64,000 bases of DNA. Source: a virus. A model generated the notes under the pieces. That model worked only from the letters and a program-made list of their open reading frames with translations. It had not been told where the DNA came from and searched no databases. The position numbers and the translations under genes were made by a program. Positions 1 to 64,000 of this stretch are shown one piece after another. Numbering within the stretch: position 1 is the stretch's first letter; each line of letters starts with the position of its first letter. The stretch lies in the IMG/VR virus record IMGVR_UViG_3300032046_000021, positions 1 to 64,000 of that record. One strand, written 5' to 3'.

Positions 1-443
1 CCGGCAGCAACAGTTACAGTATTGGTAGCGTACGGACCAGCGATTATCGTGTCGAGAATGTGGGAATCCATCTGAACTGCCATTGCCTCTGAAGCTCTCT
101 TTAGACCCATCTGACGTTGGTAGTTCTCCAACTGCCTGGCCTTTGCTTCGTCCGTTATCAAGTAATGCACGTGGCATTTCTCAAGTGACACATTGAACGG
201 TGTCCAAACGATCTTCTCTAGCTTACCCATTGCTCCTTCTGGTACCGGATACTCGCCTACGAATTCTGACGGGAACTCAAATTTCACGTCAAGAACACCG
301 AAGTTTCTAGTAGGTAATAGCTTTGTTCCAACTGACAAGAGATCTGCTTTACGATATATGACCTCACGCAGGATGTCACGCTGAATGACTATATCAGAAG
401 TCATTCCACCCATCGCAATATCTTTCCAATCAACAAGTACCAT
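1..443 (-). CDS. Major capsid protein, HK97-type (3' end beyond window)
   Basis: The open frame begins at an ATG at 443 (MVLVDWKDIAMGG...) and runs without a stop off the left edge, giving 147 visible residues. It follows the scaffold-like gene and two cement-protein genes, where tailed viruses place the major capsid protein. The visible part has a charged helical N-terminus (roughly residues 14-35), a segment rich in F, E and V resembling an HK97 extended loop, and a helix near 115-135 (RQMGLKRASEAMAVQMD) resembling the spine helix. The family is inferred from position and general pattern. The rest of the protein is missing. Confidence 0.7.
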   Translation of the reverse strand, partial: MVLVDWKDIAMGGMTSDIVIQRDILREVIYRKADLLSVGTKLLPTRNFGVLDVKFEFPSEFVGEYPVPEGAMGKLEKIVWTPFNVSLEKCHVHYLITDEAKARQLENYQRQMGLKRASEAMAVQMDSHILDTIIAGPYATNTVTVAA

Positions 444-450
444 GTTTTAT

Positions 451-876
451 CTACTCCGGTAGCTTTAGATCGACAAGAACATATCCGGCTGTGTCCACGG
501 CTAATGCAGATAGTGCAGTGCCTACGCGAATCAAGTTCTCAGACCAAACTATGTCGTTTGTTACCGTCTGCACTTGTCCTAAACCGCCGGCTTGAGCACA
601 TATAGTGCTACCAACGAGGACAACTACGTGCGTAGCTCCAAACTTCACCCATGCTTGGCCGTGTCGGACTATTCCAACATGCTTATTCGCAGTAGCAACT
701 AAGGTTACGGGATCCTTTGTGGACTTGTATGCAATACCTAGCACCTTAACGGCACCAAGATGTTTCTTTACCTGGCCTGCAGTAGCGCCTACTTCTAGAA
801 TGTACCCATAGTCATCTAATGCGTCTTCGCAAATCGCATACCACAGCTCGTCTGCCAATCTAGCTTGTGCTGACAT
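451..876 (-). CDS. Capsid cement/decoration protein, copy 2
   Basis: A 141-residue protein starting MSAQARLADELWY at the ATG at 876. An upstream in-frame extension is ignored because it runs into the previous gene, which stops at 882. It is a clear tandem paralogue of the next upstream gene, sharing YKSTKDP, VRHGQAWVKF, AGGLGQ.QTVT and the C-terminal GYVLVDL. The small beta-rich, glycine-rich pattern resembles DUF2190-type capsid cement proteins, which sit on the outer capsid surface. Its place between scaffold and major capsid genes supports this. No enzyme motif is visible. Confidence 0.65.
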   Translation of the reverse strand: MSAQARLADELWYAICEDALDDYGYILEVGATAGQVKKHLGAVKVLGIAYKSTKDPVTLVATANKHVGIVRHGQAWVKFGATHVVVLVGSTICAQAGGLGQVQTVTNDIVWSENLIRVGTALSALAVDTAGYVLVDLKLPE

Positions 877-881
877 ACCTA

Positions 882-1307
882 TTACTCCGCGAGGCTTAGG
901 TCCACTAACGCGTAGCCGGCAGTGTTCAGTGCCAGTGCACTTAGTGCGGTACCGATTCGTAAGCAACGCTCGGCCCAGGTCATGTTATCAGTTACTGTCT
1001 GTAGCTGTCCTAATCCACCAGCCTTAGCGCATACCGAATCACCAACTGCTATTGCACCGTGGGTAGCATCGAATTTGACCCAAGCTTGACCATGTCGGAC
1101 AACAGCAACTTTTTTAGCTGCAGCTGCAACTAAAGTGATAGGGTCTTTGGTTGACTTATATGCTATACCCATAGCTTTGCCGGTACCGTCATGTAACTTG
1201 AGTTTGCCAGCAGTTGCACTCATTTCGAAGATATATCCGTAGTCGTCAAGAGCGTCGTCACACTCGGCATACCAAAGTTCATCTGTCAATCTAGCTTGTG
1301 CGGACAT
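882..1307 (-). CDS. Capsid cement/decoration protein, copy 1
   Basis: A 141-residue protein (MSAQARLTDELWY...) and the upstream member of a tandem pair with 451..876. Only five bases separate the two genes. Conserved blocks shared by the pair are YKSTKDP, VRHGQAWVKF and RIGTALSAL, so a recent local duplication is likely. Composition and position fit a DUF2190-like cement protein that stabilises the expanded head. Two copies could give two different surface sites or a heteromeric lattice. Confidence 0.65.
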   Translation of the reverse strand: MSAQARLTDELWYAECDDALDDYGYIFEMSATAGKLKLHDGTGKAMGIAYKSTKDPITLVAAAAKKVAVVRHGQAWVKFDATHGAIAVGDSVCAKAGGLGQLQTVTDNMTWAERCLRIGTALSALALNTAGYALVDLSLAE

Positions 1308-1311
1308 CTTC

Positions 1312-1968
1312 TTAGATCTCCTTTACGATTGTAGCGATGTCATCCTTGCCGAACATGTCTTTGGTTAGTTCTTTGCGATGAGCTAGAGCGGTGTCGGATA
1401 TTCCAAGATGCATTTTGGATTCGATTTCAGGTAGTGTTTCCTTGAAGTGCTTTACGGTTTCCATGTATGTATCGATGGCAGTAATTGCAGCTAAGGTATT
1501 ATCCGCGAATGGGGCTAAGAATTTCTTCTCATCGAAAGTGGGGTCAACTTTCTTGACTTCTGCAACGTGAGAAGCAAGAGTGACTTTGATCTCTTCTTTC
1601 TTGGCATTCTCTAGAGCTTCTAATCGGGACATTATAGGCTTCAGTTCACCGAGAGGTTCCTTCCCTTCCGGTTTCTCTGGCTCCTTCTCAGCTTGCATCT
1701 TTGTCCATTCCTCAACGCCTTGCTTGAGAGTCTTGCCAGCCTTCATGCTCTGTTGAATGAACGTAACATACTCTTGCATTTCAGCAGACATCTCTGCATT
1801 CTTGTGCTTATCGTCCCACTCACCTTTGCATGCGGCAGCGGATTTACCACCGGTCATACATGACTTCATGAAACCTGCGTAATCGTTAGCAAGATCCAGT
1901 TTCAGTGTCTTTGCGGCTTCCTCTAGTATTTGAAAAGTTTCGAGTTCGGTTGGGTTGTCATCTGTCAT
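1312..1968 (-). CDS. Putative capsid scaffold protein
   Basis: A 218-residue, highly charged and mostly helical protein lying between the protease and cement/capsid genes. The first part contains a Cys/Lys-rich segment (KSCMTGG...CKGEW, about residues 35-55). The middle (about 90-130) is rich in E, K and P (EKEPEKPEGKEP) followed by helix likely to form coiled coil. Size, acidity and order (portal, protease, scaffold, cement, capsid) fit an assembly scaffold cleaved out of the prohead by the upstream protease. No specific family is recognised. Confidence 0.5.
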   Translation of the reverse strand: MTDDNPTELETFQILEEAAKTLKLDLANDYAGFMKSCMTGGKSAAACKGEWDDKHKNAEMSAEMQEYVTFIQQSMKAGKTLKQGVEEWTKMQAEKEPEKPEGKEPLGELKPIMSRLEALENAKKEEIKVTLASHVAEVKKVDPTFDEKKFLAPFADNTLAAITAIDTYMETVKHFKETLPEIESKMHLGISDTALAHRKELTKDMFGKDDIATIVKEI

Positions 1969-1997
1969 TTTTCTTTATTCTCCATTTACTGTTCTAA

Positions 1998-2024
1998 ACT
2001 GTTGAGGTTTTTGACCTTAACAGT
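1998..2024 (-). promoter_or_regulatory. Hairpin in the leader of the scaffold/capsid genes
   Basis: An inverted repeat with arms ACTGTT.AGGT and ACCT.AACAGT around a short T-rich loop lies about 30-55 nt upstream of the scaffold start at 1968. A TATA-like AAATATTTAAA on the minus strand lies further upstream (about 2049-2068). The 159-bp gap (1969-2127) holds no gene. The hairpin may be a processing or attenuation site, or an operator, giving the capsid genes separate control from portal and terminase. Confidence 0.4.
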
Positions 2025-2127
2025 CTGTTCGAATATTACACACTTGTACTTTAAATATTTAGTGGTTGATGTGGTTATATGTTTAGCTGTTTATATTAGA
2101 GTTACTTTACCTCTTGTAAAATACCTT

Positions 2128-3513
2128 CTAACTATTTAGACTATCAGGATTCAACTTTCTGAACGTATGTACCCAACTCGTTTTGCAAGCAGGCGAGTCT
2201 ACGAACGAGAACCCTCTAGCTTTGATGGAGTGCGCAATATAGGTACCGTCACTATCCAATGAAGTCATAGAGCGGAGTTCAGGCGAAATGCCTACTGGTC
2301 TTCCTGATGCAATGTCTGCTTCGATTTCCTTGATTTCTTCCTGGTCGAACACATAACCGTCAATCCATGCTTGATCATTGATGATTGAGTAGCCGGTGGA
2401 AAATCCGACCACATCAACGTCGCGGTCTTTATGCCTAGACTTTATTCGTTGGTAGGGGAACGACGAGGCCCCCTCCAGAACCACTGCTCTATCGTATTTC
2501 ATAGTGTGGCCATCAATACCAGTCCATACTCCAGGTGCTAATGCCAATGCCTTAAAGTATAGCAAATCGCCATTACGAGTAAATTTAGAACTAGTGGGGT
2601 CTGCAGCCATGCATATCTGTACTTCTACTGCACTAGCTCCTTTTTCTAACTTTTGATCCGTAAGTGTCCAGTTACCTTGAAGTTTGTTGCCGAGGAATTC
2701 AAACTTACGTGTGTCTTGCATTAGGATGGTGCCGGTGTCGAGTTCTTTGCTCGTTAGCCTTGAGTATGGAGGTAATGTTATTGCTTCAATGATTGATGCT
2801 GTTTCTGAAGTGAGAGGGTTATTATCAAACAGCTGCACTATGTTGTTATCTTCACCCTTTATTGTTAGTTGGAAGTACGTTTTTTCAGGACCCCATCTCA
2901 CCGGATCAAGTTGTATAGTTTGCAGAGTTAACTGTTCTAACTTGAACTTGGCTTCAAGTTTTGGTCCCTCACTCCATTTGAGGCTAGCGATTCCGTTGAT
3001 TTTCCGCTGAGCAACTATATCATCCCCATACGTAATAGTCTTACCGTTTAACTCGAAAGTCTTGTGTTTCCACTTTTCAAAATCCTTGTCGCAGAACCAT
3101 GCGTGACCCATCCCTTCCGCCCACATAACTTCTACAGTTGGGGGAGTCTCACACATCATGCAATGATCGACTGAATACCGCTGTTCCAAAATAGTAATAA
3201 GCGCTTGGTCTAGCTTCAGGTTCTCGGGGTCTGTCAATCCCTCGACTCTAAGACCAGGAGCCTCTAATGAGTGGGCAAAGCTCATTAGAAGCTCCTCGGC
3301 GGCACATGTGGAAGTTGTCAGTATTTCCAGTTTCACCCATTGATCTCCAGCTTTCTTATACTTTCTCTTTATCTGCGCCCACGCAGCCATACGGGCTTGG
3401 TTATCATCGTGGGTCTTTGCGTAGACCGCGTTAAAGACTCTTATGCCCAAAGATTGTGCTCCTTTGGGCAGATTTTTGAGCCAGTTTGGCGGACTGTCTT
3501 TCGTATAGGGCAT
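2128..3513 (-). CDS. Prohead maturation protease with N-terminal ChaB-like domain
   Basis: A 461-residue protein between portal and scaffold genes. Residues 1-55 (MPYTKDSPPNWLKNLPKGAQ..., then VYAKTHDDNQARMAAWAQIKRKYKK) match the ChaB fold seen at the N-terminus of several phage capsid-maturation proteins. The C-terminal part (about 320-450) has a beta-rich domain ending in AHSIKARGFSFVDSPAC, resembling the GxxxVDxPAC ending of DUF2213-type prohead proteases. A Cys pair CMMC near 118-121 may bind metal. The protease call rests mainly on gene order and the C-terminal motif, and I could not assign the catalytic residues. Confidence 0.55.
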   Translation of the reverse strand: MPYTKDSPPNWLKNLPKGAQSLGIRVFNAVYAKTHDDNQARMAAWAQIKRKYKKAGDQWVKLEILTTSTCAAEELLMSFAHSLEAPGLRVEGLTDPENLKLDQALITILEQRYSVDHCMMCETPPTVEVMWAEGMGHAWFCDKDFEKWKHKTFELNGKTITYGDDIVAQRKINGIASLKWSEGPKLEAKFKLEQLTLQTIQLDPVRWGPEKTYFQLTIKGEDNNIVQLFDNNPLTSETASIIEAITLPPYSRLTSKELDTGTILMQDTRKFEFLGNKLQGNWTLTDQKLEKGASAVEVQICMAADPTSSKFTRNGDLLYFKALALAPGVWTGIDGHTMKYDRAVVLEGASSFPYQRIKSRHKDRDVDVVGFSTGYSIINDQAWIDGYVFDQEEIKEIEADIASGRPVGISPELRSMTSLDSDGTYIAHSIKARGFSFVDSPACKTSWVHTFRKLNPDSLNS

Positions 3514-3517
3514 TTAA

Positions 3518-4957
3518 TCACCTTTGAGTTGTTCTCTTTTTTTCAGACGGATAATCGGGCCATACTGTATTACGCGTCTTTTCAGTAGCAATAATAGTGT
3601 CCTCGATACTACTGGTGCCAGGAGCAGTGTTATCTACTGGCTCCATTTCATCAATTTCAGCTTTCTGGTCCTCACTTAATGAAGGCAATCCCCACTCTGC
3701 TCTTATTTCCGTCCGAGTGAAACACCGAGACTGCCTCATTATTGCAACTTGACGCATAATCTCTGTTTTGTCCTTCTCCAATATCAACCTGAGCCTGATA
3801 TTCAAGTTATTCAAAACTTCATCGTACCGTCTACCAAACTTCACCTGTATACTCTTTCTAAGTACCCCTTCTAGTTGTGTTTTGATGATATCTGCAACTG
3901 ATAATGCCTGCAAGATAGCAAACGAACCACTCATTAACGCACTCGCATACGAAGTGTTACGTGAGACTGGCGGTAATCCCATAGCATTGGAAATAGCGTC
4001 ATTGATCTGTGCGATTTTCTGGTTTGGTTGTTGGTAATTGGTAGACTTCGGTTCCACATATTCAATTTCAGTATTCTTATCCGTCACCATACCAACGTCT
4101 ACTTGCCTACCTTGAATTCCCTGAGCATAAGTATCAGCCGCTGTTTGTGCAGCTGCTAACGCCTGTCTTTCACGTTCCTCTCTAGTGCCCTGATATTTCT
4201 CAGGCGAAAACTGCGACAAATCAATCTTATGCCACTCCCTAGGTACATTTCTATGTGACCATAAGATGTCGTTAATCATGGTATTGACTTTCCACTCTAA
4301 CGAAGAAAGTAGAGTTCGAGTCGGCGGTTTTGACCACACGCCATATGTCTTTCTACCCATAATGTCTACTAAGTACGTTGATTTAGCATTAAGTGAACAT
4401 TTGACACATGCAGTAGCATCATATATTTGTTGTTGTGAGGAGTCTTGTTCATTGGAAACATAGAAGTTGGGATTGAATATCTCGGCACTATAGTTTCCTA
4501 TTTGGTCTTTTGTTTCGACGGCAGTTAACTGGAATCGAGGCAGAGTTTCGATTTTCGTCACTCCGTTAGCTACATCCCAAACCATGTGCTTAACGACATC
4601 ACCATATTTCATGAGGTCGAATGCAGTGGAAAAGAATTCACCTTTGAAGTCTAGCTTGTACGCCATTCTCTTAGCTTCGTCCAGAAGTTCCACTTCATTA
4701 TCATCCAACTGCCTACCAGCCTCAATAGAGATGTCCGAAAACGCCTGTCTACTCATGTGTGCAATTCTGGATAGGTAACCGTATAAATCAGCATCAATGT
4801 CTATCATTGCATCGTATATTCGGTAGAAGTTCCCTTGCTTTGCTTCGGAAAAGAAAGAATATGGCCAGTTCAACGTCTGCACTATAGGTGGTTGCGATTG
4901 GGGAGTAGAGTCGCGAATTGCGCTTAGTTTGGCAGTTATCTTTTTCAGGAAACCCAT
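3518..4957 (-). CDS. Portal protein
   Basis: A 479-residue protein immediately downstream of the terminase large subunit (2-bp gap) and upstream of the protease. The N-terminal half (DAMIDIDADLYGYLSRIAHMSRQAF...) is typical of portal wing regions. A helical segment with NQKIAQINDAISNAMGLPP around residues 315-340 and SGSFAILQALSVADI at about 350-365 resembles the portal clip/stem area, where DNA-translocating dodecamers are formed. Length is normal for the family. The tail is polar and probably disordered. Confidence 0.8.
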   Translation of the reverse strand: MGFLKKITAKLSAIRDSTPQSQPPIVQTLNWPYSFFSEAKQGNFYRIYDAMIDIDADLYGYLSRIAHMSRQAFSDISIEAGRQLDDNEVELLDEAKRMAYKLDFKGEFFSTAFDLMKYGDVVKHMVWDVANGVTKIETLPRFQLTAVETKDQIGNYSAEIFNPNFYVSNEQDSSQQQIYDATACVKCSLNAKSTYLVDIMGRKTYGVWSKPPTRTLLSSLEWKVNTMINDILWSHRNVPREWHKIDLSQFSPEKYQGTREERERQALAAAQTAADTYAQGIQGRQVDVGMVTDKNTEIEYVEPKSTNYQQPNQKIAQINDAISNAMGLPPVSRNTSYASALMSGSFAILQALSVADIIKTQLEGVLRKSIQVKFGRRYDEVLNNLNIRLRLILEKDKTEIMRQVAIMRQSRCFTRTEIRAEWGLPSLSEDQKAEIDEMEPVDNTAPGTSSIEDTIIATEKTRNTVWPDYPSEKKRTTQR

Positions 4958-4958
4958 T

Positions 4959-6515
4959 TTACATTCCTCTTATTGTTGGTGCTAAAATTTTCCGATAATA
5001 CATGGGATGAAAAGGAATAGGCTCAACTGGTTTGCCTTTAAGTTCCCATACCAACTGTGCTAGTGCATCAGCGAGATCTTTAGCTCCTTTCCTAGGATGA
5101 TCCACCTTTTGGCCCCTGTAAATTTCCAAATTCGTCAACTCATCCTTTAGTGCTTCGTGCTCATAACAGTCAACTTCATGGAGCCGCCAGGCCTCCTTAA
5201 GGCGTTCGTGTTGTTGGAGTTTTACGACGTTGAATTCCACTTGAACTCCTGATTCTCGTATTTCAGCAATCGTTTCTGGGTAGTCCCAACGGTCCACAAT
5301 GAACTTGCTGATGTCGAAGCGTTTCTTTAAGGTTCCGATGAAGTACTTGACTTCCGTAGGATCAACTTCAAGTTTTGGAGCGATCTTATGTAGCAGGTCT
5401 ATGAATATGCGGCCATCTTCAGTCAAATGACCTAACGCCAGACCAAAAGACTCAAATTTGGATGCCGGATCGCCTGTTAACACATAATCAAAACTTCTAC
5501 TGCCCATCAACCAGTCCGCTATCTCGCCGTCTACTAGTACTGGATTCATTCTTTTCTTATTGAACTCGATTATCGAAACATCTGTATAATACTTTTCGAT
5601 AGCACGGGAAGGTTGAGCCCCGTAATCTCGCCAAGCTGCGTCAGGATCCTGTGCAAAGTCGTCCTGCAGCATTGCTTCAGTGATGTTAGGATTCATGTCC
5701 CAAGTCGCGTATTTGTATCCAAGCATAGTTTCGATACGTTTGGATTGTTCGTAAAGTTGATCTATGATGTCGCCTGAGTAGAGTGTTGAGGAAATAGCGA
5801 CTCGTCTAGCTTTCAGCGCGGGTACCTTCTTGGTACCACGACCAAGACCATGAAACACCGCCCAACCACTACGTCCACCTTTAGTATCCTGAAATCTACC
5901 TAACTCATCAAATAATGCAGCTTTAACTGCCCTTCCAACCAATGAGGCACTATTTGACCCACCACACTTTATCGTTACGTGCTTTTGTGGGAAACTGAAC
6001 TCATTATATCTTTCATCTGGATGTAACCATTGGAAGTATGGCGAGTTCTCTATCTTCCCTTTCTCTTGCGCGTATATGGTGTCGTGAGCTTGGTCATCGG
6101 AAGTAGCTACGTTAAGGACGAAAAATTCCGTACCCGAACCCGCACCGTAAAAGTGTACAGGGTCGTCAAGTGACAAGAGTTCGAATGCCTGCTGGAGTCC
6201 GATGCAGGAAGTGAGGAATGTTTTGCCTGAATTCATTCCAGCTTCTATTATCAAATCGTTATACTGTTGGACGTGAGCTTTAGTGAACTCTTCCATCTTA
6301 TCGGTACGTAAAGCATCCTCACGTAACCCTATCCATTCATCAATTGACATAGCCTTTGGGACTCCCCAGATAAATCGTCTGATAACGTCTTTTTCCAAAG
6401 GCCACATCTCCTGTCCCAAAAAGTATGGGTCCTCGCAGAAAAATATAGGATCAAACCTAGCCTGCAGCATCTTATGCATTTGCTCTTCGGGAGCTAGGTC
6501 TTCCCAGTTTTTCAT
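4959..6515 (-). CDS. terL: Terminase large subunit (packaging ATPase-nuclease)
   Basis: A 518-residue packaging motor. The Walker A motif GMNSGKT is at residues 93-99 and Walker B with catalytic acid ALFDEL at 200-205. The C-terminal RNase H-like nuclease has candidate acidic residues in LTGDPAS (D349), VDRWDY (D408) and RKGAKDLADAL (D480, D483). The protein translocates DNA into proheads through the portal and cuts concatemers. It overlaps the upstream small-subunit gene by four bases (ATGA) and precedes portal by two, so the three are probably co-translated. Confidence 0.88.
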   Translation of the reverse strand: MKNWEDLAPEEQMHKMLQARFDPIFFCEDPYFLGQEMWPLEKDVIRRFIWGVPKAMSIDEWIGLREDALRTDKMEEFTKAHVQQYNDLIIEAGMNSGKTFLTSCIGLQQAFELLSLDDPVHFYGAGSGTEFFVLNVATSDDQAHDTIYAQEKGKIENSPYFQWLHPDERYNEFSFPQKHVTIKCGGSNSASLVGRAVKAALFDELGRFQDTKGGRSGWAVFHGLGRGTKKVPALKARRVAISSTLYSGDIIDQLYEQSKRIETMLGYKYATWDMNPNITEAMLQDDFAQDPDAAWRDYGAQPSRAIEKYYTDVSIIEFNKKRMNPVLVDGEIADWLMGSRSFDYVLTGDPASKFESFGLALGHLTEDGRIFIDLLHKIAPKLEVDPTEVKYFIGTLKKRFDISKFIVDRWDYPETIAEIRESGVQVEFNVVKLQQHERLKEAWRLHEVDCYEHEALKDELTNLEIYRGQKVDHPRKGAKDLADALAQLVWELKGKPVEPIPFHPMYYRKILAPTIRGM

Positions 6516-7072
6516 TCAGTAACTATCTCCTGCATTTCCACAATTTTAGTTTCCTGCAACTCCCCCAACTTTGCCATTAATCGTGACTGGCAGTGGGGAC
6601 ACAAGACTCCGTTAACTAACTCAACTAACTTTGTGTATCTTATGTTGAGTTGATTTATTTGAATTGTAGGTGAATTCGTAAGTGAACCTTCGAGTCTACA
6701 TAGGAACTCGGCAGTTTGTCGGGCCTCCGACGCTATTGCCCTGATTCTTCCCTCAACAGCCTCTTCTATTGGGAACTCTAGGAGGGCCTCACAGCGAGTT
6801 AATAACTTACCAAAAATATCCTTCATGCGCCCAACTTGCGTAGAGACGTCTACTACTACTTTCTCAACAGCCGGCGAAACCCTTTCTGCAAGTGGTCGCT
6901 GGACATCACGTGTAAAATGAATGGAATAGTACGCACTTGAACACTCCAGGCGCTTTGCGGCTTCCTCCTGAGTTATCTTTTTCGCGAAGAACAATAGGTC
7001 AACCTCCCTAACGTTGGGGTGAGCACAACATTTACAGGAATGTCTCTGTAAGCGATAGGTGAGGGGTTCCAT
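6512..7072 (-). CDS. Putative terminase small subunit
   Basis: A 186-residue protein directly upstream of and overlapping terL, in the usual small-subunit position. The N-terminus has a CxCC/H cluster (HSCKCCAHPNVREVD) followed by a helix-turn-helix-like stretch (KKITQEEAAKRLECSSAYYSIHFTRD, quoted here only as positions about 31-56). The middle is helical, suiting oligomerisation. A second Cys pair (CPHC) near 157-160 may complete a zinc site. The gene starts about 25 nt after a TATA-like box, so it is probably leaderless. Assignment is mainly by position. Confidence 0.55.
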   Translation of the reverse strand: MEPLTYRLQRHSCKCCAHPNVREVDLLFFAKKITQEEAAKRLECSSAYYSIHFTRDVQRPLAERVSPAVEKVVVDVSTQVGRMKDIFGKLLTRCEALLEFPIEEAVEGRIRAIASEARQTAEFLCRLEGSLTNSPTIQINQLNIRYTKLVELVNGVLCPHCQSRLMAKLGELQETKIVEMQEIVTE

Positions 7073-7094
7073 ATTTCATTAATGTGGGTGGTAA

Positions 7095-7109
7095 ACTATT
7101 TAAAATGTG
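7095..7109 (-). promoter_or_regulatory. Late promoter for terS-terL-portal
   Basis: On the minus strand this reads TTTTAAATAG, a TATA-like box 25-35 nt before the ATG at 7072, suggesting a leaderless transcript. It lies in the 209-bp divergent gap between the late (minus) and early (plus) blocks. Confidence 0.45.
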
Positions 7110-7159
7110 TTGTTTATATGTTTATTGTAGGAGTTCCCATTCCGCTGTTTTTCCGAGCG

Positions 7160-7185
7160 GGAAACGGTTAAACGGTTTTACTACC
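7160..7185 (+). repeat. ACGGTT element, left copy
   Basis: A 26-bp element beginning GGAAACGGTTAAACGGTT and ending TACTACC. A closely matching inverted copy lies at 7768..7793 on the other side of the gene at 7282. A direct copy lies at 16377..16402, and partial copies lie near 9977-10031 and 24055. Inside the pair, TTTA-repeat tracts (7208-7224 and about 7730-7749) are also inverted. The elements could be operators for a viral repressor or ends of a mobile unit. Confidence 0.6.
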
Positions 7186-7248
7186 AAGGAAAAAGCCCAC
7201 TACGTCTAGTTTATTTATTTATTTAATATAAACGCCTAAACCAAAGAG

Positions 7249-7257
7249 TTTATATAT
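7249..7257 (+). promoter_or_regulatory. Promoter of the ribbon-helix-helix gene
   Basis: TTTATATAT lies about 25-33 nt before the ATG at 7282, and no GGAGG sequence precedes that start. A leaderless transcript from an archaeal TATA box is the simplest reading. Confidence 0.5.
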
Positions 7258-7281
7258 GCACCTCCCCCATATATACAACTA

Positions 7282-7725
7282 ATGGTGACAACCATGAAAA
7301 TGATAGGAGCGTTAGTAACAGAAGAACAACACAAACGATTAAAGCAATGGTGTGGGAGCAATTGTACAACCATCACGAGAGTATTGCAAGATTGTGTGGT
7401 AGAATTGTTGAACTCAGTCGACAGCCTGCCACAGTCTAAGTTGCCAATTAATGCACAGAAAGTTGTAGATGCAGTGTTGCTTGAAAACCAATCGATGCCT
7501 ACTGGCAATCCTAACACCCAAACCACTAAAGAAAACTTCACAGCCAAAAACATTGAAATTCGAGGAATACAATACAAATCCCCCACTCCCTGCCAGATTA
7601 CCAAAGATGCAATAATAGTACCTGAAGACACCTCCGATGACGATATGATGTTATTAGGGGGACTAGGATTAGCTGTTGAATTAAAGACAGGTTGGAAGAC
7701 TGTTACGCCACTTACTGTGGTTTAA
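7282..7725 (+). CDS. Ribbon-helix-helix-like DNA-binding protein A
   Basis: A 147-residue protein. The N-terminus (MIGALVTEEQHKRLKQWC..., then ITRVLQDCVVELL) fits a CopG-type strand-helix-helix. The C-terminal tail has VPEDTSDDD and GWKTVTPL, matching VPNDTAEED and EWRTDVPL in the protein at 36244..36624, so the two are paralogues. A second ATG at 7294 is possible. The gene is bracketed by inverted ACGGTT elements and TTTA tracts, which may be its own operators. Autoregulation of the early/late switch is inferred. Confidence 0.6.
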   Translation: MVTTMKMIGALVTEEQHKRLKQWCGSNCTTITRVLQDCVVELLNSVDSLPQSKLPINAQKVVDAVLLENQSMPTGNPNTQTTKENFTAKNIEIRGIQYKSPTPCQITKDAIIVPEDTSDDDMMLLGGLGLAVELKTGWKTVTPLTVV

Positions 7726-7767
7726 AATAAATAAATAAATAAATAAACTACTATCTCTTTTTTTAAT

Positions 7768-7793
7768 GTAGTATAACCGTGGAACCGTTTCAC
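7768..7793 (-). repeat. ACGGTT element, right inverted copy
   Basis: Read on the minus strand this starts GTGAAACGGTT and ends TACTAC, closely matching the element at 7160-7185 in opposite orientation. The pair encloses the gene at 7282-7725. Confidence 0.6.
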
Positions 7794-7939
7794 AATGGGT
7801 GCCATCTAGCGTTCCCAAAAAAACACTTACAGTCCAAACCGTAAACACTTGAAACTTTACTCTGGGAATTCCGCAGAGTAAATTCTCGTAGAGATGACAT
7901 ATTCCGTCATTTTTATATATTAAATATTAAGATTCCTTA

Positions 7940-8069
7940 CTTAAGTATTACGACTTAAGATTACGGAGTTTATATTAAGTATTACGACTTATGACGTAAG
8001 ACTTGAGTATTAAGATAAAGGACTGTATATTAAATATTAAGACTTAAGTATTGTTAATTAAGTCTTAAG
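7940..8069. repeat. CTTAAG cluster 1
   Basis: CTTAAG occurs at 7940, 7954, 8043 and 8064, embedded in longer near-repeats such as GTATTACGACTTA and AAGTCTTAAGATTACGGA. The cluster ends at the last C before the cytosine-free tract. Similar clusters lie at 9113-9204 and, more loosely, 9841-10044. Possible roles are iteron-like origin sites, recombination sites or regulator binding. Confidence 0.55.
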
Positions 8070-8159
8070 ATTACGGAAGTAATATTGTATAGTAAGTAAT
8101 AGGAGTTAGGAAAGTATATAAATAAATTAATATTGAATAGTAAGTATTAAGATATAAAA

Positions 8160-8179
8160 GTTTAAATGGAAATGTAAAT
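8160..8179 (+). promoter_or_regulatory. C-less copy of the GTTTAC-N8-GTAAAC operator
   Basis: GTTTAA-N8-GTAAAT keeps the spacing and other bases of the palindromic operator found around the next two genes (for example 10134 and 10202), but each top-strand C has been replaced (C to A on the left arm, C to T on the right). Confidence 0.5.
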
Positions 8180-8212
8180 TTTAATATTATAAAAAGTTTA
8201 AAATTAAGGAAA

Positions 8213-8232
8213 GTTTAAATGTAAATGTAGAA
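8213..8232 (+). promoter_or_regulatory. C-less promoter-proximal operator
   Basis: GTTTAA-N8-GTAGAA lies immediately before a TATA box. It corresponds in position and sequence to GTTTAC-N8-GTAGAC at 10338 and GTTTAC-N8-GTTGAC at 9371, again with every C replaced by A. Confidence 0.55.
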
Positions 8233-8236
8233 AAGA

Positions 8237-8246
8237 TTTATATATA
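8237..8246 (+). promoter_or_regulatory. TATA box of the C-free operon
   Basis: TTTATATATA lies 38-47 nt before the ATG at 8284. Transcription would start near 8265-8275, so the mRNA to the T run at 9061 would contain no C. Confidence 0.55.
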
Positions 8247-8283
8247 AGTTTGTATATTATATAATTAAGGAAAGTGAAAAAAA

Positions 8284-8520
8284 ATGAAAATAAGTGAAAA
8301 AGTTTGGGAAAGTGGAAAAAGTTTGAATGGAAATGAGAAAAAGGAAAAAATATTGGAGGTTTTGGTAAAGGAAGGAATATGTGATATTGAGGAGATAAGG
8401 AAAGTAGGAAAAGAAAAGTGGATATGGGGAAGTTTGAAAAGTTTGGAAGAAGAAGGATTAGTGGAAAGTAGAAAAGTAGGAAAGAAGAAGTTTTATAGGA
8501 TAAAGGGGGTGGAAAATTGA
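8284..8520 (+). CDS. Small winged-helix protein, C-free paralogue
   Basis: A 78-residue protein (MKISEKVWESGKSL...) that aligns along its length with the proteins at 9449 and 11217. Shared features are the N-terminal WE.G, DI/DM..EI, KW.(W/Y/F)G..K.L and G.(V/L)E.(R)K..GKK..YR, a likely winged-helix fold with the wing at GKKKFYR. It has no Ala, Thr, Pro, His or Gln, because those codons need C. Leu is only TTA/TTG, Ser only AGT and Arg only AGA/AGG. It probably binds DNA as a regulator, but its target is unknown. Confidence 0.7.
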   Translation: MKISEKVWESGKSLNGNEKKEKILEVLVKEGICDIEEIRKVGKEKWIWGSLKSLEEEGLVESRKVGKKKFYRIKGVEN

Positions 8521-8840
8521 AATTTGAGAATTGGAGTGATAAGAGAATAAAAGAGGAAAATAGGAAAAGAGAAGGAATAAAGGAGGGTATGAAAATGAAA
8601 AGTTGGAAAGAAGTAAAAGAAGAATGTAAGGAAAATGGAGTAGATATGAATAGGTTGAATTGGGTAGATAAAAGAAAAGGAGGAAGAAGAAGGAAAGTTG
8701 TAGGAATAGGAGGAAGTGAGAAAGAAAAAGAGATAATGGAAAGAAATGGATTTAGGAAATATAAAAGTGTGGAAGTAGGAATGAGTAGAGGATATGGATA
8801 TTGGTGTTGGGTAAGGTTTGAAAAGGAGGTGGAAAAATGA
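8517..8840 (+). CDS. Basic protein of unknown function, C-free gene
   Basis: A 107-residue protein starting at a TTG that overlaps the previous stop (TTGA), preceded by GGGGGTGG as RBS. It is very rich in Lys, Arg, Glu and Gly (KRKGGRRRKVVGIGG near residues 51-65). The segment KEKEIMERNGFRKYKSVEVG followed by YGYWCWVRFEKE looks like helix then beta-strands, recalling a restriction-alleviation or RNA-binding protein, but I do not recognise a family. No Ala, Thr, Pro, His or Gln occurs. Confidence 0.6.
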   Translation: MKFENWSDKRIKEENRKREGIKEGMKMKSWKEVKEECKENGVDMNRLNWVDKRKGGRRRKVVGIGGSEKEKEIMERNGFRKYKSVEVGMSRGYGYWCWVRFEKEVEK

Positions 8841-9040
8841 GTTATAAAAGTTGGGGAGGAAGAAAAATAGTTAGGAGAAAAGATGTGAAAGGAAAATGTG
8901 GAGTTTGTGGAAAAGAGGAAGTGGAAATGATAGAATTGGAAAGGAAAGAAGGAGAAAGTGAGGAAATAGGATTAGTGATGGAAGTTTGTAAGAGTTGTAA
9001 GTATGTAATAGATTGGGGATTAGGAAAAGAGGATTGGTAG
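8837..9040 (+). CDS. Zinc-ribbon protein, C-free gene
   Basis: A 67-residue protein overlapping the previous stop by ATGA, with AAAGGAGGTGG as RBS. Two CxxC pairs (CGVC near residue 22 and CKSC near 51) form a probable zinc ribbon, with a basic N-terminus (GGRKIVRRKDVKGK). Third gene of the translationally coupled C-free operon. Nucleic-acid binding is likely but unproven. Like its partners it lacks all amino acids whose codons require C. Confidence 0.65.
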   Translation: MSYKSWGGRKIVRRKDVKGKCGVCGKEEVEMIELERKEGESEEIGLVMEVCKSCKYVIDWGLGKEDW

Positions 9041-9060
9041 AAGGATATTAAGTAAGAAAG

Positions 9061-9070
9061 TTTTTTTTTT
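9061..9070 (+). terminator. T10 terminator of the C-free operon
   Basis: Ten consecutive T, 20 nt after the stop at 9040, with no stem. U-tracts alone terminate archaeal RNA polymerase. Confidence 0.6.
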
Positions 9071-9098
9071 GTAAGTTTGGATTTTGGAAATTTAGTAT

Positions 9099-9317
9099 CG
9101 TAAATCGTACGACTTAAGTCTTACTTCTTAATACTTCATACAACTCACCTCACCCTCCCCAAATCTTAAGACTTAAGACTTCAGAAAGTGTCGTAAGTCT
9201 TAAGACTCAAGTCTTAATATACATCTTTCCAAAGTTCCTCTCTGTTTCCATTATAACGGAAAGTTCCAATAATATATAAATACTTTCCCTTGGTATCGTA
9301 AGTCTTACGACACGGAA
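9099..9317. repeat. CTTAAG cluster 2 (right edge of C-free tract)
   Basis: CTTAAG occurs at 9113, 9165, 9172 and 9199, including the perfect palindromes GACTTAAGTC (9111-9120) and AGTCTTAAGACT (9196-9207). Related GTAAGTCTTACGAC follows near 9299-9311. No gene is present. It mirrors the cluster at 7940-8069. Confidence 0.6.
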
Positions 9318-9337
9318 GTTTACACTTTTATATAAAC
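9318..9337 (+). promoter_or_regulatory. GTTTAC-N8 operator, distal copy for gene 9449
   Basis: GTTTAC-N8-ATAAAC, one mismatch from the perfect palindrome at 10134 and 10202. It lies 34 bp upstream of the promoter-proximal copy. Confidence 0.5.
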
Positions 9338-9370
9338 TTTTAAATGTTTAGGAGTAAGGAAAGTTAAAAA

Positions 9371-9402
9371 GTTTACACTTTTATGTTGACAAAATTTATA
9401 TA
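9371..9402 (+). promoter_or_regulatory. Operator plus TATA box for gene 9449
   Basis: GTTTAC-N8-GTTGAC (9371-9390) runs straight into AAAATTTATATAC. The same operator-TATA arrangement occurs at 10338-10369 and, without C, at 8213-8246. A repressor bound here would block TFB/TBP. Confidence 0.6.
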
Positions 9403-9448
9403 CTAGAAAGTATATATTATAAGTGGAAATAAAAGGAGGTGAAAAGGA

Positions 9449-9694
9449 ATGCAAATAAATGCGGAAGAATGGGAAGCGGGAACTGCAGTTTCGGCAAGCG
9501 AAAATAAGGAAGCAATTCTGAAAGCGTTTGCAAAAGTGAAGGGCAAAGGAATGGATATGAAGGAAATTGGAAAGCTAAGCGGACTAAAGTGGCCATATGG
9601 AGCAGTAAAGGCTTTAGTGGAAGATGGAAAGCTGGAACGCAAGCAGTTCGGAAAGAAGTTTGGGTATAGGATGGTAGAAGTTAAGGAGGAATAA
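9449..9694 (+). CDS. Small winged-helix protein, paralogue 2
   Basis: An 81-residue protein starting MQINAEEWEAGTAV after AAAGGAGGTGA. It aligns with the proteins at 8284 and 11217, sharing DMKEIGKLSGLKW and the wing GKLERKQFGKKFGYR. It probably binds DNA as a small winged helix. The promoter carries two copies of the GTTTAC operator, so it may be autoregulated or cross-regulated by its paralogues. Codon use is normal, making it a natural control for the C-free relative. Confidence 0.65.
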   Translation: MQINAEEWEAGTAVSASENKEAILKAFAKVKGKGMDMKEIGKLSGLKWPYGAVKALVEDGKLERKQFGKKFGYRMVEVKEE

Positions 9695-9976
9695 ACCTCC
9701 TAACTTTCCATCCTCCAAACTCCAACCTTTGTTTGAAATCCAACCGTGCAAAGTCGGAATTGTAGAACTTTGGCGGCGATGGGGTGAGCCCAACCATATG
9801 GCTGCCGGTAGTGTGGGAACCCGGGGCATGTCGTAAATCCTAAGACTCAAGTCTTACTACTTAAGTCTTAATGTACTCATCTGAACTCCTAAGACTCAAG
9901 TAACATACTTTACGATTACAATTTGCGTACGATCTAGACTCCGTATGACGGGCTTCCGAAAACGTTTCCAACATAA

Positions 9977-10031
9977 AAACGGTGATACTACTATATGTTT
10001 TTTTATGAGCCGTTTTAACGGTTAACCGTTT
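9977..10031. repeat. ACGGTT element, third locus
   Basis: AAAACGGTGATACTAC, then a T-rich spacer, then CCGTTTTAACGGTTAACCGTTTC. This has the same half-sites and TACTAC as the elements at 7160 and 16377, arranged partly inverted. Confidence 0.5.
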
Positions 10032-10133
10032 CTGGTATCTTAAGATACAATATACTACGCTGTCCACTTCTTACTCCGGGAGTTCGGGACTTAGTCTTTC
10101 CACCATTTCCCTAAGTTCCCATATATAAATAAA

Positions 10134-10153
10134 GTTTACCTGAGAATGTAAAC
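10134..10153 (+). promoter_or_regulatory. GTTTAC-N8-GTAAAC operator (perfect)
   Basis: A perfect 6-bp-arm palindrome with an 8-bp spacer, about 275 bp upstream of gene 10409 and just after an ATATATAAAT tract. Confidence 0.6.
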
Positions 10154-10201
10154 GTCACTTAGTGAACTAGACATATTATCCTGATGTGGAAATATAATGG
10201 G

Positions 10202-10221
10202 GTTTACAGCATTAAGTAAAC
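10202..10221 (+). promoter_or_regulatory. GTTTAC-N8-GTAAAC operator (perfect)
   Basis: A second perfect copy. Spacing from the previous one is 68 bp. Confidence 0.6.
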
Positions 10222-10265
10222 TTCCTTATGTGGCTGAGGCGCATCTTCTTACTTTTAATATGGAG

Positions 10266-10303
10266 GTTTAATTGAATATGTAAATTTACATTTTTATGTA
10301 AAC
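10266..10303 (+). promoter_or_regulatory. Two overlapping GTTTAC-type operators
   Basis: GTTTAA-N8-GTAAAT (10266-10285) overlaps ATTTAC-N8-GTAAAC (10284-10303). Both keep the 8-bp spacer. Confidence 0.5.
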
Positions 10304-10337
10304 TTTTAATATAGTCATATTTTGGACATCAGTGGAA

Positions 10338-10369
10338 GTTTACAGCAACGTGTAGACAAATTTTATATA
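10338..10369 (+). promoter_or_regulatory. Promoter-proximal operator and TATA box of gene 10409
   Basis: GTTTAC-N8-GTAGAC followed directly by AAATTTTATATATT. The TATA box is about 40 nt before the ATG. The layout matches 9371-9402. Confidence 0.6.
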
Positions 10370-10408
10370 TTTGAAAAATAATTTTGTTATGTACTTAAGG
10401 GACTCAAA

Positions 10409-11170
10409 ATGGAAATAAAAAATAAGCTTCCAGAAACGGAAAAGCAACTTCCGGACCATTTGAGAATTCTAGAACTAAAGGATTGCGTATTCACGTACGA
10501 TGAAGTAACTTCTAGGGGTTTGCAAAATGCATTCCAACTTTATTGTGGACAGAGGTTGATAGTGGAGTACAGCAAGGTAATTAGACAAAGGGTTAAGGTT
10601 AGGGGCGTCGGAATTGCTAAGTTCAAGCAGAAGTATAATGTTCCAAAAGGTACTGCACTTTATACTTTTGTTCGGGACCACGAGACAAAGGAGTATAAGG
10701 AATTGGAAAGGCTTTGGGCTAAGAGGATAGAGTGGATACAAATGGTCGACCGTGTGAATTGTGATAGAGTAGATAGAGTTGTGGAAGATTCACAAAGGGC
10801 AACTGAGAGACACAAAACAAAGAGTATCGATAAGCAGATAGTGGAGGAGGTTGAGTGGTTGAAGGGAACCAAAACGGCACCAAAGTTCAAAGGGCCATTT
10901 GTATGCAAGGAATGCGGAGGTACAACCTATAGAGTTAATAAAGGACAACAGGCATGTACTAGTTGTGGAGTTGGCTTTAATACACAAAGTGCAGGCCCCG
11001 GTCCAAGAGTCATAAAGAGACCAAAAAGGAAACTCAAAAGAGTGGAGTACATTAATGGAGACGTGAAGGTATTAAGTAAGGAGGGACAATTAGTGAAGCC
11101 TTTGGAGAGGAATGGCGTGATGGAAGTTTATGGTCACGAAGGGTGGATGAGTGGCAAGGGAGTAATGTAG
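10409..11170 (+). CDS. Zinc-ribbon protein of unknown function
   Basis: A 253-residue protein. The first 150 residues are charged and helical with no recognised motif. A zinc ribbon follows near residues 169-190 (CKECGG...CTSCG), and a strongly basic linker (KRPKRKLKR) after about residue 205. This suggests a nucleic-acid-binding protein, possibly an early regulator. The five-operator control region upstream implies tight regulation. It lacks a strong RBS (only AAGGGA), unlike most neighbours. It is followed by a small winged-helix gene 46 bp downstream. Confidence 0.6.
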   Translation: MEIKNKLPETEKQLPDHLRILELKDCVFTYDEVTSRGLQNAFQLYCGQRLIVEYSKVIRQRVKVRGVGIAKFKQKYNVPKGTALYTFVRDHETKEYKELERLWAKRIEWIQMVDRVNCDRVDRVVEDSQRATERHKTKSIDKQIVEEVEWLKGTKTAPKFKGPFVCKECGGTTYRVNKGQQACTSCGVGFNTQSAGPGPRVIKRPKRKLKRVEYINGDVKVLSKEGQLVKPLERNGVMEVYGHEGWMSGKGVM

Positions 11171-11216
11171 TCAGAGTCACTCAGTTATGAAGTGACAGGC
11201 GAGGAGGTGAAAATGA

Positions 11217-11459
11217 ATGCCAATAATTGATGAAGAGGAATGGGAAAGTGGAACCGCTTCTACTTCAGGCGCTACTGAATCAATACTGGAAGCGTTCAAG
11301 AACTTAGGAGCAAACAAGGGCATGGACATGGCGGAAGTCAAGAAGATCACCGGACTCAAATGGATCTTTGGTCCCATGAAGCAGCTGGTTGAGGCCGGCA
11401 AGTTGGAGCGCAAGAAATTCGGCAAGCGGTTCGCGTATAGGCTTGTAGCCCAAGAGTAG
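11217..11459 (+). CDS. Small winged-helix protein, paralogue 3 (MPI start)
   Basis: An 80-residue protein starting MPIIDEEEWESGT. The RBS is GAGGAGGTGA; the nearer ATG at 11213 stops after five codons. It aligns with 9449 and 8284 in DMAEVKKITGLKW, FGPMKQLVEAGKLERKKFG and YR. Likely a DNA-binding winged helix. It belongs to the group of early proteins with an MPI N-terminus. Confidence 0.65.
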   Translation: MPIIDEEEWESGTASTSGATESILEAFKNLGANKGMDMAEVKKITGLKWIFGPMKQLVEAGKLERKKFGKRFAYRLVAQE

Positions 11460-11466
11460 GCTACAG

Positions 11467-11475
11467 TTTTTTTTT
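11467..11475 (+). terminator. T9 terminator after gene 11217
   Basis: Nine T within 10 nt of the stop codon; no stem. Confidence 0.5.
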
Positions 11476-11598
11476 GTTCGATTAGTACAGAGTAGTAATC
11501 TGGTTAACAATTACATTATTTGGATAGATTTGAGTTTAAATCGGAATTTGTAAGAAGTTTTTTGTAAACTAATAAACTCGGGATGCGGAGGTGATAAA

Positions 11599-11865
11599 AT
11601 GCCGATAAGTGCAGAAAGGGAAGGAGTAGATGTTAAGAAAGCATTTCCGCCAGGATACACAGAATACCGGAAGCTCCATCAAAAAGTAATGGTAGTTGCG
11701 AAGGTCGGGTACAACAATGACTGGGCTGCTTATTGTGGTCCGGTTGCAGGAATCAAATCTGAAGACGAGTGGCAGGATGTAGCAGATAACGGCGATAAAA
11801 TCCCTAAAGGGATAGCTGAATTAATGTTTAGACACCTGGCCAAAATATACACATATAGGGAATAG
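11599..11865 (+). CDS. Hypothetical protein with MPI start
   Basis: An 88-residue protein (MPISAEREGVDVKKAF...) after GGAGGTGATAAA. It contains GYNNDWAAYCGPVAGIKSEDEW and ends in a helical segment (IAELMFRHLAKIYTYRE). No family is recognised. It opens the run of tiny, individually RBS-equipped genes reaching to 13.45 kb. Confidence 0.55.
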   Translation: MPISAEREGVDVKKAFPPGYTEYRKLHQKVMVVAKVGYNNDWAAYCGPVAGIKSEDEWQDVADNGDKIPKGIAELMFRHLAKIYTYRE

Positions 11866-11877
11866 GGATCATGCGAA

Positions 11878-11955
11878 ATGTGCAAGAAAATACACAAAGG
11901 AGTATGTGCCAATTTAGGTTCAAAGTTACCTCTTTGTGAGCAGTGGAGGAGGTGA
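11878..11955 (+). CDS. Possible tiny Cys-containing peptide
   Basis: A 25-residue frame (MCKKIHKGVCANLG...LCEQWRR) with three Cys. It has no clear RBS, but its end carries the GGAGGTGA that serves the next small gene. Weak evidence. Confidence 0.25.
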   Translation: MCKKIHKGVCANLGSKLPLCEQWRR

Positions 11956-11959
11956 GAAC

Positions 11960-12022
11960 GTGATAGAAGAAAAGAAAGTAGACGAAGAAGAAGACGAAGA
12001 TTGGGAAGATGAAGAAGAGTAA
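11960..12022 (+). CDS. Twenty-residue acidic peptide
   Basis: GTG start five bases after a perfect GGAGGTGA. It encodes MIEEKKVDEEEDEDWEDEEE, 13 of whose 20 residues are Asp or Glu. Such a peptide could mimic DNA or bind a basic protein. Reality rests on the RBS only, but it is followed by a second RBS-driven small gene. Confidence 0.4.
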   Translation: MIEEKKVDEEEDEDWEDEEE

Positions 12023-12100
12023 GCCCCTAGAGTCTTTGCAAATTAAGACGAAGCGAACTTTTTTCTCGTAGGGCGACATAAGTAACGGAGGTGGAAATGT

Positions 12101-12268
12101 ATGGATATACAGGTAAAGGAATCAAAGAACGTAACGACTCTCATCTTCTATACCACTTCAGATCGACTGGCAAATGCCAAGGCCGCTATCGAAGAGATGA
12201 AGCCAATTCTTGAGAAGCACGGGTTCATAGTTGAGAACGTTCGAGAGAGTCTAACGAAAAGACCTTAG
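12101..12268 (+). CDS. Small hypothetical protein
   Basis: A 55-residue protein (MDIQVKESKNVTTLIFY...) with CGGAGGTGG seven bases upstream. Pattern is beta-strand, helix (DRLANAKAAIEEMKPILEKHG), beta-strand (FIVENVRE), a compact alpha-beta fold. No family recognised. Clean coding potential and RBS support it. Confidence 0.55.
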   Translation: MDIQVKESKNVTTLIFYTTSDRLANAKAAIEEMKPILEKHGFIVENVRESLTKRP

Positions 12269-12304
12269 TAGTGAGTTCCCTTACAATGTAAGGAGGTGAA
12301 AAGT

Positions 12305-12523
12305 ATGGAACCTAAATGTATACATGTTCTTGATGGAATAGTGGAATGGACTGGTTGTCTCACTGGTTACCAACACTGCAGCATTTGCAGTAAGCAAGTG
12401 CCTTTTGTTGTACCAGAAGTACGCTGTAAAAGAAAGGCCAAACACTGCGGATACCGGCTACCGGATGGAGTATGTGTTCCAATTTCCAGGTACGATTACT
12501 TGTTTGAGTGCTCGAAGAAGTGA
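12305..12523 (+). CDS. Cys-rich small protein
   Basis: A 72-residue protein (MEPKCIHVLDGIVEW...) starting seven bases after GGAGGTGA; an earlier GTG lies inside the RBS and is rejected. Cysteines at CIH, CLTGYQHCSIC and CKRKAKHCGYR...C suggest a zinc-binding fold. Function unknown. Confidence 0.55.
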   Translation: MEPKCIHVLDGIVEWTGCLTGYQHCSICSKQVPFVVPEVRCKRKAKHCGYRLPDGVCVPISRYDYLFECSKK

Positions 12524-12539
12524 TGGGGAGGTGAAGTAG

Positions 12540-12728
12540 ATGGCAGTTAAACTGAAGTGTACGCAGTTCATTGAACAACATCTGAAGGCTTATCTTAAGG
12601 ATGGAGATTTGTTCAAACTATTGAAGAATATGCTGGCAGATGCTAGGAACTACGGTACAGACACACATCATTATGCACTCATCAAGGAACTCGAGCGTAT
12701 ATGTATTGAACAGGGAGTGAGTCGGTGA
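12540..12728 (+). CDS. Small helical protein
   Basis: A 62-residue, almost entirely helical protein (FIEQHLKAYLKDGDLFKLLKNML...). RBS GGGGAGGTGA. Stops directly against the next start (TGA ATG). Function unknown. Confidence 0.55.
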   Translation: MAVKLKCTQFIEQHLKAYLKDGDLFKLLKNMLADARNYGTDTHHYALIKELERICIEQGVSR

Positions 12729-12935
12729 ATGCTTTGGAACTGCGTTAAAGCAATGTTAGGTCTTAGAGTTAACGTTCATCTGGCCGACGGTTCGGTTGTT
12801 GTGAACGTGAGAGTAAACAAGTTGGACCGAAACTTCTACGGTAAGCCAATAGTGCAGGTAGATTCCAGGTTTATTCTTCTCAGTAGCATAGCTTATATGG
12901 ACAAACTTTCGGAGGTGATGTTAGGTGAAGACTGA
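12729..12935 (+). CDS. Small beta-rich hypothetical protein
   Basis: A 68-residue protein abutting the previous stop. Alternating hydrophobic strands (VNVHLADGSVVVNVRVNKL, FYGKPIVQVDSRFILL) suggest a small SH3/OB-like barrel. No family assigned. The following gene starts inside its 3' end. Confidence 0.5.
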   Translation: MLWNCVKAMLGLRVNVHLADGSVVVNVRVNKLDRNFYGKPIVQVDSRFILLSSIAYMDKLSEVMLGED

Positions 12936-13125
12936 AAAAGTTGTTACCATGGTTTGTCCTAGTTGCAAAGCTGAGTTTGAACCGGAGCCAATCATTATGA
13001 TTCAGAAAGATGGCAGTACACGCATGGAACTTCATTTGAAGAAAACCTGCAAATACTGTGGCAAAGGATTAGTTCGGAGAGTTGAAAAACATGCCGTGGA
13101 TAAGGGACCGGGAGCTGCACCCTGA
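12925..13125 (+). CDS. Zinc-ribbon small protein
   Basis: A 66-residue protein with a GTG start seven bases after GGAGGTGAT. Two CxxC motifs (CPSC near residue 11, CKYC near 43) form a probable zinc ribbon. Overlaps the previous gene by 11 bases and the next by 35, typical of this compact block. Confidence 0.5.
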   Translation: MKTEKVVTMVCPSCKAEFEPEPIIMIQKDGSTRMELHLKKTCKYCGKGLVRRVEKHAVDKGPGAAP

Positions 13126-13261
13126 GTGGGAACAGCGGTACCAGGAACCTGCCAGGGTAATGCTAATGCTCTGTGGAGCAAAGATATTCATGAATGCTGA
13201 GAGAAAGGATACGCAGATCGAGGTTTGGCTGAGTTGGATGAAGATGGGGGTTGCAGGGTAG
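13091..13261 (+). CDS. Small hypothetical protein (MPW start)
   Basis: A 56-residue protein (MPWIRDRELHPEWEQRYQ...) overlapping the previous gene. Its stop lies just before the GGAGGTGAT of the next gene. Tryptophan-rich C-terminus (IEVWLSWMKMGVAG). No RBS of its own is obvious, so translation may be coupled. Confidence 0.45.
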   Translation: MPWIRDRELHPEWEQRYQEPARVMLMLCGAKIFMNAERKDTQIEVWLSWMKMGVAG

Positions 13262-13272
13262 GAGGTGATTTG

Positions 13273-13452
13273 ATGCCATTTAGTTGTGGGAAACCAGAAC
13301 ACGTGGAACAAGTACTTGTTCACGCATTGTGCTTATCGAACGTCGACATGGCAAAAGTGAGGACTCTTGATCCCGAAACTGTGCAAGTGAAATGTGAACG
13401 CTGCGACGATAACGCCCGGTATCACATCGTTCCAATCAAGTTCGGCGAATGA
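13273..13452 (+). CDS. Small Cys-containing protein
   Basis: A 59-residue protein (MPFSCGKPEHVEQVL...) starting six bases after GGAGGTGAT. The C-terminal half has CERCDDNARYHIVPI, a possible zinc knuckle. Last of the small-gene run before a new promoter. Confidence 0.5.
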   Translation: MPFSCGKPEHVEQVLVHALCLSNVDMAKVRTLDPETVQVKCERCDDNARYHIVPIKFGE

Positions 13453-13488
13453 GGTTGAAACGGTGAACGAGGTAAACTCATAAACACA

Positions 13489-13506
13489 TTTTTTAAATAA
13501 TTATTC
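13489..13506 (+). promoter_or_regulatory. Promoter for the PD-(D/E)XK gene
   Basis: TTTTTTAAATAATTATTC lies 16-33 nt upstream of the ATG at 13522, and no GGAGG precedes it. This suggests a leaderless transcript; the T run may also end the upstream operon. Confidence 0.45.
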
Positions 13507-13521
13507 TGGCCATTTAGTATT

Positions 13522-14175
13522 ATGCAAGAACTTGGCTGGAGTTCGAAGATACCAACTATCGAACATAGGGAGAAACTGTTCACTGAACAAGTCAAAATGT
13601 TTTTTGAGGGAAAAGGTTTCGAAGTGAAAAGAGGTTACCACAAAGGAAGATCAAGTAACGGTATAGTTATACCGGATTTGATTTTGAATGATAGAATAGC
13701 AGTTGAAGTCAAATATATGAGATGTTCACCGATCAATCAACTAGTAGGAGGGTTGGGACAATGTGTGTATTATTTACTTGAGTACTCAGAGGCATATTTG
13801 GTTGTTAATGAGCTAGAAGGGTTTTCCTATTTCAATGTTATTGCAATAAAAAAAGCAGTGCCGAATTTGCATTTATGGGTAATAACGAAAGAAAGTGGTT
13901 TGGAAGTAACTAATAATGTATTGGCAATTCCAAAAACTGACTCAAAACCCACTATTGTACAAAAGATTCTGGAAATTCTAGAAGAAGACAAATATTATAC
14001 AACAAGGGAAGTGCAACAGATGTTACCTGATATTAAGAGTTTGACAGTGTATCAGGCATTATATCGTATGGCGTATGGGGGTTTATTAGAACATTCTGCA
14101 CTTATGGTAGATAATAGGAGAGTAACAGATAAGAGGAGAGTAACGTATTGGTCAAAACATAGTAAGGGAGAATAG
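13522..14175 (+). CDS. PD-(D/E)XK nuclease-like protein with C-terminal winged helix
   Basis: A 217-residue protein. A nuclease core is suggested by E.R....EQVKMFFE, then PDLILNDRIAVEVKY (Asp plus ExK near residues 52-65) and GGLGQCVYYL. The same core, including VEVKY and GxGQCxxYL, recurs in the minus-strand protein at 52626..53114. Residues 140-217 (REVQQMLPDIKSLTVYQALYRMAYGGLLEHS) look like a winged helix. Probably a site-specific or homing-type endonuclease, or a repair enzyme. A+T-rich codon use and its own promoter suggest acquisition as a unit. Confidence 0.6.
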   Translation: MQELGWSSKIPTIEHREKLFTEQVKMFFEGKGFEVKRGYHKGRSSNGIVIPDLILNDRIAVEVKYMRCSPINQLVGGLGQCVYYLLEYSEAYLVVNELEGFSYFNVIAIKKAVPNLHLWVITKESGLEVTNNVLAIPKTDSKPTIVQKILEILEEDKYYTTREVQQMLPDIKSLTVYQALYRMAYGGLLEHSALMVDNRRVTDKRRVTYWSKHSKGE

Positions 14176-14178
14176 ACT

Positions 14179-14400
14179 ATGGGGGAGCTAGATAAAATTT
14201 TGGAACGTCTCAAGCAAGAGAGTAATATCCAAATTATCGTTACTGGAACTTGTCAACAGGGACTGGTTGAAGTTCCGTGCGTATTAACGTTAACACCTGC
14301 TGCTGACGGAATAAAGTATTATGATAGATGGTGGGTCAGGAGCGGGTATGTTGAGAAAACTACAGTATTAGTGGTGAAAATTGATGAACCTCGGTTTTAA
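14179..14400 (+). CDS. Small hypothetical protein
   Basis: A 73-residue protein, helix then beta-strands (IQIIVTGTCQQGLVEVPCVLTLTPA..., TTVLVVKIDE). It follows the nuclease gene by three bases. RBS is a weak GGGAGAA. No family recognised. Confidence 0.45.
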   Translation: MGELDKILERLKQESNIQIIVTGTCQQGLVEVPCVLTLTPAADGIKYYDRWWVRSGYVEKTTVLVVKIDEPRF

Positions 14401-14587
14401 GAAACTATACAAGAGGGTAAATACCTCACGAATAAAGAAGGTTATACTGCAACCTTCAGAAGTTAGAATTGTGAAGTTTCTTCTCGAGTATTATATAACA
14501 AAGGAGGGATTAGATGGACAGAAAAAGGGTGGGTCCTCGCCAACTAGTGGTCTTGAGGATCTTGAAAGAATACCAAGCACCAATTAG
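14384..14587 (+). CDS. Doubtful small basic protein
   Basis: A 67-residue frame starting MNLGFKKLYKRV after GTGGTGA. It overlaps the preceding gene by 17 bases and the next, well-supported gene by 74. The first 45 residues look protein-like (basic helix, then VRIVKFLLEYY). The end lies wholly in the overlap. Either a real overlapping gene or chance. Confidence 0.3.
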   Translation: MNLGFKKLYKRVNTSRIKKVILQPSEVRIVKFLLEYYITKEGLDGQKKGGSSPTSGLEDLERIPSTN

Positions 14588-15365
14588 AGGATACCAATTG
14601 CATAATGCAGGCAATGAGGATCCTCTTTATCAAAAAGCGAGGGGTGAAGGTTTCTGGAAAGAAGATTTCTCATCTTTCATGAAAGGAATGGTCAGGAGAG
14701 GGCTAGTACAGAAAATTGAGTTACCATTGAACCAAGTGTTTTACTCGTTAACAAGGGAAGGATTTAGTACATACTTAGCTCAATGTGAGCCGAAGAGAGC
14801 ATTAGCGGTTGAAGTAATGAAAGCGACTCGAATGCTAAAGAGAGCGTTAAGGTATTATCATGGAGACAAAGAATTAGGTGAATTGTTAGCTATTGCTCGT
14901 ACACTTCCTGCTGAAAATGTAAGTAAAATGATTATACGTTATGTTGGAAATGAGAAAGGTAGATCCGATTTTCGGAGATCTCAGGATCCAAACTCTGCTT
15001 ATGCAGCAGATGAACAAATGAAAGTGGCAAAGATTTACGGTGGCTTGTTGGAACTTTTGGAACCTACACTTGCAGATAAAACTAGAGCGGAAACGACGAA
15101 AGTTGCAGAAGCACAATTTATATACCAACATGAAAAAGACATTGCACACCGTGCAACTATAGTAACCAAGGTTCTAGGATACTGCATATTCTGTGGTGCA
15201 CAGATACATAATGAGGAAGCACATAGGGATGAACAGTTGTTGAAGAAGTACGCAGGTGCGAAGACGGGCATGGTTTGTTGTTCATGTTTTAGGAGCTTGG
15301 AGTGGGTTGAGAAGTATCTAACAGTTAAGGAGGTGATTGATGATGCAAGTGTTGCAACAGCATAA
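14514..15365 (+). CDS. Winged-helix plus zinc-binding protein
   Basis: A 283-residue protein with RBS AAAGGAGGGAT. The N-terminal 90 residues fit a winged helix (RQLVVLRILKEYQ, FSSFMKGMVRRGLVQKIEL, VFYSLTREG). The middle is helical. The C-terminus has CIFCG (near 224) and CCSCF (near 256), a likely zinc site. Probably a DNA-binding regulator specific to this virus. No named family recognised. Confidence 0.5.
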   Translation: MDRKRVGPRQLVVLRILKEYQAPIRGYQLHNAGNEDPLYQKARGEGFWKEDFSSFMKGMVRRGLVQKIELPLNQVFYSLTREGFSTYLAQCEPKRALAVEVMKATRMLKRALRYYHGDKELGELLAIARTLPAENVSKMIIRYVGNEKGRSDFRRSQDPNSAYAADEQMKVAKIYGGLLELLEPTLADKTRAETTKVAEAQFIYQHEKDIAHRATIVTKVLGYCIFCGAQIHNEEAHRDEQLLKKYAGAKTGMVCCSCFRSLEWVEKYLTVKEVIDDASVATA

Positions 15366-15531
15366 TCAGCAAGTAGTAGTACTTGAACAGGAAGAGACTT
15401 TCAAAATTCCAACCAACTGCTGGGCATTTGTGGAGGAAAAAGATGGCAAGAGAACGCTAGTGCAGGAGTTGGAAGTAAAGGGCTCCGTAGTTCCAAAGCT
15501 AGTGCTAGTACCTAAGGTAGCTGGTGGTTAG
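15343..15531 (+). CDS. Small beta-rich protein
   Basis: A 62-residue protein (MQVLQQHNQQVVVLEQ...). Starts at 15340 and 15343 are both possible after GGAGGTGA at 15329; 15343 gives better spacing. Rich in Val and Gln with PTNCWAFVEEKDGKRTLVQELEVKG. Overlaps the end of the previous gene. Function unknown. Confidence 0.45.
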   Translation: MQVLQQHNQQVVVLEQEETFKIPTNCWAFVEEKDGKRTLVQELEVKGSVVPKLVLVPKVAGG

Positions 15532-15533
15532 AT

Positions 15534-15689
15534 ATGACTAGATATTGTATGTCGGAGAAGGTCAGGTCGGGCAGAGAAGGATGCCACTATTGGAAATGGG
15601 GACAGTGTACTGCTAACTTTAAGTGCAATCATGCTAGGGTCATGACTCCGGCTGAATATAAGCAAGTGTGTGAGCAGGAAAGGGGGTGA
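15534..15689 (+). CDS. Small Cys/His protein, CCCH-like
   Basis: A 51-residue protein with CHYWKWGQC...FKCNHAR, reading C-x7-C-x5-C-x2-H, close to a CCCH zinc-finger spacing. Its end contains the AGGGGGTGAC RBS of the next gene. Possible RNA binding, inferred from the motif only. Confidence 0.5.
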   Translation: MTRYCMSEKVRSGREGCHYWKWGQCTANFKCNHARVMTPAEYKQVCEQERG

Positions 15690-15693
15690 CTTG

Positions 15694-15885
15694 ATGAAGG
15701 TCGAAATATGGCTAGGAAAACTTGTTGACAAAGACACCTATAGTTTAGAATTTGATGACAGTGTTGCAGGTCAACGACATTTAACCGTAGCAGTTCTCCA
15801 TTATAAGGAGGGAAAAATAGTTGAACGAACAATACTCGGAATCGTCAATAAGTCCGACGTTGAACGACTTGCCAAAATCGCGTAA
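15694..15885 (+). CDS. Small beta-rich hypothetical protein
   Basis: A 63-residue protein (MKVEIWLGKLVDKDTYSLEF...). Start chosen for AAAGGGGGTGA four bases upstream. A run of strands followed by a short helix (KSDVERLAKIA). No family recognised. Confidence 0.5.
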   Translation: MKVEIWLGKLVDKDTYSLEFDDSVAGQRHLTVAVLHYKEGKIVERTILGIVNKSDVERLAKIA

Positions 15886-15979
15886 GGCCTTTCGGGAAAC
15901 CGTTTGCGGCTGCCTCTCCTTTCTCCCCCTTTCCGTAGTAGCTGCACCGTCCCAAAGAGAGGTATGCGGAGGTGAGATA

Positions 15980-16111
15980 GTGAAACAGATAGTTCTGACA
16001 ATTAACGTTTCAGAGGAGCGTTCAAGAGAGGTGCTTGTTGAGATATCGAAGTTTACAGCAGCAATTTCGAACGCGTGTGGAACAATAACGCAGTCAGTAA
16101 ATAGTATGTAA
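15980..16111 (+). CDS. Tiny helical protein
   Basis: A 43-residue protein with a GTG start four bases after GGAGGTGA (MKQIVLTINVSEERSREV...). A longer in-frame extension upstream has no RBS. The 94 bases before it hold nothing else recognisable. Confidence 0.45.
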   Translation: MKQIVLTINVSEERSREVLVEISKFTAAISNACGTITQSVNSM

Positions 16112-16126
16112 GGAGGTGAAGTAACG

Positions 16127-16351
16127 ATGTTTGAGGATAAGAAGTGGAGTGACGCGCTCAAGAAGGCTGCAGAGCAACTCTTTTTGCGCATAACACATTC
16201 TGACGATGTTGCTAAGCTAGTCGAAATGGCAATTGAGGAAGGTCGACAAGAAGTGCTAGACGATCCACGCAAGTTCGATCTTTACAGTGAAGATGATGCG
16301 AATGACAGAGCACGTGAACGAGAGCCACAAAGAGATGAGTCGAGAGATTGA
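16127..16351 (+). CDS. Small acidic helical protein
   Basis: A 74-residue protein (MFEDKKWSDALKKAAEQLF...) after TAAGGAGGTGA. The C-terminus is very charged (DANDRAREREPQRDESRD). Function unknown. Confidence 0.5.
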   Translation: MFEDKKWSDALKKAAEQLFLRITHSDDVAKLVEMAIEEGRQEVLDDPRKFDLYSEDDANDRAREREPQRDESRD

Positions 16352-16376
16352 GGAGGTGGAATTAAACCGTCAGATC

Positions 16377-16446
16377 GGAAACGGTGAAACGTTTTTACTA
16401 CCTATGTAAAATATATGAGTAGTTAAACCGTTTTTCCGTTTTCAAG
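16377..16446 (+). repeat. ACGGTT element, fourth locus, with inverted arm
   Basis: The left arm (16377-16402) begins GGAAACGGTGAAACG and ends TACTACC, matching 7160-7185 at most positions. After an A+T spacer the right arm (about 16419-16443) reads GTAGTTAAACCGTTTTTCCG, an inverted partner. It lies in the only sizeable gap of this block, so it probably controls the operon starting at 16475. Confidence 0.6.
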
Positions 16447-16474
16447 GGCTGTTTACTCGAGGAGGTGAAATCGT

Positions 16475-16849
16475 TTGGTAACTGCGAAAAATAAAAGGGA
16501 ATTCATAACTACATGGAATGAACATATCAACCAGCTAGGCGAATTAGCGTACTCATTACCAGCTGCAAGGGCTAAAGTGTTCTTTGATACACATAAGGAA
16601 TTACTTCAATTCGTGAAAGAGGCTGCAGATTTTACGTTTGTCGATTGTGAGTTCTATAGACTCACGCCTAAGGAGCATCAGTGTGTTGAAGGGGATTGTT
16701 ACAATGGGTGCACTGAAGCGACTAAGCTTTTTGGGAACTGTTGCATGAAGTGCCCGAAAGCAATGAAGTGTGATGCTGGTTGCATGAAGACTGAAGAATT
16801 GAAGTGTAGTATTGTGAAGAGGGAGGTGAAGAAGTCAAAATGCCGATAG
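16475..16849 (+). CDS. Cys-rich hypothetical protein
   Basis: A 124-residue protein with a TTG start after GAGGAGGTGA. The first half is helical. The second has twelve or more Cys in closely spaced motifs (CVEGDCYNGC, CCMKCPKAMKCDAGC), suggesting zinc or iron-sulfur binding. The gene overlaps the next by ten bases. It sits just before a UvrD-like helicase, so a nucleic-acid role is possible but unproven. Confidence 0.5.
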   Translation: MVTAKNKREFITTWNEHINQLGELAYSLPAARAKVFFDTHKELLQFVKEAADFTFVDCEFYRLTPKEHQCVEGDCYNGCTEATKLFGNCCMKCPKAMKCDAGCMKTEELKCSIVKREVKKSKCR

Positions 16850-17004
16850 ATTGGGAATCAGGGAAAGATGCCCGCATAAAAGGGCATCCTGCACAGTGCA
16901 AGTTGTACCCAAGCCATAGTACAGATAAGAAGGGTCGTTGTAAGACCTTTTATAAGTGTAATAGTGCAGGTAAGGCACAGTGCATTGCTAAGGGGGATAC
17001 TTAG
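16840..17004 (+). CDS. Small Cys protein with MPIDWE start
   Basis: A 54-residue protein beginning MPIDWESGKD; the RBS GGGAGGTGA is 12 bases upstream. The first 18 nt differ by one base from the start of the XPF-like gene at 33936 (ATGCCGATAGA-T/G-TGGGAA). Three Cys (AQCKLYP, GRCKTFYKC, AQCIAK) may bind metal. It stops directly against the helicase start. Confidence 0.5.
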   Translation: MPIDWESGKDARIKGHPAQCKLYPSHSTDKKGRCKTFYKCNSAGKAQCIAKGDT

Positions 17005-18435
17005 TTGGAGACGAAGAAAATATACGGAGCACCTGGAACTGGCAAGACTTCACAACTAATGCAAGTTGTTGTGAATGAATTGAAATCCGGACTAAGCATC
17101 GAAGACATCTCGTATATGGGATTCACTAGGGCTGCTTGTACAGAAGCGTTAACTAGAGCGGCAAAGGTTGCAACGTTTCCAGATAAAACGCGGTATTGGT
17201 TCAAGACTATTCACGCGACGTGTCTGCATTTGCTGATGAAAGCAGGGTTAGGAAACGAACGAACAATTGCGAAGTGGTCGGATCTAAAGACATTCTGTGA
17301 AGTCAATGGACTAGAACCGCCGAATATGAACGATGAGGATACTATAATGGGAGGTCAAGTTTCTACAGGCACTGCATTCTTTTCCACCTACAGTTATCTT
17401 TTGAACACTTTTAGGAAACCTAATCAATATGAAGAGTGTCCACACGCTGAAGTGTTTGATGGATTGAAGTACGAAGAGCTACATGATGCGTGGGACGAGT
17501 ATAAGGTTAAGCATAAGTTGATGGATTTTTCGGACATGCTTGTTGAGACAGTTGAGCATGGTCTGACGGTTCCTACGACTGTCTTAATAGTGGACGAGTT
17601 CCAAGATATCAGTCCACTACAACTAGCACTGATAAAACAGTTTTCGGTTGGCAAAGAGAGTGTGTATGTTGCTGGAGATGACGACCAGGCATTGTATGGG
17701 TTCCAGGGTGCCGATCCTAGGCTAATGCTCGAATATGATGCAAACACAATTGAGGTATTAGGTAACTCGTATCGATGTCCTGAAGAGGTATGGGAGCCAT
17801 CAATGCAATTGATTAACTTGAACAAGAATAGACAGTTCAAGGATGTTCAATCAAGAGGCTCAGGTGGTTCGTTTAGGGAGATGAGTTTGGGCAGGTATTT
17901 CAATCAACTTTTGTATCACATCAGGGGTCCTACTTTCCTACTTGCGAGAACGAATCAATTGGTAGGAAAGATAGCGTGGCAACTCGCCTTTAATGGAGTC
18001 CTTTTTAAGTATCTGGACGAAGAGAAAGATAGGGTTTGGGGTTGGAATAAGAAGAGGACTTTGGCGATGAATTGGATTCTTAAGACTGGATACAACAGGT
18101 ATCGGGCGTTTGATAAGATTGCAGATAAAGAGAACTGGGCACAGGGAACTCGGACGTTCATGAAGTGCTACCTAAAGCACATACAAATAGTAGATCCTGC
18201 TAATATCAATGTGAAGATAGGAACTATTCATTCAGCGAAAGGAAGAGAAGCAGATACGGTAATCGTCTTCAATGATTTGACTAAAAGGGTGTCTGTGGCT
18301 ATGGAAACTGAGGAAGGCCTTGAAGCAGAACGTAGAGTTTGGTATGTTGCGATGACTAGAGCAAAGCAGCAGTTGTTTTGGGTTGATGGGTTTTTCAAGA
18401 CAGGAAATGGGTTCATGTTGGGAGGGAATGAGTGA
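17005..18435 (+). CDS. UvrD/Rep-like superfamily 1 helicase
   Basis: A 476-residue protein with a TTG start. Motifs: Walker A GAPGTGKTS (8-16); FTRAACTEA (motif Ia region); Walker B IVDEFQDISP (near 197-206); VAGDDDQALYGFQGA (motif III, near 224-238); NSYRCP (motif IV, near 254-259); IGTIHSAKGREADTV (motif V, near 408-422); VWYVAMTRAKQQLF (motif VI). It is shorter than cellular UvrD (about 700), mainly through smaller 1B/2B insertions. Probably unwinds DNA in replication or recombination. Confidence 0.85.
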   Translation: METKKIYGAPGTGKTSQLMQVVVNELKSGLSIEDISYMGFTRAACTEALTRAAKVATFPDKTRYWFKTIHATCLHLLMKAGLGNERTIAKWSDLKTFCEVNGLEPPNMNDEDTIMGGQVSTGTAFFSTYSYLLNTFRKPNQYEECPHAEVFDGLKYEELHDAWDEYKVKHKLMDFSDMLVETVEHGLTVPTTVLIVDEFQDISPLQLALIKQFSVGKESVYVAGDDDQALYGFQGADPRLMLEYDANTIEVLGNSYRCPEEVWEPSMQLINLNKNRQFKDVQSRGSGGSFREMSLGRYFNQLLYHIRGPTFLLARTNQLVGKIAWQLAFNGVLFKYLDEEKDRVWGWNKKRTLAMNWILKTGYNRYRAFDKIADKENWAQGTRTFMKCYLKHIQIVDPANINVKIGTIHSAKGREADTVIVFNDLTKRVSVAMETEEGLEAERRVWYVAMTRAKQQLFWVDGFFKTGNGFMLGGNE

Positions 18436-18752
18436 TGGTCTTTATACGGAGTAATCTCGAAATTGATATGCTTATTTTGGAAAAGTGTACAAATCGAGCT
18501 TTACGATTGTGTGAGATAATTAAACTCATACGTAGTTCACCTTACCACATTCTAGACCGGATAGTAACTCTTAACAAGAAAGACTTGTTAGAAATTAATG
18601 TTCAATCTCATCAGTATAGGAGTGGCTCGGGAAAAATGTTGTTAACGAAAGATCCAAAAAAGTATCAAAGGAAAATCTATAAGACTACTCCTTCAGGATT
18701 AAGACTGGTTTCTATGTGGAAACAGATAAAGGAGGTGTATGAGTATGGTTAA
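18435..18752 (+). CDS. Putative winged-helix protein
   Basis: A 105-residue protein whose ATG overlaps the helicase stop (TGATG), so translation is coupled. RALRLCEIIKLIRSSPYHILDRIV and the end GLRLVSMWKQIKEV suggest a small winged helix with basic wing (KDPKKYQRKIYK). Likely DNA binding. Family not recognised. Confidence 0.5.
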   Translation: MVFIRSNLEIDMLILEKCTNRALRLCEIIKLIRSSPYHILDRIVTLNKKDLLEINVQSHQYRSGSGKMLLTKDPKKYQRKIYKTTPSGLRLVSMWKQIKEVYEYG

Positions 18753-18951
18753 AGTTCCAAAGAAAGTTTGGGACGCAATACTTGCTGTTCGAGACTCAGG
18801 CAAGACGAATATGCTTGATTGGCGAGCTGTGCAGGTTTATTGTAGTGAGAACGAGGAACATGAGGCAGTGGTTTGGATTCAGGATCATCATAAGGAGTGG
18901 GGAGAGGTAATATTGATTGGCCCTGAGGTAGTTGAAGATGAGAAAAAGTGA
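18745..18951 (+). CDS. Small phage-type protein (DUF5049-like)
   Basis: A 68-residue protein (MVKVPKKVWDAILAVRDSG...). Start chosen seven bases after GGAGGTG; an ATG at 18739 is too close. The pattern AVRDSGKTNMLDWRAVQVY...WIQDHHKEW resembles the small phage family DUF5049, recalled from memory and not checked. Function unknown. Confidence 0.5.
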   Translation: MVKVPKKVWDAILAVRDSGKTNMLDWRAVQVYCSENEEHEAVVWIQDHHKEWGEVILIGPEVVEDEKK

Positions 18952-18955
18952 ACTA

Positions 18956-19174
18956 ATGCCTATTGAGATGGTCACTATGCTCAACAGGACATATGCGTAT
19001 ACGTTGGAGGAGATTTCGAAGATTATAAAGGTACCTATACATAAAACGAAAGCATTGGTTGAGGATGCATTAGCTCAGGAGTTATTGGAGTTTCAAGATT
19101 TTGAGTTAGAGAGAGGGTTAACGAAGGATCTAGTGCAAGTGAAGAGAGTACGTTATTATAAACGAATCTTTTGA
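18956..19174 (+). CDS. Small winged-helix-like protein (MPI start)
   Basis: A 72-residue protein beginning MPIEMVTMLN, four bases after the previous stop. A helix-turn-helix is likely at YTLEEISKIIKVPIHKTKALVEDA, followed by a wing with YYKRIF. Joins the MPI-start group and the winged-helix group. Confidence 0.5.
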   Translation: MPIEMVTMLNRTYAYTLEEISKIIKVPIHKTKALVEDALAQELLEFQDFELERGLTKDLVQVKRVRYYKRIF

Positions 19175-19186
19175 GGAGGTGTTGTT

Positions 19187-19414
19187 ATGGCAAAGATAGA
19201 AATAAGTAGTGTGGCAGATTTGACTCTATGGATTATAGAGATGGTTGTGAAGTCACGTAACATTGACGAGCTAGTGAAGAATCAACTGCTGATAACGAAG
19301 GTTGTCTCTTACTATAAAGAGACAGTACCAGGTATAGTTCGAAAAAGGATGAAATATCTGGTAGTTGATGATGTTACCAGTAAAATTGAACTGAAATATA
19401 TTCCATGGAGTTGA
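19187..19414 (+). CDS. Small helical hypothetical protein
   Basis: A 75-residue protein after GAGGAGGTG, mostly amphipathic helix (LTLWIIEMVVKSRNIDELV) with a short beta end (KYLVVDDVTSKIELKYI). Its stop lies within the RBS region of the next gene. Confidence 0.5.
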   Translation: MAKIEISSVADLTLWIIEMVVKSRNIDELVKNQLLITKVVSYYKETVPGIVRKRMKYLVVDDVTSKIELKYIPWS

Positions 19415-19419
19415 TAAAG

Positions 19420-19860
19420 ATGCCATTTGAATGGCCGAAAGGTCCTGAACTAAAAGTGAGTCCAAAACCCCCCAAAATCAACGAAGAGTCTGCCCATCAG
19501 TGTGCTGGCTGTTTCTACAACTACCGACATCCTCACTTTAGAGTAGGAACTGATTGGAATAGCACAACAACTATTGTTTGGGAATGCAACCTCCGACTTA
19601 TGAGAACAACAATGCTTAAAAAGTACGATCATAGAACAAGAGTTGTGTTAGAGTACCATGATTTTTACGAGGAGAGATTCGGAAAAACTCCTTGCCCAGA
19701 AAAGAGCACTCTAAAGAAGTCAAAGTGGACTGTTGACTTCAAGTCAACCTCATCTCTTAATAGAGCGTCAAGAGAGTTCGAGCAATGGTTACATAGAAAT
19801 AAACTTGAGGAGTATCAGAGAAAAAGAGACTTCAACATAACACCAGAACCGAAAGAATAG
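19420..19860 (+). CDS. Cys-containing protein with MPFEW start
   Basis: A 146-residue protein beginning MPFEWPKGPELKV after GGAGTTGAT. CAGCF near residue 31 and further Cys at WECN and TPCPEK may make a metal site, as in Fe-S or zinc proteins. The C-terminus is basic and helical. It belongs to the MPI/MPF-start group. No known family seen. Confidence 0.5.
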   Translation: MPFEWPKGPELKVSPKPPKINEESAHQCAGCFYNYRHPHFRVGTDWNSTTTIVWECNLRLMRTTMLKKYDHRTRVVLEYHDFYEERFGKTPCPEKSTLKKSKWTVDFKSTSSLNRASREFEQWLHRNKLEEYQRKRDFNITPEPKE

Positions 19861-19873
19861 AAGGAGGAATAAA

Positions 19874-20233
19874 ATGCCTATAAGTAAAGATAAATTCAAG
19901 CAGGGGGAACTCTACACCATCATGCGTTTAGAAGATGTGATGGAACCCGATCAAGCATACCAAATAAAAGAGATAGCAGTGATGGTCAAGCGTACACCTA
20001 TGCGAATAGGGTATAAACTCCGTGAACTCGAAAAAGACGGTAAGGCCGAGTGTAGACGCGTGGAGGGCAAAATTGTTTGGGCGTTGACGGAGAATGCCTA
20101 TTTTGAGGGAACTGTTAAGGCAGATAAACAGAAGTTGAGAATTAGAGGAAGGCCAGTTAAGGAGGCTAGAATGAGGGGCAAGAAGGGACAGAAACCCACC
20201 TACGTTGGTAACAAAAAAACTAAACCTACTTGA
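19874..20233 (+). CDS. Winged-helix protein with basic tail (MPI start)
   Basis: A 119-residue protein (MPISKDKFKQGELYT...) after GAAGGAGGAA. Residues 1-75 align loosely with the small winged-helix family (MPIS...F..G, then QIKEIAVMVKRTPMRIGYKLRELEKDGK and a wing). Residues 85-119 are a strongly basic tail (LRIRGRPVKEARMRGKKGQK). Likely DNA-binding. Confidence 0.55.
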   Translation: MPISKDKFKQGELYTIMRLEDVMEPDQAYQIKEIAVMVKRTPMRIGYKLRELEKDGKAECRRVEGKIVWALTENAYFEGTVKADKQKLRIRGRPVKEARMRGKKGQKPTYVGNKKTKPT

Positions 20234-20240
20234 CAACTAA

Positions 20241-20254
20241 ATTTTTATATATTT
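20241..20254 (+). promoter_or_regulatory. TATA box for gene 20300
   Basis: ATTTTTATATATTT, preceded by TTGACAAC, which resembles the GTTGACAAAATTTATA arrangement at 9385. An inverted repeat GTCAT...ATGAC lies downstream (20262-20278). Confidence 0.5.
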
Positions 20255-20299
20255 ACTCATGGTCATTTGAATGATGACTAAGCTCTAGGGGAGGTGAAA

Positions 20300-20533
20300 A
20301 TGGAAATGTGTCCAATAAGTGCCGACGAGTTTGAAAAGGGCAAGAGTGCAACCAAGAAGGACCTCACGGAGGTTCTAGAAGAGGGCAAAGGGTATACCAC
20401 GAAGGAGGTAGCAGACCTCATCGGGCGTTCGTGGGGCATAGCAAAGAACATCCTCAAGGCTGCAGCCGACGAAGGCACAATAGAGGTAAAGAAAGTTGGA
20501 AGAAGTATCTACTGGCGCCTGAAGCCTCAGTAG
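20300..20533 (+). CDS. Small winged-helix protein, paralogue 5
   Basis: A 77-residue protein (MEMCPISADEFEKGKSA...); a start at 20306 (MCPIS) is equally possible after GGGGAGGTGA. YTTKEVADLIGRSWGIAKNILKAAADEG and VKKVGRSIYWRL match the helix-wing layout of the proteins at 9449, 11217 and 19874, including W.(I)AK and the wing. Likely DNA-binding regulator. Has its own promoter and a pyrimidine-rich terminator region (20546-20577). Confidence 0.6.
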   Translation: MEMCPISADEFEKGKSATKKDLTEVLEEGKGYTTKEVADLIGRSWGIAKNILKAAADEGTIEVKKVGRSIYWRLKPQ

Positions 20534-20588
20534 ACTTCCAGGTTTCTTTCCCCTCCTTCTTTCCTCTATTTTTGTTATAAAGTGGAAT

Positions 20589-20632
20589 ATGTGGTCAACA
20601 GGGAAACTGCTTGCCACATGTTTTATATATTT
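20589..20632 (+). promoter_or_regulatory. Inverted repeat and TATA box before the AbrB-like gene
   Basis: ATGTGG-N19-CCACAT (20589-20619) sits directly before GTTTTATATATTTATG (TATA box 20621-20632). Possible operator for the AbrB-like protein encoded just downstream. Confidence 0.5.
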
Positions 20633-20687
20633 ATGTACCCATAATTGACCATAAAGCCTTTTGGCCATAAAATCTAGAGGGGTGTTT

Positions 20688-20900
20688 ATGGGAGTATCGG
20701 AAACGATTTCAAGCGAAGAGCTGGATAACGAGATAGTTTTTTTTGCACAGATACGAGTTAACAATCAAATCACAATACCAAAAGAGTGTATGGAGGCAAA
20801 GAAACTGAAACCAGGAGACGTGATAGCTATTGCTGTTCTGAAGATAGTTGACGGCACAGTGACTTGGAGTAACATGAAGTCACGACTACAGGGGAGGTGA
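20688..20900 (+). CDS. AbrB-like swapped-hairpin DNA-binding protein
   Basis: A 70-residue protein (MGVSETISSEELDNEI...) starting after GAGGGGTG. The core VNNQITIPKECMEAKKLKPGDVIAIAVLKI is the SpoVT/AbrB beta-hairpin pattern (N-Q-I-T-I-P-K, then L-K-P-G-D). These dimerise and bind DNA. The preceding inverted repeat suggests autoregulation. Confidence 0.75.
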   Translation: MGVSETISSEELDNEIVFFAQIRVNNQITIPKECMEAKKLKPGDVIAIAVLKIVDGTVTWSNMKSRLQGR

Positions 20901-20905
20901 AAAGA

Positions 20906-22018
20906 ATGAGTAAAATGTCAGAATTTACTACCAAGGTTCTTAGTGAGTGGGCAACTCAACTTGGTAGAGAACCAGCCGAGCTTACGAAGATGTATAATGA
21001 TGCGTATGAGATTCTAGCAAAGATGGGCAAGCCAGCGGATCAATTAGAAGAGATGGCAAAAACCAGAGTTAGGTCACAGTTGAGAAACGAATTCGCATCA
21101 CCTGCAGTTTCATTCCGGGGCCGTATATTAGCGAAGAGCGACGCATTTAACGTAAATGCGAATGCTTGGGAAGAAGCTGCGGAAATGAATAAGAGTCCAG
21201 AAAGGCAACAGTGGATCGATCAGAGGGCAATCAACGAAGCAGGCCAACCACTCGATATGAGAGAGATTTTCTCGAAATCCAAGAAGAAGAATCCGAACTT
21301 CGGAAAGATCCTACCCAAAGAGAATTTCCTCGCGAACGTTTTTGGAGTCTTTTTGTCAGCTAAAGGAGACCCGCTTCCAGGCAAAGTAACGTTGAGTGGC
21401 AAGAAGGCGAAGATTGTGGTTCCAGTTGATGTACCAGTGCAGGTTAGGCTAAATGATAAGTCAGAGAAAGGTGCAACCTATCGAACACTTTCGTCAGGTA
21501 CTCCGACAGAATTCAAGCCAATACAGGATCCAGACATCCCCGACGCTGAAACGTTGATAACGATGTATTGTGAGCAGTTCTTTACAACCCTAAAGCACTT
21601 AGAGTCAGTACATCAGGCGTTCATTCCAGCAAATGCAACTAAGCCAGATCCTACTAGGATTACAGTCGTAGAGGCAGAATTGATTAGCTTGGATAGTGAG
21701 GTTAATCCAAAATCTCACAACTACAGAATGGTCATAGGCGACGAGAGTTTAGGGTTTACGGAAAAGGAAAGACGTGGTACAACTGTATGGGTTTCAGAAG
21801 CCATATATCCAGCAGTCAAAGATGCAGGACGGGGTACAAGGATGTACGTGATAGGCCAGACTACACAGCCGCAAACGAGTAGAGACTTTACGACCGGCGA
21901 GACAGTGAACAAGCCAGGAGACGTAGGCATTAATGCAATGGGCATATTCGTCAAGAAGGGTTGGTTGATGCCAAAGGATGAGCAGCCGTTCGAGGAAACT
22001 GCGGAGGTTGAAGCGTAA
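20906..22018 (+). CDS. Putative ssDNA-binding (OB-fold) protein
   Basis: A 370-residue protein with RBS GGGGAGGTGA. The N-terminal third is helical. Residues 90-330 alternate strands typical of OB-folds (ENFLANVFGVFLSAKGDP, AKIVVPVDVPVQVRLND, RITVVEAELISL, TRMYVIGQTTQPQ). The C-terminus is acidic (EQPFEETAEVEA), as in many SSBs. It lies next to a Sak4-like recombinase, a usual pairing. RPA-type function is inferred. Confidence 0.5.
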   Translation: MSKMSEFTTKVLSEWATQLGREPAELTKMYNDAYEILAKMGKPADQLEEMAKTRVRSQLRNEFASPAVSFRGRILAKSDAFNVNANAWEEAAEMNKSPERQQWIDQRAINEAGQPLDMREIFSKSKKKNPNFGKILPKENFLANVFGVFLSAKGDPLPGKVTLSGKKAKIVVPVDVPVQVRLNDKSEKGATYRTLSSGTPTEFKPIQDPDIPDAETLITMYCEQFFTTLKHLESVHQAFIPANATKPDPTRITVVEAELISLDSEVNPKSHNYRMVIGDESLGFTEKERRGTTVWVSEAIYPAVKDAGRGTRMYVIGQTTQPQTSRDFTTGETVNKPGDVGINAMGIFVKKGWLMPKDEQPFEETAEVEA

Positions 22019-22374
22019 TGTCAACTCATTTTGAGCAAATAAAATCCCTACTTTCTTTAACGGGTCAAGCCCATATGGAGGAGTTCCCATATGAACAAGT
22101 GTATGTGTATTCTATAGTTACTCCTGCAGGGGAGCTAGTTATAGGAGCACTTGGCAAGAAAGGAACTCGTGTTGTCGATGTGGCAGTACTTCCTGGCTTT
22201 AGGAAGCTTGGAATTGCTTCCGCATTAATCGATATAGCGGAAGTTGACCACGCATATGTGGTATCTAAGGAAGCTGAAAACTTCTGGAGCCACATAGGAT
22301 GGCATTATGGTCACAAAACAATAGACAAGGGAGTAGTCGTGAAAGTATACTGTGAAGAGGGGAAGATCGTTTGA
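22018..22374 (+). CDS. GNAT-like acetyltransferase
   Basis: A 118-residue protein whose ATG overlaps the upstream stop (TAATG). VVDVAVLPGFRKLGIASALIDIAE contains the acetyl-CoA binding motif A (R-x-x-G-I-A), followed by VSKEAENFWSHIGWHYG, the usual C-terminal strand region. Small for the family but complete in the core. It sits directly before queF, so a role in nucleotide or base modification is possible, with protein acetylation as the alternative. Confidence 0.6.
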   Translation: MSTHFEQIKSLLSLTGQAHMEEFPYEQVYVYSIVTPAGELVIGALGKKGTRVVDVAVLPGFRKLGIASALIDIAEVDHAYVVSKEAENFWSHIGWHYGHKTIDKGVVVKVYCEEGKIV

Positions 22375-22790
22375 GTAACGTTGAAGGAATAAAAGCTGTT
22401 GTCGGAGTAAGCTATAGGAAGCATATTAGTGAGTACAGTAAGGAGCTTATAGCGATACCGTTCGGATTTCCGGGCAAACGCGAACTAGTGGAGCATGAAA
22501 CTGATGAGCTAACATCTGTGTGTCCAGTTACAGGATTACCGGATTTCTATCATATGGTCATCAGTTACTTGCCGAAGGATTTGCTGGTAGAGCTGAAGTC
22601 ATTAAAGTTCTACCTCATGCAATTCAGAGACGTTGGCATCTTGCACGAGGATTTGGCGCAGAAGATATTACAAGACTTTGTTGCAGTAGTACATCCGGAA
22701 GTTTGTACAGTCGACTTGACAGCAGCTTCAAGGGGAGGAATAAGTACGCACGTGGTTGCGAGATATCCTGAACCAGGAGGAGGTGAGTAG
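22371..22790 (+). CDS. queF: QueF, 7-cyano-7-deazaguanine reductase
   Basis: A 139-residue protein with a TTG start overlapping the previous stop. It has the family signature ELTSVCPVTGLPDF (catalytic Cys51 and Asp58), the NADPH-binding motif E74-L-K-S-L-K, His92-Glu93 (GILHED) and the ending SRGGIST. Known QueF reduces preQ0 to preQ1 with NADPH. The E-x-KSLK motif argues for the reductase rather than the archaeal amidinotransferase QueF-L. With QueD, QueE, QueC and a DpdA-like enzyme nearby, it predicts preQ1-type DNA modification. Confidence 0.82.
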   Translation: MSNVEGIKAVVGVSYRKHISEYSKELIAIPFGFPGKRELVEHETDELTSVCPVTGLPDFYHMVISYLPKDLLVELKSLKFYLMQFRDVGILHEDLAQKILQDFVAVVHPEVCTVDLTAASRGGISTHVVARYPEPGGGE

Positions 22791-22791
22791 T

Positions 22792-23577
22792 ATGGCATGG
22801 GCAAAGGGACCGAATAAAGACAAGCCACCAGCGAAGACTAAGGAACAGTTGTTTACTGATATTCATGAGCTTGCAAAGAAGGCAGGTATAAAAATTGGAG
22901 TTCACGGAGTTGCTGAATCTGGTAAAACTCACTTCTGTTGCTCCTCACCACCGCCAGTCTATATACTAGAGACTGATGATGGAGCTGCACAACTTGCGAA
23001 CAATTTCCCATCCAAGAACATTAAGGTACTTAACTGCTATGTAACGACAGGAGACCCGCAGACGGAATGTAAGGCCTCATTAGACATGCTGAAAGAAGCG
23101 TTGGTTGCATTGAGTGACTTGAATGAGGGAACTATTTGCATTGATAGCGGTACAGATCTTTGGGAGTGGATTGGAGGAACTCTACGTTTGGAGATTCTGA
23201 AAGTTGACTTGGCAGCTAGAGTAGCTCCCTCTGACTATAAGTGGGCGAATGCGGAGTATCGGTCGATAATCATGAAGTGTCGGGCGATTAATGCTAACTT
23301 CGTTATTACGGCAATGGATGGGGAAGTATTCAGGGATGCTAAGTTGACGCCCACGAATGTGTATAAGGCAGAGTGGCAGAAGTGGACGCCAAGATGGTTG
23401 GATTGCCAAATACGGTTGATGAAGGAAGAAACAAAGACAGGGTATACATTTAGGGGGTTCATTGAGAAGTTCAGGCATCATCGGTTGACAAATAGGGACT
23501 TTTTGAACCTAGACTTTGATGCATTATATGCAGTGCTTAAACCGTATCTAGTGAAACCGCCAGAAGGTGCAACGTAA
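22792..23577 (+). CDS. Sak4-like RecA-fold ATPase
   Basis: A 261-residue protein with RBS GGAGGAGGTGA. Walker A GVAESGKTH (39-47), Walker B TICIDSGTDLW (near 114-124). The order is that of the AAA_24/Sak4 phage recombinases: short RecA core with DGA after the first strand. It probably anneals or exchanges strands together with the OB-fold protein upstream. Confidence 0.7.
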   Translation: MAWAKGPNKDKPPAKTKEQLFTDIHELAKKAGIKIGVHGVAESGKTHFCCSSPPPVYILETDDGAAQLANNFPSKNIKVLNCYVTTGDPQTECKASLDMLKEALVALSDLNEGTICIDSGTDLWEWIGGTLRLEILKVDLAARVAPSDYKWANAEYRSIIMKCRAINANFVITAMDGEVFRDAKLTPTNVYKAEWQKWTPRWLDCQIRLMKEETKTGYTFRGFIEKFRHHRLTNRDFLNLDFDALYAVLKPYLVKPPEGAT

Positions 23578-23693
23578 TGTTGAACAACGTACCTAGAAAT
23601 CTTTGGTCAGTTGTAACGTTTGGTCTCTTTCATTTTCAAGAAATTGACAGATTGGCAGCAGTAATATATGGAGTTGGTTACAATGACGAATGA
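23577..23693 (+). CDS. Possible 38-residue protein
   Basis: The ATG overlaps the previous stop (TAATG) and the frame runs MLNNVPRNLWSVVTFGLF...YGVGYNDE to 23693, overlapping the next start by 11 bases. No RBS other than coupling. Plausible but unsupported by homology. Confidence 0.35.
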   Translation: MLNNVPRNLWSVVTFGLFHFQEIDRLAAVIYGVGYNDE

Positions 23694-24048
23694 TGAGTAC
23701 GATGAGAAGTTGGGTATCACAGCAGATGCTATGATGAATTCATTGGCAGCAAAGGCAGTACAAAAGGCTTGTAAAGAGGTACTTATGAAGGTACTTCGAA
23801 AGCATAATCTGCGTAAGGATAGTTGGCATAGAACAACTAGTGTATTCTCAATGGGAGAGTTAGTGCATAACAAGATGCACCGATTAAAAGAACTGTATCC
23901 TAAGATAGCGTTGGGGGGATTGGAAGTACTGAAAGAAGTCAATGATGAACTAGATGATATCATTGCATACAGTGCATTTCAAAAATACGTCCTGAATGTC
24001 GATAAGTTGAGTAACCCTTACACTACACCGGAGAGTGACACTGTTTAA
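23683..24048 (+). CDS. Helical protein, possibly nucleotide-related
   Basis: A 121-residue all-helical protein (MTNDEYDEKLGITAD...). Start chosen after GGAGTTGGTT. VHNKMHRLKEL and VLKEVNDELDDIIAYS resemble the helices of MazG/DUF1599-type proteins (K..RL, then E..D...Y). Such proteins are often linked to nucleotide metabolism. Weak similarity by eye only. Confidence 0.45.
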   Translation: MTNDEYDEKLGITADAMMNSLAAKAVQKACKEVLMKVLRKHNLRKDSWHRTTSVFSMGELVHNKMHRLKELYPKIALGGLEVLKEVNDELDDIIAYSAFQKYVLNVDKLSNPYTTPESDTV

Positions 24049-24158
24049 CTCCCGTAGAACGGTTAACTGCTTGATACCGGAGGCAGCATTAAGCAGGTTC
24101 GGATTCACCTCCTTTCCTGGCTCCTTGGGTATCCTTTAACCCTACAGAGGGATTAGCA

Positions 24159-24359
24159 GTGGGTTCAGGTCAGGTAGGAAGATATGCATTTCCATCTCGT
24201 GCAGATGGAAAGTGCAAGAAGGGTCATGATTTGGTAGGAATCGTGAGTGTGAAGTTATTTTCGATAGGGAGGGACTGGTTAGTGGGAGGTTATCTTTTCT
24301 GTCCAGTTTGTAAGGTCATTTATCGGAAGGTGCAATCAGATGGTAAAAGAACGAATTAG
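24159..24359 (+). CDS. Small zinc-ribbon protein
   Basis: A 66-residue protein with a GTG start after AGAGGGA. CKKGHDL and CPVCK give a zinc-ribbon pattern. Overlaps queD by 20 bases. The 110-bp gap before it (24049-24158) contains a partial ACGGTTAA element near 24059 and no gene. Confidence 0.5.
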   Translation: MGSGQVGRYAFPSRADGKCKKGHDLVGIVSVKLFSIGRDWLVGGYLFCPVCKVIYRKVQSDGKRTN

Positions 24360-24753
24360 GATATTAAGTATCGATAGTATCGAGTTCGATGCAGCACATT
24401 ATATTCCGGGACATCCCAAATGTGGGTGTATTCATGGTCACACGTTCTTTGTTCGGAACCTAAGAGTATACTGCAACAAGTTTGTGGACTTTGGAAAGAT
24501 CAAGGAAGAGATCCGTCATTGGGATCATATACTTGTGATTCCGAAGAAGCATATGGACTTTTGGTACTCAAAAATTAATCCATTATTACATGAAATTGGA
24601 ATCAACCAATGCTTTATGATAGTTGATGGTGAGCCATCAGTCGAAGATATTTCGGATTTGATAGTAGCTCAGCTAAAAACTATTCCTGGAGTTGTTGATG
24701 TACACTTCACTCTTTGTGAAGGACCACATCAGAGAGTTGAGGGGTTTGAGTAA
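24340..24753 (+). CDS. queD: QueD, 6-carboxytetrahydropterin synthase
   Basis: A 137-residue member of the PTPS family. FDAAHYIP (zinc His20), CGCIHGH (Cys at the active site, zinc His32 and His34), VDFGKIKEEI and WDH (near 61-63) are all present, as is a late acidic residue in LCEGP. It converts dihydroneopterin triphosphate to 6-carboxytetrahydropterin, step two of preQ0 synthesis. It lies between a zinc-ribbon gene and queE. Confidence 0.87.
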   Translation: MVKERIRILSIDSIEFDAAHYIPGHPKCGCIHGHTFFVRNLRVYCNKFVDFGKIKEEIRHWDHILVIPKKHMDFWYSKINPLLHEIGINQCFMIVDGEPSVEDISDLIVAQLKTIPGVVDVHFTLCEGPHQRVEGFE

Positions 24754-24871
24754 GCCAGCAAAGTGCTGTCCTCATTGTGGTACGGATCTTAGTGACTATA
24801 CTCTTCCTTCAGATGAATATTGGAAAACTCGTTGCCCGTATTGCGGAGGTAAGTTAGATGTTAGTAAATGA
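24746..24871 (+). CDS. 41-residue zinc-ribbon protein
   Basis: TTG start after GAGGGG, overlapping queD by eight bases and queE by 14. CPHCG and CPYCGG (two CxxC) make a clear zinc ribbon. It lies between queD and queE, so its transcript is part of the deazaguanine operon. Role unknown. Confidence 0.5.
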   Translation: MSKPAKCCPHCGTDLSDYTLPSDEYWKTRCPYCGGKLDVSK

Positions 24872-25487
24872 AATCTTCGAATCAATTCAAGGAGAAGGTA
24901 CATACCTCGGATACCCCGCACTCTTTATACGTTTGCAGGGATGCAATTTGAAGTGTTGGTTCTGTGACACGAAGTATGCATTAGGAATGTATGAGGACGG
25001 AATGGATGTTAGGCCCGAAAGCTTGGTTGCGTTAATCAGAAACTCACCTTCCTATCACGTTGTGTTTACAGGAGGGGAACCTTTACTTCAACAGAAAGAG
25101 ATAGGTAAAGTTATACGTGAGGTTCAGAGAGCCAAGTTCTATGAAGTGGAAACTAACGGGACAATCAAGCCTAATATTGAGTTTTTGGTTCACCTTTTCA
25201 CAGTATCACCTAAGGATGACTTTCAAATTTCACCTAGCTTTTTCGAGATACCGGGAGTGGTTTTTAAGTTCGTGGTTGATAAAGAGGAGGATTTGGAGAA
25301 AATCGAGAACTTTGTAGACTTACACAACATCACAAGGCCAGTGTACTTGATGCCACAAGCTACTACACTGTTGGAGCATAAGAAGAAGTTACCGATGCTT
25401 TTTGAGTTCGTGAAAGTGCATCAAGGGCACTATAGGATTACGCCTAGGTTGCAGATTTTGGCGTATGGGAAGAGGAAGGGAGTTTGA
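24858..25487 (+). CDS. queE: QueE, 7-carboxy-7-deazaguanine synthase
   Basis: A 209-residue radical SAM enzyme. FESIQGEG at the start, the CNLKCWFC cluster motif (Cys29, 33, 36) binding a 4Fe-4S centre, and TGGEPLLQ for SAM binding are all present. It makes CDG from 6-carboxytetrahydropterin. RBS TGCGGAGGT lies inside the preceding small gene. Confidence 0.9.
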   Translation: MLVNEIFESIQGEGTYLGYPALFIRLQGCNLKCWFCDTKYALGMYEDGMDVRPESLVALIRNSPSYHVVFTGGEPLLQQKEIGKVIREVQRAKFYEVETNGTIKPNIEFLVHLFTVSPKDDFQISPSFFEIPGVVFKFVVDKEEDLEKIENFVDLHNITRPVYLMPQATTLLEHKKKLPMLFEFVKVHQGHYRITPRLQILAYGKRKGV

Positions 25488-25497
25488 GGGTGAAAGT

Positions 25498-25827
25498 ATG
25501 AAAGGTGATGCAGAGTGTGAGGATCATACCTGTGAGTATCTCAGGTATTGTGTATGGCATCCAAATGAATGTTATGGAAAGCCTTGGAAAGTGAAAGAAA
25601 TGTTAGCGCCACACACTTACATATTGAGCACTGTTAACTTCATCACGCCAGAAGGCAAAGTGATTCATAGAGACATTATGCAGGAAGTTGTTGACGTTAA
25701 TGGTAATTACTATTGTGTGATATATAAACGGATGTCAAAGCAGCAACAGGAACTCATGGATATACTACAAACTCAGTTTGTAGAGTATTTAGTAGAACCG
25801 GAGGCAAAAGCTTGTACGAGATGTTGA
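25498..25827 (+). CDS. Cys-rich hypothetical protein
   Basis: A 109-residue protein (MKGDAECEDHTCEYLRYCVW...). Start chosen after GAGGGTGA. A Cys-rich head (C-x4-C-x5-C) is followed by a beta-rich middle and a C-terminal helix ending CTRC. Lies inside the deazaguanine gene cluster with no recognised function. Confidence 0.5.
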   Translation: MKGDAECEDHTCEYLRYCVWHPNECYGKPWKVKEMLAPHTYILSTVNFITPEGKVIHRDIMQEVVDVNGNYYCVIYKRMSKQQQELMDILQTQFVEYLVEPEAKACTRC

Positions 25828-25973
25828 GCAATCTAGGTGCAAACCTTTGCGCAAGGGAAATAAGCAAACAAGTATGGACTGTGTATAAAGAGCAATCCTT
25901 CAGTGAGACGGAAGGAGACCCAGAGTGCGGTCGTCTTGTACAAGTTGCCATATCCGGTATTAGGAGGTGTTAA
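25821..25973 (+). CDS. Possible 50-residue protein
   Basis: ATG overlapping the previous stop; encodes MLSNLGANLCAREISKQVW... and ends against the RBS/start region of the next gene. No RBS of its own. Fills the gap well but unsupported by homology. Confidence 0.4.
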   Translation: MLSNLGANLCAREISKQVWTVYKEQSFSETEGDPECGRLVQVAISGIRRC

Positions 25974-25975
25974 AG

Positions 25976-26242
25976 TTGGTTAAAAAAGAAGCCAGAAAGC
26001 AACTTTTTCTAGAGGCAAACGATACTTTAATAATAAGGAACACAACCGCAAATGTAATGCGGTTAGAAACGGATAAGGACTATGTAGAAATTCCTCCAAC
26101 CGAAGCGATAGTAGTAGTGCGCGAAACTATGTGGGTGAGTTACAGTGAGCACTCTAGCCGGTTATATAAGTTCCTTCGCATGACTTTCTGGCAAAGGTTA
26201 AGGTGGGCACTTTCAAGAAAGGCAGTTGAGGTGATAGAATGA
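25976..26242 (+). CDS. Small beta-rich protein with basic end
   Basis: An 88-residue protein with a TTG start after AGGAGGTG. Strands (LFLEANDTLIIRNTTANVMRLE, VEIPPTEAIVVVRE) are followed by a basic amphipathic helix (FLRMTFWQRLRWALSRK). Could associate with membrane. Overlaps the next gene by ATGA. Confidence 0.45.
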   Translation: MVKKEARKQLFLEANDTLIIRNTTANVMRLETDKDYVEIPPTEAIVVVRETMWVSYSEHSSRLYKFLRMTFWQRLRWALSRKAVEVIE

Positions 26243-26685
26243 ATCTCCTAAAGAAACTACGTACCCTCATTCGTCGTCCTGCGGTAACCGTAAGGGAACT
26301 GCAAGACACTGAGGTTGCGCGGGCAGTAAGTCCCGGGCGACATCAGCAAGAAAATGCTGAGTCTCATAAGAGAGATGGCCTAAGTCACGGTCCTAAACTA
26401 CGTGACTCAGTGGCCTCGCCTGTAGAGAGAGAAATCAGGGGGATAAGTCCTGCGCCCTCTTTAGTTCAGAAAGGTATCGTTACGGCAGCAAGTGTTCAAG
26501 AAGTTCGACAGCAATTAGACCGAGAAGCATTTTTTAGGCAACTTAACAAAAGAGATATCCCAGTTATTCGTCGTCCACTTGGCGACATCCGTGCGGTACG
26601 CAAGATGAAGCACGGTCACCAATCACCATATTATCGGAAGAGTGTGAAAGCAAATGTCAAGCCAGAAGAAGAGGAAGAAGCATGA
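26239..26685 (+). CDS. Basic, probably disordered protein
   Basis: A 148-residue protein, rich in Arg, Gln, Ser and Pro with little hydrophobic core, ending in an acidic stretch (KPEEEEEA). Linked by ATGA overlaps on both sides. Perhaps an adaptor or virion-associated protein. No family recognised. Confidence 0.45.
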   Translation: MNLLKKLRTLIRRPAVTVRELQDTEVARAVSPGRHQQENAESHKRDGLSHGPKLRDSVASPVEREIRGISPAPSLVQKGIVTAASVQEVRQQLDREAFFRQLNKRDIPVIRRPLGDIRAVRKMKHGHQSPYYRKSVKANVKPEEEEEA

Positions 26686-27038
26686 GTGAAGGTTTGAAAG
26701 AGAAAACCAAGAAATGTGGTTGTTACCACTGTTCTTGCTGTAGGTTCTATCATGGTTTTGCGAAGGGTTGCGAGTTGCCTGGGTGTGCCTACGTTTTGGT
26801 TTCGGTTGCACAGCGAGACAAAGAAAATGAATTGTCGAAACAACAAGAAGCTTTCCAGAAACAAGTTGGCTATTTGAAAGAAGACATTAAAAAACTGGAG
26901 AGGGAGCGTGGCTTGCTAAAACAGAAACTACACCAATTTCCCAAGTTGCCTAAAAATCCTAACACGGCAGACAGAATTAATCACTCGATTGAGTGTCTTG
27001 AGTGGCTAGAACAGTTCAGGGAGTTGCTTCGGGAATGA
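26682..27038 (+). CDS. Zinc-binding coiled-coil protein
   Basis: A 118-residue protein. A Cys cluster (CGCYHCSCCRFY...CELPGC, residues 12-35) is followed by a long coiled coil (about 45-90, RDKENELSKQQEAFQ...LERERGLLKQK) and a C-terminal helix. ATGA overlap with its neighbours. Possibly a scaffold for the modification enzymes around it (inference). Confidence 0.5.
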   Translation: MSEGLKEKTKKCGCYHCSCCRFYHGFAKGCELPGCAYVLVSVAQRDKENELSKQQEAFQKQVGYLKEDIKKLERERGLLKQKLHQFPKLPKNPNTADRINHSIECLEWLEQFRELLRE

Positions 27039-27361
27039 GTCTGAAACAGAAAATCCAAGAAAAAGCCAAAACTATCAATGAATTAGAAAAAATCCTCTAC
27101 CAAAAATCAAGGTACGCCTCACGGGAATTCATCTATGAAAAAGACAAACAAGAAACATGGATTACGGTTGATGATGTCACTGCTTTGTTGGGTGAAGCCA
27201 CAAAATGTCCTAGATGTGGAGCAAATCTTCAAACTTATTGTCCTAATGCAAAATGTGAAGGCTACATGAGGGATGGGGATAAGGAACAATTCTACGATAA
27301 AAAATCTGGAAAATGGTTGGCTGTTTTGGGTGCGGATGGAAAGGAGAAGGCGAAACCATGA
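27035..27361 (+). CDS. Helical protein with zinc ribbon
   Basis: A 108-residue protein (MSLKQKIQEKAKTIN...), ATGA overlap with the previous gene. N-terminal helix, then CPRCGANLQTYCPNAKC, a zinc ribbon, and a small C-terminal motif (DKKSGKWLAVLGADGKEK). Directly upstream of the GTP cyclohydrolase with another ATGA overlap. Confidence 0.5.
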   Translation: MSLKQKIQEKAKTINELEKILYQKSRYASREFIYEKDKQETWITVDDVTALLGEATKCPRCGANLQTYCPNAKCEGYMRDGDKEQFYDKKSGKWLAVLGADGKEKAKP

Positions 27362-28044
27362 CACACGACGTTCAAGAAGAACAAGCTGATGATCTAGGAA
27401 TAATGGCAGGTATCTCTAACTACAGCATAGTGATAAAGTCCTCTAAGTGGACACTCTTCATTGAGTTGGAAGTGAAGGTTCCGATACTCAATAAACGGGG
27501 AGCACATATGAGCAGGTTGATATTCCCAGAGACAGTGAAGTGTGAGAGTGTTGAGCAGTTTATTAACGATGCAAAGAAGTTGATAAAGGAAAAAACTGGC
27601 GTTTACCCCTACATCAAAATGGTGTTTAAGTTTCCGTGGAAGGATCAGTTTCCAACTATTATCGTCGAGAACTATATTGCCATAGGAAATGAATACACGT
27701 ATATTATGAAAGGGATAACTGCGTGTCCTTGTTCAAAGGAAAGCATAGGTATCGGGCATATGCAGAAGTGTGAGTTGAAGATAAAGATAAATGCTAAACT
27801 TCCACACCCCAAATTTGAGGACATATTTAGGTTGATGGAAAGTTGCTTTTCTGCATCGTTGACGGAGAAGTTGAAGAGAGATGAGGAAGCTGCTAAGATT
27901 AAGGAAGCTCAGGATAATGCAAAATTCGTCGAGGATGTCGTGAGGCACGCGATTATGAATATTCCTAATATTAGGTATGCGAGAGCAGAGTCGGATGAAA
28001 GTATTCACAGTCATAAGGCGGTAGCGGAGTGGTGGAGGAGGTGA
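27358..28044 (+). CDS. GTP cyclohydrolase, MptA/FolE2 type
   Basis: A 228-residue protein; ATG chosen after AAAGGAGA with ATGA overlap. Family landmarks: RGAHMSR (47-53), ACPCSKE with metal-binding Cys (123-125), GIGHMQ (His134, Gln136) and ESIHSHKAVAE near the end (Glu214, His217). These enzymes open GTP to begin pterin and deazaguanine synthesis. Here it supplies QueD. The archaeal flavour (MptA) fits the host domain, though FolE2 cannot be excluded. Confidence 0.82.
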   Translation: MTHDVQEEQADDLGIMAGISNYSIVIKSSKWTLFIELEVKVPILNKRGAHMSRLIFPETVKCESVEQFINDAKKLIKEKTGVYPYIKMVFKFPWKDQFPTIIVENYIAIGNEYTYIMKGITACPCSKESIGIGHMQKCELKIKINAKLPHPKFEDIFRLMESCFSASLTEKLKRDEEAAKIKEAQDNAKFVEDVVRHAIMNIPNIRYARAESDESIHSHKAVAEWWRR

Positions 28045-28049
28045 CTTAG

Positions 28050-28772
28050 ATGGAAGTTATGGTTACAAAATCTCAACGTTCGACAGTCGTATCTCCAGCA
28101 TTTAGTAAACCTTCAACAAAGGTTGTAATGTTGTTGAGTGGGGGAGTTGACTCTGCTACCTTAGCATACTATTTGCTGAAACAGCATCAGGAAGTATACG
28201 CACTGACTGTTGATTATGGGCAAAAGCACTTTAAGGAACTCCGAGCAGCCGTAGAAATTGCTCATGCTGCAGGTATAAGTTGGAAAGTTCTTGATTTACG
28301 AACGTTACAACCTCTGCTTAAAAGTGCATTGACTACTAATGATCCAATCCCAGAAGGCCACTATACTGCAGAGTCTCAGAAGTTAACAGTCGTACCCAAC
28401 AGAAACGCTATCCTATTGAACATTGCTGCTGGCTACGCAATTAGCATAGGCGCCAACACTATTGCGTATGCTGCACATAGGAACGATAGGACAATATACC
28501 CCGACTGCAGGCCAGAGTTTGTGGGCGCGTTACAGGCAGCATTGGATGCCGGAACAGATGCAGATTTACTGGTATATGCACCGTTCATTAACATGACGAA
28601 GGCGCAAATTGTGGAACTAGGTATATCATTGAACGTTCCCTTTGAATTAACCTGGTCATGTTATAAGGGAGGACAAAAGGCGTGTGGCAGGTGTGGAACG
28701 TGTGTGGAACGATTAGAGGCATTTGCGTTGAATCATGTTAAGGATCCAATTGAGTATGAGGGAGTAATATGA
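28050..28772 (+). CDS. queC: QueC, 7-cyano-7-deazaguanine (preQ0) synthase
   Basis: A 240-residue protein with RBS GGAGGAGGTGA. PP-loop SGGVDS at residues 30-35, VDYGQ near 54-58, VPNRN, and a C-terminal zinc cluster (CYKGGQKACGRCGTC) are all present. It uses ATP and ammonia to turn CDG into preQ0. The last biosynthetic step before the QueF reduction and DpdA insertion. Confidence 0.92.
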   Translation: MEVMVTKSQRSTVVSPAFSKPSTKVVMLLSGGVDSATLAYYLLKQHQEVYALTVDYGQKHFKELRAAVEIAHAAGISWKVLDLRTLQPLLKSALTTNDPIPEGHYTAESQKLTVVPNRNAILLNIAAGYAISIGANTIAYAAHRNDRTIYPDCRPEFVGALQAALDAGTDADLLVYAPFINMTKAQIVELGISLNVPFELTWSCYKGGQKACGRCGTCVERLEAFALNHVKDPIEYEGVI

Positions 28773-28785
28773 CGCCCACAATATT

Positions 28786-28908
28786 AATTCATTCAACTTG
28801 CATTCGGCTGGCCGTATCAATTCATTCGACTGGCCAGTTACTCTATTTTGGCCAGTTACTCCATTCGAGGGGTGTTTCGAGTAAATTGGTTTGTTCCGAG
28901 TAAATTGG
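28786..28908 (+). repeat. Direct repeats between queC and dpdA
   Basis: Three pairs of direct repeats fill this 158-bp gap: AATTCATTC-A/G-ACT (28786 and 28819), TGGCCAGTTACTC-T/C-ATT (28831 and 28849) and CGAGTAAATTGG (28878 and 28897). They may be a regulator-binding array controlling the transglycosylase. A 44-codon frame through them is made of the same repeats and is not called. Confidence 0.55.
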
Positions 28909-28930
28909 ATTTCATGGAAGGGATGAAGAA

Positions 28931-29689
28931 GTGAAGTTAGCAATAATCAGTCCAACAGTACACCTAACCGAACTTAGTAGCCTAGGGGACATTCAGTTTG
29001 CTCTTGGTCATGTTAAGGATCTTAAGTACGTTGAGTACTATCGTGAACAAGCAAAACAAACGTACACTATTATGGATAACGGAAGTTATGAACTTGGCAA
29101 GAGCGTCAGTTTTGACGACATATTCGAAGCAGCGGAAGAGATAAAGCCTGACGAAATCGTCGCACCGGATGTGCAGTGGAATCCAGTTGAGTCTCTGAAT
29201 CTAACTCGACACTTCATGAAATATGCGCATGGGCGCGGGTTACGAGATAAGTACAAGATTATGGTTGTTGTCTGGGCGTTTGACCCAGGAGACTTTCCGA
29301 TGTGGTACAAGGAGTACCTCAAGTTGAACCCCGATGTAATTGGTATCGGAAAATGGCTGTCAACGAAATTCCTAGCAAGGCCTAGTGTTGTTCAATTGTT
29401 GAAATATGAGCATATGTGGAAGAGTGATATTGAGCACCATTTTCTGGGATGTGGTTTTCCTGGCGAAGCACTCCAACTGCATGATGAGGGGCGCTCAATG
29501 GACACTAGCGGACCAATCGCCGATGCTATGAATGGGTTGAGATATGTGGAAGGTGAGGAATACTTAAACCTTCATACGAGTTCGTTGAAGAGGAGTTTGG
29601 ACTTTAATGCCCGGTTAACACCTGAGCAACTCGAAATAGCCAAAGCAAACTGTCGGTTAATGTTAACCTATGCACATGGAGGAAAATAA
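28931..29689 (+). CDS. dpdA: DpdA-like DNA guanine transglycosylase
   Basis: A 252-residue protein with a GTG start after GGAAGGGA. It resembles the TGT-like DpdA proteins of phages: IMDNGSYELG (Asp49, probable catalytic region), EIVAPDV (Asp80), an internal TIM-barrel-like alternation and FLGCGFPGEAL. Known DpdA enzymes exchange guanine in DNA for a 7-deazaguanine base. It ends the pathway encoded upstream. Length is that of short phage DpdA, without the RNA-binding or zinc parts of tRNA TGT. Confidence 0.72.
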   Translation: MKLAIISPTVHLTELSSLGDIQFALGHVKDLKYVEYYREQAKQTYTIMDNGSYELGKSVSFDDIFEAAEEIKPDEIVAPDVQWNPVESLNLTRHFMKYAHGRGLRDKYKIMVVVWAFDPGDFPMWYKEYLKLNPDVIGIGKWLSTKFLARPSVVQLLKYEHMWKSDIEHHFLGCGFPGEALQLHDEGRSMDTSGPIADAMNGLRYVEGEEYLNLHTSSLKRSLDFNARLTPEQLEIAKANCRLMLTYAHGGK

Positions 29690-29704
29690 ACGGACCAACT
29701 ATAG

Positions 29705-29715
29705 CTTTATATATT
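29705..29715 (+). promoter_or_regulatory. Promoter of the replication genes
   Basis: CTTTATATATT lies about 15-25 nt before the ATG at 29730; no RBS precedes that start. Confidence 0.45.
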
Positions 29716-29729
29716 AATGAAGGGCATAT

Positions 29730-30377
29730 ATGACAGGAGTGACTCAAGTGACCCAAGGTACTAAGTACGATCTATCAACAGAAGATGCAGTTTGGTTAGC
29801 GTGTGCCATAGATGGGGAAGGTAGTGTAGTTCCACCTCCTTCACAAGCTGTTGCGTGTTATAACTCGTCAATTGAGTTTATAAATAACGCAAAAAGAATA
29901 CTCGAACTTTTAGACGTTATTTACAAATTCTCATCTTATGAATACAAAGGACATGAAAAGTACGGATATCAACAGTTAAAACTAATGTACAGCATTAGAG
30001 TTTGGAGAAGAGAAGAAGTAATTAAAATTCTTCCTGTAATAATTCCCTATCTCATAATTCCTAAAAAGAAAGAGGCAGCAGAGAAAGCTTTAACAGAATG
30101 TAAAAAGTCTCTTGAAGAAGAGGAAAAGCGGTTTCAAAATTACAGTAAAATTCTTTCTTTAATAGAACAAGAGCTTCATACTGCACCTGAAATCGAGTCT
30201 ATAACTCACATTCACGCTATTCATAGCAGATTAGATTTTCTTCAAAAGAAAGGGTATACAGTTAAACAACTGATTCCACAATCTCAGTTTATAATTGATA
30301 AAGTAGGTTGGAAACGAACATCAAAGCAAATTGAGCGTAAAGACTTCCAACGACATAAGGAGAGTGTTTTCGCATGA
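29730..30377 (+). CDS. LAGLIDADG-type homing endonuclease
   Basis: A 215-residue protein. WLACAIDGEGSV (residues 22-33) is a LAGLIDADG-like helix with its Gly-Glu-Gly end, followed by VWRREEVIKILPVIIPYLIIPKKKEAAEKAL, typical of the saddle's second half. The C-terminal half is helical. The gene is A+T-rich, has its own promoter and overlaps the polymerase start by ATGA. Probably a free-standing selfish endonuclease next to a conserved target gene. Confidence 0.65.
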   Translation: MTGVTQVTQGTKYDLSTEDAVWLACAIDGEGSVVPPPSQAVACYNSSIEFINNAKRILELLDVIYKFSSYEYKGHEKYGYQQLKLMYSIRVWRREEVIKILPVIIPYLIIPKKKEAAEKALTECKKSLEEEEKRFQNYSKILSLIEQELHTAPEIESITHIHAIHSRLDFLQKKGYTVKQLIPQSQFIIDKVGWKRTSKQIERKDFQRHKESVFA

Positions 30378-32851
30378 CGGCCTATGATTTGGTAACGCTA
30401 GAGGCCGTAGATAAAAATGGAAAGTCCGACATCTACCTGTGGGGCCGTGATGAGCAAGGAAACCGCAAACGTTTTGTCGATAGAACATGGAGTCCGTATT
30501 TTTACATTCCCAAAGGAGCTACACTTCTAACTGACTTACTTCACCGTACAGGTGAAATCGTTCCTGATTTATTCGGTGAATGGACAGAAAAAATTACAAC
30601 CCCCTTATCCGGTAATGTTGGACAACTACGTAAACTCTTCACTAAGCACTGGCAAGCTGACATACTTCCCGAAATCGCGTATCTGGTTGAAAAGGGCATT
30701 TACGCATCTTTTGAGGCAATTGAACAGGACGGAAAGTTAAAGATTCAACCTTGTGACCCCGTATACGCTCAGTTAAGGATTTGTTTCATGGACATGGAGG
30801 TTGACGCTACTGCAGAAAGGTTTCCAGAGGCAAAGGATGCGTTAGAAGCAATCGTGTCAGTTGCAGCGTTCGATACAAAGTTGGAGTTGTGGGTACTATT
30901 CTGTTGGCGACAAGATCAGGAACCTTGTGACGTTTTAGTATCCGATGATACTGTAGTCAGGATTTTTAACAACGAGAAAGACATGATAAAGGCAATTGTC
31001 AACTATTATGCATCGAGAGGATTCGACTGCTTCATAGGATGGAATACTAATACTTGGGACTGGCCGTATTTGATTAATCGGTGCAGGATTTTGAACGTCG
31101 AGTATAAAATCATATCGCCAGTATGGTCATTCTTTTACAGAGAGAAATTTGATCTAGAATCGAAACAAATAAAGATTCAGGTAGTTTGCAAAGGTCGAGT
31201 GATGTTCGACGGACTTGAGACGTATAAAAAGATGACGTCATTTGAAGCAAAGTTGGAGTCATATTCATTAGAATATGTAGTTTGGCATGAGTTGAAGGAA
31301 ATAAGAATCAAGCAAGTGATTCATGACTTATGGCAAACAGATGATATTTTACAGGTAGCTTACTACCCCAAAAAAGATGCGGATTGGGTAGTTAGGATTT
31401 TCAAGAAACGACAAATCATCGAATACTATTCAATGATTCGTAGGTACACAGGATGTCGATTAGAGGATTCGCATGTTAACTCGAAGATATTGGATTCGTT
31501 AATTTTGCACCGTGCAAAGGCTGAAGGGTTCGTCCTACCTTCAAAACGTCCTTACGATCCCAACCGTAAACCAAAGAAAGAATCTTCATATAAAGGAGCA
31601 ATGGTTAGAGAGCCTAAAGTCGGCCTGCACTGGTGTGTGGGTGTTCTAGACTTTAGAAGTCATTACCCGTACATCATCATAGCGTGTAACATGAGTCCAG
31701 AACGTCTAGACCCCAACGGCGATATCGAGGTTGGTAATGGGGTTAGGTTCGCTAGCACGCCCGAAGGTTTCGTTCCACGAGTAATTCGTGGATTAGTCAA
31801 TGAACGTGGCATTATTACGAAAAAGATGGAAGCGTTAGTGATTGATTCTCCAGAATGGAATCTCTTATATCAGCACCAGTTTGCATTGAAGTTCTTAATC
31901 ACATCATTTTACGGAGTTTTTGCATACGCCGGATTCAGGTTGTATAGATTGGAAATTGCGTATTCTATCACATATCTCGGAAGAGATTTGATGCAACACG
32001 CGATCAATGTTGTTGAGAGTGATAAATGGATAAAACGATCAGTTATCTACGGCGACACTGACTCATTATTCAACACAATGAAAGAAGTAAGTTGGGACGA
32101 GTTAGTTAGAGTTAGCGAGATGGTGAACGCCGAACTAAGGCAGTTATGTATTGATAGAAAGTATCTAACGTACGTTTCAATGAAAGCAGAGAGAGTTTAC
32201 GATGGGATCATATTCACGTATTTGAGAGGAGCAACAAAGGTAAAGTTACATAGAAGGAAGAAAAAAACGAAACAAGAGGGAGCAAAGAAGAAGTATTACG
32301 GGAGGATTAAGTGGCAAGATAGTAAGTTCTTATCAATAGATAAGTGGGATAATAAGAACATGGCTGCTAAGAGGTCGGATTCATCTCGGTTTACACACGA
32401 GGTTCAGACTAAGGTGTTACAGGATCCTATTAACAAAGTCTCTGTTTCAATCGTAGAAGCATACCTTAAAGAGATGAAGGTAGAATTTCGGAAGCGACCG
32501 CTAGTCGAGATAGGCATTCCACGAGGGGTTAAAACCTTTTATGATAACTCTCCCTGGAGTAGAGGTGCATTGTGGACTCGTGATCACTTTGACCCCCTAG
32601 TACTACAACATTTGAAGCCAAAGTTGCTATATGTGAAACCGTCCGAAATCGGTAAACTAAAGAAGAGAGACGGTAAGTTTTGTACGCCAACTGACGCAGT
32701 TTGTTTCGATGACCCCACCACACTTCCTGAAGACATACGGAAATGTATTGATTGGGAAAAGATGATCGAGAAGACCATTACTGCCAAGACGGAGGAAATT
32801 ATTGCCGCAATATCGGTAAAGAAACAAAAATTACTGGGGGCATTTATGTGA
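30374..32851 (+). CDS. polB: Family B DNA polymerase
   Basis: An 825-residue replicative polymerase. Exo I contains D140-M-E142; Exo II is FIGWNTNTWDWPYL (220-233); Exo III is probably YYPKKDADW (330-338). Polymerase motif A is LDFRSHYPY (425-433), motif B KFLITSFYGVFAY (506-518), motif C YGDTDS (559-564), then a KAERVY motif. Both proofreading and synthesis sites look intact. Replicates viral DNA before deazaguanine modification. Confidence 0.92.
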   Translation: MTAYDLVTLEAVDKNGKSDIYLWGRDEQGNRKRFVDRTWSPYFYIPKGATLLTDLLHRTGEIVPDLFGEWTEKITTPLSGNVGQLRKLFTKHWQADILPEIAYLVEKGIYASFEAIEQDGKLKIQPCDPVYAQLRICFMDMEVDATAERFPEAKDALEAIVSVAAFDTKLELWVLFCWRQDQEPCDVLVSDDTVVRIFNNEKDMIKAIVNYYASRGFDCFIGWNTNTWDWPYLINRCRILNVEYKIISPVWSFFYREKFDLESKQIKIQVVCKGRVMFDGLETYKKMTSFEAKLESYSLEYVVWHELKEIRIKQVIHDLWQTDDILQVAYYPKKDADWVVRIFKKRQIIEYYSMIRRYTGCRLEDSHVNSKILDSLILHRAKAEGFVLPSKRPYDPNRKPKKESSYKGAMVREPKVGLHWCVGVLDFRSHYPYIIIACNMSPERLDPNGDIEVGNGVRFASTPEGFVPRVIRGLVNERGIITKKMEALVIDSPEWNLLYQHQFALKFLITSFYGVFAYAGFRLYRLEIAYSITYLGRDLMQHAINVVESDKWIKRSVIYGDTDSLFNTMKEVSWDELVRVSEMVNAELRQLCIDRKYLTYVSMKAERVYDGIIFTYLRGATKVKLHRRKKKTKQEGAKKKYYGRIKWQDSKFLSIDKWDNKNMAAKRSDSSRFTHEVQTKVLQDPINKVSVSIVEAYLKEMKVEFRKRPLVEIGIPRGVKTFYDNSPWSRGALWTRDHFDPLVLQHLKPKLLYVKPSEIGKLKKRDGKFCTPTDAVCFDDPTTLPEDIRKCIDWEKMIEKTITAKTEEIIAAISVKKQKLLGAFM

Positions 32852-33618
32852 GTGAAGGGCCTCATGAATTCCGTATTCCAACCGAACCCAAAGACTGGAT
32901 CACCAAGAGTCGAATTCAATCCTATAAGACTTGTAAACGACAGTACTATTACTTTGCAATCAAGCAACTTACGTTCACAGCTACAGGTCCCATGCTGGAA
33001 GGTAGAAAATTCCACTACTCCTCATCTAAATTTTATAGGGTTGTGAACGTAAGGGAAAAGCCAACTTTTGAATACTACCGTTCCCTACTACCACTAGACA
33101 AAGACGTTAATGGATTGTATGATAACTTTGCACGCTTCGAAGTCGATAGGATGTTAGAGATTATCAAGTCTCACCTAGATCCCGCAATATACTTCCTCCC
33201 CATACTTAACGAAGCAACTATTCGACTCCCTGAGCAAAAGATGAGCGGCCATATCGATAGATGCTGGTTGATGAGAGAGGGACAAGGCTTTAATGCGGTA
33301 GTAATGGAGATTAAGAAGGGCAAGATTACTTCAAAAACGTCGTTGAGACGCGAAACGAGTTTTTACGTGTACCTGATAAGTCAGACGGAACTTAAAGATT
33401 ACATAGGAGTTACTCCAGGATACTTAGGAGCGTATTCACCGTTAAACAATGAGTATTGGTTCGAAAAGTTAGCGACCAAAACGTGGAACACCCTATTTAC
33501 AACCTTAGATGAAATGACATTCGACTTGTTAACGTTTGGAGAAGATGAGGAAAAATGGCCGAAGAATCAGTTCGTGGATTGCACCTACTGTCCATACGAA
33601 CGTTTGTGTTGGCTATAG
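32848..33618 (+). CDS. Cas4/RecB-like PD-(D/E)XK nuclease with Fe-S cysteines
   Basis: A 256-residue protein; GTG start overlaps the polB stop. SYKTCKRQYYY (Cys29) at the front and CTYCPYERLCW at the end give the four Cys of an Fe-S-containing Cas4/AddB-type nuclease. SGHIDR and VVMEIKKGK supply the Asp and E-x-K catalytic residues. Such enzymes resect DNA ends. Adjacent to polB and an XPF-like nuclease. Confidence 0.75.
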   Translation: MSEGPHEFRIPTEPKDWITKSRIQSYKTCKRQYYYFAIKQLTFTATGPMLEGRKFHYSSSKFYRVVNVREKPTFEYYRSLLPLDKDVNGLYDNFARFEVDRMLEIIKSHLDPAIYFLPILNEATIRLPEQKMSGHIDRCWLMREGQGFNAVVMEIKKGKITSKTSLRRETSFYVYLISQTELKDYIGVTPGYLGAYSPLNNEYWFEKLATKTWNTLFTTLDEMTFDLLTFGEDEEKWPKNQFVDCTYCPYERLCWL

Positions 33619-33628
33619 GGGTGGTGGA

Positions 33629-33925
33629 ATGAGCAAATCAGAGAGCTTTAAACAAGTATTAGGACCGTTGAAGAATGCCAAATCAGCAACTATCAGAGTT
33701 GCGTGCACTTCAGAGCAACGAACGCTAGTGGAAAAATACCTAGTCAAGGTTACAGGGTTTCCGTTTGTAGATAAGAGAAAGTATGCTACTACATACTTTT
33801 TGCCCAGTGGTTCGAAGATAATATTATTGCACGAGAAACTCCTTGGTCCACTGTTTAAGAGTAAAGTGGAGTTCGATATACGACAGTGGCCTATAAAGAG
33901 GATAGAAGAGTTCTTCAAGCTTTAA
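33629..33925 (+). CDS. Small hypothetical protein
   Basis: A 98-residue protein (MSKSESFKQVLGPLKNAK...) starting after GGGGTGGTGG. Alpha-beta alternation with YATTYFLPSGSKIILLHE. No family recognised. Between two nuclease genes, so a repair or replication accessory role is possible. Confidence 0.45.
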   Translation: MSKSESFKQVLGPLKNAKSATIRVACTSEQRTLVEKYLVKVTGFPFVDKRKYATTYFLPSGSKIILLHEKLLGPLFKSKVEFDIRQWPIKRIEEFFKL

Positions 33926-33935
33926 GGTGACTAAG

Positions 33936-34643
33936 ATGCCGATAGAGTGGGAACGTAAAGATACTACTATTCAGGTTTGTGGTAGTGGCGAGCTAAAACC
34001 TAATGTACTCTATGTTGACGTGCATGAACCTGCTACTGTACACAAAGTGTTACAAGATAAAGGGATTCCATTCCAAGTCAAAAGTCTACAACCACTAGGA
34101 GACTTTGTGTACAATAACGCGAGTTGTGAAAGGAAGACTATCTTCGACCTTGCTGCTTCAACCTTAAGTGACCGTATATCAAAACAGTTCGAAAAGGTAC
34201 CCGAGGGTTACTATAAGATGTTGATGATAATTCATCCTCTCAGCATGTTGAAGGAAGATTTTCATACTAAAAACATAAACGAAGACTTTGTGTACGGGAG
34301 TATTGCGTCGTTGGCAGTGAGGTATAATGCAAGGATTTTGTGGGGGTACACCGAGAGAGAAACGATACCAGTTATGGTGAAGATGTTGAAGAAGTTTTCA
34401 GAGAACAAGGCGGATGTACCAAGACAACATACAATTGGTAAAGGTGCAGGATCGAGGGTTGGTAATATCATTAGGAATTTCTTACGGGTAGAACCGGGTA
34501 TCGCGAGTGCATTGGTTGCTAACTCCACTAGATGTAATAAGGGAGTATTAAAGTATATCATGGAGGCAAAGGACAGTGAGTTAATGTTGATTAGTGGGAT
34601 GGGTCCAGTAACTATCAAGAGGATTAGGGAGTTAGTGGGTTAA
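33936..34643 (+). CDS. XPF/ERCC4-type nuclease with helix-hairpin-helix (MPIEW start)
   Basis: A 235-residue protein beginning MPIEWERKDTT after AAGGTGA. LGDFVYNNASCERKTIFDL contains the G-D-x(8)-E-R-K-x(3)-D nuclease motif (Asp56, Glu65, Arg66, Lys67, Asp71). The C-terminus has two helix-hairpin-helix units (RVEPGIASALV, ISGMGPVTIKRIREL). It would cut branched or flap DNA. Its first 18 nt nearly equal those of the small gene at 16840. Confidence 0.8.
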   Translation: MPIEWERKDTTIQVCGSGELKPNVLYVDVHEPATVHKVLQDKGIPFQVKSLQPLGDFVYNNASCERKTIFDLAASTLSDRISKQFEKVPEGYYKMLMIIHPLSMLKEDFHTKNINEDFVYGSIASLAVRYNARILWGYTERETIPVMVKMLKKFSENKADVPRQHTIGKGAGSRVGNIIRNFLRVEPGIASALVANSTRCNKGVLKYIMEAKDSELMLISGMGPVTIKRIRELVG

Positions 34644-34661
34644 TGTTAGGGCAATATGTTA

Positions 34662-34705
34662 TCTTAAGATTTCAGATTTGGGACGCGACGCGTCTAAGTT
34701 TTTTT
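34662..34705 (+). terminator. Palindromes and T run after the XPF-like gene
   Basis: TCTTAAGAT (34662), the perfect palindrome GACGCGACGCGTC (34682-34694) and TTTTTTT follow one another. A second TCTTAAGACATCAGAT lies at 34711, a near-repeat of the first. Likely a terminator combined with CTTAAG-type sites. The gap 34644-34753 has no gene. Confidence 0.5.
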
Positions 34706-34753
34706 CGAAGTCTTAAGACATCAGATAGTTTATCTCAGGCAGTGTGAACTTCC

Positions 34754-35953
34754 ATGAACTCCCCTTACAACCTCTGCATGCGTTCACTCTATGACCGCAA
34801 GCTCGCGTTCGTAGATAAATTCTTTCCCACTTACCTCTGCTCTATCGGTGCACACTTGATAAACGTAGAAAACAAAGCAAGGTTCATCTACTTCGAGCAC
34901 AAGATACCTGCCGATCTAAGAGTTCACATGTTTATAGTTGCACCTCCGGGATTCATGAAGTCGTATATTCTATTTCAACTCCTGGATCCAAACTTTGGTG
35001 TCCTTGCTGATTGCCAGGAGCCGGGGTTTGGTACTGAAGCTGATAAATGTGGAGTCGGTATCGGGTTTGAAGGGGCAATGACAGAGGCAGCGTGGACGGG
35101 TACTATTATTTCAAACGAAGGATCATCAGAAACACAATACGGTGCTGCTTATGAGCATCGAAATAATATAGTTGGTATTGAGGAGTTTTCAGTTATTACC
35201 GATGCACTGAAACAGTCACACTCTTCAACTCTCGGTAACCAGTTACTAACGTCACTAGATAAGGGGTTCCTTAAAAAGAGATTAGGGAGAGGAAAAGTAT
35301 TTTATCAGACCCAAGTAACGTTATGGACTGGTAGTCAACCTGCTAGGTTTGATTTGAGCGCGGGACTTCCACGCCGATTCTATTTCATAGAATTCATTCC
35401 AACAAAAGAAGAGAAAGCGATAATCAGAAATATGAGACGTTCAGGACAAAATGTGAATCCAGACACGAGAGAGAAAATGGAAATCCGCGATTCCTTTATT
35501 ACACTTTGCAAGAAATTAAAGAAAGTAAAACGAATACGCTTCGATGAATCAATTCATACATTCTTTGACCAGTTCAAAATGTTACACTTTGAAGAACCCC
35601 TCTATGAACGCATTGCATTAGGTTACACGATTATGACGAATAATTTTGAAGATGAAATTACCGTTCATATGACACCAGAATTAAAGACTGTTATGTTACA
35701 AGGAATGCAATGGCGACGTTCAATTAAACTAGACTCAGAGATTAATCAAATAATAACGTTGTTAAAAGATGAGGGCGGAAAGATGACAATGCAAGATAGT
35801 TTGTTAGCGTTGGCAGATTTTGGGGTCGATTATATTCGAGGAGTTGACATAATCGACAGAGCGGTTAGAAGTAGAAGAATACTACGAACAGGAGATATGT
35901 TGGCGTTGAAATGGTTTGTGGGGGTGAAGAAGGATGCCAAAAAATTGGAATGA
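34754..35953 (+). CDS. AAA+ ATPase, possible replicative helicase
   Basis: A 399-residue protein. Walker A-like APPGFMKS (63-70), Walker B IVGIEEF (139-145), a sensor-like WTGSQPARFDLSAGLPRRFYF with a probable arginine finger (near 210-230), and a C-terminal winged helix (about 330-395). The organisation recalls MCM-like and phage primase-helicase ATPases. It lies downstream of polB and XPF genes, so helicase or helicase-loader function is likely. Confidence 0.65.
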   Translation: MNSPYNLCMRSLYDRKLAFVDKFFPTYLCSIGAHLINVENKARFIYFEHKIPADLRVHMFIVAPPGFMKSYILFQLLDPNFGVLADCQEPGFGTEADKCGVGIGFEGAMTEAAWTGTIISNEGSSETQYGAAYEHRNNIVGIEEFSVITDALKQSHSSTLGNQLLTSLDKGFLKKRLGRGKVFYQTQVTLWTGSQPARFDLSAGLPRRFYFIEFIPTKEEKAIIRNMRRSGQNVNPDTREKMEIRDSFITLCKKLKKVKRIRFDESIHTFFDQFKMLHFEEPLYERIALGYTIMTNNFEDEITVHMTPELKTVMLQGMQWRRSIKLDSEINQIITLLKDEGGKMTMQDSLLALADFGVDYIRGVDIIDRAVRSRRILRTGDMLALKWFVGVKKDAKKLE

Positions 35954-36272
35954 ACTAGAAGAGAGGGTCAGTAGACCGCGTACCAGTAAACTGCGGCCAC
36001 CTATGCCGACTGAGATACAAATAAACAATATAATCAACAAATTGTGCATACAGCAGTGCGGTAAAATACCAACTCACATCTCTGAGTGTAAGGGATGTAC
36101 TATTGAGCATAGTAGTGCTGGCGTACACTCAATATATACTTGTAAGGTACGATTACTATCCGATAACATCAACTTTGCTCTAGAGATGAGGTGGAGGGAT
36201 CTTACTACTCACTACTATAAGGAATTAAAAGAGGTGATAATAGATGCCGAAAACACTACAAATAATACTTGA
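35934..36272 (+). CDS. Hypothetical protein with Cys motif
   Basis: A 112-residue protein, ATG after GGGGGTGAAGAAGG, overlapping the previous gene by 20 bases. Basic N-terminus (RPRTSKLRPPMP), four Cys (CIQQC, CKGC) likely to bind metal, then beta-strands. Function unknown. Confidence 0.45.
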   Translation: MPKNWNELEERVSRPRTSKLRPPMPTEIQINNIINKLCIQQCGKIPTHISECKGCTIEHSSAGVHSIYTCKVRLLSDNINFALEMRWRDLTTHYYKELKEVIIDAENTTNNT

Positions 36273-36624
36273 AGAGGAGGTTCATAGGAAATTCAAACTC
36301 TGGTGCATCTCAAAAAATAAAGCGATGTCAGAGTTTGTAAAAGAACTCATACTCAAATGTATCGAGGGTTTCGATCCTAACGAAGTGATAAAACTGACAT
36401 CAATGATAGACGCATGCAAACATGTAGAACTAACGACAGCAAGTGGAGCAGTGATACGGTTACCTATTCCAAATCTAGTTGAAAAAGTTGGAAATCAAAC
36501 AATCATAACCGTGCCTAATGACACAGCCGAGGAGGATATAGAGTTGATTGGAACTGTTCCCAACTCTGTCGTAAAGACGAATAAGGAATGGAGAACTGAT
36601 GTACCTTTATCGACATTGGGGTGA
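36244..36624 (+). CDS. Ribbon-helix-helix-like DNA-binding protein B
   Basis: A 126-residue protein (MPKTLQIILEEEVHRKFKLWC...) after GAGGTGATA. The N-terminus fits a CopG strand-helix-helix (SEFVKELILKCIEGF). The C-terminal VPNDTAEEDIELIG and EWRTDVPL match the gene at 7282, so these are paralogues lying at the two ends of the plus-strand block. Likely regulators. Confidence 0.6.
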   Translation: MPKTLQIILEEEVHRKFKLWCISKNKAMSEFVKELILKCIEGFDPNEVIKLTSMIDACKHVELTTASGAVIRLPIPNLVEKVGNQTIITVPNDTAEEDIELIGTVPNSVVKTNKEWRTDVPLSTLG

Positions 36625-36628
36625 GAAT

Positions 36629-36952
36629 GTGGAGCTAAGTAAGTTGATAAAAATCTACGCAGTTGCAAATCTACGACATTCCAAATGTACAAATCCTAAC
36701 CACGACGAGTTTGGACACTTATGTGAAGAAATGATTGAGTTGAAGGCTGCATGTAACTCTGATGATAGAGTTAAGATTGCAGAGGAGTTAGCGGATGTTG
36801 TGATAGTTGCAGTGATGTTCGCGAATAAGCTTAATATTGACTTGGCAATAGCGTTGGAAGAGAAGACAGCAAAGAATTTCAGGGACGGTAGATTAGGTAC
36901 CCTGGATGTCATAGGTACAAGGCAGGGACAGATGCCTCAGTACACAGCTTGA
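36629..36952 (+). CDS. MazG-like nucleotide pyrophosphohydrolase
   Basis: A 107-residue protein with a GTG start after GGGGTGA. The MazG pattern EEMIELKAA and AEELADVVIVAVMFANKL (E-x2-E and E-x2-D) is clear. These enzymes hydrolyse NTPs or dNTPs. In a virus this may remove signalling or damaged nucleotides or balance pools. Overlap is minimal with neighbours. Confidence 0.75.
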   Translation: MELSKLIKIYAVANLRHSKCTNPNHDEFGHLCEEMIELKAACNSDDRVKIAEELADVVIVAVMFANKLNIDLAIALEEKTAKNFRDGRLGTLDVIGTRQGQMPQYTA

Positions 36953-36974
36953 TATGGGAGGTGATAAACAAACC

Positions 36975-37220
36975 ATGTCGACTGAGAAACCGAAACATAT
37001 GGGAACTAAGTTCCTAGCGCTCTTCTTTGGAATAGTGCTATCAGTGATGTACGCAATTGCGACGTTCTTCGGCTTTGCACCGTTGCTGACTTCCAGCACA
37101 CTGATGAACATTGCGATGGTCACAGCATTTTTTGTGCTGTTCTGGCCTTGGATCATAATGCTAGGAGAAATCTTCTGGCGCTTTGTACACAAATACAGCG
37201 AAAAGTTCCCGGTTGAGTAG
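36975..37220 (+). CDS. Small membrane protein, two TM segments
   Basis: An 81-residue protein (MSTEKPKHMGTKFLALFFGI...), RBS GGGAGGTGATA a little far (9-11 bases). Two hydrophobic segments (about 11-32 and 40-62) end in a charged tail. Possible membrane remodelling or egress role; holin-like topology is only suggestive. Confidence 0.5.
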   Translation: MSTEKPKHMGTKFLALFFGIVLSVMYAIATFFGFAPLLTSSTLMNIAMVTAFFVLFWPWIIMLGEIFWRFVHKYSEKFPVE

Positions 37221-37231
37221 GAGGTGAAAAC

Positions 37232-37624
37232 GTGACAGAAAAAGAAATGATACCACAATGGAAGCAAGTACTGAAGGCAGGAGTCATCATTGCAACAGTG
37301 ATTTTCACTGCCCTTGAACTAATGATTGCTAGCGGTATAACGACACTCCAAAACAGTCCATTGCTACCACCGAATCTGCAAACTCAAACGAACTGGTATG
37401 ATAATCCAATCGTTTGGGCAATTGGTGCAGTAATCCTTGTCAACTTTGCTGGATACATTGAGAACACTGTAATCAATAACCAAACCTATGATATTACAAG
37501 GTTCGGAGAAACACTATACAAATACATACCAATGATGATTATAATTTCGCAGTTCCTGCCAAACAACGAAGCAACTGTGTTGTCATTTGTACTCGACTAT
37601 CTAAAGCGAACATTCCAGAAATAG
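37232..37624 (+). CDS. Membrane protein, about three TM segments
   Basis: A 130-residue protein with a GTG start after GGAGGTGA. Hydrophobic segments near residues 16-36, 60-78 and 98-122. Last gene of the plus block. With the preceding small membrane protein it forms a pair that could act in lysis or release (inference). Confidence 0.5.
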   Translation: MTEKEMIPQWKQVLKAGVIIATVIFTALELMIASGITTLQNSPLLPPNLQTQTNWYDNPIVWAIGAVILVNFAGYIENTVINNQTYDITRFGETLYKYIPMMIIISQFLPNNEATVLSFVLDYLKRTFQK

Positions 37625-37635
37625 TTCGCACCCCC

Positions 37636-37659
37636 TTTCTTTTTTTTTTAAAAAAAAGG
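37636..37659. terminator. Bidirectional terminator between convergent operons
   Basis: CTTTCTTTTTTTTT followed by AAAAAAAAGG makes a T run for plus transcripts and, read from the other side, for minus transcripts. It separates genes ending at 37624 and 37661. Confidence 0.65.
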
Positions 37660-37660
37660 A

Positions 37661-37813
37661 TTACCGGTGAGCTTTTGCCCATTCTTCCGGTGTTCCCAAC
37701 GGGTACGGTTTCTGACACCTGTAACACTGCCTTGGAACCTTCTTGGGATCATGTTTTGAAATCGCGAACGTTGAGTGATAATGGCCGCATTGTGGGCAGT
37801 TGAATTCGCCCAT
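37661..37813 (-). CDS. 50-residue zinc-ribbon protein
   Basis: ATG at 37813 after GGAGGTGAAATA. CPQCGHYH and CYRCQKPYPLGTPEEW give a two-CxxC zinc ribbon. The start overlaps the stop of the upstream regulator-like gene. Unknown role. Confidence 0.6.
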   Translation of the reverse strand: MGEFNCPQCGHYHSTFAISKHDPKKVPRQCYRCQKPYPLGTPEEWAKAHR

Positions 37814-38103
37814 TATTTCACCTCCGGTTGGAAGTATACAGGCTTATTGCCAGTCCTTGTTGCTAGCCCTCGCATGACTAGATGGTTCAGGTACAAGCAT
37901 TCTACTGCTCTTGCACGGTGAGTAATGTTCGCAATGTCTGTTGCAGTTGCTAGTCCCTGTAGTGCCAACGCAAGTGCCGTCTTACGCAAATGATCTGGTA
38001 AGCTTAGTAAGATGTTCCAATCGTATCTCGCTGGTGATTGCTTTTCCTTTCGTTGCAAACGTAGCTCGTCTAGAATCTGTTGCAAAAGCTCTTCGACTGT
38101 CAT
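37813..38103 (-). CDS. Winged-helix regulator-like protein
   Basis: A 96-residue protein. An N-terminal helix (TVEELLQQILDELRLQ) is followed by a helix-turn-helix (LPDHLRKTALALALQG, TATDIANITHRARAVECLYLNHLVMRGLA) and a wing (TRTGNKPVYF). Likely transcription factor. Overlaps the upstream gene by ATGA and lies at the end of the late operon. Confidence 0.55.
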   Translation of the reverse strand: MTVEELLQQILDELRLQRKEKQSPARYDWNILLSLPDHLRKTALALALQGLATATDIANITHRARAVECLYLNHLVMRGLATRTGNKPVYFQPEVK

Positions 38104-38549
38104 GATTTCACTTCCACTGCATTTACATTCATCGTGTAACTGAAGTTGGTGATACCGGTAATAGTTGTCGATACTGCTAATGTTGTAGCAATAGGTATAA
38201 CGTCAGCTGGTTTCATCAGTTGTCCTGTGTAGTTCCATGCGACTACTAAGTATATCGGAGCATTAGTAGGAATCCAATCAGTTGTGTTGTAGTTCAATGT
38301 TACATTAACATTTCCTGAGTTCTTTGCAAAGAAAGTTACTGCAGCCATTTCGCCTGGTGATAGTGTACCCCAATCAATCTGTGTTAGCTTCACTGTGCAA
38401 GCACTGTCGGCAAAAACATCGAACCCGATAGCTCTTATCTTGCCGACGTTAGATATAGGGCGAGTTACCATCAAGGTAACTACAATTGCCGCAAGGATTA
38501 CAGTCGCAATTAAAGCTCCAGCCAAGATTTTTTCATTCTGAGTTGCCAT
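38100..38549 (-). CDS. Membrane-anchored protein with external beta domain
   Basis: A 149-residue protein; start chosen after GGAGGTGATTGT (a longer frame upstream has no RBS). TM helix at about residues 9-32 (GALIATVILAAIVVTLMV), then an external beta-sandwich-like domain with NxS/T sites (NVT, NTT, NYT, NFS). Possibly virion-associated or an envelope/cell-surface protein. Pilin-like topology is an alternative. Confidence 0.5.
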   Translation of the reverse strand: MATQNEKILAGALIATVILAAIVVTLMVTRPISNVGKIRAIGFDVFADSACTVKLTQIDWGTLSPGEMAAVTFFAKNSGNVNVTLNYNTTDWIPTNAPIYLVVAWNYTGQLMKPADVIPIATTLAVSTTITGITNFSYTMNVNAVEVKS

Positions 38550-38586
38550 ACAATCACCTCCGTTCTTTCTTATCGTAATATTGCCA

Positions 38587-39045
38587 CTAGAACACCCACT
38601 TCTTGATGAACTCAGCTTGTCCGATAGCATAGTTGAAGTTAATGATGACGTTGGTAGCCCAGTTATCATATATAACTGAGTTAGTCGCAAGAATATAGAA
38701 CGCTATGAAGACCGATAGAACAAAGCTAGCACCATTGATGAGGTATAGCCATTTGTTGAACTCGAGGCCATGTTTGAAGTATTCTTCCGCATTTGGCGGA
38801 GCTACACCTCGTTCTGCTGCTACAGTAGAGAGTTGTTTGTAATCCCGTAGCTTCTTGATCCATGGTTGGTACATTGAATAGAGAGACCCCGCAAGCAAGA
38901 TTAGGAAAGTCATTACGTAGTTGACGTCGATTCCTGCCATTTTCGGTAACAAGTACTTAAGTGACACTGGAATGATGACCGCAATAGCGATGATGACTGC
39001 AATTAGCATATACTGCATCCGTTTAAGATTCTTTTCAATTGACAT
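38587..39045 (-). CDS. Membrane protein, three TM segments
   Basis: A 152-residue protein. Hydrophobic segments near 11-32, 43-60 and 105-123, separated by a charged loop (KKLRDYKQLSTVAAERG). Belongs to the small-membrane-protein cluster 36975-39633. Function unknown; lysis or membrane attachment of assembly are possible. Confidence 0.5.
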   Translation of the reverse strand: MSIEKNLKRMQYMLIAVIIAIAVIIPVSLKYLLPKMAGIDVNYVMTFLILLAGSLYSMYQPWIKKLRDYKQLSTVAAERGVAPPNAEEYFKHGLEFNKWLYLINGASFVLSVFIAFYILATNSVIYDNWATNVIINFNYAIGQAEFIKKWVF

Positions 39046-39057
39046 ACATTCACCCCC

Positions 39058-39315
39058 TCAAATAGCCTTTCGTTTACGTAGTACTAGACCTACTATGATT
39101 CCTGCTAAGAATCCGCCACCCCACAAAGGCATAATGCCACCAAAGAAGTATGCGTACCAGAATGGCATAGATAAAATAGGAGAATGATATATGAAATACC
39201 ATATTGCCGGCTGGTTTGGCACCTGTGTCATCCAATCGAGAGTATTGAATCCGAGAGCCATCATGAAACCTGATAGTATAGCGAATGCAGCAATGACTAA
39301 TGATCTTGTTTTCAT
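39058..39315 (-). CDS. Small membrane protein
   Basis: An 85-residue protein with two or three hydrophobic segments (residues 5-23, 38-60, 63-80) and a basic tail (VLRKRKAI). RBS GGAGGTGAT on the minus strand, part of the palindrome at 39321-39335. Confidence 0.5.
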   Translation of the reverse strand: MKTRSLVIAAFAILSGFMMALGFNTLDWMTQVPNQPAIWYFIYHSPILSMPFWYAYFFGGIMPLWGGGFLAGIIVGLVLRKRKAI

Positions 39316-39320
39316 TCAAT

Positions 39321-39335
39321 CACCTCCAGGAGGTG
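39321..39335. promoter_or_regulatory. Back-to-back RBS palindrome CACCTCCAGGAGGTG
   Basis: Perfect 7-bp arms around one A. The left arm is the minus-strand RBS for 39315 and the right arm is the plus-strand RBS for 39343. Only 27 bp separate the two starts, so the promoter of at least one gene lies inside the other. Confidence 0.6.
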
Positions 39336-39342
39336 AAATGAT

Positions 39343-39633
39343 ATGAGATTAGAAACTTTCCTTTCCGTAGTATTAGGTGGTCTTATTATAGTGGATGCAA
39401 GTCTTACGCAGTGGGCAATAAGCAATATTGGTGCTGTTGAACAAAGTCTGTTCGGATTTAATCCGACTGCAATTCTAGCAACCGCTATTTGTCTGGTCTT
39501 ACTATTCATTACATCAAGAAAAGTTCCTGTTGGAATGTTAAAACTACGATCATTAGTGCTAGCAGCGTTTGCTTTTGCTATAGTTATGAGACTATCAGCT
39601 ATTATCATCAATTTGTCTTTCCTCCTTAATTAG
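39343..39633 (+). CDS. Small membrane protein, antisense to the late block
   Basis: A 96-residue protein on the plus strand with GGAGGTGA seven bases upstream. Three hydrophobic segments (5-24, 45-62, 68-95). It is convergent with the tail gene whose stop is at 39630 (4-bp overlap) and divergent from 39315, so its transcription is unclear. The frame opposite it is a shadow without RBS. Confidence 0.5.
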   Translation: MRLETFLSVVLGGLIIVDASLTQWAISNIGAVEQSLFGFNPTAILATAICLVLLFITSRKVPVGMLKLRSLVLAAFAFAIVMRLSAIIINLSFLLN

Positions 39634-42600
39634 CGGTGAGTGTGTGGACTGTGCCCCCATACACCAGCTTCTTCTTCTACTGCGATACTGCTTGAGTTTG
39701 TATTATACATGTAAATTTGAACCACAGCCGACCAACCTTGTCTATCTTTAGGTACTGTAATTGTCCACATGAAACTATTGTCCCATTTACTCCCTCTAAC
39801 AATGTATTTAGGACACTGAGCATCAGTATTCGACGGATAATACTCGTCAGACTCACCTGCTTTTGTTAGTTTTAGTTTGCAACGCAAATACCCTGCATAA
39901 GCCGGATTATCGAGACACGATAAATTCACCCAGAAAAACAAAATCTCATGCGCCGATGAAGGAACGGTTACACTGGATACTGTATTCCATGCACCACTCG
40001 TTAAAGTTTGTGATGCTGTTCCATATGTACCTCCTACTACTGTTCCTGCTGTTGGCACTGCAGCTCTCATTTCACTTAGGACTATGTTATCAAAGTACAG
40101 ATCTACGACTACATTAGGGCCATAGTTGTATAGTTTAATTAACGCCCATCTAGCAGTTGAAGATGTTGTACCTTCGACTGATAAATGATTCCAGCCTGCA
40201 GCTACACTTGCAGGTAAACCTATGGCACCAACATTCGGATACGATTTAGCGGCATTCCAGAATTCAACAACAGCAACACCATACTCAAATGTTGCAGGAA
40301 CATCTGCGTAAATGTCTACGCTAAAGAAATATTTCTTATTAGGCAATACTGGAATCCATATGCAATCGAAAACTATGTATCGTCCTGGAGCACTTCCTAA
40401 CTTCAAACTATGCTGCCCTTTCCAGCTATATGCAGTAGACCATGCATAAGCAGGATTGCCTGCTTCATAGCTCTTTGTCCAGAAATCAGGCATGCCGTCA
40501 CCGTCTCGGTCATATTCAAAGCCCTGATTAGGAACCATGTTCTCTGGTGGTGCTTGAGCATCATACAACGGATATTTTGGAATGATAAAAACATCCGATA
40601 GACTCGTACCTTTTGAAAATCTTAATTGCGGATCGCCAGCGACGTCTTTGCACCAAAGTTTCCCTGCAACATACGTTGGGTCACTTGCCAGAATATCAAA
40701 TAGTATCTGCGCAGTATGGACACTTCCGGTGTAAATGTCCCCACCGTCAATCTTTGTAGCATCCGAAGCATGCGGCCATCCTTGGATAGCATCGCTAAGT
40801 GCGGACGTATCATACATTCTATCTAATGTCTCTGTTGCAAGCTTACTGATAAGGATTTGACTCGCCGCGATTGACGCTGCAAGAATGGTACCAGTAGAAA
40901 TCACGCCACCATCAATCTTGGTAAGATCGCCACCTTTTCGCCAGTTTGAAAGATACACTGCACCATCAATAAGCACTTTATCAGCATTAAGGCTAAGGAT
41001 TTTGGCAGTCTTAACAGAACCGTCAGCTAGGATTCTATCCGCTTCAGTTCCAGTAATCGTTCCGGCTTTAATAACACTAGCCTCTAAGTTGTCTGTCTTA
41101 ATGTCCTGTGACGTAATCGTTCCAGTTATCAATGTGCCACCATGAATGTAAGTGGCATTCCATAACAGTATTGCAGCTCCGGAACTATTGAAGATAATCA
41201 TATATCTGTTTGCGACCCATGCTGGCTTCGTAGCACTTACTGTAAAAGCTGTATTCGGTTTCGTCCAGTAGATATACGCAAGATTAGTGTTCCCTGCAGC
41301 TATAGCATACGCGACTCCTTCATAATATAATGTGCATGCGGACCATGCTACATAACCAGCTGACGGTGAGTTATCTGTTAGTACAAGACCTGTTAAGTAG
41401 ATAGCTGCTACTGTCAGCTTGTCTGCTGTTACGGCACCGGCTTTTATCTTATCTGCCTCCACGGCATCCGCTTTAATAGCATTCGCAACTATAGCATTCG
41501 CAGCTATTATATCCGCGTTAATGTTGAGTCCCTTGGCATAGAAGGGAAATATCATAATTTGCTGTGTAGCATCTGTCGAATGTCGGCATAACGCTAATAG
41601 CCCTTTAGTATCTGATTGGGCAAGACTGTACGTCTGTGTTGCTGATAAGGCAGCAGAGCCAACTGTAAAGTAAATGTACCAGATTCCTGTTGCAGCAGCA
41701 AGGCTCAAATTAGCTCCCGTTATCGCCTGTGTACCACCATCAGCGAATCTAATAGTGCCAGTAGTAAACGTAATTGAATCATGCTCACTTCCAGTTGTAG
41801 GAGTAAACGTTATATCACTATTGAATGGCTGGACTCCTGATTTGAGCTTTGTAGCCGTAATATTATCGTCAGCAATCTTCGCCTCCGTTACTGCACCAGC
41901 AAGAATCTTATCTGCCTCTACAGCATTCGGTGCAATATCTAGATTAACAATCTGCGTTGGCGTTGCTGAAACAGCCGTACATTTTGCACTTTCATTTCCA
42001 ACATCATCGACGGCTGTAATCGCAAAATAGTACAATACATATGTTTCAGTTGTTTTCTTATGCCATGCATAAAAGGGACGTGATATCTGTCCAGCAACCG
42101 TTAAAGGCGGATTTGTTGTTCCATAATATACCCTATAATGTGAGAGGTCAGTTGCTACAGCGGGATTCCACTCCAATAATACCCCATCAACTATAGCAGT
42201 AGCTACTAGTCCAGTAGGTACAGGAGGTGCTGTAGTATTAACAGTCGTTACAATTGTTTGTGTAGTACTCCAAGCTGAAGCTTGACCCTTCTGACTTACT
42301 GAGCAAGCATGTACATCATAGGATGTATTTGCATTAAGGCTTGGCGTAACGGCAATGGGATTTCCTGATGAAGGTTGTTCCACGTAATAATGTGTCCATT
42401 GAGTATCAACAGTCCTTTTGTAGCTAACTACGTAGCCACCAGCATCAGTCACCCTTGTAATGGTGACCTGAATCCATGTTCTGAATTCATCTGAAGTATC
42501 AACCTCTTGAGCTAAGCATGTGATAACAGGAACTTCAGGGGTAACATCAGTTACATCTGTAATGACTTCCTTTTGCCCAGTTACAGGACATCCGGTCGCT

Positions 42601-44207
42601 AGAGCGGACTTTGCACTTTCGTTGCCTATGAAGTCGTAAGATGACACCCAGAAGTAATACGGTGTCACTATGTTGGAATCGACGATAATAACATTAGCAC
42701 TAGTTTTAGCAATTTCGGTTGCACTTCCAGGAACGTTTGATGTATGCCTGTATACTTTATACCCTTTCAAATCAGCACTTGTAACAGCTGTCCAGCTAAC
42801 TTTGATTGATCTTACCAAACCAGATGTTATAGCAGTTACACCCGAAGGTACAGCTGGCGCAGAAGTATCTGTAGTTGCGACTTTTGCTACCGAAGTAGTG
42901 TACGCCGACACTTTCTCATCCATGTTAAAGGATGCTACTTGCAAATCATACGTTGAACCCATTGCTACTGGGGCAGTATAAAGTACGGCATCACCTGATG
43001 CTGGCTGTTCTATATCGACATAATTCCATACAGTCTCTCCCTGTTTATGCCAACGGACTTTGTAACCAGACATCCCAGTAACACGATGTACCGTTACTGC
43101 AAATAGTGTCACGAATGTACCATCTGCATTCTGGATCGATACCGGAACTACATCATCTGTCCCGAATTCACTTGGAGTAACCGGATCGATATCTGGTGCT
43201 GTAACTGGCGCAAAGATTCCTAACGATTCCCATTGTTCGATTTCCTCTAAATAGTCATCCAACAGTAGTTCTGCTTTTTCAACCTCAACCGCCGTATCAA
43301 TGAGTCTCTTCGTAACTTTTATGACTCGTACAACAGATGATGAGTAATCCAGCTCTGCACAGTTCAGTATGACATAGTCGCCAGCATGAATATCATATCC
43401 TTGCACGTAAGCCGGTGCCACTATCGGTGACTCTAGCGTAGTCGGAACTATACAACCAGACGCCTCTACATTAAGGTCAGCTAGTTTCTTTGCTGCTAGT
43501 GCATTAATCGTAGCCTGATTAGTTGCTGTTCTATCAGTAAATACGGCAACTTCTGTTCCGGTACCAGCTTCGCCAACTAAAGGTAACCCGGAAGCATCCA
43601 AGCCACGGATATAGACTTTGTCCCGCTTCTTTGCCCGATCTTTTCCTCGTTTCGGAACTGTAGTGTACTGCAGTAGCCCCCTACCGGATGGGTAGCCAGT
43701 TCCAGCAGTACCAATGTTAATTCGCGGACTAGCTCCAGAGAAGTCTGGATAAAGGTCCTTACCGAGTACCCATGCAATGAATCGAGCACCATCAAAGCAA
43801 TAAGCTTTATCATACCTGACTGAAAGTGTCGGTGTAGTAGGACAAGCACCCACAAGGACACCAGCACTACTTGCAATAGCTGCTAAAATAACATCTGGCG
43901 TGATAGCGTCGTAATTACCTGTATGAACTTTTCGTTGCATTTGCTCATAACATGTCTGATAGCACTTACATAGTAGTCCGCTCTGTTGAAACTCCGGTGC
44001 TCTCAATATACCAGTGAACTCTGATGTTGTGGCAGCTCCATCATTATACAGAATCTCAACAGTATGATCAGCATTAACTAACGTTCTGTTAGTTTCATTA
44101 TTCGGCAACGTAAATGCTGCTTCAATATGTCCGTTCAAGTTCTCTTCGATGTGATCGAATACAGCGTCAGTATATTCGATTGTATCGATCTTAATGAGCC
44201 AGCCCAT
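39630..44207 (-). CDS. Tail-tip/host-recognition protein with FN3 repeats
   Basis: A 1,525-residue protein. Residues 1-330 look like a baseplate hub (gp27-like N-terminus, DHTVEILYNDG, FTGILRAPEF). Four fibronectin type III domains follow (about 345-735), with repeated SGYKVRW, GYKVYRH, GYVVSYK and HYRVYYG strands. Then come helical ADKI/A.I. segments (NAVEADKILAGAV, ATKLKSG), a carbohydrate-binding-like domain (about 1215-1375, MVPNQGFEYD...DNIVLSEM) and a C-terminal HSPHTHR, an HxH metal site like those of phage spike tips. It probably binds the host surface. Confidence 0.75.
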   Translation of the reverse strand: MGWLIKIDTIEYTDAVFDHIEENLNGHIEAAFTLPNNETNRTLVNADHTVEILYNDGAATTSEFTGILRAPEFQQSGLLCKCYQTCYEQMQRKVHTGNYDAITPDVILAAIASSAGVLVGACPTTPTLSVRYDKAYCFDGARFIAWVLGKDLYPDFSGASPRINIGTAGTGYPSGRGLLQYTTVPKRGKDRAKKRDKVYIRGLDASGLPLVGEAGTGTEVAVFTDRTATNQATINALAAKKLADLNVEASGCIVPTTLESPIVAPAYVQGYDIHAGDYVILNCAELDYSSSVVRVIKVTKRLIDTAVEVEKAELLLDDYLEEIEQWESLGIFAPVTAPDIDPVTPSEFGTDDVVPVSIQNADGTFVTLFAVTVHRVTGMSGYKVRWHKQGETVWNYVDIEQPASGDAVLYTAPVAMGSTYDLQVASFNMDEKVSAYTTSVAKVATTDTSAPAVPSGVTAITSGLVRSIKVSWTAVTSADLKGYKVYRHTSNVPGSATEIAKTSANVIIVDSNIVTPYYFWVSSYDFIGNESAKSALATGCPVTGQKEVITDVTDVTPEVPVITCLAQEVDTSDEFRTWIQVTITRVTDAGGYVVSYKRTVDTQWTHYYVEQPSSGNPIAVTPSLNANTSYDVHACSVSQKGQASAWSTTQTIVTTVNTTAPPVPTGLVATAIVDGVLLEWNPAVATDLSHYRVYYGTTNPPLTVAGQISRPFYAWHKKTTETYVLYYFAITAVDDVGNESAKCTAVSATPTQIVNLDIAPNAVEADKILAGAVTEAKIADDNITATKLKSGVQPFNSDITFTPTTGSEHDSITFTTGTIRFADGGTQAITGANLSLAAATGIWYIYFTVGSAALSATQTYSLAQSDTKGLLALCRHSTDATQQIMIFPFYAKGLNINADIIAANAIVANAIKADAVEADKIKAGAVTADKLTVAAIYLTGLVLTDNSPSAGYVAWSACTLYYEGVAYAIAAGNTNLAYIYWTKPNTAFTVSATKPAWVANRYMIIFNSSGAAILLWNATYIHGGTLITGTITSQDIKTDNLEASVIKAGTITGTEADRILADGSVKTAKILSLNADKVLIDGAVYLSNWRKGGDLTKIDGGVISTGTILAASIAASQILISKLATETLDRMYDTSALSDAIQGWPHASDATKIDGGDIYTGSVHTAQILFDILASDPTYVAGKLWCKDVAGDPQLRFSKGTSLSDVFIIPKYPLYDAQAPPENMVPNQGFEYDRDGDGMPDFWTKSYEAGNPAYAWSTAYSWKGQHSLKLGSAPGRYIVFDCIWIPVLPNKKYFFSVDIYADVPATFEYGVAVVEFWNAAKSYPNVGAIGLPASVAAGWNHLSVEGTTSSTARWALIKLYNYGPNVVVDLYFDNIVLSEMRAAVPTAGTVVGGTYGTASQTLTSGAWNTVSSVTVPSSAHEILFFWVNLSCLDNPAYAGYLRCKLKLTKAGESDEYYPSNTDAQCPKYIVRGSKWDNSFMWTITVPKDRQGWSAVVQIYMYNTNSSSIAVEEEAGVWGHSPHTHR

Positions 44208-44208
44208 C

Positions 44209-44814
44209 TTAATACACCTGCATTTGTGAACCTTGACTAAGCTTAATGGTTATCTTGACTACACCAGGCGTTTGTGGCTCAGGATCAAACGAGTCCATTA
44301 GATAGCTACCGTCATAGAAAGCGTCTACGGAAGTAACTATCACAACAGTATGCGACATTTCTCTAAGTGGAACAATATATGTAGACAACAACACTGCATT
44401 TGTAACTCCTGGCGAAAACAGATAGGCTTCTAGTTCAACTGTCCTCAACCCTTTACCTGGCGAAATCACCAACGGCAACACATTAGAGGATAACGCACGT
44501 GCCTTCGTTTCAGACGGATTCTTTTCCTTGAACTTATGTGGATATTGCGGGAGTGTAACGGTTAGGAATACGTAGGTTACACCTGATACTATTTGCGCCG
44601 TGAACGCAGGCGAAACAGTAAATGTTCCTGTTGATTGCTTCCAGCTCATAACTATACGTTTTTGCCCGTTGCAAGTACCACTAGTAATCTTCAAGACCAT
44701 ACCGGTGAAGTATCTGTCAGCTTCTGACCTTCCTGTCTGAACTAATGTCGTACCACCTGCATTTCCATTAGCATTGGTCGTTCCAGTAGCAGTTGAGCCT
44801 ATTACAAAACTCAT
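44209..44814 (-). CDS. Distal tail protein
   Basis: A 201-residue beta-rich protein between tape measure and tail tip, where distal tail proteins occur. It starts with a G/T/N-rich segment (GSTATGTTNANGNAGG), then RYFTGMVLKITSGTCNGQKR. ATGA overlap with the tape-measure stop. Assigned by position and fold impression. Confidence 0.5.
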   Translation of the reverse strand: MSFVIGSTATGTTNANGNAGGTTLVQTGRSEADRYFTGMVLKITSGTCNGQKRIVMSWKQSTGTFTVSPAFTAQIVSGVTYVFLTVTLPQYPHKFKEKNPSETKARALSSNVLPLVISPGKGLRTVELEAYLFSPGVTNAVLLSTYIVPLREMSHTVVIVTSVDAFYDGSYLMDSFDPEPQTPGVVKITIKLSQGSQMQVY

Positions 44815-47800
44815 GGACGTTTCCTCCTTATTCCTTCAGCAATTTTCTTATTCACAATGTCGCCTAACCTCTCAGCATCCAGCTCAGTACTGAGTGTCCC
44901 TATTTCGAAGTTGTTAGTAATAGAGATGATTTGTGGCGTAGTGGTAACTACATTCGCAACAGTACCTTCTTCAGGTGGACCATAGCCTCGAGTGGGTGTA
45001 ACTTTCTCTCCTTTCTCTAGTTGATACTGACCAGTCTTTGGTACCCTCGGAATACCAAACTGCCCGGAAGGTATCTTCTCAAGAGACTTCAGACTCCTTT
45101 CAATCACAGAAGTCTTCAGGTTCTTTTCAATCGTTTCGACTCTGCTTGCAACTTCTTTCTCGAACTTGGATACCTGAGTGAAAACGTTTTCTGAAGTTTT
45201 CGTATCCTTTTCAAGTTTGTGTGTTTTAGATTCTGAAACCCGTTGGATACCGAATTGTCCTCGCGTTGGTTCTTCCCAGATTTTCTCCCAGCCCTGTCTT
45301 AGCTTCACTATCCGTTCAGCTATTACTTCAACTGGCCCTTCTAGAGGTTGCTTAGCTGCTACTTCAGCTGCTCGAGTTGCCTTAACTTTTTCACCTTTCT
45401 CAAGTTTGTAAATGTCAGTCTTTGGAACACGCGATACACCAAACTGTCCTTTTAGTATGTGTGTTTGGAGCCAATGCTCTTTGATTACTTGTACTTGCCT
45501 ATCGATTTCTTTAAACTTGTTAACTAGCTCCTTTTGTTTTGGTACTTTCGTAAGGACTGAGCCTACATTTGCTAATGTCAGCGAAATCATCGTTTCAGGC
45601 TCTTCAGTTATGCCTTTAGCTGATTCAATTGTCTCACCTTTCTCCAGCTTATAAGGCTCAGCTTTTCTTACTCTCTGAACACCGAACTGCCCTTTCTGCA
45701 TAGTTTGCAGCCACTCTTTCTCGAACGTCTGTATTTGTTTATCTATGACGCTCACACGCTCACGTAGTTTTTCCGGAACAATCTTTGCAGACCGTTTTGC
45801 AAGACCTACCGCTAAGCTAGCTGGACCGGATGTTTCTCTCCTTTTTTCTGGAACTATCGGAACTCCAAACTGACCTTCCAGAGCTTGTTCCTCTTTAAGC
45901 AGTTCCGTTCGTTTACTGCTCAGTTGCTTAGAGATGGCTTCTTCCAACCTAACTGTTTCTGCTTCTCTTGACTTAAAGACTTCTTTAAGGACTTCTTTTG
46001 ATTTAAGAGCTTCTTCAAAGACTTTCCGTCTAGAGATATCTTCAGTAGTTTTGGTTGCTTCATCTGTAGTAATTCTATGAACTCCAAACTGTCCTTCGGG
46101 TAACGTTACTGCCTTTAATGTCTTTGCGAAATCCTTACCTGTCTTGCTTAAACGTTGCGTAAGCTTTTTCTTTTCTGGAGATTCCCGAACTTCCCTATAG
46201 CGCTTTGTAAGTGTCGTGATAGATTCTTCTTCGGTTGGTCCGTAAGTTCCCACTGATTTAATCAGTTCACCTTTCTCAAGCTGATATACGTTAGCTTTAG
46301 GTGCCTTTTGTACACCAAACTGACCCCCTGGAGCTTCAATCCTCTCTCTTTTGATTGTCTCCATCTGCTTTGTTACAGTGTTGAAGTTTTGAACGAACTT
46401 CTCATTTTCCAATGACTTCTCCACATATTGCTTTACCAAAGTTATGACAGGTGCTTCCTTGACTGGTCTGTATACTTCTTTTGTAGTGACGTTCTTTTCC
46501 ACTTGGCCAGACTCTAGCACTCTTTGAATTCCGAACTGACCGCTAGGAGTTGCTATTGTTGCTAATTGTATTGCTAAATCCTTACCGATTTCACCTATAC
46601 GCTGTACAAGTGGAGACTCTATAGGTTCTTCTTCAACTGGTCCGTACGTTCTTGTCGCGATTACTTTCTCGCCTTTCTCAAGCTGATACTTACCGGTCTT
46701 CGGTACACGCTGGATTCCGAACTGTCCGTGATGCTCTGCTACTTTCGGTTCAAGATAACCCGGTTCTGTGGCAGGTGGAGTAGCAAGACCAAGCCATCTC
46801 AAGAAACCTTCGATGGCACCTTTGATTTCGTTTAATCTTTCCAGGAATGAATCGAAGAAGGAAATTGTGTACTTTTTGCCTGTTAAGTCCTCTAGAAACT
46901 GGAAGAATAGACTTGTCTGTGTTCCTAAAGCTGTCCATGCAATACCTGCAGTTATAAAGAAACCGCCGAATGCAGCTGCTAAGCTAGGGATAGTTGAGTA
47001 AATTATTGTTTCGCATGCTGTTAGTATGCCATCAATAATTGTATTAACTGTTGTTGCAGGTAACGCTATCTGTGCTATTGACGCTATCAGGTTTGCGAAA
47101 GAAACTGCAGCTACTGCACCCATTACCCAGTTCAGTGCATTCATAGTTGAGTTTACATTACCTAATGATGTATCCAGTCCACCAATTGAATCTGTCAGAT
47201 TACTAAGATTTAAGTTCGCCAGATCTGATATACTCTTATTCACATCACTCACTGAGCCGTCCATACCGTGGAACTTACCAGTAACATCATTAATGGAACC
47301 AATCAATTGATCATTTGTAGTAAAGAGTGAACCGGACATTGAGTCATAGTATCCGATGATATTACCTGTGCTATCTTTTACATCATTAGTAAGGGTATTA
47401 ATAGTGTATATGATATTGCCATTTGCATCAGTAATTGTCCACTCCATCTTTGTAGCAGACGAACCTAGCTTATCGAAGCCCTTCGAAATATCCGTTGCCG
47501 ATGCCGTTGCAGTTTGCGAAAGTCCCCACAATATGACTCCAAGTATCGCGAGAGTTGAAATTGTAGTCACAATAGCCAGTTTCAGGTGATGCATTGCAAC
47601 TGTATTTTTCACAGTCTGTACTAACCACCACTTCTTGGCTTCTGTAACAAAGTGAATCGTTGATCCAAGTACTGTAAAGATTGGTCCTAAGACTGAACCG
47701 ACCATTCCTAGCATTAGCATTACAGATACTAGTGGAATGATGATAGGTAAGAGCGGTCCCAGAGCAGATAATAGTTGTGCAAGAACCGTTACAACCTGAA

Positions 47801-48566
47801 TTATCATTGGTGCCATTCCAGCCAATGCGATAAACAGCTGGCCAACTGCTGTTGCCAAATTAGCCAATGCTACTTGTGCTCCTCTGGTAACAAGGAATTC
47901 ACTAAGTACAGCTAATACTTTAGTTAAGGTAGGTATTAATGCAACTGCAAGTGATGTCTGTATGCTAGTCCAAACTGCCTGTAATCCTAACCACAAAGCC
48001 TCAACTGCTGGTCCTCGTGAAACTAATGTATCCATAGTATTAGACAAAAGCTTCTGAGTGTCTGATGTTGCAAGTCCCTGAGTCTCAAGCAACGCTAGCG
48101 CATACGCAACGTCCATTAATTTATCAGGCCAGTTAGCGGTAGCCTTTACGGCATCAGTGAAGTACTTAACGAACTGTGATAGGGTACGAATTATCCTCTG
48201 TAAACTGAATGTAACGATGAAACCAGTGAAACCAACTTTTCTACCGAAACCCGATATTGCCTTACCTAGACCTTCCCACTTTTTAACTCCAGCCATTTCT
48301 TGCTCTTGTTGCTTTTCCAACATATCAGTAAACATACTATAAGCTGGAGCTGTTCGTCTTACTGCATTAAGTTTTTCTGCCCAGACTGCACTGGACGCTC
48401 TAAAACCCTTTGTCTCATCGCCTAACGAAGCATTGTATTTACGTAATGCCGTGTCAGCAACCAAATACTGCTTGTAAAGTTTGGCTACTTTCTTTTCCAC
48501 ACCCGCTACTACTTCTGGATTATCCTCTACCCACTCCAGAATAATCTGCATTTTGTCTTCAGCCAT
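44811..48566 (-). CDS. Tape measure protein with nine GQFG repeats
   Basis: A 1,251-residue protein. The N-terminal 150 residues are helical; residues 150-370 contain several hydrophobic helices typical of tape measures (AKWWLVQTV, GVILWGLSQ); the middle has Asn/Ser-rich GNIIYTINTL-type strands. From about residue 610 a block GQFG-I/V-x-R-V-P-K-T-G-x-Y-x-LEKGE recurs nine times, the codons for GQFG lying near 46711, 46523, 46305, 46075, 45857, 45672, 45430, 45240 and 45042. The block resembles the single C-terminal GG-x-V-P-TG-Y-LxxGE motif of other tape measures. It sets tail length. Confidence 0.8.
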   Translation of the reverse strand: MAEDKMQIILEWVEDNPEVVAGVEKKVAKLYKQYLVADTALRKYNASLGDETKGFRASSAVWAEKLNAVRRTAPAYSMFTDMLEKQQEQEMAGVKKWEGLGKAISGFGRKVGFTGFIVTFSLQRIIRTLSQFVKYFTDAVKATANWPDKLMDVAYALALLETQGLATSDTQKLLSNTMDTLVSRGPAVEALWLGLQAVWTSIQTSLAVALIPTLTKVLAVLSEFLVTRGAQVALANLATAVGQLFIALAGMAPMIIQVVTVLAQLLSALGPLLPIIIPLVSVMLMLGMVGSVLGPIFTVLGSTIHFVTEAKKWWLVQTVKNTVAMHHLKLAIVTTISTLAILGVILWGLSQTATASATDISKGFDKLGSSATKMEWTITDANGNIIYTINTLTNDVKDSTGNIIGYYDSMSGSLFTTNDQLIGSINDVTGKFHGMDGSVSDVNKSISDLANLNLSNLTDSIGGLDTSLGNVNSTMNALNWVMGAVAAVSFANLIASIAQIALPATTVNTIIDGILTACETIIYSTIPSLAAAFGGFFITAGIAWTALGTQTSLFFQFLEDLTGKKYTISFFDSFLERLNEIKGAIEGFLRWLGLATPPATEPGYLEPKVAEHHGQFGIQRVPKTGKYQLEKGEKVIATRTYGPVEEEPIESPLVQRIGEIGKDLAIQLATIATPSGQFGIQRVLESGQVEKNVTTKEVYRPVKEAPVITLVKQYVEKSLENEKFVQNFNTVTKQMETIKRERIEAPGGQFGVQKAPKANVYQLEKGELIKSVGTYGPTEEESITTLTKRYREVRESPEKKKLTQRLSKTGKDFAKTLKAVTLPEGQFGVHRITTDEATKTTEDISRRKVFEEALKSKEVLKEVFKSREAETVRLEEAISKQLSSKRTELLKEEQALEGQFGVPIVPEKRRETSGPASLAVGLAKRSAKIVPEKLRERVSVIDKQIQTFEKEWLQTMQKGQFGVQRVRKAEPYKLEKGETIESAKGITEEPETMISLTLANVGSVLTKVPKQKELVNKFKEIDRQVQVIKEHWLQTHILKGQFGVSRVPKTDIYKLEKGEKVKATRAAEVAAKQPLEGPVEVIAERIVKLRQGWEKIWEEPTRGQFGIQRVSESKTHKLEKDTKTSENVFTQVSKFEKEVASRVETIEKNLKTSVIERSLKSLEKIPSGQFGIPRVPKTGQYQLEKGEKVTPTRGYGPPEEGTVANVVTTTPQIISITNNFEIGTLSTELDAERLGDIVNKKIAEGIRRKRP

Positions 48567-48750
48567 ATTCTTCTTCCTCGATCTTATCCCTTACAGATTT
48601 AGATTTCTTCTTCACGGTAGCCCCTAAAACAGCTGCATCAAAGAAAAGTCTCTCTGCAGCCGACCCGTGAACTTCTGCAATATCACAGGGTCGTTGCCCG
48701 AGAGTAACAGCAATTGCCCCAACCTGCCTACCTATCAGGCTATTCGCGAA
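48559..48750 (-). CDS. Tail assembly chaperone C-terminal part (frameshift product)
   Basis: An open frame of about 63 residues (F)ANSLIGRQVGAIAV...KIEEEEYG ending eight bases inside the tape-measure start. It has no own RBS or good start codon. It lies in the +1 frame relative to 48740..49153 and is entered naturally by a slip at TTT-C (minus strand 48751-48748). The G/G-T arrangement upstream of tape measures is general in tailed viruses. The fusion would be about 197 residues. Confidence 0.6.
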   Translation of the reverse strand, partial: FANSLIGRQVGAIAVTLGQRPCDIAEVHGSAAERLFFDAAVLGATVKKKSKSVRDKIEEEEYG

Positions 48751-49153
48751 AGGTTTCGTTGTCTTTGAGAGCTTCAGTAGAGAAGCCTGAGAAGTCGGTG
48801 ATGATTCCGAACAGTTCAAATTGGTCCTCTATTGGAATGTCGTCAACGTTGATTACAGTATCTGATGACGGGTCAGTAGACGATACCTTCGGGTCGATTA
48901 TACAATTCGGCAGCGCATCCCGCATTGCGAGAATCAGCTTTTCGGTTTTTATCGGGTCTGAAAGTTGTCCTTTCAGATCCGATTGCATTACATCCATTTC
49001 TTTCGATATCTTCATGTCGATAGCGTTGAAGAACTTCGCCATAGCAGGCAGTGGCATTTTTCGAATCTTGTATATGTTTCCGGATTTACATGTTACGACT
49101 TTTGTGGATTTCTTTACCAGCTCACCGGCCGTTGTTGGTTTGTTTTCACTCAC
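48740..49153 (-). CDS. Tail assembly chaperone (frame 0)
   Basis: A 137-residue protein (MSENKPTTAGELVKK...) with RBS GGAGGTGA. An N-terminal lead is followed by a beta-like start (VVTCKSGNIYKIRKMPLPAMAKFF) and a helical/acidic C-terminus (IPIEDQFELFGIITDFSGFSTE). Position between tail tube and tape measure fits gpG-like chaperones. The last codons TTT CGC GAA TAG include a likely +1 slip site. Confidence 0.65.
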   Translation of the reverse strand: MSENKPTTAGELVKKSTKVVTCKSGNIYKIRKMPLPAMAKFFNAIDMKISKEMDVMQSDLKGQLSDPIKTEKLILAMRDALPNCIIDPKVSSTDPSSDTVINVDDIPIEDQFELFGIITDFSGFSTEALKDNETFRE

Positions 49154-49165
49154 GTTTTCACCTCC

Positions 49166-50161
49166 TCATGCAGTTGCTATTTTGTTGATTAGTGTAGCAG
49201 CGAACAGATTTGACGAGCCTTCGACAGTTCCTTTGTAACCTTTGAAACTCACTGTCTGCATAATCTTGTCGCGCAGTTCTATGGGAGCGTCAACTGCTGT
49301 CAGTACAACTTTTGGTGCCTGTATCTTTAGTCGATAGTATGTATATTCTCCAGCTCCTCCAGTTACGTCACCCGCGAAGTTCAAACTTAACGCAACTGCT
49401 GCAGGTGCTTGTATTGGTGCTGCATCGGCCTTGACTCCTGTCCAGAACATTCCTTGTGCATTCCAATCAGAGAACAACAGATCCATCTCACCTTCAAGTG
49501 TCCCTTCGCCAGGTGTAAAGCACTTCAGCAGATAGTCCGTCATAGCATACATGTCGTCCGGAACCTTCCTCGCATAAGTCAAGCTTATGGCGTCAACACT
49601 TGCGATTTCGTCTGACTCTGCCAGATCCCAGTAAATCTTCCCATCTATAGCGAAGAAGGGTCTTACTGTGCTTACCGTACCTAATGCAGTGGCAGTAACC
49701 TTAGCGTCTTTCTGTGCTAGCATACTAAACGTTGCACTCAGTGGATCACCTGTACGTGCTTCAAATCTTCCACTAATTGGTATGCAACTCGTGAACTGAT
49801 GTGCAGAAGCTACTACTGCACATACGTCTGGTACTTTGTAGAACGTTCCAAACTTCAGCGTATCACTTGGCAAGAACACGTGCTTGTATCTGCCGCCTGC
49901 ATCATTGGTTGTAGTTGGTGTACCCATGAGGTACTTAAGCATCTTGATTAGGTTGTCTGCGGAAGCGTACATCGCAATGTCTCCTACGCACTTATACTGA
50001 CCCGGAGCCATATACTGTGGACCAGAATATATCATGCTTGGTGCTGCGATGAACTCACGTTCTGGGTGCAGGCCTATGGAGCGAACGTCAAGAAAAGTAG
50101 TGGGTGGTGTTACTGGCGTACCGAAGACTGTTTCATCAACTATAGCTAGATGTCTTGGCAT
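49166..50161 (-). CDS. Major tail tube protein, copy 2
   Basis: A 331-residue protein starting MPRHLAIVDETVFGTPVTPP, nearly identical in the first 70 residues to the upstream gene and related along the whole length (SADNLIKMLKYL, PSDTLKFGTFYKVPDV, SFKGYKGTVEG). The TPVTPPTTFLDV start and the ending GSSNLFAATLINKI are typical of tail tube proteins. RBS GGGAGGTGAT. The tube conducts DNA and sets tail length with the tape measure. Confidence 0.7.
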   Translation of the reverse strand: MPRHLAIVDETVFGTPVTPPTTFLDVRSIGLHPEREFIAAPSMIYSGPQYMAPGQYKCVGDIAMYASADNLIKMLKYLMGTPTTTNDAGGRYKHVFLPSDTLKFGTFYKVPDVCAVVASAHQFTSCIPISGRFEARTGDPLSATFSMLAQKDAKVTATALGTVSTVRPFFAIDGKIYWDLAESDEIASVDAISLTYARKVPDDMYAMTDYLLKCFTPGEGTLEGEMDLLFSDWNAQGMFWTGVKADAAPIQAPAAVALSLNFAGDVTGGAGEYTYYRLKIQAPKVVLTAVDAPIELRDKIMQTVSFKGYKGTVEGSSNLFAATLINKIATA

Positions 50162-50174
50162 TTAATCACCTCCC

Positions 50175-51179
50175 TTATGGTGCTGTGATCCTGTTCTGTA
50201 GCGTTGCAGACAACAGGTTGGTACTACCCGAAACAGTTCCACGATATCCCTTGAAGCTTACTGTTTGCATGATTTTGTCTCTGAGTTCAATTGGTGCATC
50301 AACAGCTGTTAGAACTATGTTCGGACATAGTATGCGGCATCGGTATTTCAGAAGTACTGCTGGTGTCGGCAAAGCATCACCGTTGAGATCAAGATCCAAT
50401 GCAACTGGTACTGGCGCTTGTATTGGTCCTGCACCACTTGAAACACCTGTCCAGAAGTATCCTTGCGCGTCCCAATCTGAGAACAGTAGATCCATTTCGC
50501 CTTCCAATGTTCCTTCACCTGGCACGAAGCATTTGAGTAGGTAGTCAGTCATAGCATACATATCGTCAGGTATCTTTCTCGTGTAGGTCAGGCTTATAGC
50601 GTCAACGTTCGTTATTTCCGGAGTCTGGCCTGGTTGAGCCCAATAGAGCTTTCCGTCGATTGCGAAGAATGGTCTTACGGTACTTACTGTTCCTAATGCT
50701 GTTGCTACGACTTTTGCGTCTTTCTGTCCGAGCATACTGAACGTAGCACTGACTGGATCACCTGTACGTGCTTCAATACGCATGCTGATTGGAATGCAGC
50801 TAATGAATTGATGGGCACTAACGATAGCTGCGCATACATCTGGTACCTTGTAGTATGTTCCGAACTTTAGTGTATCAGAGGGTAAGAAAATGTGCGAATA
50901 GTTTCCTGTAGCTCCATCTTGTGCTGAAGTTGGCGTTCCACCAAATAGGTGCTTGAACAGTTTCATTAAGTTGTCGGCAGAAGCCCACATTGCGATGTCG
51001 CCTACACATTTGTACTGTCCAGGAGCCATGTATTGCGGACCGGAATAGATCATACTAGGTGCAGCAATGAATTCTCTTTCCGGATGCAGGCCTATTGACC
51101 TTACATCAAGAAACGTGGTCGGCGGCGTCACTGGGGTTCCAAATACGGTCTCGTCTGCTATTGCTAGATGTCTTGGCAA
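50175..51179 (-). CDS. Major tail tube protein, copy 1
   Basis: A 334-residue protein with a TTG start (LPRHLAI...) six bases after GGAGGTGA. Tandem paralogue of 49166..50161, differing mainly near residues 85-95, 180-190 and 255-285. Two tube proteins may build a mixed tube or two tail segments. The weaker TTG start may lower its level relative to the second copy. Confidence 0.7.
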   Translation of the reverse strand: MPRHLAIADETVFGTPVTPPTTFLDVRSIGLHPEREFIAAPSMIYSGPQYMAPGQYKCVGDIAMWASADNLMKLFKHLFGGTPTSAQDGATGNYSHIFLPSDTLKFGTYYKVPDVCAAIVSAHQFISCIPISMRIEARTGDPVSATFSMLGQKDAKVVATALGTVSTVRPFFAIDGKLYWAQPGQTPEITNVDAISLTYTRKIPDDMYAMTDYLLKCFVPGEGTLEGEMDLLFSDWDAQGYFWTGVSSGAGPIQAPVPVALDLDLNGDALPTPAVLLKYRCRILCPNIVLTAVDAPIELRDKIMQTVSFKGYRGTVSGSTNLLSATLQNRITAP

Positions 51180-51339
51180 TTTCTTTCACCTCCTCTACAA
51201 TTTCAAACTGGCCAGATTCGATCAATATTTCAGCTTTTTCTAGGGGTACTTCTTTAACTTCGCCTGGCACGAAGTTAATGCCTTGTGCTTCACCAGCATA
51301 GGCCCCGTTGTATTTCACGAACACTTTGTCTTTCACCAT
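51106..51339 (-). CDS. Small tail-region protein overlapping the tail tube
   Basis: A 77-residue protein (MVKDKVFVKYNGAYAGEAQ...). The first 50 residues are compact and beta-rich with VPGEVKEVPLEKAEILIESGQFEIVEE. The last 24 codons overlap the tail tube gene by 74 bases and supply its RBS. This could be a head-tail joining protein. Function not certain. Confidence 0.5.
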   Translation of the reverse strand: MVKDKVFVKYNGAYAGEAQGINFVPGEVKEVPLEKAEILIESGQFEIVEEVKEIAKTSSNSRRDRIWNPSDAADHVS

Positions 51340-51343
51340 TTTC

Positions 51344-51784
51344 TCATGTCCTTATTTTATGGACGATGATACGCAGTCCTATCCAGTGTCCCTCAACACC
51401 TTCACCAAGACCCCTCCAGTTGGGTATTATTTGTTGCGCTTCGAGACCACATGCTGTACTACTGAGGGTTCTATCCGCAATCAACGCGTCGTAGATTTTA
51501 CCAACCAACTCGAGGAGTGTCATATAGCCTTGTTTGGGATCAGGGTCATTAGTTACTATCCCGAAATCAAAAACAAAGTCATTGATATCGGAAAGGAATG
51601 TTAGAGGCTTAATGTTTATTGGTAATGGACAGACGTAGCAACTGGGATAGTTGTCAGGCGGGTATTTTTCGCCGTAAAAGACGTGACTGTTGAAGACTTT
51701 GTTTCCATCAGTGTCTTTAAGTCCATCAGCTAAGGTGACTAGTGCATCCCAGACTGCAACGTAATCAGCATACCATGTGGTCAT
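51344..51784 (-). CDS. Putative tail terminator/completion protein
   Basis: A 146-residue alpha-beta protein between the gp10-like neck protein and the tail tube, the usual tail-terminator position. Features: DYVAVWDALVTLADGL, PSCYVCPLPINI, YMTLLELVGKIYDAL and the closing IGLRIIVHKIRT. ATGA overlap with the upstream gene. Family by position and length. Confidence 0.5.
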   Translation of the reverse strand: MTTWYADYVAVWDALVTLADGLKDTDGNKVFNSHVFYGEKYPPDNYPSCYVCPLPINIKPLTFLSDINDFVFDFGIVTNDPDPKQGYMTLLELVGKIYDALIADRTLSSTACGLEAQQIIPNWRGLGEGVEGHWIGLRIIVHKIRT

Positions 51785-52590
51785 GTGTGGAAACCTCGTT
51801 TAATTTCATCGCGAGTAAACTGAAGCATAATTGGTTTAAGGGAGTCCGCCATTTTTTGACGGAAGTGTTGGGCTTTGATGCCAGGATGAGAACCTATATT
51901 CCCTCTTCTCATACCAGCAGCATAAGCCATTAATTCCGCCTCTCTTTCTTTTTTACTACGCTTCCACGCCTCCCCTTCTTTTGGTGATTTCCCCCAAGGT
52001 TCGCCTGAGCGCCATTGAACCGCGTGAGCAAGCTCGTGTCTTATTACATGCTTTTTTTCTGTACCAGTAAGTTCTTCTGCTATAAATGCAAATCCAGGAC
52101 CTCTACCTTTAGTCCCACCTTTCTTTAGTTTGGTCATTGACACTTTAGGTTTAAGTAATCCTCCCGGCACAAACTTTCCTTTTGCTGCTAACATTTCCTC
52201 AGGCATTTCCCCTATAGGAGTAGTTAGAGCTGCACGTGCACCTTCCATATGCCAACTTTTTGCTTCTCTGTAGACTTGTTGACGGGGTCCCAAGTTACCT
52301 TTTACCAACCTTTTCCCAATTGTTGGCACGTATCGACCCGTACTCTCCTTTGTCCCTTCATCAACAAACTTCGCATACTCCGCCCCCCAATAAAATCTCA
52401 CCGACCTCTCCGTCTGCTCACTCCTAAACGATGCCTGGAGTTGTCCGGTTTTACCTTTAGGAACAATCTCAGAGTTGAGCCTATTTGCTTCTTCAACCAC
52501 TCTATTAATCGCATTATTAATGAGTGCACCCGGCTTTACATTCAGCCATCGTACCTTTCCGCTCACGCTGATGGTTAGTCGAGCACTCAT
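51781..52590 (-). CDS. HK97 gp10-like neck protein with inserted zinc metalloprotease
   Basis: A 269-residue protein. Residues 1-90 (VVEEANRLNSEIVPKGKTGQLQASF..., EYAKFVDEGT) and 234-269 (SHPGIKAQHFRQKMADSL) are the two halves of an HK97 gp10-like head-tail protein. Between them, about 100-230, lies a domain with HELAHAVQW (H185, E186, H189) and a later glutamate (E219), the HExxH...E pattern of a zincin. Either a virion-borne protease or a domain that recruits zinc. The inserted domain is unusual. Confidence 0.7.
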   Translation of the reverse strand: MSARLTISVSGKVRWLNVKPGALINNAINRVVEEANRLNSEIVPKGKTGQLQASFRSEQTERSVRFYWGAEYAKFVDEGTKESTGRYVPTIGKRLVKGNLGPRQQVYREAKSWHMEGARAALTTPIGEMPEEMLAAKGKFVPGGLLKPKVSMTKLKKGGTKGRGPGFAFIAEELTGTEKKHVIRHELAHAVQWRSGEPWGKSPKEGEAWKRSKKEREAELMAYAAGMRRGNIGSHPGIKAQHFRQKMADSLKPIMLQFTRDEIKRGFHT

Positions 52591-52625
52591 GTTGTCGCCT
52601 CTTTCTATTATGCGTTGATTGCTTA

Positions 52626-53114
52626 TTATATTTTGTTGTTTATCTGTTTAGCTTGTACTTCCTGTAGGGTATTATTAGTTATTATCCAGAACCGTATTTT
52701 AGGTAAAATTGTTTTCATCCAAGCCATTTCTTCATAAAACCTCTCTGTATCAATAATAAACCACACTTCCTCATATTGACGTAGATATCTAATACATTGT
52801 CCAATTCCGGTAGCGAAACAACTGTAACCATAGACGCCTCTACGTGTGTACTTGACCTCAACAGCTATTTTACTATCAATTATAATATCAGGTCTAGGAC
52901 CTTTAATACTAACATCACTATCATACGAGTACCATTCTGGCACTGCATCGTAACCTTGACTGATTAATTGAATAGTTACTTTACAAACAAGAACATCTTC
53001 ATCAACAGCCTCGCAGAGACATTTCGAAAGCTTCCTCGTTTTCACCTGTATCCTGTCAAGTGCACTATTTAAAATAGTATTACATCTTTCTACCTTATTA
53101 ACAGGTACTGGCAT
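52626..53114 (-). CDS. PD-(D/E)XK nuclease-like protein, copy 2
   Basis: A 162-residue protein. RPDIIIDSKIAVEVKY and GIGQCIRYL match the nuclease core of the protein at 13522, and the endings IRFWIITNNTLQEV and LHLWVITKESGLEV correspond too. It lacks the winged-helix tail. It sits inside the structural operon between connector and neck genes and is A+T-rich, suggesting insertion of a free-standing endonuclease. Not needed for assembly by any known scheme. Confidence 0.6.
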   Translation of the reverse strand: MPVPVNKVERCNTILNSALDRIQVKTRKLSKCLCEAVDEDVLVCKVTIQLISQGYDAVPEWYSYDSDVSIKGPRPDIIIDSKIAVEVKYTRRGVYGYSCFATGIGQCIRYLRQYEEVWFIIDTERFYEEMAWMKTILPKIRFWIITNNTLQEVQAKQINNKI

Positions 53115-53133
53115 TTTAGTTACACCTTATAGT

Positions 53134-53514
53134 TTAGACTTCGTAATTCCCGTTCTGAACTTCAGTTATCAATGATATTGCGCTTCCGATTATGGGTCTA
53201 TTTGCGACAGTTCCCCTCATTGCTAAGCCTAGAAAGTACCCTGCAAACCTCTCGTAAATCTGTAAGTTCATTAGTACTGGCGCGGGCAACATTCCTGCAG
53301 TTCTCTCATACTTAGCTGCATATGCAAGATAGACCTGGTGGCCAGCGATTGCAAGTATAGCGTTATCAACAGATGCAACAGTTGCAACCCCCGACTTCTC
53401 CGCATCCACTTGTGCAGTTGCTAAATCAATCCATCTCTGAATAACCTCATCATGAACTCTATCATCTGAGAGATTATCCAAATACTCTCTAACTGCCTTG
53501 ATCTCAACAGTCAC
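53134..53514 (-). CDS. Head-tail connector (HK97 gp6-like)
   Basis: A 126-residue helical protein starting MTVEIKAVREYLDNLSD. The sequence of short helices (VIQRWIDLATAQVDAE, AILAIAGHQVYLAYA) is the usual gp6/gp15 connector pattern, which forms a ring under the portal. Located in the correct order before the neck protein. Confidence 0.6.
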   Translation of the reverse strand: MTVEIKAVREYLDNLSDDRVHDEVIQRWIDLATAQVDAEKSGVATVASVDNAILAIAGHQVYLAYAAKYERTAGMLPAPVLMNLQIYERFAGYFLGLAMRGTVANRPIIGSAISLITEVQNGNYEV

Positions 53515-53524
53515 ATTATCCCTC

Positions 53525-53836
53525 CTATGCAGTTGGTTCCTTATCTACCACTTGCCAAACAAACTCTAGAGTATGTTCGACAACTCCAGCTTTTTCGAAT
53601 ACGAACATTCCATAGTAGGTACCGGGGGTAACGTTAAAGTCCGCAGCGATAGGTACGAAAGTGATTCTAGTGTCTGGACTAATGAAGGTGATTGTACAGC
53701 TTTTGCCGTCGATAATTTTGGTTGTTCTCGCTTTATTCCAAACGTATATTTTTCCAGTGCAATCACTGTAGTTCACATTTTCAACTACCCCGGTGTATCC
53801 TCGACCGCAGTCTCCTTTTACTATTTCGAAACTCAT
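53525..53836 (-). CDS. Small beta-sandwich structural protein
   Basis: A 103-residue protein. Beta-strand pattern with GDCGRGYTGVVENVNYSDCTGKIYVWNKAR and a final TLEFVWQVVDKEPTA, resembling the N-terminal domains of BppU-like baseplate proteins. Lies between the giant repeat protein and the connector. May attach the repeat protein to the virion. Confidence 0.5.
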   Translation of the reverse strand: MSFEIVKGDCGRGYTGVVENVNYSDCTGKIYVWNKARTTKIIDGKSCTITFISPDTRITFVPIAADFNVTPGTYYGMFVFEKAGVVEHTLEFVWQVVDKEPTA

Positions 53837-53838
53837 TT

Positions 53839-56800
53839 TTAATACTTCCTTGCGAATTTGAGAATCTTCTTAACTATCTTCGATTCAATTATCTTATCAG
53901 CTAGTTCGATAGTTAGCGTTCGGTTAGCTAGTTTAAGTATCTCAATCATCGCAACAATTATCTTTGTAGCAGTACCAACTGTTGCTATGGTCATTGTTGC
54001 TGACACCGCAACGAAGAACTCTAGGAAGAACTTTCTTCCTTTAGCTATAGCTGTAGTGATAATTTGAGCAGTTACTTTTCTAATGCTCTGGAAAGTTCGC
54101 TTCGTACTTCCAGTCAACGTTGCACTGGAGCTTACGATTCTTCGTATCACGAGTCTTCTGATTGTAGCAGCTGTTTGTGCTAATGTCGCAATACTGGTTC
54201 TTACAGTCATTCGAAGTCGTCCGGAACTACCAATTAGATTCAAGGTTGCAACTTTGGTTCGCTTAAACACTGCAACCCTTTTAATAGTTGCTACCATTGA
54301 TAATGTTGTAGCTTTGAATCGTGTTACAACAGCTAACCTTTTGATTACTGCAGCTAAGTTCAATGTCGCTGAGACCAATCTGAAGAAGGCTCTTGCACTC
54401 AGAGCAGAAGCTGACATTGCCATAGAAGCAGCTGCATGTTTAATAAGTGCACCGATCCTATGAGTTGCTGCACTTATTGTAACACTCGCAGAAGTGAATC
54501 TAGTTACTATTATACCACGAGCTGTATTTCCTACCATTGTTAAAGTTGCCGATGCTACTGCCATAAGTCCGGATAGTATTTCTATAGTTGCATGAAGGGC
54601 AACTACTGCAGAAGCATATCGTGTGATAATTACTGCACGGAAAGTGCTTCCAACAGTAACTATTGTTGCTATAGCATGTCTTATAGCCAAGAGTGTTGGC
54701 TTAGTGATAGCGATCAATGTCATTCCTGCAATTGCTTTGCGTATTGTGACATACAATCTTGCTGGTACGCCCAATACGCTAACAGCTGCTGTAACTCCTC
54801 TTGTAAGTATCAACTGCTTTATAGTTGTAGCACTAATTGCTAATGAGCCTGCAATACTCCTGGTTAATGCTGTCAATCGTCGTGGCACTCCAGCTAACCC
54901 GATTGAAGCAGCACTTAACTTGGTTACTATGATCGTTCGCATTGCTGTAGCACTAGCAGTGATACTGGCACTCGCAATTGCATATATTCCACTCAGTACC
55001 CTAGTAAGACCGATTAGACCGATACTTGCCGATGCAAGTTTTGTTACTATGATACTTCTTAAACTAGCACTAACTACAGTTATTGAGGAAACTGTAGATC
55101 GGATTGCAGCTACAAGGCGTGTAGTTGCTCCAGCAGTAGCTACTGATGCAACTGCCGATCTAACAAAGATCAGAATTCGAGTAGCAGTGCCAGTAATAGT
55201 TGTTGTAGCTGAGACTATTCGAACAAACACGCCACTTTTTGCAGTAGTAGCTATCACGCTAAGTGCGCTTGTTACGAACCGAAGAGCTCCTTTCAATTTG
55301 CCTGTAATTCCCACTAAACCAATGGTAACTGCACTGAATCTAGTTACTACAATTGTTCTTATTGCTGTAGCTGTTGTGGTGATGTGGGCACTAGCAGTAA
55401 CTATTAATCCTGAAAGTGCCTGAGTGATACCTACAAGTCCAATGCTCGCAGATGCTAACTTTGTTACTATGATACTTCTTAGACTTGTACCTGTTGCAGC
55501 TATCGATGCAACTGCAGATCTTATCAGAATTGAGAGTCGTACAGTTGTACCAGAAAGGGTTGTTGCAGCTGAAGCTACTCTTGTAAATACCTTACTCTTT
55601 ACGACAATTGCTGCTATACTAAGTGTACTAGCAGTAGACCGAACAGCCCCTATAAGTCTACTTGTAACTCCAGCTAGACCAATTGAAGCTGCTTTGAATC
55701 TAGTTACTGTAATTGCCCTTACTGATGTGGCAGTTGCAATGATGCTAGCACTGGCACTTACGATTACTCCAGCCAGCACTTCAACAATACCGATTAAACT
55801 GACACTTGCTGATGCGAATCTTGCTACTATAATACTTCTTAAGCCAGTACCAGTTGTAGTTATTGAGGAGATCACAGACCGAATTGCAGCTAGATATCTT
55901 ATGGTTGCTCCGGCAGTAGTTATAGATGCAAATGCTGACCTAATCTTAGTTGAAAGCATTATGGTTGTGCCTATTATAGTTATTGTACTAGACACTTTCT
56001 TAATGAGTGCTACTATTCGTGATGCTGCTTCTGCTATTGTAATTGCAGCAGCTGTAAACCTTGTTGTTACTATTGAACGAACAGCAGATCCGACAGCAGT
56101 AATTGATGCTCCTTTAGCCCGTAAGAATAGGACATTACGAACGGTAGACGCAACTGTTTGTATTCCAGCAGCTACATCTCTGAAGAACGCTCTTGCTCCT
56201 AATACGCTTCCTACTAAGCTAACTCCGGCTGCTGCTACCCTAATCGAAATGATACTTCTGATAGTTGCGCTAGTTGTAGTTATTGACGCTATCACACTTC
56301 GTATTTTGGCTTGAAGTGCTCGGGTAGTTGCTGTTAAGGAAAGTGAACTAGTGATCGAACGAGCTGCTGCTAAGACCTTATTAGTAGTTCCTGCGATAGA
56401 AACAGCAGCCAACGTTATCCTTGCCATAAGAGATCTTCGTAAACTTGTAGCAACAATAGTAATGGTTGCAACTACTATTCTAAAGCTAGCTATTACTTTA
56501 TGTACTGTACCAGTGATTGCTACAGTTACTGCAGCAAATCTTGTCAGAACTGCATGTCGTGTTGTGTTTCCTACCATTGACATAGCAGCTGATGCAATAG
56601 CATTGAAGCCTATTGTGCTAAACGCTTTCTCTAATCCGTATATCCATGCAAGTAGAGAAGTCTTTATTGTTGCCACTGCACTCATTGTTGCAGCAGATAA
56701 TCTAGTGAATAACGATGAGCGTACTGCATTTCCAACAACCGATAAAGTGGCTGTCTTAATACGAGTATGGAATGCGTTTCGGATAGCGTTTCCAACTGCC

Positions 56801-58200
56801 GTTATTGAACTACTTTGAATCCGAGTAAAGGAAACTAGCCTTTTAGTCATACCCACAACTGATAACGTTACACTTTGAAGTCTGTAAGCAGCTTTAGATC
56901 GTACTGTTGATCCTAAAAGTTCGAGCGTGGCCGTAGCATACCGTAAGAACTCCTTTGTTATCTTGAAGCTAATTGCAATACCTGTTAAAGTGAAAGAACT
57001 GCTTGCTTGTCTAATGCGATTCCGTATCCGAGAAGCCGATACAACTATCGCAATACTACCTGATAAAAGTCTAGACAGTACGGTAGTCCGCATTGTACTT
57101 CCAGTTACAGAAACTGTTCCAACTACCTTTCGTATGAAGCTTTTTATACTCGCAGTTGCACTGGTGAAATTGAGAGTACTAGAGATAAGTCTGGTAAACA
57201 CTACCGATCGAACTGTACTGCCAATAGTCGTGAAAGTACCAGTAACTGAACGCAACAAGCTAGACAACCGTTTCGTAGCTGCTGCAACATTAATTGTTGC
57301 TAGACTGAATCGTACGGCATTCCTAATGCGTTCTGTGGAACTAGCCATTCCAATTGCAGAAGCTGTTGTTCTTATGGTATTAATCAGTTTAGCAGACTGT
57401 CCGACAAGATTAGTTGAAACAGCCTTTGTACGGATTAAAACCTGTAATCTTACCGAACTTGCTACTGCAGAAATTGCTGTACTAGCATGTCTGATTACCT
57501 GGCTCAACTTGGTTATTGTAGCAACTAAACCTAAGGTAGCAGTTTTGGTTCGCGTAAGCAACCGTACCTTTTTTGGAGAACCAATTAATGAAACACTACC
57601 AGTTTTGGACCTTGAGTGTGTTCCTAATCTTCTCGAAGTTCCTGCAATTGAAAAGGCTCCAACCTTGGAACGTGACATTTGACTAAGCTTAGTAGTTGCA
57701 CCAGCTAGTGCAAATGCTGCAACTTTCGGACGTAATGCTCTTAGTAACCTACTCCTTGTTTCGACAATACCGACTGTAGCAGTTTTGCTTCGAGTTACAT
57801 ACCACACTCTTTTTGCTGTTGTTGTTGTTGTTAATGTTCCAGTTTTTGTTCGTGTTCCTATCCACCCTCGTTTCGTAATTGAAGCTGTTGCTATATTTGC
57901 TATAACAGTTCGTACTAGTAGTGTGATTTTTACTTGCATTCCCCAAGGATAAGTCGCAGTATTGATTGCGATAGTTTTAGTTGCGCTCATTGACGTAACT
58001 TTGATAGTGTCACCATTATCGCAGCTGCTTGCATACCAGTCCGTACGCGTAATAGTGACGTTGTACTCACCTAGACTGTTCGTCTGAACTGTATGCTCTT
58101 GTCCTTTAGTGTCATTTCGGACAGTTACGTTTTCAGCATCTTGTACGACACCGTCTTTCTTAATTACGCCGTAAATGATGTATGGAGTAGTGAGTGTCAT
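53839..58200 (-). CDS. Giant repeat protein, about 63 twenty-residue repeats
   Basis: A 1,453-residue protein. The ATG at 58200 overlaps the upstream stop (TAATG); a longer frame upstream is inside the previous gene. Residues 1-95 look like a carboxypeptidase-regulatory/Ig-type domain (VIKKDGVVQDAENVTVRND, LGEYNVT). From about residue 125 to 1395 it is a string of 20-residue units, with Arg/Lys first, then S/T/A-rich alternating hydrophobic positions, for example RSKTGSVSLIGSPKKVRLLT. Only two units are irregular. Likely a long beta-solenoid fibre. The C-terminus (about 60 residues) is a hydrophobic-basic helix. Confidence 0.75.
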   Translation of the reverse strand: MTLTTPYIIYGVIKKDGVVQDAENVTVRNDTKGQEHTVQTNSLGEYNVTITRTDWYASSCDNGDTIKVTSMSATKTIAINTATYPWGMQVKITLLVRTVIANIATASITKRGWIGTRTKTGTLTTTTTAKRVWYVTRSKTATVGIVETRSRLLRALRPKVAAFALAGATTKLSQMSRSKVGAFSIAGTSRRLGTHSRSKTGSVSLIGSPKKVRLLTRTKTATLGLVATITKLSQVIRHASTAISAVASSVRLQVLIRTKAVSTNLVGQSAKLINTIRTTASAIGMASSTERIRNAVRFSLATINVAAATKRLSSLLRSVTGTFTTIGSTVRSVVFTRLISSTLNFTSATASIKSFIRKVVGTVSVTGSTMRTTVLSRLLSGSIAIVVSASRIRNRIRQASSSFTLTGIAISFKITKEFLRYATATLELLGSTVRSKAAYRLQSVTLSVVGMTKRLVSFTRIQSSSITAVGNAIRNAFHTRIKTATLSVVGNAVRSSLFTRLSAATMSAVATIKTSLLAWIYGLEKAFSTIGFNAIASAAMSMVGNTTRHAVLTRFAAVTVAITGTVHKVIASFRIVVATITIVATSLRRSLMARITLAAVSIAGTTNKVLAAARSITSSLSLTATTRALQAKIRSVIASITTTSATIRSIISIRVAAAGVSLVGSVLGARAFFRDVAAGIQTVASTVRNVLFLRAKGASITAVGSAVRSIVTTRFTAAAITIAEAASRIVALIKKVSSTITIIGTTIMLSTKIRSAFASITTAGATIRYLAAIRSVISSITTTGTGLRSIIVARFASASVSLIGIVEVLAGVIVSASASIIATATSVRAITVTRFKAASIGLAGVTSRLIGAVRSTASTLSIAAIVVKSKVFTRVASAATTLSGTTVRLSILIRSAVASIAATGTSLRSIIVTKLASASIGLVGITQALSGLIVTASAHITTTATAIRTIVVTRFSAVTIGLVGITGKLKGALRFVTSALSVIATTAKSGVFVRIVSATTTITGTATRILIFVRSAVASVATAGATTRLVAAIRSTVSSITVVSASLRSIIVTKLASASIGLIGLTRVLSGIYAIASASITASATAMRTIIVTKLSAASIGLAGVPRRLTALTRSIAGSLAISATTIKQLILTRGVTAAVSVLGVPARLYVTIRKAIAGMTLIAITKPTLLAIRHAIATIVTVGSTFRAVIITRYASAVVALHATIEILSGLMAVASATLTMVGNTARGIIVTRFTSASVTISAATHRIGALIKHAAASMAMSASALSARAFFRLVSATLNLAAVIKRLAVVTRFKATTLSMVATIKRVAVFKRTKVATLNLIGSSGRLRMTVRTSIATLAQTAATIRRLVIRRIVSSSATLTGSTKRTFQSIRKVTAQIITTAIAKGRKFFLEFFVAVSATMTIATVGTATKIIVAMIEILKLANRTLTIELADKIIESKIVKKILKFARKY

Positions 58201-61157
58201 TAGTATATATGCCACCATTGATCTGCAACATTGCAGTATATGTAAAGTATATCGCTCGTTGAAGCAATCAGTTTTTCGCTGTTGTAACTTGTTCCATAAA
58301 TGAGACTCCACTGTGTACCATTGTTATAGTCGACTGTTATGACAGACCAGTTAATACCTTCAAAATTGAGACTAGCATTCATTTCTCCAAGCGTTCTTCC
58401 AACATCCTCTCCCCACGCTGTGCAATTATTCCATCCAACATTGAGGTTAGTACTAAGTTGCAAATACCGTCTGTCTGGGAGGTTTCCGATCTTTGTGCAG
58501 TTCGTTATTGCGTTCCAGTTGGTGTTGAAAGTCAATTCGAATAAACCACTATCAGTAAACATCTGAGTTACAACAGTATTGAAAGTGAAGTTCAATGCAC
58601 CAGCTGCTCCAACGCTGACGATGACTTTGTGAGTTGTCAATGACATGTTAAAAAGTTGAGCGTCTAGCATACTGTACTGATGCACATACATTAAAGATTC
58701 CAGTGGAACAGCCAACGTTGTATTTATTGGTGTGACACCCATGAAGAATTGAAGAGCAGTCATTACAACCGTAGCTAGATTGTTTGCCGTAGTACCTGAA
58801 ACACTTCTGAACAGTCCCGTAGTTGGGTCGTATAGGTCAGATGTCGTATTATACAAACTTTTCCACGCTGGCAGATACACGCCATAGCCGTTCAGCATGG
58901 CTTGAAAGTTTTGCATTTCTGTTTCATTTAGAAGCATACAAGTAGCGAAAAGCGTAGCCCACCCAGTAATCGTACCTTCCAGAACTCGTTCTCCGTTGTC
59001 ATAACTGTGATGCGTAGTGATAGCTGGATAAATGAATAATGGTTCTGATTGGTTGTTGTAAAGTCGAAACGTCCATTGTGGCGTGCTCCAATTGTCAACA
59101 ATGAAACGATTTACTATGTCGGTCATAAGTCTTGAAATGTTTCCGACGCTTGGACTGTCATATTTGAGCCATGCGCTTATCTGCAATAACGAACCTGCCC
59201 CAGCGCCCACCCATCCCATCCCGTATGTCGAATCAACATCGATATACGCAAAATGCGGAGCGCCATAAGTCGCGTTTGTGCACCACAAGTTGTTGTTTAG
59301 ATATTCCCATTCTGTTTCTGCGTAATTTAACGCTTCGGACACGTTGCATATTTCGTAAAAGATCAGGAAGCACGCCAATGTTTGTGTGCATTCAACGTCG
59401 GAACGTGGGAAGTCTTGACCTTCATAAGGGTCATAGTAGCTGTCTGTGTAGGTTGCGTTAATATACCAACAGAAGCCATGTTCAGTCCAGTTGTATGCGC
59501 TTGCGAAGTTGTTGAACGCTGTGGTAAGATTCCATTTGCTCTGCAAATAGGAAAATTTGTTCGCCCAATAGTAACCGTATAGTTTTCCCCTATCCTTAAC
59601 AGCAAACGAACTTAAATCGTGGGGCGTAAGCTCTGTGTAAGGCAGTCCCTCAACCATTGTGGCGTTGTCCAATGCCCATTTGATTTTGGTTTCGTTTTCT
59701 ATGCCAAACTTCATTGCCATTGCGCTCCAAACTAGAACTGTACTCCAGTCTGTCGATGCAGCAATCGCGTTCTGCAAGTCCGTCATGCTCGTCTTGCCAA
59801 ACATCATTCCAACATAGATTGTGTCAATGCTTTCTGTCCAGTTGATTTTATTGTCTATCAAGTCCGTAAGTCTTGCGATTAAAGTATCATTGCTGATAGT
59901 GGTTAGGTATTGCAATGCAGTGGCATTCCAGTTGTTGCTTGTGTCGTTCGCCAAAAATCGCCATTGAATCGTAACGGCTGTGCTGTTCAACGTTTTTGTT
60001 TTGTTGCTCCAATCTGGATTAGCCGTGAACGCCGTCCACGTTTCATTTACTGATGCTCCCGTATTGTTTGTTTCTAAGATGAATCCGCCAGTAGTTGCCA
60101 GCCCCGTCTCATCTGTCCATTTCGTGTAGAAGGTACATGATTGCCCGTCTATAGGCGTGGTTGTGCCAATGTCTGAATAGGTTGGCGGTTCAGTCGTGAC
60201 TAAGGTTTGAATTGGCATGGAAACGTTAAAATTGTTGGCAGTGTCATTACAAATCTGATACCATCCAACAACCCTTCCGACAGTGGAATTGAGAGTCAAC
60301 GTGTAATTTGCCCATGCTGCAGTCGTGTTTGTCCAAACCAAAGTGACTGTAACGTTGTAAGTCCAAGCGCCAGTGTTGTTGTGACTAACGAAAGCCATGC
60401 TAACGTTCTTGTTGTCATTAAATGCTGTCTGAAATTGACATGGGTATCCAGCACGAGTCGTATTTTTGTTAACGTTTGAGTAGGTCGGCAATGTGACATC
60501 GGGAGCAGCAGTGCCATAAACGTAGAAGCATGTTTCTAGGTCGGCGTCTGCATACCAAACGTTAGTGGTCAGTCTAAAATAGTTGCCTGCATGAGTCAAA
60601 TAGCCTTGGTCGCCACCGACCTTGACATAATTAGTTCCGTTTATCAAACCAGAAGTGGGATTCTCAAAATTGATGCAGTATTTTGCGTTGGCACTCATAA
60701 CGTATGCGTCGTGAAATGCGAATGTATACCAATCGTATGATGTTGTAAAACCCGATACTCCTAGCCCAACACTCCGAGCCAAAGCCGTCCCAGTGGGTTT
60801 ACTACTTGTTCCATACGTGCCAGTGTGAGCATACAATACGGCATAGCTTAATCCCGTTGGGCTGCCGTACTTTTTGAGATAAAACTTGGCTTGTGTTAGA
60901 GTATAATCAACCGTAAGCATTGTGAAACTTTGGCCACAATCACTTGTTCCAGCGGCGGCGTGATACGATGAAAGGGCTTGGTCGTTACAATAGTTTGCTT
61001 CGCTGTAGCTGTCTATAAGATCAGTTGTGCCAGTTGGCGGCGTCGGCGGAAACAGAACTTGAATAGCAACAAATGATGCTAAGAAAACGATTATGATTGT
61101 GATAGTTGCTTCAAGCCACTTCTTAAACTTTGTAAGCTTCGCCTTTACTTTTTCCAT
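58200..61157 (-). CDS. Membrane-anchored secreted glycoprotein
   Basis: A 985-residue protein; ATG (MEKVKAKLTKF...) chosen because the longer frame lies in the upstream gene, RBS AAAGGAGA. N-terminal TM helix about residues 16-38. Then a lectin-like domain (about 50-210), two Ig-like modules starting DVTLPTYSNV and TEPPTYSDIG (about 215-420), an alpha-helical region resembling an (alpha/alpha)6 toroid as in some polysaccharide lyases (about 450-870) and a beta-rich end. More than 30 NxS/T sites suggest heavy N-glycosylation. Looks host-derived; may bind or cut cell-surface glycans. Confidence 0.6.
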   Translation of the reverse strand: MEKVKAKLTKFKKWLEATITIIIVFLASFVAIQVLFPPTPPTGTTDLIDSYSEANYCNDQALSSYHAAAGTSDCGQSFTMLTVDYTLTQAKFYLKKYGSPTGLSYAVLYAHTGTYGTSSKPTGTALARSVGLGVSGFTTSYDWYTFAFHDAYVMSANAKYCINFENPTSGLINGTNYVKVGGDQGYLTHAGNYFRLTTNVWYADADLETCFYVYGTAAPDVTLPTYSNVNKNTTRAGYPCQFQTAFNDNKNVSMAFVSHNNTGAWTYNVTVTLVWTNTTAAWANYTLTLNSTVGRVVGWYQICNDTANNFNVSMPIQTLVTTEPPTYSDIGTTTPIDGQSCTFYTKWTDETGLATTGGFILETNNTGASVNETWTAFTANPDWSNKTKTLNSTAVTIQWRFLANDTSNNWNATALQYLTTISNDTLIARLTDLIDNKINWTESIDTIYVGMMFGKTSMTDLQNAIAASTDWSTVLVWSAMAMKFGIENETKIKWALDNATMVEGLPYTELTPHDLSSFAVKDRGKLYGYYWANKFSYLQSKWNLTTAFNNFASAYNWTEHGFCWYINATYTDSYYDPYEGQDFPRSDVECTQTLACFLIFYEICNVSEALNYAETEWEYLNNNLWCTNATYGAPHFAYIDVDSTYGMGWVGAGAGSLLQISAWLKYDSPSVGNISRLMTDIVNRFIVDNWSTPQWTFRLYNNQSEPLFIYPAITTHHSYDNGERVLEGTITGWATLFATCMLLNETEMQNFQAMLNGYGVYLPAWKSLYNTTSDLYDPTTGLFRSVSGTTANNLATVVMTALQFFMGVTPINTTLAVPLESLMYVHQYSMLDAQLFNMSLTTHKVIVSVGAAGALNFTFNTVVTQMFTDSGLFELTFNTNWNAITNCTKIGNLPDRRYLQLSTNLNVGWNNCTAWGEDVGRTLGEMNASLNFEGINWSVITVDYNNGTQWSLIYGTSYNSEKLIASTSDILYIYCNVADQWWHIY

Positions 61158-61657
61158 GAGCGTGCATTCTCCTTTGTCGTATAAGCATGCTTCTGATTGA
61201 AGCAGTACCATAATTTCCAGTTAGGCGGAATAGTCTTTAATGAAGGATTCGTCCAGTCTAGCACTCTATCACATAATGTAACAAAAACATGATAACTGAT
61301 ACTAGTATCGTAGACGTTTACTAAAACGTCGTAATACGGTATGGTTTTTTGCGTCAGAATCATGTTCGCTAGAAGAATTGCACCGTCTTCACAGTCACCG
61401 AACTTATCTGCTAGAGTTTCATCCGGAAAGTTCCAGTAATCTTTATTCCGATCATCTTTATTCCAGTCTGGTTTGTACTGGATGTTTGCAACAATCCACT
61501 CCAACAACGTCTGGTTTGGTTGTAACTCAACAGACACGCTTTTGTTTAGAAAGTCCACTACATTGACCGGTTCACGCCGTTTAGTACGCTCGATTATTTG
61601 AACTTGTACAAGTCCAAGCTTACGCATCTTCAACCATTCATTGAACCAATTGCACAT
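61145..61657 (-). CDS. Transglutaminase-like cysteine protease (BTLCP-like)
   Basis: A 170-residue protein. FPDETLADKFGDCEDGAILLANMI contains the nucleophile Cys89 in GDCEDGA, followed by SYHVFV (His123) and VLDWTN (Asp134), the Cys-His-Asp triad of bacterial transglutaminase-like proteases. No signal peptide. Overlaps the glycoprotein gene by 13 bases. May process or crosslink neighbouring virion proteins, or attack host surface peptides. Confidence 0.7.
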   Translation of the reverse strand: MCNWFNEWLKMRKLGLVQVQIIERTKRREPVNVVDFLNKSVSVELQPNQTLLEWIVANIQYKPDWNKDDRNKDYWNFPDETLADKFGDCEDGAILLANMILTQKTIPYYDVLVNVYDTSISYHVFVTLCDRVLDWTNPSLKTIPPNWKLWYCFNQKHAYTTKENARSWKK

Positions 61658-61668
61658 ACTTACCCCTC

Positions 61669-63075
61669 CTATACTATTGCCTTGGCTCTGAAGAAATATT
61701 CGGTTTTAGCATCTAGGTTCTCAACAGTATGCTCAAAGTTTCCTGGCTCAAAACTTCCTTCCTCAGACCAATCATGAGAATATCCTCCACTTACTGAACC
61801 CCAATCAAATCCCCTAGTTGAATGATGTATAGTTATATTACCATGAAGTACTACTGTGGTTTGACTTATCTCAGTAGCGTCTAGTGTAGTTATGAAAGCT
61901 CCCAAAATAGCATTTGCCAATACCATGCTAGCTGCTGCAATTCTTCGTGTAAGGTTCAATTGTTTTATATTTGTAGCCGTTGCAGTAATTGCTGAAACCT
62001 TCGATCGCGTTGCCAATAGTGATCTTTTCTTTGCCCCTACCACTGAAAGACTTGCTGAAACAGTAGCAGAATAACTACCCACTGCTGGTTTGAAGTAACC
62101 AACGTATTGGAAGTAATCATAAGTTATGTTATCACAATAGAGGTTAATAACTCCGCCTGTATCTGTTTCCACATTAAGATGGAAGCCTGTGTAAAGGTTA
62201 GCTTCTGGCTCGTGTTCTAGTATGTAACGGGCTAATGAACTGCCATTCTTTCTTGCTCCCAAATTGTGTTCATTGTTAACGTCGCTCTGCATACATAGAA
62301 TAGTTACTACTCTTCCGTCTTGGTCTAGATAGCTAGTTAAATCCTTTGAAGTCCATCCTGTAACCGTAAGGTCTAATGCAACTAATACACTTTCAACATA
62401 ATTTATGGTATTATCAAAGTAACCTAAGATAACGAAGTCGCCATCAGCATTAGTACTTGAGTATAGCTCGACTATTCCTGTATCTGCAGTAGTCTTAACA
62501 TAGTAGGTGATACTATTTACTTGACCGTTTGCTGCTACACCTTCACATTCATGGATGGAGACACTTCTGTTCAAAGCACTGCCATCTATTCTTGCACCCA
62601 TGATAGTTGCAGCAGCTTGGTTTTTATTGCAAAGGCACACTTGGACTACCCTTCCTTTTGGAATACCATAGTCTGTGTACCAGTCAGCATTATTCCAAGA
62701 ACCACTTACTCCTGCTGTGTCAGTATAAAAGGTTTCTGTGAAGTCAACACCCGTCCAATAGCCTACAAGATAAAATGTGACGCCTGTGGTAGCGTTGCAA
62801 TAGATTTCTATCAACCCTGTCGTAACATCAACTTTGACAAGCATTTCTATTGTTGTTACTCCGCCACCTTCAGCTTCGTGAATTCGTTTGTAACGGGCTA
62901 AAGCACTACCATCTGTACGTACTCCAACAATAGCGTCTAAAGCTAAATTTGAGTTTGCTATTACTATTTCCGCAATAGCACCTTTAGGAACACCTTTATT
63001 GGTGAAGATGTCATAATTTTGCCAACCTGTTGCAGTAGGTACGAATGAAGTGAATAGTTCAGTATATGCTATCAT
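61669..63075 (-). CDS. Structural protein with three beta domains and solenoid repeats
   Basis: A 468-residue protein. Three similar domains of about 105 residues (about 1-110, 111-225, 226-330) each contain G.R.DGSAL.R..(I/L)HE.E and end with a YxGYW/YF strand. After residue about 333 follow three 20-residue units like those of the giant protein (SATVSASLSVVGAKKRSLLA and two more) and a final FN3-like domain (about 395-468). It probably co-assembles with the giant repeat protein at 53839. Confidence 0.6.
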   Translation of the reverse strand: MIAYTELFTSFVPTATGWQNYDIFTNKGVPKGAIAEIVIANSNLALDAIVGVRTDGSALARYKRIHEAEGGGVTTIEMLVKVDVTTGLIEIYCNATTGVTFYLVGYWTGVDFTETFYTDTAGVSGSWNNADWYTDYGIPKGRVVQVCLCNKNQAAATIMGARIDGSALNRSVSIHECEGVAANGQVNSITYYVKTTADTGIVELYSSTNADGDFVILGYFDNTINYVESVLVALDLTVTGWTSKDLTSYLDQDGRVVTILCMQSDVNNEHNLGARKNGSSLARYILEHEPEANLYTGFHLNVETDTGGVINLYCDNITYDYFQYVGYFKPAVGSYSATVSASLSVVGAKKRSLLATRSKVSAITATATNIKQLNLTRRIAAASMVLANAILGAFITTLDATEISQTTVVLHGNITIHHSTRGFDWGSVSGGYSHDWSEEGSFEPGNFEHTVENLDAKTEYFFRAKAIV

Positions 63076-64000
63076 TTACTGTGCCACCATCCATGCGTAC
63101 CGGTTGTACGCATCCTTTGTATCGTCTTGAAGGTCAAAGATTGTGTGACCTTTGAAGAACTCAGCTGCTTGCGCCCGATATTCTGCAAAGTGCATATCGT
63201 CCAATATGATTACTTTACTATTAAGTGACGGAAACAGCGGTGCACGATCCTTTTCAGCAAGTCCGAGGTCAAGGAGCGTTAAATCGTACTGCATGTTTCC
63301 AACTGCCACTTCATCGAGTAGAAACATTCTATCAGTAGATAGCTTATGCTGAGTTAGAAACTGCCTAGTTTTCTCTAACCATGCAGGATCAGTATCTACT
63401 GTTGTAACTTCAGCCCCTGATTGTCTGAAAAGAAAGGACGAGAATCCGGAACCGAGATCCAGAATCTTCTTCGGCTTCAGTGACCTTAACAACTTATCCA
63501 GATATACGCATAGTTCCCACGAAATAGTCCATACTGGATCTGAGACCCCTTTAATATACTCCAGGTACGCTTCTTTCAACCCTTCCGGAGGTTTGTAACC
63601 TATAGTGTCCCTAGCCATCCTGAGTTGATATTCAGGAATACCGGCTAGTTGCAACTCTTCAGGTGTCAAGTTCATCTCTTTCATCAGTAGCTCTCTGAAA
63701 TGGTCTAATCTACCTTCACTACGGAACCTCTTAACTACGTTCCAGAGTACATTCATCTCATAGGTTTCGTTGGTGACTACATATGGGGTCGCAATATGTC
63801 CAAGGTTGAGACCGGTATCAACGTATACTTGGAAATCGAACTTCTTAGCCTTTAAGCAAAAGTAGATATCTTCCTGTGCATTACCTTTTTCATAGCACTG
63901 AAACCACGGTCGAGGTACTTTCTCGAATACTTCTCGCTTGATGAGCATGAAGCCGGTTCCAACCATATCAACCGGCATGATTTGATTATAGGGGAACGGT
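63076..64000 (-). CDS. Glycosyltransferase-methyltransferase fusion (5' end beyond window)
   Basis: The frame continues past the right edge: in-frame upstream codons read PFPYNQI before MPVDMVGTGF. Visible residues 1-110 are the C-terminal part of a GT-A glycosyltransferase (GTGFMLIKREVFEKVPRPWF, then EDIYFCLKA). From about 165 a class I SAM-dependent methyltransferase fold follows (ILDLGSGFSSFLF, TTVDTDPAW, LILDD-type strand VIILDDMHF). It may glycosylate and methylate virion or host-surface glycans. Confidence 0.65.
   Translation of the reverse strand, partial: PFPYNQIMPVDMVGTGFMLIKREVFEKVPRPWFQCYEKGNAQEDIYFCLKAKKFDFQVYVDTGLNLGHIATPYVVTNETYEMNVLWNVVKRFRSEGRLDHFRELLMKEMNLTPEELQLAGIPEYQLRMARDTIGYKPPEGLKEAYLEYIKGVSDPVWTISWELCVYLDKLLRSLKPKKILDLGSGFSSFLFRQSGAEVTTVDTDPAWLEKTRQFLTQHKLSTDRMFLLDEVAVGNMQYDLTLLDLGLAEKDRAPLFPSLNSKVIILDDMHFAEYRAQAAEFFKGHTIFDLQDDTKDAYNRYAWMVAQ

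Follow-up and report, generated by a model that had tools for sequence, protein, structure and literature searches.

A cytosine-free operon in a probable archaeal virus, and further cytosine-free genes in unrelated archaeal elements

Why would a virus carry an operon, together with its signals, from which one of the four bases is entirely missing? The question is raised by a locus in the 67,308-base virus record IMGVR_UViG_3300032046_000021, of which 64,000 nt (positions 1-64,000) were analyzed and are referred to here as the window. The first-pass annotation had claimed a 1,024-base tract without cytosine on one strand, and a direct count bore this out: the flanking Cs lie at 8074 and 9099, and between them there are 469 A, 300 G, 255 T and 0 C. 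In the rest of the window no C-free run is longer than 48 nt, and even the C-poorest 500 bases there contain 53 C (10.6%), a frequency at which 1,024 C-free bases would arise by chance with a probability of about 10^-50 (10^-72 at 15% C). C is also the sole base that a protein gene can leave out entirely, since the start codons (AUG/GUG/UUG), the Shine-Dalgarno sequence (GGAGG) and the three stop codons require A, G and U.

The most likely source is an archaeal head-tailed virus, judging from the likeness of its PolB to those of haloarchaeal tailed viruses (23%), the archaeal appearance of its promoters, and its terminase gene. The C-free operon is placed where the structural genes of the - strand meet the early genes of the + strand, and is divergent from the terminase (Table 1). 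A tRNA search found none, and an Rfam search returned no match. When homologs of ORF1 (by single sequence and by paralog alignment), ORF2, the terminase and the DpdA-like protein were sought in viral contigs, only a sister virus was retrieved, and the search of genome contigs for the terminase found none. Elsewhere in the window, a repetitive 1,490-aa protein is encoded on the - strand at 53839-58311, with many long + strand ORFs opposite.

Table 1. Features of the window, with positions in the 64,000-nt stretch
Feature	Position	Strand	Basis or remark
Terminase large subunit	4959..6515	-	phrog_17415, E 5e-17
Left flank, AAGTATTACGACTTAAG-type repeat copies with ordinary C	7916..8074	.	
Difference-free block between two virus genomes, ~1.8 kb	7980..9750	.	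rest differs by ~4-5%
C-free tract, 1,024 nt (- strand G-free)	8075..9098	+	direct count; identical in second virus genome
Second TATA-like box TATATAAA, GGAAAG (BRE-like) in front	8115..8122	+	inference from sequence
TATA box TTTATATA, probable promoter of ORF1-3	8237..8244	+	homologous to promoters of the 9449 and 10409 genes
ORF1, 78 aa, winged-helix DNA-binding protein	8284..8520	+	paralogs, AlphaFold model, PDB folds
ORF2, 107 aa, no known family; TTG start or internal ATG at 8589/8595	8517..8840	+	
ORF3, 67 aa, CxxC...CxxC zinc-ribbon-like protein	8837..9040	+	weak matches
T10 terminator	9061..9070	+	
Right flank, repeat family common to left flank	9096..9311	.	
ORF1 paralog, ordinary C content	9449..9694	+	
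ORF1 paralog, ordinary C content	11217..11459	+	
QueD (PTPS family)	24340..24753	+	PF01242, E 1e-7
QueE-like radical SAM enzyme	24858..25487	+	PF04055, E 2e-11
GTP cyclohydrolase FolE2	27313..28044	+	PF02649, E 4e-29
QueC	28050..28772	+	PF06508, E 1e-66
DpdA-like DNA-guanine transglycosylase homolog	28931..29689	+	

Genes, edges and origin of the C-free tract

The three ORFs of the tract are coupled via overlapping stop and start codons, and are improbable as chance open frames (P ~1e-4, ~7e-6 and ~5e-4 for ORF1, ORF2 and ORF3, respectively); they are therefore regarded as genuine genes. For ORF1, an ArsR-type HTH match (E 9e-6) fell below the cut-off, the AlphaFold model has an H-H-H-E-E order with a pLDDT of 74.5, and the fold matches in the PDB were pNOB8 AspA and the ArsR/SmtB family. 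The weak matches of ORF3 were to DUF5679 (E 0.01), the TFIIS ribbon (E 0.24), Churchill (E 0.044) and RPA12 (E 0.5). The promoter, the genes and the T10 terminator all fit within the tract, as the first-pass annotation had it; the picture needs correction only in that the tract outruns the transcription unit at both ends, starting 162 nt before the nearer TATA box and 40 nt before the upstream one, and ending 28 nt beyond T10. The cost to the proteins is evident, for the 252 residues of ORF1-3 include no Ala, Pro, Thr, His or Gln, which make up 21.8% of the neighboring proteins. Neither the wobble positions nor the UTRs contain any C, and the same holds for the codons at large; T too is rare at free third positions of the tract genes (GGT 1 vs GGA 27; ATT 1 vs ATA 14).

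A sequencing or assembly artifact is excluded, because the same 1,024-nt tract is present in an independent virus genome (IMGVR_UViG_3300032070_000007) and other metagenomes and MAGs contain further C-free operons. A single chemical or enzymatic conversion, whether bisulfite-like or by deaminase hypermutation, was likewise rejected: from the codon usage of the neighboring genes, changing all C to T or all C to A is expected to produce stops at about 4-5% of codons, i.e., some 11-13 in 252 codons, and none was found; moreover, T is not raised in the tract (25% vs ~26% nearby) and A is (46% vs ~33%). The winged-helix core of ORF1 has been retained despite the loss of C. The window virus has three C-containing paralogs of ORF1 (at 9449, 11217 and 20324), and the function of the protein therefore does not require the bias. 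ORF1 keeps 23 of the 42 positions at which two C-containing paralogs agree on a residue needing no C, and is substituted at all three positions at which they agree on Ala or Thr. Because of this pattern of retention and replacement, and the absence of conversion stops, we conclude that the tract evolved under a lasting ban on C and yet stayed functional. The earlier inference of strong selection or a strand-specific process is thereby supported, a one-time conversion or mutational event being excluded.

The flanks form an imperfect inverted repeat around the operon (7997-8053 / 9160-9216, 74%), and their arrays are built of a AAGTCTTAAGACTTAAG-type repeat. The difference-free block that spans the operon suggests, on the comparison of two genomes, a cassette that was recently exchanged or is recently shared. 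Directly 3' of the tract the strand bias flips, with a 51-nt G-free run at 9119-9169.

Recurrence in other archaeal elements

The first-pass annotation had also proposed a search for homologous operons elsewhere. When 784 archaeal genomes from two phyla were scanned with a minimum length of 195 nt, the C-free tracts that emerged were mostly tandem repeats, which were not counted as genes, plus three high-complexity, gene-bearing tracts (L136, L137 and L138); viral contigs, scanned for a strong RBS with 170 C-free bases, yielded two more (L290 and L291). These five non-repetitive tracts (271-544 nt) lie on unrelated archaeal virus or mobile-element contigs. L136 (351 nt) has two coupled ORFs, and its contig also encodes a portal protein and both terminase subunits, small and large. 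L137 (311 nt) has a single 102-aa ORF on a contig that encodes an ArdC anti-restriction protein and includes proteins resembling those of the L136 contig. L138 (271 nt) runs from a TATA box to a T8 terminator and encodes a zinc-ribbon-like protein on a contig that is not clearly viral; L290 (444 nt) has two coupled ORFs and a T10; and L291 (544 nt), in the 68.5-kb virus G789, has a 66-aa ORF and a T12. The carriers of L137 (G093) and L136 (G245) belong to one order of 53 genomes. As a possible host link, the DNA of window positions 1-20 kb was compared with this order, which also holds G138, and no spacer-grade match was found.

In all six loci, the gene strand is the C-free strand. In four (the window, L290, L291 and L138), zero C spans the TATA box, RBS, genes and poly-T terminator; in the other two, L136 and L137, the tract opens 29 nt downstream of a promoter-like CTATTATT / CATTATTT element, at about the predicted transcription start, and the C-free stretch extends from there up to, or close to, the point where the last gene ends, L137 having four Cs in its last codons. 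The C-free leader and trailer measure 209/58 nt in the window, 169/24 in L290, 154/189 in L291, 51/16 in L138, 21/4 in L136 and 16/-14 in L137, and recognizable poly-T terminators are always inside the C-free tract. The G-free strand outruns the transcribed part by 40-190 nt in the window, L290 and L291. No similarity was seen among the proteins encoded at the six loci; the convergence, seen at no fewer than six unrelated loci, is therefore at the level of nucleic acid, i.e., base composition, and not of a gene family. The loci have in common the absent base and their arrangement as transcription units. No gene-bearing tract was found in a control set of 297 Bacteroidota genomes, in which all C-free tracts over 195 nt were repetitive or gene-less.

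Several other sequences were set aside. L108 and L118 were rejected as genes, being stop-ridden or without a start, and L145 (229 nt) was rejected for its repetitive DEIVDEV protein; the latter (G138:C28, oriented 315-543) is a semi-repetitive C-free tract with an RBS and a VVDEIVDEV-repeat peptide, and remains an uncertain member. An anti-SD hairpin pattern gave only generic matches in viral contigs, with a longest C-free run of 96 nt in 1.1 Mb, and a second pattern (SD+ATGGA+C-free) gave no match. Upstream of the C-free genes in L136 (1352-1525) and in the reverse complement of L137 (~1252-1520, oriented), there is a GC-rich structured element that ends in T8. Next comes a hairpin, formed by the pairing of T8(A)CTCC with GGAG(T)A8, which would hide the RBS in read-through transcripts; an extra A/T pair covaries between the two loci, and the region has no Rfam match. 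In L290 (oriented), a G-poor CTCATCTCACC-type stretch lies right after the C-free tract (~4462-4545), mirroring the upstream flank. Near the C-free gene of G410:C13, a 1,144-aa ORF (L146:1031-4465) combines metallo-beta-lactamase and ATP-dependent DNA ligase domains.

Guanine-modification genes and candidate causes

The phenomenon is solid, while its cause is inferred. A lead is offered by the genes for preQ0 synthesis in the window virus and by the product of 28931-29689, which is likely homologous, if distantly, to DpdA/TGT by profile and sequence comparison: its best PDB match was the DNA-guanine transglycosylase 7ui4 (E 0.003), followed by queuine TGT (E 0.16), and among the phage proteins matched by tblastn, one group, from Flavobacterium phages, is annotated as DNA guanine transglycosylase (E 1e-3). 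QueC ends 159 nt upstream of this gene, FolE2 is just before, and QueD/QueE are 3.4-4.6 kb upstream; the relatives of the gene in BSP7, Youna2 and G789 have the same preQ0-gene neighborhood. G789, whose PolB is 29% identical to that of the window virus, independently encodes FolE, a DpdA-like enzyme, QueC and QueE. The preQ0 genes and a DpdA-like enzyme are thus present in both C-free viruses with near-full genomes, and QueC is found in 316 of 50,697 phage records (0.6%). In archaeal tailed viruses, the preQ0/DpdA pathway is known from the family Druskaviridae, besides one lone DpdA (PMC8651126). The association of C-free operons with modification genes, resting on two genomes only, is suggestive and not proven. 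The QueC of G789 (L303, 62109-63194) has an in-frame insertion of ~120-140 aa between its conserved halves, possibly homing-endonuclease or intein-like.

Our leading, though tentative, reading is that the tract is a complete transcription unit purged of C by selection, and that it serves as an escape operon evading the virus's own 7-deazaguanine block, the block itself being inferred in the absence of expression data. A C-free transcript implies a G-free template, on which RNA polymerase would never read a template G and never need CTP. If a DpdA-type enzyme replaces G in the viral DNA, the G-free template strand could not carry the modified base, and host RNA polymerase might read the operon straight from modified DNA; the operon products (winged-helix and zinc-ribbon-like) would then be the first to act, with transcription or the host as their target. 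Such an escape, or pioneer, operon, readable while ordinary genes are blocked, is likewise inferred without expression data. That the G-free strand continues beyond the transcript in the window, L290 and L291 fits a cause at the level of DNA. Nonetheless, only two C-free carriers were long enough for the DpdA check. No C-free run exceeds 51 nt in the bacteriophages BSP7 and Youna2, which have a DpdA of the same family, or in the part of halovirus HCTV-5 that was read; modification by itself is thus not enough to impose the C-free state. Almost every other gene of the window virus has Gs on its template strand and yet needs to be transcribed at some time. In other viruses, moreover, 7-deazaguanine accounts for a fraction of the Gs, e.g., ~30% in HVTV-1, and no transcription block was reported (PMC6884629).

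The main rival, possible though rather unlikely in our estimate, is that the host removes CTP or makes a chain-terminating analog such as ddhCTP (viperin/SAND), so that the C-free mRNA of a probable counter-defense operon would still be expressed. The C-free stretch indeed tracks transcription units, with UTRs and wobble positions affected besides codons, C is the only base that a gene can spare, and an ArdC anti-restriction protein is also on the L137 contig. Antiviral nucleotides of this kind are known, as eukaryotic SAND/viperin generates ddhCTP and the prokaryotic homologs generate antiviral ddh-nucleotide analogs (PMC9642334). Bona fide viperins exist in archaea, two control genomes exceeding the curated cut-off (NF038283), but none of the four MAGs with C-free tracts did so, with the proviso that a MAG need not be the host of the virus, so that this negative lowers the CTP reading without excluding it. 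The reading is further weakened by the four Cs in the final codons of L137, and by the 40-190 nt of C-free DNA in the window, L290 and L291 that are not transcribed and need no CTP. Because of this excess of G-free strand in the three longest cases, together with the shared modification genes, the modified-guanine cause is ranked above the CTP cause, these two being the best-fitting candidates. The absence of C throughout the mRNA, untranslated parts included, would also be expected if a C-specific RNase (e.g., an ancillary nuclease of a type III CRISPR system or a toxin that cleaves at C) destroyed ordinary transcripts and spared C-free ones; this we hold to be improbable, as the ribonucleases of this kind known to us need a motif and not any single C, and would not require an absolute ban over 1,024 nt, and the C-free DNA beyond the transcript is left unexplained. 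Quite improbable is a deaminase or nuclease that attacks the Cs of the strand displaced in transcription, such that a heavily transcribed operon lost all targets: the pattern is indeed strand-specific and linked to transcription, but a C-to-T process should raise T, which it has not, and where promoter positions are homologous it is mostly A that replaces the lost C. A purely translational cause, such as tRNA loss, is unlikely, since C- and U-ending codons share one tRNA and yet C is gone from wobble positions and UTRs. Lastly, a functionless drift of AT- and purine-rich viral DNA to zero C is already disfavored and, in our judgment, highly improbable. C content is indeed low in the early genes of these viruses (12-17%), and in G789 C-free runs of 60-83 nt do arise by chance; however, the probability of the tract is below 10^-49, its edges are sharp against C-containing flanks, and there are five other gene-bearing cases and none in the 297 Bacteroidota genomes.

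Relation to known systems, and meaning

The first-pass annotation knew of no natural C-free coding stretches of this length. Our literature search for cytosine-free genes, from which most subscription journals were outside coverage, likewise found no report, although shorter relatives of the phenomenon do exist. To our knowledge, therefore, C-free operons are new in kind, and no comparable strategy has been described. G-less and C-less cassettes for in-vitro transcription are similar as templates transcribed without one NTP, but they are artificial and non-coding, whereas the window tract is a natural coding operon. In phage T4, with its hydroxymethylcytosine, transcription tells modified from unmodified DNA, and Alc halts RNA polymerase on C-containing DNA. 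The analogy lies in a virus-encoded base modification tied to which DNA is transcribed; the difference is that T4 uses a stopping protein, while in the window virus a whole operon avoids the base. The viperin/SAND defense would exactly spare a C-less transcript, but no viperin exceeded the cut-off in the four carrier MAGs, and we know of no viral escape by base omission. In gene content there is a likeness to 7-deazaguanine modification by preQ0 and DpdA, whose pathway genes and DpdA-family enzyme are encoded by the window virus and G789; C-free genes (on a G-free template) are unreported there, however, and there are none in BSP7, Youna2 or the HCTV-5 stretch. The papers on 7-deazaguanine (PMC6884629) and viperin/SAND (PMC9642334) draw no link to base-free operons.

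Overall, we lean toward the view that archaeal viruses have repeatedly evolved three-letter, C-less genes that would remain open to expression when modified DNA or a nucleotide-directed defense silences normal genes. The loss of one base and five amino acids reveals a pressure able to override protein sequence. If modified guanine is the cause, this would be a first sign of 7-deazaguanine gating transcription in viral DNA; if CTP is the cause, it would expose an archaeal nucleotide-directed antiviral defense along with its counter-measure. With either cause, C-free tracts provide a simple search handle, as they mark those few viral genes on which most depends at a critical point of the infection, and C-free operons point to an unrecognized way of keeping genes readable when ordinary transcription is blocked.

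Follow-up and report, generated by a model that had tools for sequence, protein, structure and literature searches.

A palindromic operator at a fixed distance from the TATA boxes of four promoters in a presumed archaeal tailed virus, and its candidate winged-helix regulators

To our knowledge, few operators have been worked out for archaeal tailed viruses. In the operator regions of phage lambda, divergent promoters are separated by several operators that differ in strength. Stf76 of pSSVx and ORF80 of pRN1 are winged-helix proteins of ~80 aa that have two palindromes about six turns apart before their own gene; the proximal site overlaps the BRE, the distal site is the stronger of the two, and cooperative binding has been shown for Stf76 (PMC4027180). 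F55 of SSV1 and the ribbon-helix-helix (RHH) regulators SvtR and AvtR act on several viral promoters including their own, through sites located at the BRE (PMC5569661), and for the activators Ptr2 and Ss-LrpB a dimer site directly adjoins the BRE on its upstream side, with further sites beyond it (PMC2995911).

The present study concerns a window of 64,000 nt, which comprises positions 1 to 64,000 of the virus record IMGVR_UViG_3300032046_000021 (67.3 kb in full). Its products include a terminase and a family-B DNA polymerase that, within a phage collection, is closest to the polymerases of haloarchaeal tailed viruses, and TTTATATA boxes lie 24-56 nt upstream of several start codons, including those of genes outside the operator units described below; on these grounds we take it to be an archaeal tailed virus. 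Bacterial sigma-70 promoters, the alternative reading, have partial matches near the promoters of genes 8284 and 10409 (P8284 and P10409), yet the TATA reading alone fits all four promoters, and both the recurrence of TTTATATA before other genes and the affinities of the polymerase argue against a sigma-70 reading. One sister record was found, IMGVR_UViG_3300032070_000007, with ~95-97% identity across most of the compared sequence, and this sister virus was the only match when relatives of the regulators were sought in viral contigs, bacterial and archaeal genomes, phages, and plasmids.

The operator set is real and constrained, and it belongs to four promoters; the circuit is of a known kind, placed in an unstudied virus and protein family and including an unusual C-free version. 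The sites, their excess, their fixed spacing to the TATA boxes, the conservation of their arms, and the presence of one paralog in each rightward unit were computed directly. A preliminary description of this DNA had reported seven copies of the palindrome GTTTAC-N8-GTAAAC, at 9318, 9371, 10134, 10202, 10266, 10284, and 10338, two of them perfect; every coordinate was exact, and the two perfect copies are those at 10134 and 10202. These copies, two C-less relatives, and the associated TATA boxes are as follows, with mismatches counted against GTTTAC-N8-GTAAAC.

8160..8179, plus strand: distal operator of P8284, the C-less GTTTAAATGGAAATGTAAAT, 2 mismatches, non-consensus only at the two C positions
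8213..8232, plus strand: proximal operator of P8284, C-less, 3 mismatches, 53 bp past the distal copy and 4 bp before TTTATATA
8237..8244, plus strand: TATA box of P8284, TTTATATA, 47 nt upstream of ATG 8284
9318..9337, plus strand: distal operator of P9449, 1 mismatch
9371..9390, plus strand: proximal operator of P9449, 2 mismatches, 53 bp past the distal copy and 4 bp before the TATA box
9395..9402, plus strand: TATA box of P9449, ACAAAATTTATATA, 54 nt upstream of ATG 9449
10122..10129, minus strand: TATA box of the putative leftward promoter, TTTATATA, 4 bp past the operator, conserved in the sister
10134..10153, minus strand: perfect operator, proximal for the putative leftward promoter, 0 mismatches; arms kept in the sister, with one spacer change
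10202..10221, plus strand: perfect operator in the shared control region, 0 mismatches, arms identical in the sister
10266..10285, plus strand: operator with arms of the C-less form (GTTTAA/GTAAAT), 2 mismatches, overlapping the next operator by 2 bp, unchanged in the sister
10284..10303, plus strand: distal operator of P10409, 1 mismatch, 54 bp before the proximal copy
10338..10357, plus strand: proximal operator of P10409, 1 mismatch, 4 bp before the TATA box
10362..10369, plus strand: TATA box of P10409, ACAAATTTTATATA, 47 nt upstream of ATG 10409

Sites with at most one mismatch number five in the 64-kb window, all within 9318-10357, against 0.12 expected from shuffled sequence, and seven sites with at most two mismatches fall in 9200-10408, against 0.12 expected for that region. 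A scan allowing up to three mismatches is uninformative, as its 36 sites match the chance frequency (35.4 expected in the window), and the claim therefore rests on the good copies. Across all 67.3 kb of the record, only two more sites have 2 mismatches, the C-less 8160 and 16451. The preliminary description had held that a motif common elsewhere without promoters would count against an operator; that scan was run, and neither virus record has a copy with at most one mismatch outside the control region. Two viral contigs with paired perfect palindromes were judged unrelated (GC 46-59%, operator-TATA composite absent). The aligned sites give a slightly longer best consensus, (A)GTTTACA-N6-TGTAAAC(T). 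In a hold-out test, each promoter was removed in turn, a matrix was made from the remaining ones, and all window positions were ranked. The two sites of P8284 were then the two best non-training positions in the window (8160 first, 8213 second), as were the two sites of P9449 (9318 top), and four of the five sites of P10409 were the best four (10284 top); the exception was 10202, which scored 9.9 despite its perfect core because of its flanks and spacer. As the sites of held-out promoters were recovered by the other promoters, one operator is common to the three.

The proximal copy had been described as touching the TATA box, which is not the case: the gap to TTTATATA is exactly 4 bp in every instance, and these 4 bp are the expected position of the BRE. 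The window has exactly four composites of operator, 4 bp, and TTTATATA, and shuffled sequences have none, so that of the earlier regulon of at least three promoters the shared operator stands, whereas the set is in fact four, a leftward unit on the minus strand having been missed. Among 2.9 million viral contigs, the C-type composite was found only in the sister, three times (P9449, P10409, and the leftward promoter), P8284 being missed by this search because it is C-less. Six operator-TATA matches in genomes were all bacterial and were taken as chance. In the three rightward promoters, the distal and proximal operators are spaced by 53, 53, and 54 bp, that is, five helical turns, and the distal copy always scores higher than the proximal one (25.4, 27.0, and 28.7 vs 18.8, 20.6, and 22.0), these scores, like all motif scores here outside the hold-out test, being derived from the sites themselves. 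P8284 and P9449 are probably descendants of one duplicated module, and their equal geometry is therefore not two independent observations. Minus-strand TTTATATA boxes also lie at 8122 and 9280, in each case exactly 38 bp to the left of the distal operator (8160 and 9318, respectively); their presence in both paralogous modules means that P8284 and P9449 may be bidirectional promoters, and no leftward gene for these two boxes is evident.

The arrangement resembles that of Stf76 and ORF80 in having two sites separated by an integral number of helical turns with the proximal one at the BRE, here in three promoters and 53 or 54 bp apart, and the distal site, which is the stronger in Stf76/ORF80, is the better-scoring one here. 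It differs from theirs in the operator itself (GTTTAC-N8-GTAAAC, as opposed to TTAA-N7-TTAA), in the spacing (53 bp here vs 60), and in the setting, a tailed virus that has a family-B polymerase, three paralogs, and four promoters.

On the minus strand, the leftward composite consists of the operator at 10153-10134, then TTTA, then TTTATATA at 10129-10122, and five operators in all lie between the leftward TATA box (10129) and the rightward one (10362). Graded operators between divergent promoters recall phage lambda; unlike in lambda, the promoters here are of the archaeal TATA type, the proteins are winged-helix proteins, and the leftward transcript has no clear gene. Leftward transcription from the 10153-10122 promoter is predicted from the sequence: the putative transcript would cover ~400 bp in which no ORF is conserved over its length in the sister, and past those ~400 bp it would be antisense to 9449. 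No RNA family was found in the region, and RNA folding at 9695-9840 returned nothing unusual.

Every operator is retained by the sister. The two records are identical over 8075-9830 and the sister shows few differences, so that conservation is informative for 10085-10408 only; there the window and the sister differ at 52 positions in all, with 0/58 changes in operator arms, 7/40 in spacers, and 45/226 in flanks and other positions (together 52/266). Zero changes in the arms would arise by chance with P of about 1e-5. At 10202, five of the eight spacer bases are changed in the sister and both arms are intact.

The genes of the rightward units are listed below.

8284..8520, plus strand: winged-helix paralog that leads the C-free operon, 38% identical to 9449, with weak TrmB and ArsR/SmtB model matches
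9449..9694, plus strand: winged-helix paralog in an apparently single-gene unit, with winged-helix topology in the AlphaFold2 model
10409..11170, plus strand: 253-aa protein, first in the P10409 operon, with a weak TFIIB zinc-ribbon match (residues 164-188, E 0.03)
11217..11459, plus strand: winged-helix paralog, second in the P10409 operon, 58% identical to 9449

The paralogs 8284, 9449, and 11217 are 78-81 aa long, one for each rightward operator-controlled unit, and a terminator-like hairpin (11443-11466) with a T run lies at the end of 11217. A fourth paralog, at 20312, is diverged and has no operator, only a TATA box. In the sister, an extra ORF lies between the orthologs of 10409 and 11217 (window 11170-11217 vs sister 7710-8042), which makes the P10409 operon variable in gene content. 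The AlphaFold2 model of 9449, of middling confidence (pLDDT 70), has helices at 20-29, 37-44, and 50-59 and strands at 62-67 and 70-75, and it shows the helix-strand-helix-helix and two-strand wing of the fold; its structural matches are mostly generic winged helices, with VIA-align Z of 8-9 to MarR, ArsR, and Z-alpha, and searching solved structures by sequence yielded nothing significant. Like Stf76 and ORF80, the three paralogs are winged-helix proteins of ~80 aa. None of them matches PF05584 (Sulfolobus_pRN), a model that the control, pRN1 ORF80, matches at 1e-30, and hhalign of the 8284/9449/11217 family against ORF80 gave a probability of 0.4%, so that homology is undetectable. It seems, then, that the layout seen in Stf76, two palindromes an integral number of turns apart, also arose in a winged-helix family unrelated to it.

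Of the binders proposed in the preliminary description, the best fit is offered by the winged-helix proteins 8284, 9449, and 11217, and from the linkage of paralogs to operators we infer that these proteins bind the sites. An operator at a fixed TATA distance in four promoters, of which three drive related small DNA-binding proteins, is most likely a self-regulating switch, the small winged-helix proteins most likely autoregulating as repressors. On the reading that we consider probable, the repeats are the operators of a winged-helix autoregulatory circuit. The ~80-aa proteins 8284, 9449, and 11217 would bind (A)GTTTACA-N6-TGTAAAC(T) as dimers, first at the stronger, distal operator and next, in a cooperative step, at the weaker proximal operator five helical turns downstream; once occupied, the proximal operator, which ends 4 bp short of the TATA box, would block TFB/TBP and so shut down synthesis of the regulator itself. 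The five-site array between the leftward and rightward promoters (10122-10369) would then form a divergent control region that may respond in a switch-like manner. The order of loading, the help given by the distal site to the proximal one, and the subsequent exclusion of TFB/TBP are proposed by analogy with Stf76/ORF80, and we infer likewise the identity of the binder, its dimerisation, its cooperativity, and repression.

It is rather unlikely, in our estimate, that the same proteins instead activate from the same sites, with a proximal dimer upstream of the BRE recruiting TBP or TFB and the distal site adding cooperativity, which would give positive autoregulation or an early-to-middle switch. 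Ptr2 and Ss-LrpB do work through a tightly constrained dimer site a few bp upstream of the BRE plus further upstream sites (PMC2995911), and the virus resembles them in having a site that adjoins the BRE, equally constrained at 4 bp from the TATA box, along with further sites upstream. Those activators differ in being Lrp-family proteins with a RAM domain, and their adjacent sites are 2-3 turns apart vs 5 here (PMC2995911); 8284, 9449, and 11217 match no Lrp/AsnC model in Pfam, and at ~80 aa they are too short for an added RAM domain. All four TATA boxes are TTTATATA and therefore look like strong core promoters needing no help, and Stf76, the closest structural parallel, is believed to exert a negative effect from its proximal site (PMC4027180).

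That a viral RHH protein, 7282 or 36244, reads the operators in the manner of F55, SvtR, or AvtR appears improbable. In the archaeal viruses studied so far, DNA-binding regulators are usually of the RHH type (PMC5569661), both 7282 and 36244 are weakly ParG-like, and the 36244 ortholog is kept in the sister; the likeness to F55 extends to a putative virus-encoded regulator acting over several viral promoters, its own included, from sites at the BRE. F55, SvtR, and AvtR differ, however, in their RHH fold and in their DNA motifs, F55 using tandem ATAGATAG repeats. Moreover, 7282 has no good match in the sister while all operators are kept there, the RHH genes are not among the operator-controlled genes, and 7282 has its own TATA box without an operator. 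A locus for replication or partition, with the array serving as iterons or a centromere instead of as transcription operators, strikes us as very improbable: the Foldseek matches include the centromere-binding winged-helix proteins TubR and AspA, and the region is rich in other palindromic repeats, but these matches are generic winged helices among which MarR, ArsR, and IclR rank equally high, and four copies stand at one fixed distance from a TATA box on both strands. The proposed autoregulatory winged-helix circuit offers an exact, testable site, a fixed TATA geometry, and a natural set of paralogous regulators.

The plus strand contains no C over the 1,024 bp of 8075-9098, the next longest C-free run in the window being 48 bp. 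This zone, which is identical in the sister virus, spans P8284, both its operators, three genes, and a trailing T run; its three ORFs use no P, H, Q, A, or T, and its bias is towards purines, more than a plain change of C to T. The distal operator of P8284 keeps all ten non-C consensus positions and replaces only the two C's, and such a natural C-free operator would reveal which bases of the site matter. The P10409 array, which lies outside the C-free zone, has arms of the same form, GTTTAA and GTAAAT, at 10266, and this suggests a possible action of the 8284 product on P10409 as well. We regard as doubtful a further proposal, in which the regulators and operators would form three parallel circuits, that of 8284 being adapted to a C-purged unit, with the 10266 variant as its link to P10409 and the purge protective. 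If so, the absence of C would keep the 8284 unit active when template-strand G or transcript C is compromised, for instance by 7-deazaguanine modification of the DNA or by a CTP analogue that host defence supplies and that terminates chains. A search for literature on sequences lacking cytosine found nothing relevant.

Homologs of QueD, QueE, and QueC are encoded at 24340-24753, 24858-25487, and 28050-28772 and suggest 7-deazaguanine DNA modification; the models used identified no transglycosylase. In the sister, unrelated sequence stands in place of window positions 7134-7853, which comprise RHH gene 7282 with its flanks, while the adjoining 2 kb is nearly identical, a pattern that suggests a recent cassette exchange. 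A palindromic repeat like AAGTCTTAAGACTTAAGTCTT flanks the C-free zone in at least nine copies (7916-8072, 9096-9215, and 9831-9901). A second repeated motif, AAACGGT(T)..(AACGGTT)..ACTAC, is found in several intergenic regions of both viruses, at 7162, 7790 (minus strand), 9977, 16379, and 16433 (minus strand) in the window and at 4313 (minus strand) and 6529 in the sister, and is possibly the operator of another regulator.

Follow-up and report, generated by a model that had tools for sequence, protein, structure and literature searches.

Genes for a predicted GTP-to-DNA 7-deazaguanine pathway, with a queF-overlapping acyltransferase gene, in a probably archaeal virus

The window analysed here is a DNA stretch of 64,000 nucleotides (nt), positions 1 to 64,000 of the IMG/VR virus record IMGVR_UViG_3300032046_000021 (67,308 bp), and derives from a low-GC tailed virus (42% GC). 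It contains the following genes, with their predicted products:

22018..22374, plus strand: GNAT-family N-acyltransferase, 118 aa
22371..22790, plus strand: QueF, preQ0 nitrile reductase (type II), TTG start
24340..24753, plus strand: QueD, divergent 6-carboxytetrahydropterin synthase
24858..25487, plus strand: QueE, radical SAM 7-carboxy-7-deazaguanine synthase
27358..28044 (open frame from 27313), plus strand: FolE2/MptA GTP cyclohydrolase
28050..28772, plus strand: QueC, 7-cyano-7-deazaguanine (preQ0) synthase
28931..29689, plus strand: DpdA-type DNA guanine transglycosylase with TGT fold, 252 aa, GTG start
30374..32851, plus strand: PolB DNA polymerase, near dpdA

Several further short genes lie between queF and dpdA, and a LAGLIDADG-like gene (29730-30377; weak match, E 0.015), possibly encoding a homing endonuclease, lies between dpdA and polB.

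A reading of the sequence alone had placed QueF, QueD, QueE, FolE2/MptA, QueC and DpdA at these coordinates with intact motifs, and frames, family scans and motifs bear this out: all six genes are open frames, and the motifs were checked by alignment with solved structures or relatives, or by direct reading. Specifically, QueF matches TIGR03139 (preQ(1) synthase) at 112.8 bits, above the cut-off of 86.9, and PF14489 at E 5e-23, and retains the catalytic residues Cys51 and Asp58, the NADPH motif ELKSLK (type E(S/L)KSxK), and HED. Its best PDB match is the B. subtilis-type structure 4f8b (73.9 bits), with the QueF-Like structure 5jyx at 33.5 bits; motif, family cut-off and nearer structure together predict that QueF is of the reductase type. 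QueD matches PF01242 at 32 bits, above the cut-off, and phrog_2389 at E 3e-12, falls below the TIGR03367 equivalog cut-off (37.5 versus 89.25 bits), and has the active-site residues CxxxHGH, DH, and CEG. QueE matches PF04055, phrog_2076 (E 2e-42), and PDB 6nhl (E 7e-14), and contains CxxxCxxC; QueC matches TIGR00364 at 212.7 bits (cut-off 150.3). FolE2/MptA matches PF02649 (E 3e-29) and PDB 2r5r (E 5e-12); the motifs CPCSK and ESIHSH line up in the 2r5r alignment. MptA proper yields a cyclic phosphate; the product here could be either the triphosphate or the cyclic phosphate, and in the latter case QueD would need an extra step or host help. Among known phages, FolE2 matched a single unannotated record, and we dropped it as a trait common to them. 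At locus L163 (9971-11416), an intein-like insert (CVSGDTLM...VVLHN before CPKTGQPD) sits directly at the catalytic cysteine of QueF.

A near-twin contig, IMGVR_UViG_3300032070_000007, bears the same que/DpdA gene set and is about 94-96% identical to the window in most aligned blocks of DNA, with lower identity near queD, queE, and queC. Between the two, dN/dS is 0.06-0.16 across QueF (0.058), QueE (0.067), QueC (0.087), FolE2, and DpdA; five of the six pathway genes are under purifying selection. The sixth, queD, has been swapped at the same place (window 24340-24753, twin L002 4799-5215): the two proteins share 35% amino-acid identity and both are QueD, so that the exchange of like for like suggests the pathway has been kept. 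The twin starts at approximately window position 13,160 and its far end corresponds to the window start (window 1-13164, L003/L004), an offset expected for circularly permuted, near-complete genomes. When DpdA, QueF, and terminase were each used alone for scanning, only the twin contig matched, and the window contains no tRNA genes and no Rfam families.

DpdA has no meaningful match among Pfam and NCBIfam models, and its assignment, previously proposed as a DpdA-like transglycosylase, instead finds support in profile, model, and gene neighbourhoods. The profile of its 15-member family (A9) matches the DNA-guanine transglycosylase 7UI4 (E 1.1e-6) and no tRNA TGT sequence. The AlphaFold model (pLDDT 80, pTM 0.82) aligns with TGT structures, preQ0 and preQ1 complexes included (VIA-align Z 18.0, 236 residues, rmsd 3.8), and residues D49, N50, D80, H170, G173, and D191 are invariant in the 15 aligned members, with D49, D80, and D191 as the predicted catalytic aspartates. 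No stretch of the alignment is sufficiently conserved for scanning. A tblastn search with the window DpdA retrieved proteins in Bacillus phages, Weizmannia phage Youna2, and Flavobacterium phage immuto, and the relatives examined (Bacillus phage BSP7, Youna2, and immuto) all lie within que clusters, in BSP7 and Youna2 immediately upstream of DNA polymerase; the immuto protein carries the annotation DNA guanine transglycosylase. In all, about 30 viral que loci or contigs contain the window-type family. At locus L093 the DpdA relative adjoins QueF, and at L071 (6174-7739) a 522-aa frame, as read from the sequence, comprises a DpdA/TGT-like part (DSGAF, HAFG, SADS) and, after it, a complete QueF. 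These relatives suggest that the window DpdA would act on DNA rather than tRNA. In a tree of the family, the window copy and its twin sit on a long branch whose placement is weakly supported. Further DpdA subfamilies, DpdA3 and DpdA4, the latter of the archaeal-virus type, have reportedly been described by Cui et al. in NAR in 2023.

The host is probably archaeal, as the earlier reading had claimed, and our best guess from protein similarity is a methanogen. Among the best 80 loci from 85k genomes, the PolB (PF00136, PF03104) relatives at the top are archaeal, Methanomicrobiales first (~30% identity) and then haloarchaea, and bacterial relatives occur only far down; in the phage collection, the best 15 matches listed are haloarchaeal viruses. 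A Hef/XPF-like nuclease at 33927 also points to an archaeal host. The terminase and the UvrD helicase, however, have their nearest relatives in bacterial phages, and for this reason we infer the host rather than assign it. A terminase search of 232 genomes of the methanogen class revealed no provirus, a result by itself uninformative on the host. The claim that archaeal hosts normally lack preQ1 agrees with our scans, in which four archaeal control genomes and nine methanogen MAGs contained no QueF. In the genome of Halogeometricum limi, a QueF match with one in-frame TAG (L255, G135:C5:87819-88055) is perhaps a provirus remnant.

The complete route from GTP to DNA with QueF and DpdA that the sequence-only reading postulated is supported by gene families and motifs, by selection, by the comparison of structures, and by the neighbourhoods of the genes. 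Together with shielding of the genome from restriction as its purpose, we give this interpretation a probability of about 0.85. In the order of enzyme action that we infer, FolE2/MptA, QueD, QueE, and QueC would convert GTP to preQ0; QueF would reduce preQ0 to preQ1; and DpdA would swap guanines in DNA for the 7-deazaguanine base, which would in turn shield the viral genome against host restriction. A coupled GNAT may acylate the preQ1 amine. The base inserted would be preQ1 rather than preQ0, the expectation resting on QueF being, by motif and family cut-off, a nitrile reductase; to this extent the original prediction of preQ1 stands, with the qualification that the acyltransferase gene coupled to queF leaves room for a final base other than preQ1. 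Modification with 7-deazaguanines protects phage DNA, and dPreQ1 is present in the DNA of two QueF-bearing viruses, Haloarcula vallismortis tailed virus 1 (HVTV-1) and Streptococcus phage Dp-1 (PMC6884629), in keeping with the statement that preQ1 in DNA is known for few viruses, a haloarchaeal one included.

HVTV-1, in whose DNA dPreQ1 amounts to about 30% of G (PMC6884629), resembles the window virus in encoding QueC, QueD, QueE, QueF, and a GTP cyclohydrolase; it differs in having FolE rather than FolE2/MptA and in having no annotated GNAT overlapping queF. No DpdA was recognised in HVTV-1 in 2019 (PMC6884629). Its gp69 (DUF6610; L005 13253-14413) has a DpdA-like pattern, HLLGG...SID, and resembles the window DpdA family remotely at the profile level (72% probability, E 3e-5), which makes it a candidate transglycosylase, and a good candidate for the one missed in 2019; gp83 was likewise checked for kinship with DpdA and discarded. 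Because gp69 is only a remote profile relative, the window DpdA belongs to another subfamily; it does not match PF20314, the haloarchaeal DUF6610 type. The DpdA homologues of BSP7, Youna2, immuto, and Campylobacter phage CP220 are 23-24% identical to the window DpdA and, unlike that of the probably archaeal window virus, come from phages with bacterial hosts; the stretch read of BSP7 and Youna2 contains no QueF. Dp-1 shares with the window virus QueF, QueC, QueD, QueE, a transglycosylase, and dPreQ1 as the (here predicted) DNA base (PMC6884629), and differs in its bacterial host, its FolE, and the annotation of its transglycosylase as tRNA-ribosyltransferase. Thus preQ1 in DNA is already known, and the window virus departs from HVTV-1 in its DpdA subfamily, in FolE2/MptA, and in a GNAT gene overlapping queF. 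With the window virus, preQ1-type modification of DNA would reach beyond haloarchaeal viruses to one that is low in GC, probably archaeal, and equipped with a different DpdA subfamily, and the virus's own DpdA makes the entire path testable from one genome.

The fold common to DpdA and tRNA TGT would also allow the genes to act on host tRNA, raising its queuosine or archaeosine, and to leave viral DNA unmodified. We consider this very unlikely: the DpdA family goes together with que clusters in viruses, often beside DNA polymerases, one relative is annotated as a DNA guanine transglycosylase, the family profile matches 7UI4 and not tRNA TGT sequences, and preQ1 is not known to be used in archaeal tRNA. 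Very unlikely, too, is that the window QueF is an amidinotransferase (QueF-L) and the base archaeosine (dG+). QueF has its fold in common with archaeal QueF-L, and the two are hard to separate by sequence (Hutinet 2019, PMC6884629), but ELKSLK is intact, TIGR03139 is matched above its cut-off, the QueF structure outscores the QueF-Like structure (74 versus 33 bits), and the QueF enzymes of HVTV-1 and Dp-1 gave mainly dPreQ1 (PMC6884629).

A further alternative accepts the route to preQ1 and concerns the final base, which could be an N-acyl-7-deazaguanine if the GNAT attaches an acyl group, most simply acetyl, to the aminomethyl nitrogen of preQ1 or dPreQ1. The GNAT gene, absent from the sequence-only reading, overlaps queF by 4 bp (stop and start share TTGA at 22371-22374), and overlaps of the two genes recur, by ORF coordinates, at L116 (GNAT then QueF) and L062 (QueF then GNAT). 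We searched PF13508 in 125 viral records that contain QueF or QueC, leaving out the window itself; QueF calls required the motif ExK(S/T)xK because first-pass QueF profiles drifted into FolE. Among QueC loci, 12 of the 58 that have QueF carry a GNAT no more than 3 kb from the cluster, against 0 of the 55 that lack QueF (p=0.0003), in a count that scores L136 as QueF-positive by a variant motif and for a family picked after the window gene had been seen. The association holds after clustering at 70% identity (8/39 versus 0/49, p=0.001) and 60% identity (8/32 versus 0/36, p=0.001) and is not significant at 50% (single linkage, 10 and 12 groups; 2/10 versus 0/12, p=0.19); with the strict motif and with loci lacking QueC also counted, it is 11/68 versus 1/57 (p=0.006). 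A PolA control with many matches shows no difference (20/58 versus 19/55), and the other, single-seed control profiles have few members, with Tmk (p=0.01) and RNR (p=0.05) leaning to QueF-negative loci. Since preQ1 has an amine and preQ0 has none, these data are most simply read as N-acylation of preQ1, and phage immuto has a formyltransferase gene inside its que/DpdA/QueF cluster.

Against acylation stand several properties of the genes themselves. The GNATs near QueF clusters belong to several unrelated lineages. The window GNAT retains the RKLGIA acetyl-CoA loop (RxxGxA motif), but its PF13508 match (E 4e-5, 24.2 bits) is slightly below the cut-off of 27, its structure model is poor (pLDDT 48), its dN/dS of 0.42 reflects the weakest constraint save for the exchanged queD, and it is also part of a closely packed run of genes, together with those for a 373-aa protein and a Sak4-like product. 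An N-acylated final base is therefore a tentative proposal. It is likewise possible, though doubtful, that viruses with QueF recruited GNATs several times to N-acylate preQ1 and that their genomes contain a base not yet described, for example N-acetyl-preQ1 (7-acetamidomethyl-7-deazaguanine). Cui et al. (NAR, 2023) are said to have described DpdM and DpdN, with N-methyl and N-formyl dPreQ1 known; we know of no N-acetyl dPreQ1 derivative from that work. The QueF-linked acyltransferases give rise to a prediction that is both specific and cheap: several viral lineages would contain a new modified base in their DNA. At L051 (8284-9312), a protein combining an FkbH-like HAD part and a GNAT part starts a few bases past queF. 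Elsewhere in the window, a 1490-aa frame with many degenerate repeats (53839-58311) possibly encodes a tail or surface fibre.
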